DNA of 21,030 nucleotides from the IMG/VR virus record IMGVR_UViG_3300046012_000683, positions 1-21,030 of that record. One strand, 5' to 3'. Position 1 is the stretch's first letter. Each line of letters opens with the position of its first letter. The translations under genes and the position numbers were made by a program. Shown here one piece after another: positions 1 through 21,030 of this stretch. Origin of the DNA: a virus. Below the pieces are notes generated by a model that was given only the letters and a program-made list of their open reading frames with translations, made no database searches and was not told where the DNA came from.

Positions 1-392
1 AATGCGGCATCGCTACAGGCGGCTGGGCGCCCAGGGGTTGGATGACTGAGCGGGGACCGCGACCGACGATCCTGGGCATGTATGGCCTTGTAGAGCACTC
101 AGGCGGGTACCCCGACAGGACGCGAGAGAATATACTCGACGCCGACGCTACGCTGATCTTCGCTCGGGAACCGCTTGACGGAGGCAGCAAATTGACCGCT
201 AACCTGTGTCGCGGTTTTAAGAAGCCTCGCCTTGTGGTGCAACACCCAATGACGGGCCGACAGGTGCTTGAGTGGCTCGAAGAGGTGAGGCCCCGCGTCC
301 TCAACATCGCGGGCAATCGCGAGAGTAAGTCGCCGGGCATACACGACAGCACGCTCCGACTACTCGTTGTCGTCTTCAAGGCCCATCAATGA
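1..392 (+). CDS. Circularly permuted YpsA / putative molybdenum carrier-like protein, 5' truncated by the window edge
   Basis: The reading frame is open from base 3, so the gene starts before the window; the ATG at 42 is internal, because upstream codons encode CGIATGGWAPRGW, which fits the family motif GGWxPxG. Further family marks follow: RTRENILDADATLI, GGSKLTA, and a C-terminal LNIAGNRESKSPGI close to the family's LNVAGPRESKxPG. The family (cYpsA, PF12694, in the SLOG Rossmann-like superfamily) is thought to bind nucleotides or similar ligands; the 'molybdenum carrier' name comes from an old structural annotation and does not establish a function here. The stop codon overlaps the start of the polymerase gene by 4 bases (ATGA), so the two are probably co-translated. 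The role in the phage is unknown; nucleotide sensing or metabolism is an inference. Confidence 0.72.
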   Translation, partial: CGIATGGWAPRGWMTERGPRPTILGMYGLVEHSGGYPDRTRENILDADATLIFAREPLDGGSKLTANLCRGFKKPRLVVQHPMTGRQVLEWLEEVRPRVLNIAGNRESKSPGIHDSTLRLLVVVFKAHQ

Positions 393-3300
393 GCCTAGTC
401 AGGGACCCGGGCTGCACCAAGTGTAAGCTGCACGAGAGCGCGGAGTTCGTGTGTTTGCTCGGCAAGGGGCCCGAGCCCTGCTCTGTCATGGTGATCGGCG
501 AGGCGCCAGGCCACAGGGAGGACGAGTCGGGTAAGCCGTTCGTTGGCAGATCGGGCAAGTACCTCGAAGAGGTTCTCGAGGACGTCGGCCTGCCTCGCCA
601 AGACATCTTCATCACCAACGCTGTCAGTTGCAGGCCTCCCGACAATCGCACGCCGACGAAGCGGGAAATCAACGCGTGCAATCACTGGCTCCAGTACCAG
701 ATACGCAAGGTCAAGCCGAAATACATCCTGCTGCTGGGCAACGTCCCGCTACAGGCGATCACCGGCGAGAAGGGCATCACTCGAGCGCGGGGAAAACCCT
801 TCGAGAAAGACGGCATCACCTACCTAGCGACGTACCATCCGTCCTTCATCCTGCGCAACGACTACCAGGACGACACGATCTTCCGCAACGACCTGCGCTT
901 GTTCAAGTCGTTGGTCGAAGGCGGGGGCATGCCCAAGGAGGACAACCTCAGTATCCGAGTAGTGTCGGACGAGAAGACGTTCCGTCAGATGCTAAACGAT
1001 ATGGTCGGTACTGTATCGTTCGACATCGAGACCACAGGCCTGTACCCGTGGGCGAAGTACCAGCCCGACAAGCTGCCGAAGAAGTGGAAGAAGGACCCGC
1101 CCGACCCGCGCAGCTATGACGCCAAGGTGACCTCGCTGGGGTTCGGCACCCGGCGTCACCAATACATCATGCTAACGTCGGAGTTCGCCCTCACGCGGCA
1201 ACGACTCGAGGCCATAGGCAGTCGCCTAAAGGACTGCATAGTCGTCGGGCACTACGCGAAGTTCGACACCCTCTTCATGCTCGTCCAGCACAAGGTGACC
1301 TGGGACATAGACTTCGACACCGGCCTTGCGCATTACATGATTGACGAGAATTCTCGGCATGGGTTGAAGGAGCTCGCTCAGAAACTGTGCAACGCCCCGA
1401 ACTGGGACGTGGATAACGCAGTGAAGCAGGGCCGAGGCCCGCGGGATCGACTGATCTCCTACCATGCCCACGACCTGTACTACACGCGCCGCCTGAAATT
1501 CATTCTCGCTAAGTGGCTCGCCGAGGACCCACAGGTCGCACGGGTCTTCTACGATATTATGATGCCTCTGTGCGGCATCTTCAGGGATGCTGAGTTCGAG
1601 GGCGCTCGCGTCGACCTGTCCCGCATGGACGAAGTCGAGAAGACGCTCAAGGCGAAGATCAAGGAATGCGAAAAGAAGCTCGCCAAATGGGGCGACTTGA
1701 ACTGGGCCTCGCCGAAGCAAGTCGGCATACTGCTGTTCCGAGACCTCAAGATCAAGCCGATCACCTTCGGCAAGCCCAACGCCGATTGGCCCGACGGCAA
1801 TCCCTCGACGGCCGAGGCAGTGCTCAAGCAGATCGACCATCCTGTGGTCAAGGATTTGCTCGACTTTCGCGGCGCTCACCAGCAGCTGTCCTTCTTCGTT
1901 GACGGTTGGAAGCCCTACATCGTAGGTGACCGCATCCATCCGTCTTTCAAACTGACCGGCACCGTAACTGGTCGCTTGTCGTGCTTATCGGGCGACACGC
2001 CGATTATGGTACCGGGGGGAACGAGGCCAATTCAAGATGTAAACGTCGGCGACCTCGTCTATTGCTATGACAAACAGCAGAAGCTTACCCTAGGAAAAGT
2101 GTCGTGGTCGGGAAAGACGGGCATTAGGCAGGTATATCGAGTTGAGTGGGGCACAGGTCAACGCCGAGGCGTTTTAATTGCTACAGGGGACCATAAGGTC
2201 AGGCTATCAACAGGCAAATACAAGAGGGTAGATCAACTCACTGTAAACGACTCCGTGATGGCGTTGGCCCGTTTTGATCGACCGGATCAGGTGACTGCCT
2301 ACCCCGAGCTAAAGGTATTCGGAGGGCCTAAGCGGGGCCAAGATGAACACAGAATTCTGTTTCAACTGTTGCATGGGTGGTTGCCAGAAGATGTTCATCA
2401 CATAGACGATAATGTAAAAAACAATTCACCTACTAATCTCGAAGGCCTATCTCGTTCAGAGCACATGAAGGCACACCAAACGCCTCAAGAAGCAAGCAGA
2501 AGGGCGTACCTTGCTCATGCTCGCTTCGGTGACAAAATCGTTAAGGCCGCGGTCATGTCGAGGAAGGTTTGGTCACAGAAATTCCTATCAAGGGAAGCAG
2601 CGATAAAGGCCTATAAATCATGCGGCAATAATTCGAGGCTCGCCGCTGAGAGCCTAGGAGTATCTCGAAAAACCGTAGAGAGTAGACTTGGCGGGGAGTA
2701 TGGGTACAAGCCTAAAAACAATCACCAGATACTCTCGATTGAGTTGTTACCCGGCCTTCACGAAGTGTATGACATTACTGTGGACAAGCATCACAACTTC
2801 ATTGCTAACGAAGTTTGTGTCCATAATTGCGAACATCCAAATTTCCAGCAAATCCCTCGAGACCCGTTCATCCGAAGCCTGATCATTGCTCCCGAAGGCT
2901 GGGACCTGGTCGAGGCCGACTTGTCGCAGATCGAGTTGCGCATCGCTGCCGAGTTGTCTGGCGACAGAGCTCTGACGGAGGCGTTCCTCACCGGCAAAGA
3001 CCCGCACTGGATAACCGCCCTCAACGAGTTGAGTCGCGGGCAGGGCGAGCACAAGCGGGTAATCAAGACGGCCTGGAAGTTAGCGAACCGGCGAGTGACC
3101 TCTTACGCTGAGGCTATCGATATCCTGGGCGAGCACGGTGCTGACGCGGCAGTGGCCGTCGATTACGCTTGGAAGGAGTTGCGCAAGAAGGCGAAGGCGA
3201 TCAACTTCGGCTACCTGTTCGGTATGTGGTGGAAGAAATTCAAGCAGTACGCTCGGGAGAAGTATGACATCATCCTGACGGATGAACAGGCGGAGGAGAG

Positions 3301-3769
3301 TAGGACGGGTTTCTTCGACCTGTACTGCGACTTGCCCGCCTGGCACAAGCGCCAGAAACGGTTCGCGCGCCGGCATGGGTACGTCCGGTGCTTGTCGGGT
3401 CGCAAGCGTCGCCTGCCCGATGCAATGAGCCAGGAGGACACGCCTCAGAAGAAGGAGGCCGAGCGTCAGGCCATCAACTCGCCGGTGCAGGGGTTCGCCA
3501 ACGAACTGAACCTTATGGCGATCATCCAGCTCCGCAAGGAGTTCCCGCCTTCAGTGTACCGGCCCTTCGCTACCGTACATGACTCGATCCTCGCCTATGT
3601 TCGTTCTGACTGGCGAGAACGTGTCGCGGCTCGAACTAAGGAAATCATGCAGCACCCTGAGTTGCTCGACAAGTTAAAGGTCGACTTAAAAATCCCCATC
3701 GAGGCAGAAGTCACTATTGGCCCCTGGGGAAAAGGCAAGAAGTGGATGCCCACGAAATTAGCAGCCTAG
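389..3769 (+). CDS. Uracil-DNA glycosylase / 3'-5' exonuclease / family A DNA polymerase fusion with an internal intein
   Basis: 1,126 codons encode three enzyme domains; removal of the 282-residue intein (532-813) leaves 844 residues. Residues 1-175 resemble family 4 uracil-DNA glycosylase: GEAPG at 37-41, PFVGRSG at 50-56, SCRPPDNRTP at 80-89, YHPS at 149-152, and four cysteines (9, 12, 81, 97; spacing CxxC and Cx15C) expected to hold a 4Fe-4S cluster. Residues about 190-375 are a DEDDy exonuclease: FDIET (D212, E214), HYAKFD (D293), and YHAHD (Y358, D362). The polymerase follows: TGRLS before the intein, motif A with D844 (DLSQIELR), motif B R932/K936/F940, and motif C H1064-D1065. Tyr766 of E. 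coli Pol I is Phe944 here, and the A-B interval is about 40 residues longer than in E. coli. No 5'-3' exonuclease domain is present. It is the likely phage replicase, possibly with built-in uracil repair. Confidence 0.93.
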   Translation: MSLVRDPGCTKCKLHESAEFVCLLGKGPEPCSVMVIGEAPGHREDESGKPFVGRSGKYLEEVLEDVGLPRQDIFITNAVSCRPPDNRTPTKREINACNHWLQYQIRKVKPKYILLLGNVPLQAITGEKGITRARGKPFEKDGITYLATYHPSFILRNDYQDDTIFRNDLRLFKSLVEGGGMPKEDNLSIRVVSDEKTFRQMLNDMVGTVSFDIETTGLYPWAKYQPDKLPKKWKKDPPDPRSYDAKVTSLGFGTRRHQYIMLTSEFALTRQRLEAIGSRLKDCIVVGHYAKFDTLFMLVQHKVTWDIDFDTGLAHYMIDENSRHGLKELAQKLCNAPNWDVDNAVKQGRGPRDRLISYHAHDLYYTRRLKFILAKWLAEDPQVARVFYDIMMPLCGIFRDAEFEGARVDLSRMDEVEKTLKAKIKECEKKLAKWGDLNWASPKQVGILLFRDLKIKPITFGKPNADWPDGNPSTAEAVLKQIDHPVVKDLLDFRGAHQQLSFFVDGWKPYIVGDRIHPSFKLTGTVTGRLSCLSGDTPIMVPGGTRPIQDVNVGDLVYCYDKQQKLTLGKVSWSGKTGIRQVYRVEWGTGQRRGVLIATGDHKVRLSTGKYKRVDQLTVNDSVMALARFDRPDQVTAYPELKVFGGPKRGQDEHRILFQLLHGWLPEDVHHIDDNVKNNSPTNLEGLSRSEHMKAHQTPQEASRRAYLAHARFGDKIVKAAVMSRKVWSQKFLSREAAIKAYKSCGNNSRLAAESLGVSRKTVESRLGGEYGYKPKNNHQILSIELLPGLHEVYDITVDKHHNFIANEVCVHNCEHPNFQQIPRDPFIRSLIIAPEGWDLVEADLSQIELRIAAELSGDRALTEAFLTGKDPHWITALNELSRGQGEHKRVIKTAWKLANRRVTSYAEAIDILGEHGADAAVAVDYAWKELRKKAKAINFGYLFGMWWKKFKQYAREKYDIILTDEQAEESRTGFFDLYCDLPAWHKRQKRFARRHGYVRCLSGRKRRLPDAMSQEDTPQKKEAERQAINSPVQGFANELNLMAIIQLRKEFPPSVYRPFATVHDSILAYVRSDWRERVAARTKEIMQHPELLDKLKVDLKIPIEAEVTIGPWGKGKKWMPTKLAA
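1982..2827 (+). mobile_element. Intein with HNH homing endonuclease inside the DNA polymerase
   Basis: This in-frame 282-residue element starts at Cys532 (CLSGDTPIMV, block A) and ends in VHN followed by Cys814, the +1 extein nucleophile. Block B carries T599-G-D-H602 (TxxH), and block F/G reads VYDITVDKHHNFIANE...CVHN. All class 1 splicing residues are therefore visible. Joined exteins give TGRLS|CEHPNFQQIP, matching the TGRLSS..PN.Q.IP stretch of family A polymerases. The middle holds an HNH nuclease motif (HHIDDN at 670-675, NNSPTNL at 678-684, H692, H696) and then a helix-turn-helix around 735-766 (SLGVSRKTVESRL), which probably reads the target site. Composition differs from the host gene: 22 of 60 bases are G or C in 2401-2460 against 37 of 60 in 2941-3000, counted by eye, which suggests transfer from elsewhere. 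Confidence 0.95.
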
Positions 3770-3778
3770 GAGGAACCC

Positions 3779-4753
3779 ATGGCCCTGTTCTACGTGAGTC
3801 AATCGAAGTGCAACACCTACCGGCGGTGCAAGTACGCCTACTTCCTGCGCTACATCGAGAAGCTGCGCAAGCGCCTGAAAGGGCGGTCACTCAGTTTCGG
3901 CAGTGTCGCGCACGAGTTGTTAGAGGCTGACGCGAACGGCGACGACCCAATGGAGAAACTGGGTGAGCTGGCCAACAGCACGGAGAAGATGTTCAAGTCA
4001 GAGCGAGAAGACTACGAGGACATGATACAGGACGCCGAGGATATCATGGCCGACTATTTCAAGGTCGATTGGAAGGACAAATCGCTGAAGTTCATCCGTC
4101 GCAAGGCCAAGAGCGCTGAGCACGAGTTCGAGGTCGACCTGGTCAACGGCATCGTCCTAGAGGGCAAGCTCGATGCTATGGCGAAGACGCCCGACAAAAG
4201 GACCTGGCTCGTCGAGAACAAGACGTTCAACAAAATGCCCAACGACGACCACAGGTGGCGCAACTTGCAGAGCAACGTGTACGTCAGGGTGACCGAGATG
4301 TTGGGCCTGCCGCAAATCGATGGCCTGTGCTGGAACTACATCCGGAACCAACCCCTCGGCGTACCCCGATTGCTCAAGAACGGCACCTTCGGGCTGCGAC
4401 GGGTGAACACCCTGCCGACGCGCCTCGAGCGTTTCTTCCAGGAGAACAAACTCAAGGCCCGCGACTACCCGAAGATCGTGAAGGCTGCCGAGGACAATCG
4501 CCGGACCTACTTTGCACGCATTTTTTCCTCGGCAAAGAAGGCAACGGTTGACCGGATATTCAAGGACCTGATAGAGACAGCTTCCGAGATGGCCGACAGC
4601 CACGGGAAACTGATGGCCAAGACCATCGACCGTCACTGCGAGTGGTGCGACTACGAGGCGCTATGCCGAGCAGAGCTGCAAGGCGGAGACGTCGATTTCC
4701 TGAAGAAGAAGGAGTACTACGTCAGTGAGCACAAAAGACCGAAAAAGCGGTAA
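3779..4753 (+). CDS. PD-(D/E)XK nuclease, Cas4/RecB C-terminal-like, with Fe-S cysteines
   Basis: The 324-residue protein starts at an ATG 5 bases after a strong Shine-Dalgarno (AGGAGG, 3768-3773, overlapping the polymerase stop). It begins with the RecB/AddB-type SQSKCNTYRRCKYAYFLRY segment; H45 lies in FGSVAHELLE. The catalytic core has D132 in LEGKLDAM and E146-x-K148 in VENKT. Near the C-terminus, CEWCDYEALC supplies C287, C290 and C296, which with C17 match the four-cysteine 4Fe-4S signature of Cas4 and AddB-type nucleases. It probably acts as a single-strand exonuclease that processes DNA ends in recombination, together with the ATPase and SSB encoded just downstream. Which polarity it has cannot be told. 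Confidence 0.87.
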   Translation: MALFYVSQSKCNTYRRCKYAYFLRYIEKLRKRLKGRSLSFGSVAHELLEADANGDDPMEKLGELANSTEKMFKSEREDYEDMIQDAEDIMADYFKVDWKDKSLKFIRRKAKSAEHEFEVDLVNGIVLEGKLDAMAKTPDKRTWLVENKTFNKMPNDDHRWRNLQSNVYVRVTEMLGLPQIDGLCWNYIRNQPLGVPRLLKNGTFGLRRVNTLPTRLERFFQENKLKARDYPKIVKAAEDNRRTYFARIFSSAKKATVDRIFKDLIETASEMADSHGKLMAKTIDRHCEWCDYEALCRAELQGGDVDFLKKKEYYVSEHKRPKKR

Positions 4754-5516
4754 GCTGCCCGAGATTGTACCCGTGGGCGATATCGACAACCCCCGCAGCT
4801 GGTGCATTTACGGCAAGCCGGGCACCGGCAAGACGACCCTGTTCAGCACGTTCCCAAAGCCCTCGCTGCTGCTGGACTTCAAGGAGCGCGGTACCGACAG
4901 CATCGCCGACGTGCGCAAGATCGACGTGGCAAAGATACGCCACAGTGATGAGGTCGAGGCTCTCTACTGGGAGGCGAAGCGCGGGCGCCTCGATTACAAG
5001 TGTATTGGGTTCGATACGGTCAGCCAGTTCCAGGAGCTGCTGATGTTCGAGGAGACGGGCAAGAAGGACACTGCGAGTTGGGGCGCCGTCAGTCGCAAGG
5101 CCTACCAGAACGTGGGTGCAAAGCTCAAGCGGTTCATCACCGACTTCTGCGAGCTTGACGACTACGAGGTGGTGTTCATGGCCCATGAGCGGGTGTTCAA
5201 CATCCCCGATGAAGACGAAGTGGCCGACGACTTGCTCATGCCGGAAATCGGGCCCCGCCTCATGCCGAGTATCCGAGACGTCCTCAATGCCCAGGTGGGC
5301 GTCATCGGTCAGACGTATGTCCGCCTGAAGAGAACGAAGACCAAGGACGACACAGGCAAGACGCGCACCAAGGAGCGCATCCAATACTGCCTGTGGATCG
5401 GGCCCGACGCAATTAGAACTGCCAAAATTAGGAAGCCCCGGAGTGTGGTCCTGCCGAGCTACCTGATAGACCCAACGTATGAGGACCTCATGTCTGTAAT
5501 CAAAGGAGAAGAATAA
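4725..5516 (+). CDS. Sak4-like P-loop ATPase (phage recombination, AAA_24 type)
   Basis: The 263-residue protein has Walker A GKPGTGKT at residues 30-37 and a Walker B strand ending in D97 (CIGFDTVSQF). The size and the arrangement SWCIYGKPGTGKTTL...LLLDFKERG fit the phage nucleotide-binding/AAA_24 group that includes the Rad51-like single-strand annealing proteins called Sak4. The start is GTG at 4725, inside the end of the nuclease gene (29-base overlap), with GGAG at 4711-4714 as ribosome site. Its place between a RecB-like nuclease and an SSB is the usual setting of Sak4, whose annealing activity depends on a partner SSB in studied phages. ATPase fold is sure; the recombination role is inferred from family and neighbours. 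Confidence 0.82.
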   Translation: MSTKDRKSGKLPEIVPVGDIDNPRSWCIYGKPGTGKTTLFSTFPKPSLLLDFKERGTDSIADVRKIDVAKIRHSDEVEALYWEAKRGRLDYKCIGFDTVSQFQELLMFEETGKKDTASWGAVSRKAYQNVGAKLKRFITDFCELDDYEVVFMAHERVFNIPDEDEVADDLLMPEIGPRLMPSIRDVLNAQVGVIGQTYVRLKRTKTKDDTGKTRTKERIQYCLWIGPDAIRTAKIRKPRSVVLPSYLIDPTYEDLMSVIKGEE

Positions 5517-5518
5517 AC

Positions 5519-6211
5519 GTGGCACGCGATAGGAAGAGAAGCAATACCATTTCAGTCGACTTCGCCGGCGTCGAGAGCCGGGTAAAAGTCGAAGAAGGCG
5601 AACACTCAGTAGAAGTGTCGGAGGTATCGAAGGAGCGCGGCGACAAGGGCGACTACATATCCTGGAAGTTCAAGGTCTTCGAGGGTGACTGCGAAGGCGG
5701 CGTCCTGTACTACAACACCAGCCTGACCAAGCAGTCGCTGTGGAACCTCAAGCAGTTGCTCGAGGCGCTCGGTGAGGACGTTCCCGATGACGAGATGGAC
5801 ATCGACCTGGCCGAGATGATCGGCAAGCAGATGACGGCCGTTACCGACACCGAGACCTTCGAGGGCAAACCCAAGTCCCGGATCATTGACTTCTCGGCGC
5901 TCGAGAAGCGGTCAAGCAAAAAGGAGCGCAAGAAGGACCGGGACGACAAAGACGAAGACAAGGACAAGAAGGATCGGAAGGGCCGGGACAAGGACGACGA
6001 CAAAGACAAGAAGGATCGCGGCAGCAAACGCGACAAGAAGAAGTCGAAGAAAATCGCCCAGGACGAAGTGCTCGACATGAGCCAGGACGAACTCCAGGAC
6101 TTGGTCAAAGAGCATGAATTGGACGTCGACCTCGATGACTTCAAGTCGCTCACCAAGATGCGGAACGCGGTGATCGACAAGCTCGAAGGGGAAGACCTGC
6201 TCGAGTCGTAA
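5519..6211 (+). CDS. DUF669-like single-stranded DNA-binding protein with Lys/Asp tail and small C-terminal domain
   Basis: The 230-residue protein starts at GTG with AAAGGAG about 10 bases upstream. Residues 10-125 resemble the phage DUF669 SSB fold: YISWKFKVFEG (46-56), then VLYYNTSLTKQSLWNLKQLL (62-81). Residues 128-179 are almost only Lys, Asp, Arg and Glu, and residues 183-225 form a short helical domain (MSQDELQDLVKEHELDVD...MRNAVIDKLE) that looks like a SAP/HeH/Rho-N type nucleic-acid or protein contact module. Typical members lack both additions or end in a simple acidic tail. It follows the Sak4-like gene with 2 bases between, so it is probably its SSB partner and coats ssDNA during replication and annealing. 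Confidence 0.75.
   Translation: MARDRKRSNTISVDFAGVESRVKVEEGEHSVEVSEVSKERGDKGDYISWKFKVFEGDCEGGVLYYNTSLTKQSLWNLKQLLEALGEDVPDDEMDIDLAEMIGKQMTAVTDTETFEGKPKSRIIDFSALEKRSSKKERKKDRDDKDEDKDKKDRKGRDKDDDKDKKDRGSKRDKKKSKKIAQDEVLDMSQDELQDLVKEHELDVDLDDFKSLTKMRNAVIDKLEGEDLLES
5963..6018 (+). repeat. Internal 14-bp direct repeat in the SSB charged tail
   Basis: GACAAGAAGGATCG occurs at 5963-5976 and again at 6005-6018, 42 bases apart (14 codons, in frame). It encodes DKKDR twice in the Lys/Asp tail, so the tail probably grew by slippage or in-frame duplication. Confidence 0.8.
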
Positions 6212-6230
6212 CACGGCGCCGGCGGGGGCG

Positions 6231-6255
6231 GGGGCGGTGGCGATGCTGCCGCCCC
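6231..6255 (+). terminator. Strong G/C hairpin between the SSB and the small membrane protein genes
   Basis: GGGGCGGTGGC (6231-6241) can pair with GCTGCCGCCCC (6245-6255) over 11 positions, nine Watson-Crick and two G-U, around the loop GAT. No T-run follows, so it is not a classic intrinsic terminator; it could attenuate transcription, stabilise a transcript end or hide nothing but bias. The run just before it (GGCGGGGGCGGGGGCGGTGG, 6220-6239) also has the spacing of a two-layer G-quadruplex. The 63-base gap between the genes is the largest on the + strand here. Confidence 0.45.
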
Positions 6256-6274
6256 TACCAGTTCGGAGGATCGC

Positions 6275-6481
6275 ATGACTACTCGCATCAATCGCTTACT
6301 TCTTGCCATGCTGCTGTTCATCGCAGCGCACCTGTCCCGGCTCTTGCCCCCTGACTTCTCGGGCATGACCCTCAACTACGCCAGCTATGTGGTGCTGGGT
6401 GTTGCCTCACTGTGGCAAGCCGCGAGGTGGGCCTGGTCGGCTATCCGTTGGATGTTCGGCGAGGCGTTCCAGGATGAGTGA
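6275..6481 (+). CDS. Small membrane protein, unknown function
   Basis: The 68-residue protein starts at an ATG preceded by GGAGG (6265-6269). Residues about 7-24 (RLLLAMLLFIAAHLSRLL) and 33-55 (LNYASYVVLGVASLWQAARWAW) are hydrophobic enough for one or two membrane spans; the C-terminus is short and charged. No family is recognised. A holin-like role cannot be excluded from topology alone, but its place among replication genes argues against it. Confidence 0.6.
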   Translation: MTTRINRLLLAMLLFIAAHLSRLLPPDFSGMTLNYASYVVLGVASLWQAARWAWSAIRWMFGEAFQDE

Positions 6482-6860
6482 TCTAAGCGACGTAACTTCA
6501 AGACTGGGGGACGGGAGAGTGATGACAATGCCGACTGATTGGACCAAACAAACGCCGCTGGTAGTCGGGTTCCACCCGCCGGAGCAATGCGCGCGAGGTC
6601 GTACAGATTGCCGATCCCTTGCCCAGATCGTATCGAGTGACGCTCACACCTTTGTCTGTTGCGGCGAGGTAGTCGGGATCGAAGCAACCCCCGACCCGCA
6701 AGACAAATGGTCATTCTGTTTTCGCGCCAATCAGTCGCGCGAGTATTGCGCAGGTACCGACCTACGCATCTTCGTAGATCAACGCGACATGGCCCACATG
6801 ACTGCTGTTCTGTCTATGGCTTCAGCAATCACCTGTGAGCCAACGGTCGAGAAGGGGTGA
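6474..6860 (+). CDS. Hypothetical protein, Cys-containing
   Basis: The frame is open from 6387, but the first part would overlay the membrane protein gene, so the ATG at 6474 is preferred: it has GAGG at 6461-6464 and overlaps the previous stop by 8 bases. ATGs at 6522 and 6528, after GGGAG (6513-6517), are alternatives. From 6474 it has 128 residues, six cysteines and a motif-like FVCCGEVVGIEA. The closing part (DLRIFVDQRDMAHMTAVLSMA) looks like a folded alpha/beta protein. No family is recognised. Confidence 0.6.
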   Translation: MSDLSDVTSRLGDGRVMTMPTDWTKQTPLVVGFHPPEQCARGRTDCRSLAQIVSSDAHTFVCCGEVVGIEATPDPQDKWSFCFRANQSREYCAGTDLRIFVDQRDMAHMTAVLSMASAITCEPTVEKG

Positions 6861-6865
6861 CGATA

Positions 6866-7111
6866 ATGGCTCTAGCGAAGATCGAACGCGAGAAGGCTGC
6901 CACAGGGCAAGGCTGTCTCGGCAAGGCGGCAGACGATGAACCCGTCTTCGTGCTGCGAGCGCAGGACGAGTTGGCCCCGCTAGTCGTAGCGGCGTGGGCC
7001 TCGATGGCCGCTGACGTAGGGCACCGACCCGACAAAGTAACCGAAGCGATGAAGTGCGCCGACCAGATGCGCCTGTGGCAGGCGGCTAACGGCATCAAGA
7101 AACCCGACTGA
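6866..7111 (+). CDS. Small conserved-looking phage protein, unknown function
   Basis: About 81 residues. The ATG at 6866 has AAGGGG (6852-6857) at good spacing; a GTG at 6857 overlapping the previous stop (GTGA) is the other possible start. The core PVFVLRAQDELAPLVVAAWA followed by KVTEAMKCADQMRLWQAANG recalls short phage proteins of unknown function that share the P.F.L.A.D..A pattern; this is memory of a pattern, not a search. The predicted structure is two helices after a short strand. Confidence 0.6.
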   Translation: MALAKIEREKAATGQGCLGKAADDEPVFVLRAQDELAPLVVAAWASMAADVGHRPDKVTEAMKCADQMRLWQAANGIKKPD

Positions 7112-7114
7112 ACG

Positions 7115-7438
7115 ATGCGCAAGCTCACCCAGGCTCGCCGCGACCGTGTCCTCGACCTGTGGGCCGAGGGCAAGGGGTTGTCGATGAGAACAATATCCGA
7201 ACGCCTGGGCTTGAGCCTGTCGACCGTTCGCCGAGTGATCGAGCCGCTCGTTTTGATCGACAAGGCGCCGGCTGGGCGGTCCCACAACCGGCAAACGCCC
7301 GTTGCTCGTAGGTCGATGACAGGCGAGGGCGCGCCCTGCCCTGCCCCCGTCAAAAACGCTCGACCTAATACACCAAAAAAGGTGTTAATTACGCGCTGCC
7401 GGAGCGCCGATTGGTCGAGGGCCTGGCGCAATGGCTAG
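7115..7438 (+). CDS. Helix-turn-helix protein, possible regulator
   Basis: The 107-residue protein has an N-terminal helix-turn-helix (RDRVLDLWAEGKGLSMRTIS...LGLSLSTVRRVIEPLV, residues 9-46) of the sigma-region-4/resolvase type. Residues 50-107 are rich in Pro, Arg and Ala and probably disordered. The ribosome site is weak, so coupling to the gene 3 bases upstream is likely. The end of the gene overlaps the nuclease start by 8 bases and holds an AT-rich inverted repeat, which could be a binding site for this protein itself. Regulator is inferred from the fold only. Confidence 0.62.
   Translation: MRKLTQARRDRVLDLWAEGKGLSMRTISERLGLSLSTVRRVIEPLVLIDKAPAGRSHNRQTPVARRSMTGEGAPCPAPVKNARPNTPKKVLITRCRSADWSRAWRNG
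7366..7391. promoter_or_regulatory. AT-rich imperfect inverted repeat 40 bases upstream of the VRR-NUC gene
   Basis: TAATACACC (7366-7374), AAAAAA, then GGTGTTAATTA (7381-7391): five perfect pairs next to the loop and four more after a two-base bulge. It stands out as an AT island in GC-rich DNA and lies in the last codons of the HTH gene. An operator or promoter part is possible; no clear -35/-10 pair could be assigned. Confidence 0.35.
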
Positions 7439-7799
7439 GCAACCCGAGGGGCGATTGCAGCGACGTATCCGCAAGGCCCTCGAGAAGCAGGTAGGGGGGT
7501 TCTGGATGAAGATACACGGTTCCGAGTTCCAGCGTGCCGGCATGGGTGACCTGCTGGGGTGCGTGCATGGCTTGTTCTTCTCCATTGAGGTCAAGCGCGC
7601 GAAGAAGGGCAAGCTCAGCGACGTGCAGATAGAAACGCTGTGCGACATCGGCGACGAGGGCGGAAACGTCGAGGTCGTAGTCAACTCAAAGCAGGCGGTC
7701 AAGTTCGTGCAGTCGGTGCTCGCCGACAAGAAGCCTCGCCGGAAAACGTTACCGTCCGTCGGCCCCGAGCTGCTCAAGGTATTGGTGAAGAGGCGGTGA
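7431..7799 (+). CDS. VRR-NUC domain nuclease
   Basis: The 122-residue protein is a single VRR-NUC domain, the standalone phage form of the PD-(D/E)XK nuclease found in FAN1. It shows E6 in the first helix, G37-M-G-D40-L, the strand FFSIEVK with E53 and K55, Q66 after KLSDVQ, and the closing GGNVEVVVNS. Family members cut branched DNA such as Holliday junctions or flaps. The ATG has GAGGG at 7418-7422, and its stop overlaps the GTG of the helicase gene (GTGA), so nuclease and helicase are made together and probably act on the same DNA structures. Confidence 0.88.
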   Translation: MARQPEGRLQRRIRKALEKQVGGFWMKIHGSEFQRAGMGDLLGCVHGLFFSIEVKRAKKGKLSDVQIETLCDIGDEGGNVEVVVNSKQAVKFVQSVLADKKPRRKTLPSVGPELLKVLVKRR

Positions 7800-9214
7800 C
7801 CCTGTGGTCCCAGCTTAGACCGCTGCAGAAATCGGCGGTCAAGTTCTGCCTCAAGCAATCGACCGTTGCTCTATTTTTCCGTCAACGACTCGGGAAGACC
7901 TGGATAGCGCTGGGTGTCATCGAGCAGCTCCGGCCCTCGCTCACCCTGATCGTTGTGCCGTTGACCAACAAAGAGTCGACTTGGGCTGACCTGATACACT
8001 CGAAGCTGCCCGACTACGACTTGCTGACATTCCCCGACAAGATCAAGCGCAAGGGCCTGCTGAAGGCGCTGCGCGGTTTCAAGTCGGGCATCCTGTTGCT
8101 TCACTTCGAGCAAATGGTAGCAGTGATCGAACAGCTGAGGCGGCGCGACTGGGATTTAGTCGTCATCGATGAGTGCCACAGGCTCAAAGACAAGGGGTCG
8201 CGTTCATCCCGGGCGGCTGATAAGCTGTCATACGCTCGCAGGAAGATCGGGCTCTCCGGAACGCCCATCGAGGACCAACCCTCCGACGTATGGGCGCAGT
8301 TCCGGTTCATAGCGCCGAACGTCCTCGGCACATGGTGGGCTGACTTCGACGCGACATATATGGAGCAGCCCGAGCATGATCCCTATGCCAAGGACTCGTC
8401 TGGCAGAATGAAGTATCGCATCAACTCGCCCGGGTTTAGGCGAGCGATGATGCGCTACCGCATCGAGAAGCGACGGTGCAAGTTCAGGGCGGACAAGCTG
8501 TCGGACTTCCTCGACTTGATAAAGCCCTACTCGTGGCGGGAGGACTTGCCCGGGCCTGCGCCTAAATTCCATATAGAGCGCGTTGTGCTGCGCGGCGATC
8601 AGCGGGAGTTGTACGAACAGCTGCGCAAGCGTCGAGTCATCAGAGTCGGCAAGAAGCGCATCACTGCGCCGATGAAGATGACACTCAACGAGAAGCTCGC
8701 GCAGATTTGCGGCGGGTACTTGATTGACGACGTTGGGTCAGTGCATGAGGTCGGGCGGGCGAAGCTGCGTCGATTGCACACGATACTAGATCGGTGGGGC
8801 TCGCCTGCGGTCATCTTCTGCCGCTATACCGCCGAGGTAGAAGCGATCAAGCATGAGGTGGGGGGGAGGGTTGCTGTGCTGTCGGGTCAAACGCCGCGGA
8901 AGCAGAGACCGGGCATCCAACGCGCCTTTCAGGCGGGCAAGATCGATCGTTTGATTTGCCAGATACGCACAGGCGGGGTTGGTGTCGACTTGTTCAGAGC
9001 GCGTTACCTAGTCGTGTTTTCTTGCAACTTCAGCTCGATTGATTTTAGCCAGATGGTTGCGCGTATCCAGTTGCCGGACCAAGAACGGCCGGTCGATATT
9101 ATTCTTATCGTTGTTAACGACTCTGTTGACACTGACAAGTTGAACGTATTACGTGACAAATCCTCGCGGACAGACAGAACACTGTCCTCACTCAAAAGGA
9201 GCTTACATGACTAA
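7796..9214 (+). CDS. SNF2-like superfamily 2 DNA helicase/translocase
   Basis: The preferred start is the GTG at 7796 overlapping the nuclease stop; the longer open frame back to 7640 only shadows the nuclease. The 472 residues hold LRPLQKSAV (motif Q-like, 7-15), the Walker A variant RQRLGKT (29-35, K34), DECH (125-128), SGTP (154-157), the C-terminal lobe VIFCRYTAEVEAI, the motif V stretch RTGGVGVDL, and a motif VI-like SQMVARIQLPDQ. It uses ATP to move along duplex DNA. The first Gly of the P-loop is replaced by Arg, as in other phage members with an R-x-GKT loop, so it is probably active. Together with VRR-NUC it may process recombination intermediates or remodel protein-bound DNA. Confidence 0.88.
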   Translation: MTLWSQLRPLQKSAVKFCLKQSTVALFFRQRLGKTWIALGVIEQLRPSLTLIVVPLTNKESTWADLIHSKLPDYDLLTFPDKIKRKGLLKALRGFKSGILLLHFEQMVAVIEQLRRRDWDLVVIDECHRLKDKGSRSSRAADKLSYARRKIGLSGTPIEDQPSDVWAQFRFIAPNVLGTWWADFDATYMEQPEHDPYAKDSSGRMKYRINSPGFRRAMMRYRIEKRRCKFRADKLSDFLDLIKPYSWREDLPGPAPKFHIERVVLRGDQRELYEQLRKRRVIRVGKKRITAPMKMTLNEKLAQICGGYLIDDVGSVHEVGRAKLRRLHTILDRWGSPAVIFCRYTAEVEAIKHEVGGRVAVLSGQTPRKQRPGIQRAFQAGKIDRLICQIRTGGVGVDLFRARYLVVFSCNFSSIDFSQMVARIQLPDQERPVDIILIVVNDSVDTDKLNVLRDKSSRTDRTLSSLKRSLHD

Positions 9215-9485
9215 AGAAGTCGAAGACAAGTACGGCATCGAGGACTTCGCGAAAATGATCGGAGTCCTGCCCTCAACAGCGCGCCTGAAACTGCGGAACG
9301 CCGGCATCAAGAAGACCGGTCGCAGCTACACGTGGCCCTCCAAAGGGGCGATGGAAGTGACGGCAGAGAAGCTCGCGAAGGGCCCGGCGAAGAAGACCGC
9401 GCCGGCCAAGAAAAAGGCGCCGGCCAAAAAGGCATCGGCGCCCAAGAAGAAGGCCAAGAGCGAGGGCGCTTCGGCCGCGGCTTGA
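9207..9485 (+). CDS. Small DNA-binding protein with histone H1-like Lys/Ala/Pro tail
   Basis: The start is the ATG at 9207, 5 bases after AAAGGAG (9195-9201), within the last codons of the helicase; the upstream ATG at 9153 lacks such a site. Residues 1-52 look like a small helix-turn-helix or winged-helix domain (YGIEDFAKMIGVLPSTARLK...GIKKTGRSYTWPS). Residues 55-92 are PAKK/APKKK repeats ending in Ala and Ser, as in linker histone tails and bacterial H1-like proteins. It may compact or organise phage DNA; the fold assignment is moderate and the role inferred. Last gene of the + strand unit. Confidence 0.72.
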   Translation: MTKEVEDKYGIEDFAKMIGVLPSTARLKLRNAGIKKTGRSYTWPSKGAMEVTAEKLAKGPAKKTAPAKKKAPAKKASAPKKKAKSEGASAAA

Positions 9486-9491
9486 GGTTAA

Positions 9492-9516
9492 GGGGGGTGA
9501 CGGACCCTCACCCCTC
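9492..9516. terminator. Hairpin between convergent operons, possible bidirectional terminator
   Basis: GGGGGGTGA (9492-9500) pairs with TCACCCCTC (9508-9516): seven perfect pairs, one G-U and one more G-C, around a 7-base loop. It sits in the only gap (34 bases) between the two converging transcription units. Neither strand shows a T-run after the stem, so intrinsic termination is only plausible. Confidence 0.45.
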
Positions 9517-9519
9517 CCC

Positions 9520-9933
9520 TCACCTCTTAGTGACGATCAGCGCATCGCAGGACGGTTCCTGGGCATAACGATTGGTCAACTTGACGTAGTCCGTCTGGTA
9601 CTTCCGAATAGCCTCGGTCGCAAACGACAGCGCAGGCATATTGCCCTGGATTTGGGCGTAGCATCGCAGCTCGACGGCATCTCGGATATTCCTCTCGATC
9701 TGGCCGACGCGTATATCTCGCAGCTGTTCTTGCTGCGTCTGACTTTGGGCAGATGAGGTGAACCCGGAGAAAATAAACGGGATCAAGCCCCAAATGAGGG
9801 ACGTCTGTACCATCTGAAAACCTCCTAATATAACGAGGCAGAGAGCCACAGTCTGCCTCCATCTGAAGACGTGTTCTGGCTCGTCGGTTTCAGGGGTCGG
9901 GAAAAGTGCGGCTGCGAGGTCAGATAGGATCAT
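9520..9933 (-). CDS. Membrane protein of the lysis region, unknown function
   Basis: The 137-residue protein is the last gene of the late operon; its ATG overlaps the Rz1 stop (ATGA). Residues about 27-58 (TVALCLVILGGFQMVQTSLI then WGLIPFIFSGF) form one long or two short membrane spans. The remainder (60-137) is polar, helical, Gln/Arg-rich and has two Cys (91, 129), like a periplasmic coiled coil. Position suggests a lysis accessory or second holin, but no family is recognised. Confidence 0.65.
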   Translation of the reverse strand: MILSDLAAALFPTPETDEPEHVFRWRQTVALCLVILGGFQMVQTSLIWGLIPFIFSGFTSSAQSQTQQEQLRDIRVGQIERNIRDAVELRCYAQIQGNMPALSFATEAIRKYQTDYVKLTNRYAQEPSCDALIVTKR

Positions 9934-10178
9934 TTCGAGACAGCCCCTACTAATCCGTGGTGCCTGTCGGCGCAGTCGTAATAGAGCTCACTGACTTCCG
10001 TCAGCTTGCGTAATACCGTTTTCGCTTGACCGTCTTGAAGGGGCGTTAGGCGGGGGCATTCCGCCAACAGGTTCGCCGGGAGGGGCTTCCGGTCCGGCAA
10101 GAGCGGCATTGGCGAGGAGCAAGCCGTCATCGTCAAAGCACTCACGAGAATAAACGGTAGTGCTACCCTCAATAACAT
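9930..10178 (-). CDS. Rz1: Rz1-like outer-membrane spanin lipoprotein, nested in Rz
   Basis: The 82-residue lipoprotein has a signal peptide (LLRVALPFILVSALTMTAC) with the lipid-bearing Cys at residue 20, followed by a Pro-rich stretch (PMPLLPDRKPLPANLL) as in o-spanins. Its first two thirds lie in another frame inside the end of the Rz gene. A consensus ribosome site, AGGAGGT at 10184-10190, sits 5 bases before the ATG, within Rz codons, showing the nested gene is really translated. Exported to the outer membrane, it should join the Rz protein across the periplasm and fuse the membranes in the last step of lysis. Confidence 0.85.
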   Translation of the reverse strand: MLLRVALPFILVSALTMTACSSPMPLLPDRKPLPANLLAECPRLTPLQDGQAKTVLRKLTEVSELYYDCADRHHGLVGAVSK

Positions 10179-10434
10179 TGTCCACCTCCTGTACTATGTG
10201 CTTGTAAAAGACGCGGGCCGTCGAGTGACCCAGCTCGTAAGCAGTCGAGGCCTCACCCGCCTTCTCCTGCTCGGCGTCAGCGACGAGTCGAGCCTGCTGC
10301 TGGAGGGCCTCGATGCGATGCTCGCCGCGCAGAGTCGCGATTGACGAGCCCTCGTACCATCCGCCGCCGGCTGAGGCCAGCAGCAGCCCCCCAGCGACGA
10401 TGATAAACCACGGGTTGAGGAATAATGGGTTCAT
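9988..10434 (-). CDS. Rz: Rz-like inner-membrane spanin
   Basis: The 148-residue protein has an N-terminal signal-anchor (residues 8-27, PWFIIVAGGLLLASAGGGWY), then a helical coiled-coil region rich in Ala, Gln and Glu (32-90), and the typical late motif YSRECFDDDGLLLANAALAG (95-114) of phage Rz proteins. Past residue 115 it is Pro/Gly rich, the part that shares its DNA with Rz1. Its ATG overlaps the stop of the upstream holin candidate. It bridges the inner membrane to the Rz1 lipoprotein. Confidence 0.86.
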   Translation of the reverse strand: MNPLFLNPWFIIVAGGLLLASAGGGWYEGSSIATLRGEHRIEALQQQARLVADAEQEKAGEASTAYELGHSTARVFYKHIVQEVDNVIEGSTTVYSRECFDDDGLLLANAALAGPEAPPGEPVGGMPPPNAPSRRSSENGITQADGSQ

Positions 10435-10688
10435 GCCTTTGCCTCCGTTCTTCGCTTCATCTCGGCTTTCACCGCGGCGACAATGTGAGCACCTGTGGTC
10501 GCAACAAGCAGGGGAATGCCCGGGTGACTGTCAGTACTTGTAAGTGATGCGCGAATTTGGTCGCCGACTTGAGCTAACCCGTTCGCGAGGTTCACTAGCG
10601 TTGCGCCCCATAGCCCGATCTTCGTGAGCGACAGGCGGGGCCGTGTCAAGTCGTCCTCGAGCAAGTTCAAGAAATCAAGTACCCTCAT
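10431..10688 (-). CDS. Holin candidate
   Basis: The 85-residue protein lies between endolysin and Rz and overlaps both genes by 4 bases, the usual holin slot. Residues 23-42 (KIGLWGATLVNLANGLAQVG) and 57-73 (GIPLLVATTGAHIVAAV) are weakly hydrophobic stretches that may span the membrane; the C-terminus KAEMKRRTEAKA is basic, as holin tails are. No family is recognised, so the call rests on position, size and charge. Confidence 0.55.
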   Translation of the reverse strand: MRVLDFLNLLEDDLTRPRLSLTKIGLWGATLVNLANGLAQVGDQIRASLTSTDSHPGIPLLVATTGAHIVAAVKAEMKRRTEAKA

Positions 10689-11146
10689 GGCCGCACGATG
10701 ATGCCGGGGTGGTATTGGGGGTCGCCTGAGAACTTCGACAGCAGCTGGCGACGATCACCGGGACCCACAGCAAAGTGACACCAGGACTCGTATTCGTAGA
10801 TGACTTGATCGAACTCGAGCTTCTGGGTTTGCGCCAGGCGTCGGCATACCTCGATGGGCGTGCCGAACCTCGGTGCTGTGAAGTCGGCAGCAAGCCCTAG
10901 CATGTGGGCGCTGGTGCGCGAGGAGCCGGCTACGGCATCATTCACCCGCTGACACCGGTACCCGGACGTGACGATGAGCGGGACGCTGCCCAGGATCGCC
11001 CTGACGATCTCTAGGTGACCCGCCAGGCGGGTTAGGTTCGACACGATATCGGGGGGCGGTTCGAACTGCTCGGTGAAGCCCTCGCGCGCCGCCTTCTGGG
11101 ACACGAGCAATTCCTCGAGCGTGAAGTTTATGGAGAGCCTGGTCAT
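10685..11146 (-). CDS. Endolysin, peptidase M15 family (D-Ala/L-Ala-D-Glu type peptidoglycan peptidase)
   Basis: The 153-residue protein matches the M15_3 group: FTLEELLVS at the start, SGYR (61-64), zinc ligands H81 and D88 in SAHMLGLAADF, and H124 in WCHF, with DQVIYEY before it. These zinc peptidases cut peptide cross-links in peptidoglycan. There is no signal peptide, so release depends on the holin. It follows the tail fibre gene with a 1-base overlap (TGATG). Confidence 0.88.
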   Translation of the reverse strand: MTRLSINFTLEELLVSQKAAREGFTEQFEPPPDIVSNLTRLAGHLEIVRAILGSVPLIVTSGYRCQRVNDAVAGSSRTSAHMLGLAADFTAPRFGTPIEVCRRLAQTQKLEFDQVIYEYESWCHFAVGPGDRRQLLSKFSGDPQYHPGIIVRP

Positions 11147-12165
11147 CAGTTCGCCGTCAGGCCGAAGAAGGTGACGCCTGCATCCGAGGGGTCAGACGCC
11201 TGACCGCCGGAGCCGCCCGCATCGCCGAAGTAGATATCCACGACGGGGTCGACGCCGGAGAAGCCTTTGCCCATGCCGATGGAGCCGGCCGTCGCCGGGT
11301 TCGGGCCGTTGCCGGTGGGAGCCGCGTAACCGTGAGTGTAGTTGAGACCTCCGGACAGCGTCGCTTGGTAGTGGCCCACCCCAATCCGCGCGATTGAGGC
11401 CACGTTGAAGGAGGCGGTAACGACAACAGCGGCACCACTCCAGTGGAAATTCGCCCATGCCTTTATGGCAGAGTTGTGGTACGGCAAGTACTTCGCAGTC
11501 ACCTGCTTGACATCGTTGGTGCCGGTCTCCATGTCGGCGGCGAGCGCGGGGCCGTGCGTCATGCTCTGGAGGACGAAGCCGAGGGAGGCGACATAGACGA
11601 CTTCGAACACGCCACCCGTGGGTAGTTCTGCGGCGCCCGGATTTGTGCCGTCGGCGTGAACGATGGGCGTTGCAGGCAGCCCATTGACGACCAGTGTGGC
11701 TGCACCGGTGTTGTCTGATGCAGCCTTCTTGATCCTGACAGGCGCGCCCACGAGGTTCGCCAGGGCAAGGGGATCGGGCGACAGCATGATGCTCAACGCG
11801 TCGGCGGACCCCGTATCGACCGCGTAGTTCGACGTCTGCTGCTGGTTCGCGCTGTTCTGGTTCTGGATCGTTGTCATCTGACCTGCGGTCAGCAGGTTCG
11901 AAGCGTTCGCTCCAGCGCTCCAGGCGGCAGCCGTAGTGCCCTCTTGCGCTCGCACTAGAGTAACCGCGTCACCCGTTCGAGAGGTGACATGCGCAATCTC
12001 GTAGGGCCCGGTTGAGGGATCGCCGAGGGTCATCACGAAGTAGTCGCTGCCTGTGGGCGAGGGGAACAGAGCGCCGGTGCCCGCAGCGAGGTTAGCCGCG
12101 GTGGCTACGTTGGTGATGGAGCCAGCGAGGGTTGAAAAAGCGTCATTCGCAAACAAGACTGCCAT
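11146..12165 (-). CDS. Tail fibre protein
   Basis: The 339-residue protein opens with a segment common in tail fibres (FANDAFSTLAGSIT, then the VTSRTGDAVTLVRAQEGTTA signature, 60-79). A short Gln/Asn-rich helix (103-113) follows, then the repeat-type beta module DPLALANLVGAPVRIKKAAS...GAATLVVNGL (131-168). The C-terminal 120 residues are Gly- and Ser-rich beta structure and probably the receptor-binding tip. TAGGAG lies 8-13 bases before the ATG. No chaperone gene is seen next to it. Host receptor unknown. Confidence 0.8.
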   Translation of the reverse strand: MAVLFANDAFSTLAGSITNVATAANLAAGTGALFPSPTGSDYFVMTLGDPSTGPYEIAHVTSRTGDAVTLVRAQEGTTAAAWSAGANASNLLTAGQMTTIQNQNSANQQQTSNYAVDTGSADALSIMLSPDPLALANLVGAPVRIKKAASDNTGAATLVVNGLPATPIVHADGTNPGAAELPTGGVFEVVYVASLGFVLQSMTHGPALAADMETGTNDVKQVTAKYLPYHNSAIKAWANFHWSGAAVVVTASFNVASIARIGVGHYQATLSGGLNYTHGYAAPTGNGPNPATAGSIGMGKGFSGVDPVVDIYFGDAGGSGGQASDPSDAGVTFFGLTAN

Positions 12166-12175
12166 TGTGAGGCTC

Positions 12176-15100
12176 CTAGGGTTCGTTGACTACGTAGGTG
12201 AATTGGAAGGGAAGCTCGAGGGCGCCGGATTGGATCGCCGCCTTTAGTTGCGGGATATTGATCAGCGGGGTGAAGGGCACGAACGAGGTGTTCAGTTCGT
12301 TGTAGGCTTTTTGGTTGAAGCCCATTCGGTTGAACAGTGCTCCCCCCAAGGTCGAGTGAACCCCGGCGAGGAAGTTGATGTTGACTTGGTTGCCGATGCC
12401 GAAGGTGACACTGATCTGGTAGGTGCTGTCCACATTGAAGGGCACGCCATCAACACCGAGCAGGAATTGCATGATGCGGCGCTTGAGCCAACGGATGTTG
12501 AACACCTTGCCGTAGCTCTTCTGGATATGCCACGTCAGGATGCGTCGGAAGAAGTCGTCAGTCGTTACGAAGTCGGCCTGGCTCCCGAGCCTGCGGATCA
12601 TGTTGTACGGCAGAACGTTGAAGCCGTAGGTGTTGAAGGGCCCGATCACTGACCGATTACCTGACCCGAGAGCAGGCCGCCTCATGCCGTACAGGCCCTC
12701 TGCTACCCAGTCGAGCAGCGCTCCGCTAATCGGGTCCTGAGTGTAGATCGGCAAGTGGAGCGCGTTGAACCAATCGGCAAACTCCTGGGCGATGGTGTTG
12801 TACGCAGCCACAAAGGCTTGCATGTCGTCGTCATCGTTGTACTCCTGATACAGGAACGACGGAATGACCTGCGGCAGCATACCAGACGGCAGAGGCGAAG
12901 TAATGCCTAATTCGGCGACCTCTCCGTGGGCTTCGACGCCAACGAGGTTCACGTCCAGAGAGGAGGAGAGGAGCGTGAACACCGGTTCGGTCGCGGCAAA
13001 GGCCGCGTCTCTATCATAGGTATCACCGAACCACAGGACAGCCCCGGCGTCTTCATTGAAAAAGAGTTGGTTCTGGTTAGAGTTGATCAGGCCGCAATTC
13101 GTCCAGGTCGTCTCGATGTCGTAGCCCACACTGGAGAAATCGGCCGTATCATAAATGTAGATGGACGGCGTGACGCTGTTGTCGAAGGTCGTGAACTTGC
13201 TTTGCGTTGTCCACCCGATATTGCAGAGCGGCTGCCCCCACGCGCTGGAGTGCGGCCAGTCTTGAACCGCATCGAGGGTCGCCGAGCCTATGTGATAGGC
13301 TCTGAACCAACCCTGATGGACCACCTCCGATGCGTTATCTGTCGCCCAAAGGAAGAGGGTGTCACTGGGCTGGTGATAGTTGATGAATGGATAATAGAAG
13401 AAAGCATCGAAATCAGGGTTCGTACCGAGCGGGTAGTAATTGTCGGGGATAGTCGTGGACGAGAGGATGGTTAAAGCCGGCGTCGGAGAACCCGAGACCG
13501 ACAGCTTGTGCAGTATCGACTGGGCGTATTTGTGCTGGCCGGTGATGCCGGTCGGGTCGCGCGGCTGCTCGACCGCCCAGAGGTGACCGGCCGCATCGAA
13601 CACGCCATTGACGACTAAGCCGTTGATCCCCAGGCCGGTCAGGTCAATATAGCTGTGATCCCCGTTAGTGGTGTTCCACAGCTCTACAAAGGATGCTATG
13701 AACGTAGTGCTCGCCGGAGGAGCGAGCGGGTTGACTGTATTGTCCCCAAAACGCGCAGCCCAAGTCCCATCCATCGAAACAGTGAGATATGTTCCGAACT
13801 CCAACTCGTCTGTGCCGCTAGTGTTGTAATCGACCCCCGGAAAGGCTTGGAGGACAGCGAGGGTTGTGCGGCTGAGCTGAACCAGGCTGGTGTGGTAGAT
13901 GTTCGTAGTTGGGTTGCTATATACCGGCATGTAGACGAAGTTATCGTCGGTCCACGCCCCCCCGATGTTCCCCTCGAACCGGAACGCCATATCGGAGAAG
14001 CCGGTCGCCGAGAGGATGGCGGCCGAGAGGACGGGGCCGGTCTGAGCGACAGAGTCGTCCACCGTAGACTTCTTCCTCAGCCACCAATCGGTATCGTCGA
14101 TGTTCGAGCTGAGGACGAATATGGTCCCGATGCTCTGAGGGTCCACAAAGCCGTGGGCGTCAAGACCTCCCTGAGCGATAACCAGCCTCGGCGCGGCCTG
14201 AATGGCGTCATAATTGAGGATGCCCCATTGACCGCTTCCGCTGAGACTGCCGCTGTCGGCGACGATGACGGTTCGGTTATCCCCGTTCCAGACTTGGCAG
14301 GTATAATCCCACGTCGCGTGCTGATTGAATACTTGCGAACTGCTGGAGCCGTCCGTCAGGTCCGTCAGCGTGACGGTATTCAGAACCTCCAAGTTGGCCA
14401 GGCTGCCGCTGATCAGCGAGCCCTGCAGGTTGGTCCCGGAGAAGTAATCGGTCGTGGTCTTGTCGAAGGCCCGCCAGACGACCGCCCCGGTCGCCTTGTT
14501 GAGCTTGAACATGTACCCGCCGTCGTCGCCCTCGGCCCAAGTGCAAAGCGTGCCGTCGCCGGGATCGTACACCATGCTGCCGGTGTTGTTGATGTCAGTC
14601 CAGGCAGCGACGAAGTCCGTTGGGGCGATGGTCGCAACCGTGGTCATAACCAAGCCGCCGCCGACCGTGTAGACAACTTTGTCGAGATGGCAGTTGGTCG
14701 GCGACCCCCAGTTCGTCGTCAGGACGTAGACCTCGCCGGCATTGGCGCCGCCGGGGCAAGGGATGATCCGGTCGCCGGAATTGGGGTAGATGCCGGCCGC
14801 CACGGAGGTCATCGTCGAAGCGTCGATGATCTCTACATTAGTGGCCGACGAGTTCTCCTGGACGAGGGCCAGGTATTGGACGCCGGCGGATTGGAACGGG
14901 ACGAGGTAAAAGTCGAAGGTCGAGGAGTAGTTGCCGGTGTTCGACAGGAGCGTCGGACGGACGGCGGCGACCTCCAGCAAAGTCCCGAGATTGATCTTCG
15001 AGACGTGCGCGTCGCCCTGGTCGTTCGCGTATGTAGACGAGATGACGTAAAGGAACCCGTCGGCCCCGACGCAGAAGCTCCGGTCCGCCACGGTATCGGT

Positions 15101-15295
15101 GCCAGACACCACGCCGATGGCGGCGAAGTTCGTCTCCGATAGCCTCGCCCCGGTCGTGTAGTTGAACAGCCCCAGATACGTCGGATTAGGGGCATACTGA
15201 AACGCGACTATGCGGCCCCCCGCGCGGTCCGGAACGACCGAGTCGGAACTGAGGTGACCGCCGGTCCCCGGTATTAGCTCGATATAGAGGGTCAT
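12176..15295 (-). CDS. Large tail protein: propeller-like N-terminus joined to a phage tail-protein C-terminus
   Basis: The 1,039-residue protein, with its ATG overlapping the previous stop (ATGA), has two parts. Residues about 1-790 are all-beta with repeated strand-turn units such as HVSKINLGTLLEVAAVRP, YMFKLNKATGAVVWRAF and TSLVQLSRTTLAVLQAF, and no signal peptide; this resembles WD/PQQ-type beta-propellers. Residues about 800-1039 contain DPISGALLDWVAEGLYGMRR, FFRRILTWHIQKSYGKVFN and RWLKRRIMQFLLGVDGV, which recalls a tail protein normally encoded just before the fibre in related myophages and there close to 240 residues long. It probably joins baseplate and fibre, with the propeller exposed for host contact; both points are inference. 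Confidence 0.75.
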   Translation of the reverse strand: MTLYIELIPGTGGHLSSDSVVPDRAGGRIVAFQYAPNPTYLGLFNYTTGARLSETNFAAIGVVSGTDTVADRSFCVGADGFLYVISSTYANDQGDAHVSKINLGTLLEVAAVRPTLLSNTGNYSSTFDFYLVPFQSAGVQYLALVQENSSATNVEIIDASTMTSVAAGIYPNSGDRIIPCPGGANAGEVYVLTTNWGSPTNCHLDKVVYTVGGGLVMTTVATIAPTDFVAAWTDINNTGSMVYDPGDGTLCTWAEGDDGGYMFKLNKATGAVVWRAFDKTTTDYFSGTNLQGSLISGSLANLEVLNTVTLTDLTDGSSSSQVFNQHATWDYTCQVWNGDNRTVIVADSGSLSGSGQWGILNYDAIQAAPRLVIAQGGLDAHGFVDPQSIGTIFVLSSNIDDTDWWLRKKSTVDDSVAQTGPVLSAAILSATGFSDMAFRFEGNIGGAWTDDNFVYMPVYSNPTTNIYHTSLVQLSRTTLAVLQAFPGVDYNTSGTDELEFGTYLTVSMDGTWAARFGDNTVNPLAPPASTTFIASFVELWNTTNGDHSYIDLTGLGINGLVVNGVFDAAGHLWAVEQPRDPTGITGQHKYAQSILHKLSVSGSPTPALTILSSTTIPDNYYPLGTNPDFDAFFYYPFINYHQPSDTLFLWATDNASEVVHQGWFRAYHIGSATLDAVQDWPHSSAWGQPLCNIGWTTQSKFTTFDNSVTPSIYIYDTADFSSVGYDIETTWTNCGLINSNQNQLFFNEDAGAVLWFGDTYDRDAAFAATEPVFTLLSSSLDVNLVGVEAHGEVAELGITSPLPSGMLPQVIPSFLYQEYNDDDDMQAFVAAYNTIAQEFADWFNALHLPIYTQDPISGALLDWVAEGLYGMRRPALGSGNRSVIGPFNTYGFNVLPYNMIRRLGSQADFVTTDDFFRRILTWHIQKSYGKVFNIRWLKRRIMQFLLGVDGVPFNVDSTYQISVTFGIGNQVNINFLAGVHSTLGGALFNRMGFNQKAYNELNTSFVPFTPLINIPQLKAAIQSGALELPFQFTYVVNEP

Positions 15296-15756
15296 GTCAG
15301 TCTCAGGATTGCTGTGGTCGGCGCATTGACGGGCATCACCAGGTTAAGGGTCTGAGCCACGGGTGATTGCACGCCTGCAAACCCGCCGACATACACCACC
15401 CGATTGCTCTTGCTTGAATTGTAGATCATGCAGCCCGAGGTCGACAGCGTAGCAGCGAGCCACTGAGGGTTCGCGCTCCAGGACCAATAGCCTCGACCTC
15501 CTGCAGATTGAGGGGTGATGTTCTGGCCTGCCGTAAAGGCGAAGCCGCCCGTGGAGTACCCTGACCCATTCGGTACTTCGTCGCCGTTCGCGACCAGCTC
15601 CGAGTAGTTCGTTGTGTCAGCGTTGTAGGTCCCGACCGGGATAGCAACCCCCAGCGCACACTTGAACACGTCCCCCGTAGTGGTTATGAAATTGTGCAGA
15701 GCCTGCGCTAGTTCACTCTTAAGCGATGTCGGGAATGCTGTGGTAAACCCGCTCAT
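15292..15756 (-). CDS. Small virion protein next to the tail fibre genes
   Basis: The frame is open from 15843, but the ATG at 15756 overlaps the previous stop (ATGA) and starts MSGFTTAFPTSLKSELAQALHNF; the longer version overlays the upstream gene. The resulting 154 residues match a pattern common near phage fibres: a helix (LKSELAQALHNFI), an ALGV strand, TTNYSELVANGDEVPNGSGYSTGG, then beta strands ending in NAPTTAILRL. Structural or receptor-binding accessory role inferred. Confidence 0.7.
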   Translation of the reverse strand: MSGFTTAFPTSLKSELAQALHNFITTTGDVFKCALGVAIPVGTYNADTTNYSELVANGDEVPNGSGYSTGGFAFTAGQNITPQSAGGRGYWSWSANPQWLAATLSTSGCMIYNSSKSNRVVYVGGFAGVQSPVAQTLNLVMPVNAPTTAILRLT

Positions 15757-16121
15757 GGTGCGGCACTCGCGCTGGTGAGGTTCTGCGCAATCCTGTCCTG
15801 GATAGCCTGTCGGATAGTGGGCTCTGAGAAATTCGTCGACCACGGGGTGCTGGCGACTATCGTCAGAATGTCATTCGTAGCGGCCTCGGCTGCTGATAGA
15901 ATTCGCTCGGGAGTTGGGTCGAGGCGAACACTGAGGAACGTCAGCATTAAAGCGCCGGCGATCTTTTGGCGGATAAGAGCGATCAGAGCGAAGGCCTGCG
16001 GCGATGCGCCAGCTCCGGCCTCCACAATCTGCTTAGTTGTAACCACTGCCCACTGTCTCGGCGTTCCGCCGACTATCGGGGTCATCGACCCCGCTACAGC
16101 CTGACTAGCAACAGACTCCAT
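15753..16121 (-). CDS. Hypothetical protein between baseplate J and fibre-region genes
   Basis: 122 residues, Ala/Ile/Thr-rich and probably mostly helical (QAFALIALIRQKIAGALMLT at 42-61; SAAEAATNDILTIVA further on). AGGGGT lies before the ATG. In related baseplate operons a small wedge-type or tail-protein gene sits here; no family motif is recognised. It shares the operon with 4 bases between it and the J gene. Confidence 0.6.
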   Translation of the reverse strand: MESVASQAVAGSMTPIVGGTPRQWAVVTTKQIVEAGAGASPQAFALIALIRQKIAGALMLTFLSVRLDPTPERILSAAEAATNDILTIVASTPWSTNFSEPTIRQAIQDRIAQNLTSASAAP

Positions 16122-16125
16122 ATTT

Positions 16126-17535
16126 TTACCCCTGAATAATCGTTACAGACGCAAGGTCGGCGAGGAAGAAGGACTGCGGGTCGCCCTCGATAATGCCTGT
16201 CCCCGATATCGGCAGGACGCCGATACCATTGATGGACACCGAGAACACCAGACGCGTCAGCAGCTGAGGCGGCAGGATGTCAGCGACCGCGTCTTGGAAT
16301 ATGCTCTGCATCTCGAATACGTTGAGAGCGAGCCCGACGGCGAGGGAATTCACGTAGTCGACCAACGCCTGCCCCGCAGCTTCGGCGATTGCCACAGGGG
16401 AGATGAAGTTCGTGGCCGTCGTGTTCCAGGTCGCGACAATCGCCACGTCCTGCTGCGGCGGGCTAACGTAGGGCACCAGGTACGTGTCGGGATAGTCGAA
16501 CACCGAAGCGACGATATTGCGGGAGTTAGGAGTGACGATGCCGCCTGCATTGTAAGGGGCATAAGCCGAGGTGTTCACTCCGATGCTAAACGTCCTGTTA
16601 TCGATCACCGTAGCCGTGAATGACCCGTTATAAGCGATTGGGTCGACTTCGGCGATGTTGACGACCTGACCTGTGGTGTACCCATGATCGAGGTTGACTG
16701 ACACGACTCCGGGATTTGCCCGAGTGATGCCGGTGACTTGAAGCTCGGAGCCGACTAGCGTTGAGATGTCGAATAGCGCCGTATAGATGGCGTAGGCGAC
16801 TTCGTTAGGGTCGCCGCCCCCGCAGATGATCGTCCCCCCGCCGCCAGGTTGCTGTATTACGGACACAAGGCGAGCCTGCACCCCGCTGACGTTCTGCAAC
16901 AGAGTCTTGAGGTACCGAGCCATACCCTGACTTGCGGCGAGGCCCGCTTGCAGCACGCGCGAGCGGTACGTCTCAACGCTCTCAGCAGAGGCGCCGGGGA
17001 TGCCCGTTTCGGGGTTCGTCACAGTCAGGGTGATTGTCGAGGGCACTGAGGTGACCAGCGTCGTTACACTGTTCGCTGGGACAGCCCAGGAGCCGGCCAG
17101 GCTCGCCAAACAGAACAAGGGCGGGGTGCTACCGCCCGAACCGACGATCCCGCCGTCCTGGACCGTGTACTGATGACCTCCGTCAGTGACAGTGAACCCC
17201 TGGGACACGACAAAGCCCGGGGTGCCGGCGAATACGCAGAACACCGAGGTGTTTGACGCGCCGCCGGGCTCGACCCCGTACACCTGACCCAGTTGATTGA
17301 GCAGGAACTCGTTGGCGCCGAACGGGGTGAGGGAGTTGATGACCTCGACGCGGAAGGAGTCCATCATCACTATCGCAGCGACATCGGTGCTCGATATGTC
17401 TTCGATCAGCGACCCCGGCAGGGCAGTGTAACCGGGCCTGACGGCAGCGACGAGAGCAAGGAGCTGGGCGAGGAACACTGCGGGCGGGACAGGAACCAAT
17501 CCCGCTTTCGTTACTACGGTCGGTAGTGTCGTCAT
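16126..17535 (-). CDS. Baseplate wedge protein, J-like (gp6/Mu gp47 type)
   Basis: The 469-residue protein has the J-like layout: GSLIEDISSTDVAAIVMMDS (41-60), FGANEFLLNQLGQVYGV (72-88), GIPGASAESVETYRSRV (178-194), GDPNEVAYAIYTALFDISTL (241-260), and RNIVASVFDYPDTYLVPYVSPPQQDVAIVATW (339-370). The wedge ring drives sheath contraction in myophages. Residues about 268-337 form an inserted beta module (see separate entry). It begins at the last base of the gp25-like stop (TAATG). Confidence 0.88.
   Translation of the reverse strand: MTTLPTVVTKAGLVPVPPAVFLAQLLALVAAVRPGYTALPGSLIEDISSTDVAAIVMMDSFRVEVINSLTPFGANEFLLNQLGQVYGVEPGGASNTSVFCVFAGTPGFVVSQGFTVTDGGHQYTVQDGGIVGSGGSTPPLFCLASLAGSWAVPANSVTTLVTSVPSTITLTVTNPETGIPGASAESVETYRSRVLQAGLAASQGMARYLKTLLQNVSGVQARLVSVIQQPGGGGTIICGGGDPNEVAYAIYTALFDISTLVGSELQVTGITRANPGVVSVNLDHGYTTGQVVNIAEVDPIAYNGSFTATVIDNRTFSIGVNTSAYAPYNAGGIVTPNSRNIVASVFDYPDTYLVPYVSPPQQDVAIVATWNTTATNFISPVAIAEAAGQALVDYVNSLAVGLALNVFEMQSIFQDAVADILPPQLLTRLVFSVSINGIGVLPISGTGIIEGDPQSFFLADLASVTIIQG
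16525..16734 (-). other. Inserted beta module of E1-FCCH-like type within the J protein
   Basis: Residues 268-337 of the J protein contain NLDHGYTTGQVVNIA, AYNGSFTATVIDNRTFSIGV and TSAYAPYNAGGIVTP. The spacing matches a small beta domain seen in many phage virion proteins and annotated as E1 FCCH-like. It splits the J core between FDISTLVGSEL and SRNIVASVFDYPDTY. Confidence 0.6.
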
Positions 17536-17906
17536 TAGTATCCGGGCCTCTGTGAGAGTTCACGCAAGGGGATATCAGTGGTTATCTTGACGCCCTGGTG
17601 AGTCGTTGCGCTAATGTTGTACGTCGGAGTACGCGACGGCTGCTTGGTGACGATCAAGCTCGCGAACAACGGGGCGAACTGCTGCTGCGTCCGGGCGACG
17701 TAGAAGTCAGGGAAAATCTGCTGGACCACAGAGGGCTTCGCCGGGATACCGTAGGCCGAGTAGAACGGCGACTCGCCGAGGTTCAGCAGAAGCACCTGGA
17801 TAAGGTTCACCAGGTACACCATATCGTTCGACCCGTCGGGTGCCGTTTCGACAACGGTCCACTTCTTGTTGCCGAGTTCATCGGTGTATCGACCGTAAAT
17901 CCTCAT
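17535..17906 (-). CDS. Baseplate gp25/W-like protein (sheath initiator)
   Basis: The 123-residue protein lies between spike and J genes, the standard place of the gp25/W-type protein, and overlaps both (ATGA and TAATG). DMVYLVNLIQVLLLNLGESP (residues 28-47) followed by FYSAYGIPA corresponds to the family's helix and 'R..PFY...G' region, although the usual EPR of classic gp25 is replaced by NLGESP. In solved baseplates such proteins start the sheath. Confidence comes from position plus this segment. Confidence 0.7.
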   Translation of the reverse strand: MRIYGRYTDELGNKKWTVVETAPDGSNDMVYLVNLIQVLLLNLGESPFYSAYGIPAKPSVVQQIFPDFYVARTQQQFAPLFASLIVTKQPSRTPTYNISATTHQGVKITTDIPLRELSQRPGY

Positions 17907-18475
17907 GGAACGACTCCGCCTGAAGTACCGCCGCCGGCCTGCACCCCGCTGTGCTTGTGGGCGAGGTAGGTGTCACCGTTGATCTTTAGCACGCCGACGA
18001 TTTGAACCTCGCTATCCGTCACTGTCACGCTGGCCGACCCGGACTTGCTCCTCAGCACTGCGCCATTGGGCCCGTAGAGTACGATCTTGTTCGGGTCCTC
18101 GCTCGCGTCCCAGTTCGCGTTGGCGATGGGCATGAAGATAAGCGACGACAGGTTAGCGGGTAGCGCCAGGCTCGCAATGCCCTTGCCTAACCCGCTGATG
18201 CCTCCTAGTCGAGCGTCGGCGGGTATCACCATGCCCTTATCGCCGACCTGGATCGGGTAGCGTATGTACTCGGGGCCGAAGAGGGGGATCGTCACCCGGG
18301 GCAGGGTGAAAGGCGCCGCGTTGACCTCGAACTTCACGGTGACTATGGAGCCGCTGACTGCGACAACGGAAGCTGGCAGGGCCTTGCCCAGCAGTTGAAT
18401 AGCGTCTCTGATCTTGTTCTCGGCGAACAGATTGAGGGAACGAGCGAGCGGGGTCTTCTGTGCGTTATCAGCCAC
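17903..18475 (-). CDS. Baseplate central spike protein
   Basis: The 190-residue protein (GTG start) has an N-terminal helix (RSLNLFAENKIRDAI), an OB-like region (VVAVSGSIVTVKFEVN, RYPIQVGDKGMVIPAD) as in Gp138/V-type spikes, a beta-helix part (IVLYGPNGAVLRSKSGSASV) and a C-terminal AHKHSGV whose HxH (residues 173, 175) is the iron-binding tip motif of P2-type spikes. The trimer punctures the outer membrane. The ribosome site is weak; 4 bases separate it from the hub gene. Confidence 0.85.
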   Translation of the reverse strand: MADNAQKTPLARSLNLFAENKIRDAIQLLGKALPASVVAVSGSIVTVKFEVNAAPFTLPRVTIPLFGPEYIRYPIQVGDKGMVIPADARLGGISGLGKGIASLALPANLSSLIFMPIANANWDASEDPNKIVLYGPNGAVLRSKSGSASVTVTDSEVQIVGVLKINGDTYLAHKHSGVQAGGGTSGGVVP

Positions 18476-18479
18476 GGCT

Positions 18480-19466
18480 TTAACTCAGCTTCGTAGGTGA
18501 CGCGTCAATCACCGTGACCCAGCTCGCCGCGTCTGGTTGACGGAAATTGCCGACATGGCGAACCTGGTTCACGAGGAACACGCCTTGGAATGATGTCTTC
18601 AAGTCGAGCAGCGACGACTGAGCAGCGGCCGTTGTCGTTGCGAGCCCCTGTGGCAATTTGATGAAGTCGCCTACGGAGATGTCAGCGCGCATCACTGTCT
18701 TGACTTGCATAATGGGCGCGTCTATCCAGGTGGGCTGGCCAATGAGGTCCTTGAACTCAATCTCGAGGGGCTTCTGCTCGACCGTCGCATCGTACACGAA
18801 GAAGGTGTTCTTCGTTAGACGTATGTCGACCCCATTGTAGTCGCCGCCGATGATGTTGAAACTCATCTGCTTGACGTACTGGGCGTACTGCTCAACCGTC
18901 TGGTAGTACCCGATGTCATCCTCGGCAAGCACAAGGTCATCGCTGATCTTGATGTCCGATTTGAAAGTCGGGAACGCCGTTGACAGGGTCTGCTGAATAG
19001 CGTCCTTGAATTTGGTGCCCTTCTTCCAATTCTGGATGATGTTCTTGGGCTTGTCGGCCGTACCTGTGCCAGGCAGGATAATCAGGTCTAGCGTTTGGTC
19101 GAGGCCGACCCAGTTGCCAAACGCCTGGAAGATGAAGCCCTGAGTCAGCAGGCCGGCCTGGTTCGGATTAGCGAGCGGCAGGCCCCGCTGCATACCGCCA
19201 TAGACGCCGATCAAAAAGCCCTTCAAGTCGTTCGATTGCACGATTTCTCGAAGGCCGATGCCCCATACGCGAACGAAAGAACCCCCCACAGGTGCCCCGA
19301 ACGGGGCCAGTAAGATGTCCAGTTCGACGTTGAGGGCGCCGGGCAAAGTCTTGCCGTTGACGAAACTCGTGTAAGTTTCGTTCTTCAGGCCGAGTTGCTC
19401 GAGCGAGGCCGGGATCAATACTCGGCCAGTCGTCGGGTTCGTAATGACGATGGAGTAGTACCTCAC
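18480..19466 (-). CDS. Baseplate hub protein (gp27 / Mu gp44-like role)
   Basis: 328 residues, GTG start overlapping the plug stop (GTGA). It begins with YYSIVITNPTTGRVLIP, then ALNVELDILLAPFGAPVGGSFVRVWGIGL and KGFLIGVYGGMQRGLPLANP, typical of the hub family of simple myophages. The C-terminal part has DAPIMQVKTVMRADISVGDFIKLP and GVFLVNQVRHVGNFR, equivalent to the tube-like domain. It should form the trimer joining tail tube and spike. Order plug-hub-spike-gp25-J supports the call. Confidence 0.82.
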   Translation of the reverse strand: MRYYSIVITNPTTGRVLIPASLEQLGLKNETYTSFVNGKTLPGALNVELDILLAPFGAPVGGSFVRVWGIGLREIVQSNDLKGFLIGVYGGMQRGLPLANPNQAGLLTQGFIFQAFGNWVGLDQTLDLIILPGTGTADKPKNIIQNWKKGTKFKDAIQQTLSTAFPTFKSDIKISDDLVLAEDDIGYYQTVEQYAQYVKQMSFNIIGGDYNGVDIRLTKNTFFVYDATVEQKPLEIEFKDLIGQPTWIDAPIMQVKTVMRADISVGDFIKLPQGLATTTAAAQSSLLDLKTSFQGVFLVNQVRHVGNFRQPDAASWVTVIDASPTKLS

Positions 19467-19951
19467 GGAACAATCTCGAACTGCTGGCTCGACTCTCGGA
19501 ATATGAGTTTAGACGTCGTGAAGTACCCGGCAGCGATGTTGATATTGTAGACCGAGGCGCCCAGCTGCGCAGCGTCACCCGGATCACCAGCTAACGGGTA
19601 TTGGAATTCGCTGCGTCCCGTAATGAACGCTCTTACGTCGCCATTGTAGCCGTCAGGCGACATGCCGGACACCGTGAGGTCGACTGTAGCACCGAGCAGG
19701 TAGGCGTGAGGCGTTGTTGTCGTCACTGTCACGATGCCCTGGCTCCACGTCACTGTCTCGAGGGCGACAGCATCGGGCGACCCGATCAGCGGCAGTGTGA
19801 ATAGTCGATCACCGGCAAGCGAGAACAGGTTGAGGTAGTAGCGCCTGCCTACCAGGCCCCAGGCGACCAGACCGCTATACTGACTGCCGTCTAACGTCGC
19901 CTGGAACTCGAACGGCCCAGATGTAGTCGGCAGAAAAGGGATGACGGTCAT
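19463..19951 (-). CDS. Baseplate plug-like protein (Pam3 gp18 type) with inserted beta module
   Basis: Residues 1-63 fit the small plug family of simple myophages: VIPFLPTTSGPFEFQATLDG then GRRYYLNLFSLAGDRLFTLPLIGSP. The final strand of the fold (GYFTTSKLIFRESSQQFEI) comes at 142-160, after an intervening module (64-136) with VTTTTPHAYLLGATVDLTVSG and DGYNGDVRAFITGRSEFQYPLAGDPG. Members without the insertion are about 100 residues long; this one has 162. The plug closes the hub interior in solved structures. The ATG overlaps the upstream stop (ATGA). Confidence 0.75.
   Translation of the reverse strand: MTVIPFLPTTSGPFEFQATLDGSQYSGLVAWGLVGRRYYLNLFSLAGDRLFTLPLIGSPDAVALETVTWSQGIVTVTTTTPHAYLLGATVDLTVSGMSPDGYNGDVRAFITGRSEFQYPLAGDPGDAAQLGASVYNINIAAGYFTTSKLIFRESSQQFEIVP
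19544..19762 (-). other. Inserted 'H..G...YNG' beta module within the plug protein
   Basis: Residues 64-136 hold PHAYLLGATVDLTVSGMSPD followed by GYNGDVRAFITG and FQYPLAGDPG, a known phage Ig-like/beta module pattern resembling the module of the J protein (HGYTTG...AYNGSFTATVID). It interrupts the plug between its penultimate and last strands. Confidence 0.55.
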
Positions 19952-20688
19952 GGCAGGGAGCCCCGTAACCCGCCACCTGCGGCCGAGGACGTATTAGAGG
20001 CAGGCGACGGCTGAGCGGCGGGAACCACAGAGGAGCCCGCAAGCGACGGGGTGAAGCCGACGGTAGGCTCGAGGCCCGACCATGCCGGAGTACCGTTGAT
20101 CCGAGTGGCCTTGGTCAGCAGGTTCATCAGATTATTCAGCGATATTGCGGCCTGCTTCTCGGTCAGCAGCGGCTGAAGGAAATCCCATTGCCATTCGATC
20201 TGCGCCTGCTTCGTGTCAGAACCCAAGTCCCTCACGCCCAGCAACAGACAGTCGGCCCAGATGTAGGAAGGAGTCGCCACCGTATAGGTGCCGCCCGATA
20301 TGTTGTGCTGATCGAGCTGGTCCTTGAGATTGAGCATGGTCGAGTGCTTCAGCGCGTACCCGCCCTTCTCGCGGGCAGGACATATCATGCGCAACGATAT
20401 CTTCAACGGGTTCGCGATTACTGCGTTAGCCGCGACTGCGCGATTAGCAAACGTGTACGTTGCTACATCCTGGTCGCTGAGGGTCGAGCCCGGCATCGGC
20501 ACGAATTGAGCAAAGAAGTCGTCGGGCTTGATGTTGCCGCCGCCGCTCAGCAGTCCCTCGTTGAAGTTGCGGGACTCGAGTATCGAGATGATGGGCAGCA
20601 TGCCGCCGGGAATTCTCTCGGCAATACCATTCGTCAGAATGATCGGCGAGATTTGGTAGCTGAGTTGGAATTGCGAAGAGGTGCCCAT
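19948..20688 (-). CDS. Tail/baseplate protein upstream of the plug gene
   Basis: 246 residues; ATG overlaps the upstream stop by one base (TGATG). Segments YQISPIILTNGIAERIPGGM, LPIISILESR and ALKHSTMLNLKDQLDQHNIS with TPSYIWADCLLLGVRDL recall a tail protein found before the plug/hub genes in simple myophages, where a tube-initiating role is likely. The last 50 residues are Pro, Ser, Ala and Gly rich and probably disordered. Assignment rests on operon position and recalled pattern. Confidence 0.65.
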   Translation of the reverse strand: MGTSSQFQLSYQISPIILTNGIAERIPGGMLPIISILESRNFNEGLLSGGGNIKPDDFFAQFVPMPGSTLSDQDVATYTFANRAVAANAVIANPLKISLRMICPAREKGGYALKHSTMLNLKDQLDQHNISGGTYTVATPSYIWADCLLLGVRDLGSDTKQAQIEWQWDFLQPLLTEKQAAISLNNLMNLLTKATRINGTPAWSGLEPTVGFTPSLAGSSVVPAAQPSPASNTSSAAGGGLRGSLP

Positions 20689-21030
20689 CAGTGCGCCAGT
20701 TGTGCTGTGCTGACGATGGCGTTGCCGCCGGTGTTGTTGAGGATACGGATGACAACCTCTTTGCTATACTTGTTACCCGATCCCTCTTGCTTCGTGATGC
20801 CCGAGATGATAGCGGCCAGCGTTTGGGCGTCGTTGAGGTTGAGGGGTTGGTCAGGGCTGTAACCGGTCCGGGCTGACAGCTGCCTGATCAGGTAATGGGT
20901 ATCGTTCTCGTTGGGCGGCGAGTACCGGCCCTCGATGCCGCGGATAGTGTTGATATGGTCCCGGTCCTGATACAGCTTCAACTGGTGAGCCATCGCCCGT
21001 ATACCGTCGTCGGCCGACTTGAACTGCTGA
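20688..21030 (-). CDS. C-terminal part of a phage virion protein (P5-like/tape-measure region), 5' truncated
   Basis: The frame stays open to the window edge: before the possible ATG at 20993 it reads QQFKSADDGIRA, which is part of the same conserved pattern, so the protein starts outside. The pattern FxSxxxGIRAMAHQL, NTIRGIEGRYSPPNENDTHY, GYSPDQPLNLNDAQTLAAII and ITKQEGSGNKYS is one I know from phage structural proteins linked with transglycosylases or tape-measure tails. About 113 residues are visible. A virion component near the tail interior is likely; enzymatic activity cannot be read from this piece. Confidence 0.68.
   Translation of the reverse strand, partial: QQFKSADDGIRAMAHQLKLYQDRDHINTIRGIEGRYSPPNENDTHYLIRQLSARTGYSPDQPLNLNDAQTLAAIISGITKQEGSGNKYSKEVVIRILNNTGGNAIVSTAQLAH

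Follow-up and report, generated by a model that had tools for sequence, protein, structure and literature searches.

The window analysed here comprises 21,030 nucleotides of an uncultured virus (IMG/VR record IMGVR_UViG_3300046012_000683, positions 1 to 21,030), and all features described in the following lie on its forward strand. At its left edge lies a gene of the cpYpsA SLOG family that is truncated by the window edge (3..392; PF12694, 5.6e-30). Its stop overlaps the start of the polymerase gene (389..3769) in an ATGA at 389-392. Downstream of the polymerase, we found a PD-(D/E)XK nuclease (3779..4753; PF12705, phrog_1218), a Sak4-like ATPase (4725..5516; phrog_124, PF13479) and a DUF669 protein (5519..6211; PF05037, phrog_3724), where the nuclease and the DUF669 protein were assigned to a replication module. 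These are followed by a VRR-NUC/Hjc-like nuclease (7431..7799; phrog_93, 1.8e-15, with a weak Pfam match) and a SNF2-type helicase (7640..9214; PF00176, phrog_62), whose listed ORF start is probably too early. The genes PolA, PD-(D/E)XK, Sak4, DUF669, VRR-NUC and SNF2 make up a module that is conserved in the relatives.

The polymerase gene is one ORF of 1126 aa without internal stop, in which a uracil-DNA glycosylase (UDG), an exonuclease and a family A polymerase share a single frame. All three parts are matched by Pfam profiles: UDG (PF03167, 4e-34, aa 25-160), DNA_pol_A_exo1 (PF01612, 7e-13, aa 240-375) and DNA_pol_A (PF00476, 1e-65). The UDG domain extends over aa 9-172 (413..904) according to its TIGR00758 match, its alignment to Thermus thermophilus UDGa (TthUDGa, 1ui0) and the residue map derived from this alignment. 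The preliminary description had recognized a family 4-like UDG with intact motifs and four Fe-S cysteines, and both statements held. The domain scores 161 bits against the TIGR00758 UDG_fam4 profile (cutoff 125.3), it contains the motifs GEAPG (37-41), CRPPDNR (81-87) and YHPS (149-152), and the cysteines C9, C12, C81 and C97 align to the Fe-S cysteines of TthUDGa. The pocket and catalytic residues of TthUDGa have been defined by mutagenesis as E41, G42, E47, F54, N80, N89 and H155 (PMC5387724). All seven positions have their counterpart in the window (E38=E41, A39=G42, E44=E47, F51=F54, N77=N80, N86=N89 and H150=H155), with the G/A42 position filled by A39. Thus, the window UDG belongs to the same fold family as TthUDGa and has the full set of catalytic and pocket positions in common with it; TthUDGa differs in being a free-standing repair enzyme. 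We also considered whether the domain is a UdgX and rejected this identity: the TIGR03914 score of 129 bits is below the cutoff of 190, and UdgX requires the motif GEQPG together with a KRRIH loop, whereas the window reads GEAPG and lacks KRRIH. Based on the curated profile, the window UDG is thus a family-4 enzyme (UDGa) and not a UdgX.

The DnaQ-like 3'-5' exonuclease is encoded at 1106..1513. Its catalytic residues D293, Y358 and D362 lie within the Pfam match, and D212 and E214 are located just N-terminal of it. These five residues and the polymerase residues D844, R932, K936, H1064 and D1065 are invariant among 74 aligned polymerases, which identifies the window protein as a family A polymerase with 3'-5' exonuclease residues. 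In the AlphaFold2 model, confidence was high for the UDG, exonuclease and polymerase parts and low for the intein described below. Fold searches with whole models matched polymerase parts only.

The exonuclease and PolA had been described as full. Their catalytic residues are present, but an intein that had been overlooked, C532-N813, splits the polymerase. The intein (1982..2827, 282 aa) is inserted at TGRLS|CEHPN and consists of a Hint splicing domain with an inserted HNH endonuclease. It is matched by Pfam Intein_splicing (aa 570-813), by HNH_3 (PF13392, 3.6e-9, aa 654-693; 2348..2467) and by NCBIfam intein_Cterm. The C-terminal part of the polymerase, with the PF00476 match and the five polymerase residues listed above, follows at 2828..3766. 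The splicing blocks are complete, with an N-terminal C532, the block B motif TGDH and a C-terminal VHN|C814, and the insertion is in frame. The predicted splice junction is S531|C814. Excision in silico restores TGRLS-CEHPNFQQIPRD and leaves a predicted product of 844 aa, in agreement with intein-free relatives, which read TGRLSCEHPNLQQVPRD uninterrupted at the insertion site. Furthermore, the base composition of the intein (GC 0.49, GC3 0.51) is lower than that of the exteins (GC 0.58-0.61, GC3 0.75-0.84).

Among the aligned relatives, the in-frame insertion is found only in L133, an independent viral contig. Its intein occupies the same site, is 50% identical and keeps the HNH residues, and its host polymerase is 44-54% identical depending on the domain. 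In addition, the DNA polymerase of Rhodobacter phage RcKickapoo has an intein at the equivalent PolA site that ends in VCVHN; it is only 27% identical to the window intein, and the RcKickapoo ORF has no UDG match. Our literature search found no paper on a PolA intein at the TGRLS site, which does not prove that none exists. The insertion point lies two residues past R529, the arginine of TGRLS, which is invariant in the 74 aligned polymerases. Because of this position, the polymerase would depend on the removal of the 282-aa intein by splicing at S531|C814 before it can work. The same motif is interrupted by another self-splicing element in phage SPO1, where the gene of gp31 contains a group I intron between the residues equivalent to E. 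coli Asn675/Leu676 (PMC2814812). This element is an intron and not an intein, and it lies about four residues downstream of the window intein, as counted in this analysis relative to E. coli PolI. The TGRLS region, which is hit by inteins and by the SPO1 intron, is thus a compact example of independent mobile elements that target one set of essential codons.

As the gene is known solely as DNA from an uncultured contig, it could in principle be non-functional as read, either due to an intein that no longer splices or due to a 21-kb contig that joins unrelated sequence. We regard this as very improbable: the splicing blocks are complete, L133 contains the same-site intein on an independent contig, and the adjoining replication genes match those of the relatives.

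The fused architecture had been suspected to be rare, and this turned out to be wrong. It is present in many isolated phages, has been published for Pseudomonas phage PaBG and has a solved example (PDB 9qhs). In our searches of proteins from phage records, UDG was matched in 103 records; among the 60 matches listed, 34 were annotated as polymerase, in addition to SPO1 gp31. Alignment-based scans of viral contigs added several dozen members, resulting in an alignment of 74 polymerases after copies were removed. Scans of the viral contigs with the single window protein or with the intein alone as query confirmed nothing. The domain-architecture check thus recovered UDG and PolA in one protein in isolated phages (SPO1, PaBG, Serbin, PMBT14 and Thermus phage phiLo) and in dozens of viral contigs.

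In Myoviridae sp. ctfzr933 (MW202455), Serratia phage Serbin and Pseudomonas phage PMBT14, UDG-exonuclease-PolA likewise precedes a PD-(D/E)XK nuclease gene and a Sak4-like gene. They have no intein, their records contain dCMP deaminase and thymidylate-synthase-like genes, and the motifs are altered in Serbin and PMBT14 (GDAPN and GDNPN). In the DNA polymerase I of phiLo (1175 aa), a single chain also combines a family A polymerase with a UDG that has the GEAPG and HPS motifs, and from residue 34 the phiLo sequence is identical to the solved chain of 9qhs. It is very distant from the window (about 31% identity in the UDG part), and no intein match was reported in it. A literature search found no paper on 9qhs, although this absence is not proof. 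For the jumbo phage PaBG, a UDG domain inside PolI (gp205) was reported and modelled on 1ui0 (PMC7412058). SPO1 gp31 shares with the window an N-terminal UDG-superfamily domain on an exonuclease and a family A polymerase, but its UDG lacks the Fe-S cysteines, and QENPF replaces GEAPG. Some UdgX entries in the PDB are named 'Phage SPO1 DNA polymerase-related protein', a name that probably refers to the same UDG-polymerase fusion. We conclude that the UDG-PolA fusion is already known in phages and that the window is a further member.

We next consider the alternative that the UDG part is made from its own gene in relatives and joined here by a frameshift. UDG shares the ORF of the polymerase wherever it occurs in the clade, and a Pfam search across 39 complete records revealed no additional stand-alone UDG. 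The sole split was observed in the podovirus ctLwi270, where UDG and exonuclease stay joined and the polymerase part forms a second ORF. A frameshift is thus excluded, and the idea of a separate UDG gene was rejected. In two contigs at the edge of the clade (L139 and L144), UDG was not detectable at all.

The interesting point is the repeated decay of the fused glycosylase on polymerases that are otherwise invariant. We assigned UDG classes by residue criteria, which left 4 of the 74 rows unclassed. Among the 70 classifiable polymerases, 24 have an intact UDG, 12 have kept the cysteines and lost pocket residues, and 34 lack a complete cysteine set; strictly, fewer than 24 are intact, because Serbin and PMBT14 are counted here despite their altered motif 1 and pocket positions. 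On a tree estimated by a quick method from the exonuclease and polymerase columns of the 74 rows, in which 38 of 71 branches have strong support and direction is not given, the UDG states need 11 changes. For the cysteine-less state by itself, four changes are needed, three of which are forced by well-supported branches. Since free-standing family-4 enzymes have the same form as the intact copies, these changes are most simply read as losses, several of them independent. The isolated phages that match the window best, from Desulfofustis and Brevundimonas, have a degenerate UDG; catalysis is therefore not required for polymerase function in this clade.

The degenerate domains remain recognizable. 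A profile built from the most degenerate copies aligns to the intact profile along the C-terminal two thirds, with a probability of 99.7%, and matched no PDB chain, and a model of one degenerate relative (L042) has a mean pLDDT of 87. Furthermore, they appear to be under purifying selection. For close degenerate pairs, simple pairwise estimates of dN/dS in the UDG region, in which dS is frequently close to 1 or higher, are 0.05 (L039-L041), 0.03 (L037-L039), 0.10 (L042-L046) and 0.09 (L118-L119), compared to 0.11 for the intact pair L016-L145. The range is 0.03-0.26 for degenerate pairs with dS below about 1.3 and an identity of 58% or more. The low dN/dS of degenerate copies suggests that the domain is retained for something besides excision. 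In the same way, catalysis cannot be the sole reason for retention, as 46 of the 70 polymerases keep the domain despite lost cysteines or pocket and catalytic residues.

These observations could mean that in every member the domain chiefly extends the polymerase as a structural or DNA-binding element, and that intact catalysis, where present, is inherited and unimportant. Retention in the 46 polymerases, the several independent losses and the purifying selection on degenerate copies would be expected if this was the case. However, the intact class has conserved its active site across long divergence: E38 is kept in 22 of 24, N86 and H150, which belong to the definition of the class, in 24 of 24, and F51 and N77, which do not belong to it, in 22 of 24. 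This conservation of catalytic residues in intact lineages suggests selection for the chemistry, and we thus consider a purely structural domain unlikely.

Another possibility is that the domain is a uracil sensor, which would bind uracil in the template before it reaches the active site and stall synthesis instead of excising the base. Archaeal family B polymerases stall ahead of template uracil. The likeness to this read-ahead stalling would be a functional analogy only, as the pocket of the archaeal enzymes is a feature of family B polymerases, and the window protein is of family A. The fusion of the UDG to a polymerase fits a sensor. In Thermus UDGa, the change H155S abolishes catalysis and keeps the Km (PMC5387724), and a change of this type is seen in L133 and L124, which have N or S at the position of the histidine (N in L133) and most other motifs kept. 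On the other hand, the window and 23 relatives keep the catalytic His and Asn, which a pure sensor does not need, and the pocket is also gone in most degenerate lineages. A sensor thus seems improbable as a description of the domain.

The reading that we consider probable is that the window encodes a working family-4 UDG on an intein-bearing phage PolA, and that the UDG domain has in addition a non-catalytic role that outlives catalysis. The gene product would be the family A DNA polymerase of an uncultured contractile-tailed phage, a chain of UDG, exonuclease and polymerase with an in-frame intein. Judging from the complete active site, the N-terminal UDG would excise uracil from DNA that the polymerase handles. 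It is plausible from the sequence that the intact copy in the window removes uracil at the fork. The second role may most simply be DNA binding or positioning on the replicase, because purifying selection keeps the domain even where the active site is gone. Across the family, it has about an even chance of being true that a captured repair glycosylase was repeatedly turned into a non-catalytic module of the replicase, with lineages like that of the window keeping both functions. The fusion couples uracil repair to the replicase within one chain, and the family provides a natural series from complete to dead glycosylase on otherwise invariant polymerases. With such a series, it can be tested which function maintains the domain, be it uracil removal, uracil sensing or the handling of DNA.

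Lastly, we analysed genes of uracil metabolism. A dCMP deaminase was found in 38 of the 39 clade records, usually close to the polymerase gene, compared to none of nine control records with UDG-less polymerases. Since this enzyme produces dUMP, it supplies a rationale for controlling uracil. The deaminase is equally present beside degenerate UDG, and two UDG-less members of the clade carry it too; it thus tracks the polymerase clade and not the UDG state. None was found in the 21-kb window, which starts right at the polymerase, so that upstream genes of nucleotide metabolism fall outside. We considered a link of the UDG state to thymidylate synthase, ThyX, dCMP deaminase or dUTPase and observed no clean association; for instance, PF00303 co-occurs with intact and with degenerate UDG. 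Trimeric dUTPase was found in none of the records examined, and dimeric dUTPase was present in six records, mostly with intact UDG or from the outgroup.

When comparing the clade of the window polymerase to related records, we find that a dCMP deaminase gene occurs in 38 of the 39 clade records (those of L010-L157, viral contigs with polymerases of this clade, together with phages L002-L007), whereas none of the 9 records with UDG-less polymerases contains one. The sole exception within the clade is L133, the other intein carrier. In the window, directly upstream of the polymerase, a truncated gene of the cpYpsA SLOG family (3-392) overlaps the polymerase start; a family search of the 39 related records detected this family in none of them (0/39). 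Near the polymerase, most of these records contain the dCMP deaminase gene instead of cpYpsA.

Within the window polymerase, F944 (3218-3220) is a Phe at the position that is aligned with Tyr766 of E. coli PolI in our alignment, and 12 of the 74 aligned polymerases have F at this position. In L133, an ORF with HNH-endonuclease-like sequence (6888-7610) immediately follows the intein-containing polymerase gene. The polymerase ORF of viral contig L145 (2799-5669) includes about 97 additional residues in the C-terminal polymerase part, between positions 73 and 93, which do not match the window intein.

In the region 7431-9214 of the window, the SNF2 helicase ORF as listed begins within the VRR-NUC gene; the helicase itself probably starts close to 7796. 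The replication genes run in the opposite direction to the tail and baseplate genes (9520-21030, minus strand), which include a baseplate wedge match (phrog_6, 16126-17535, minus) and a 1039-aa protein (12176-15295, minus).
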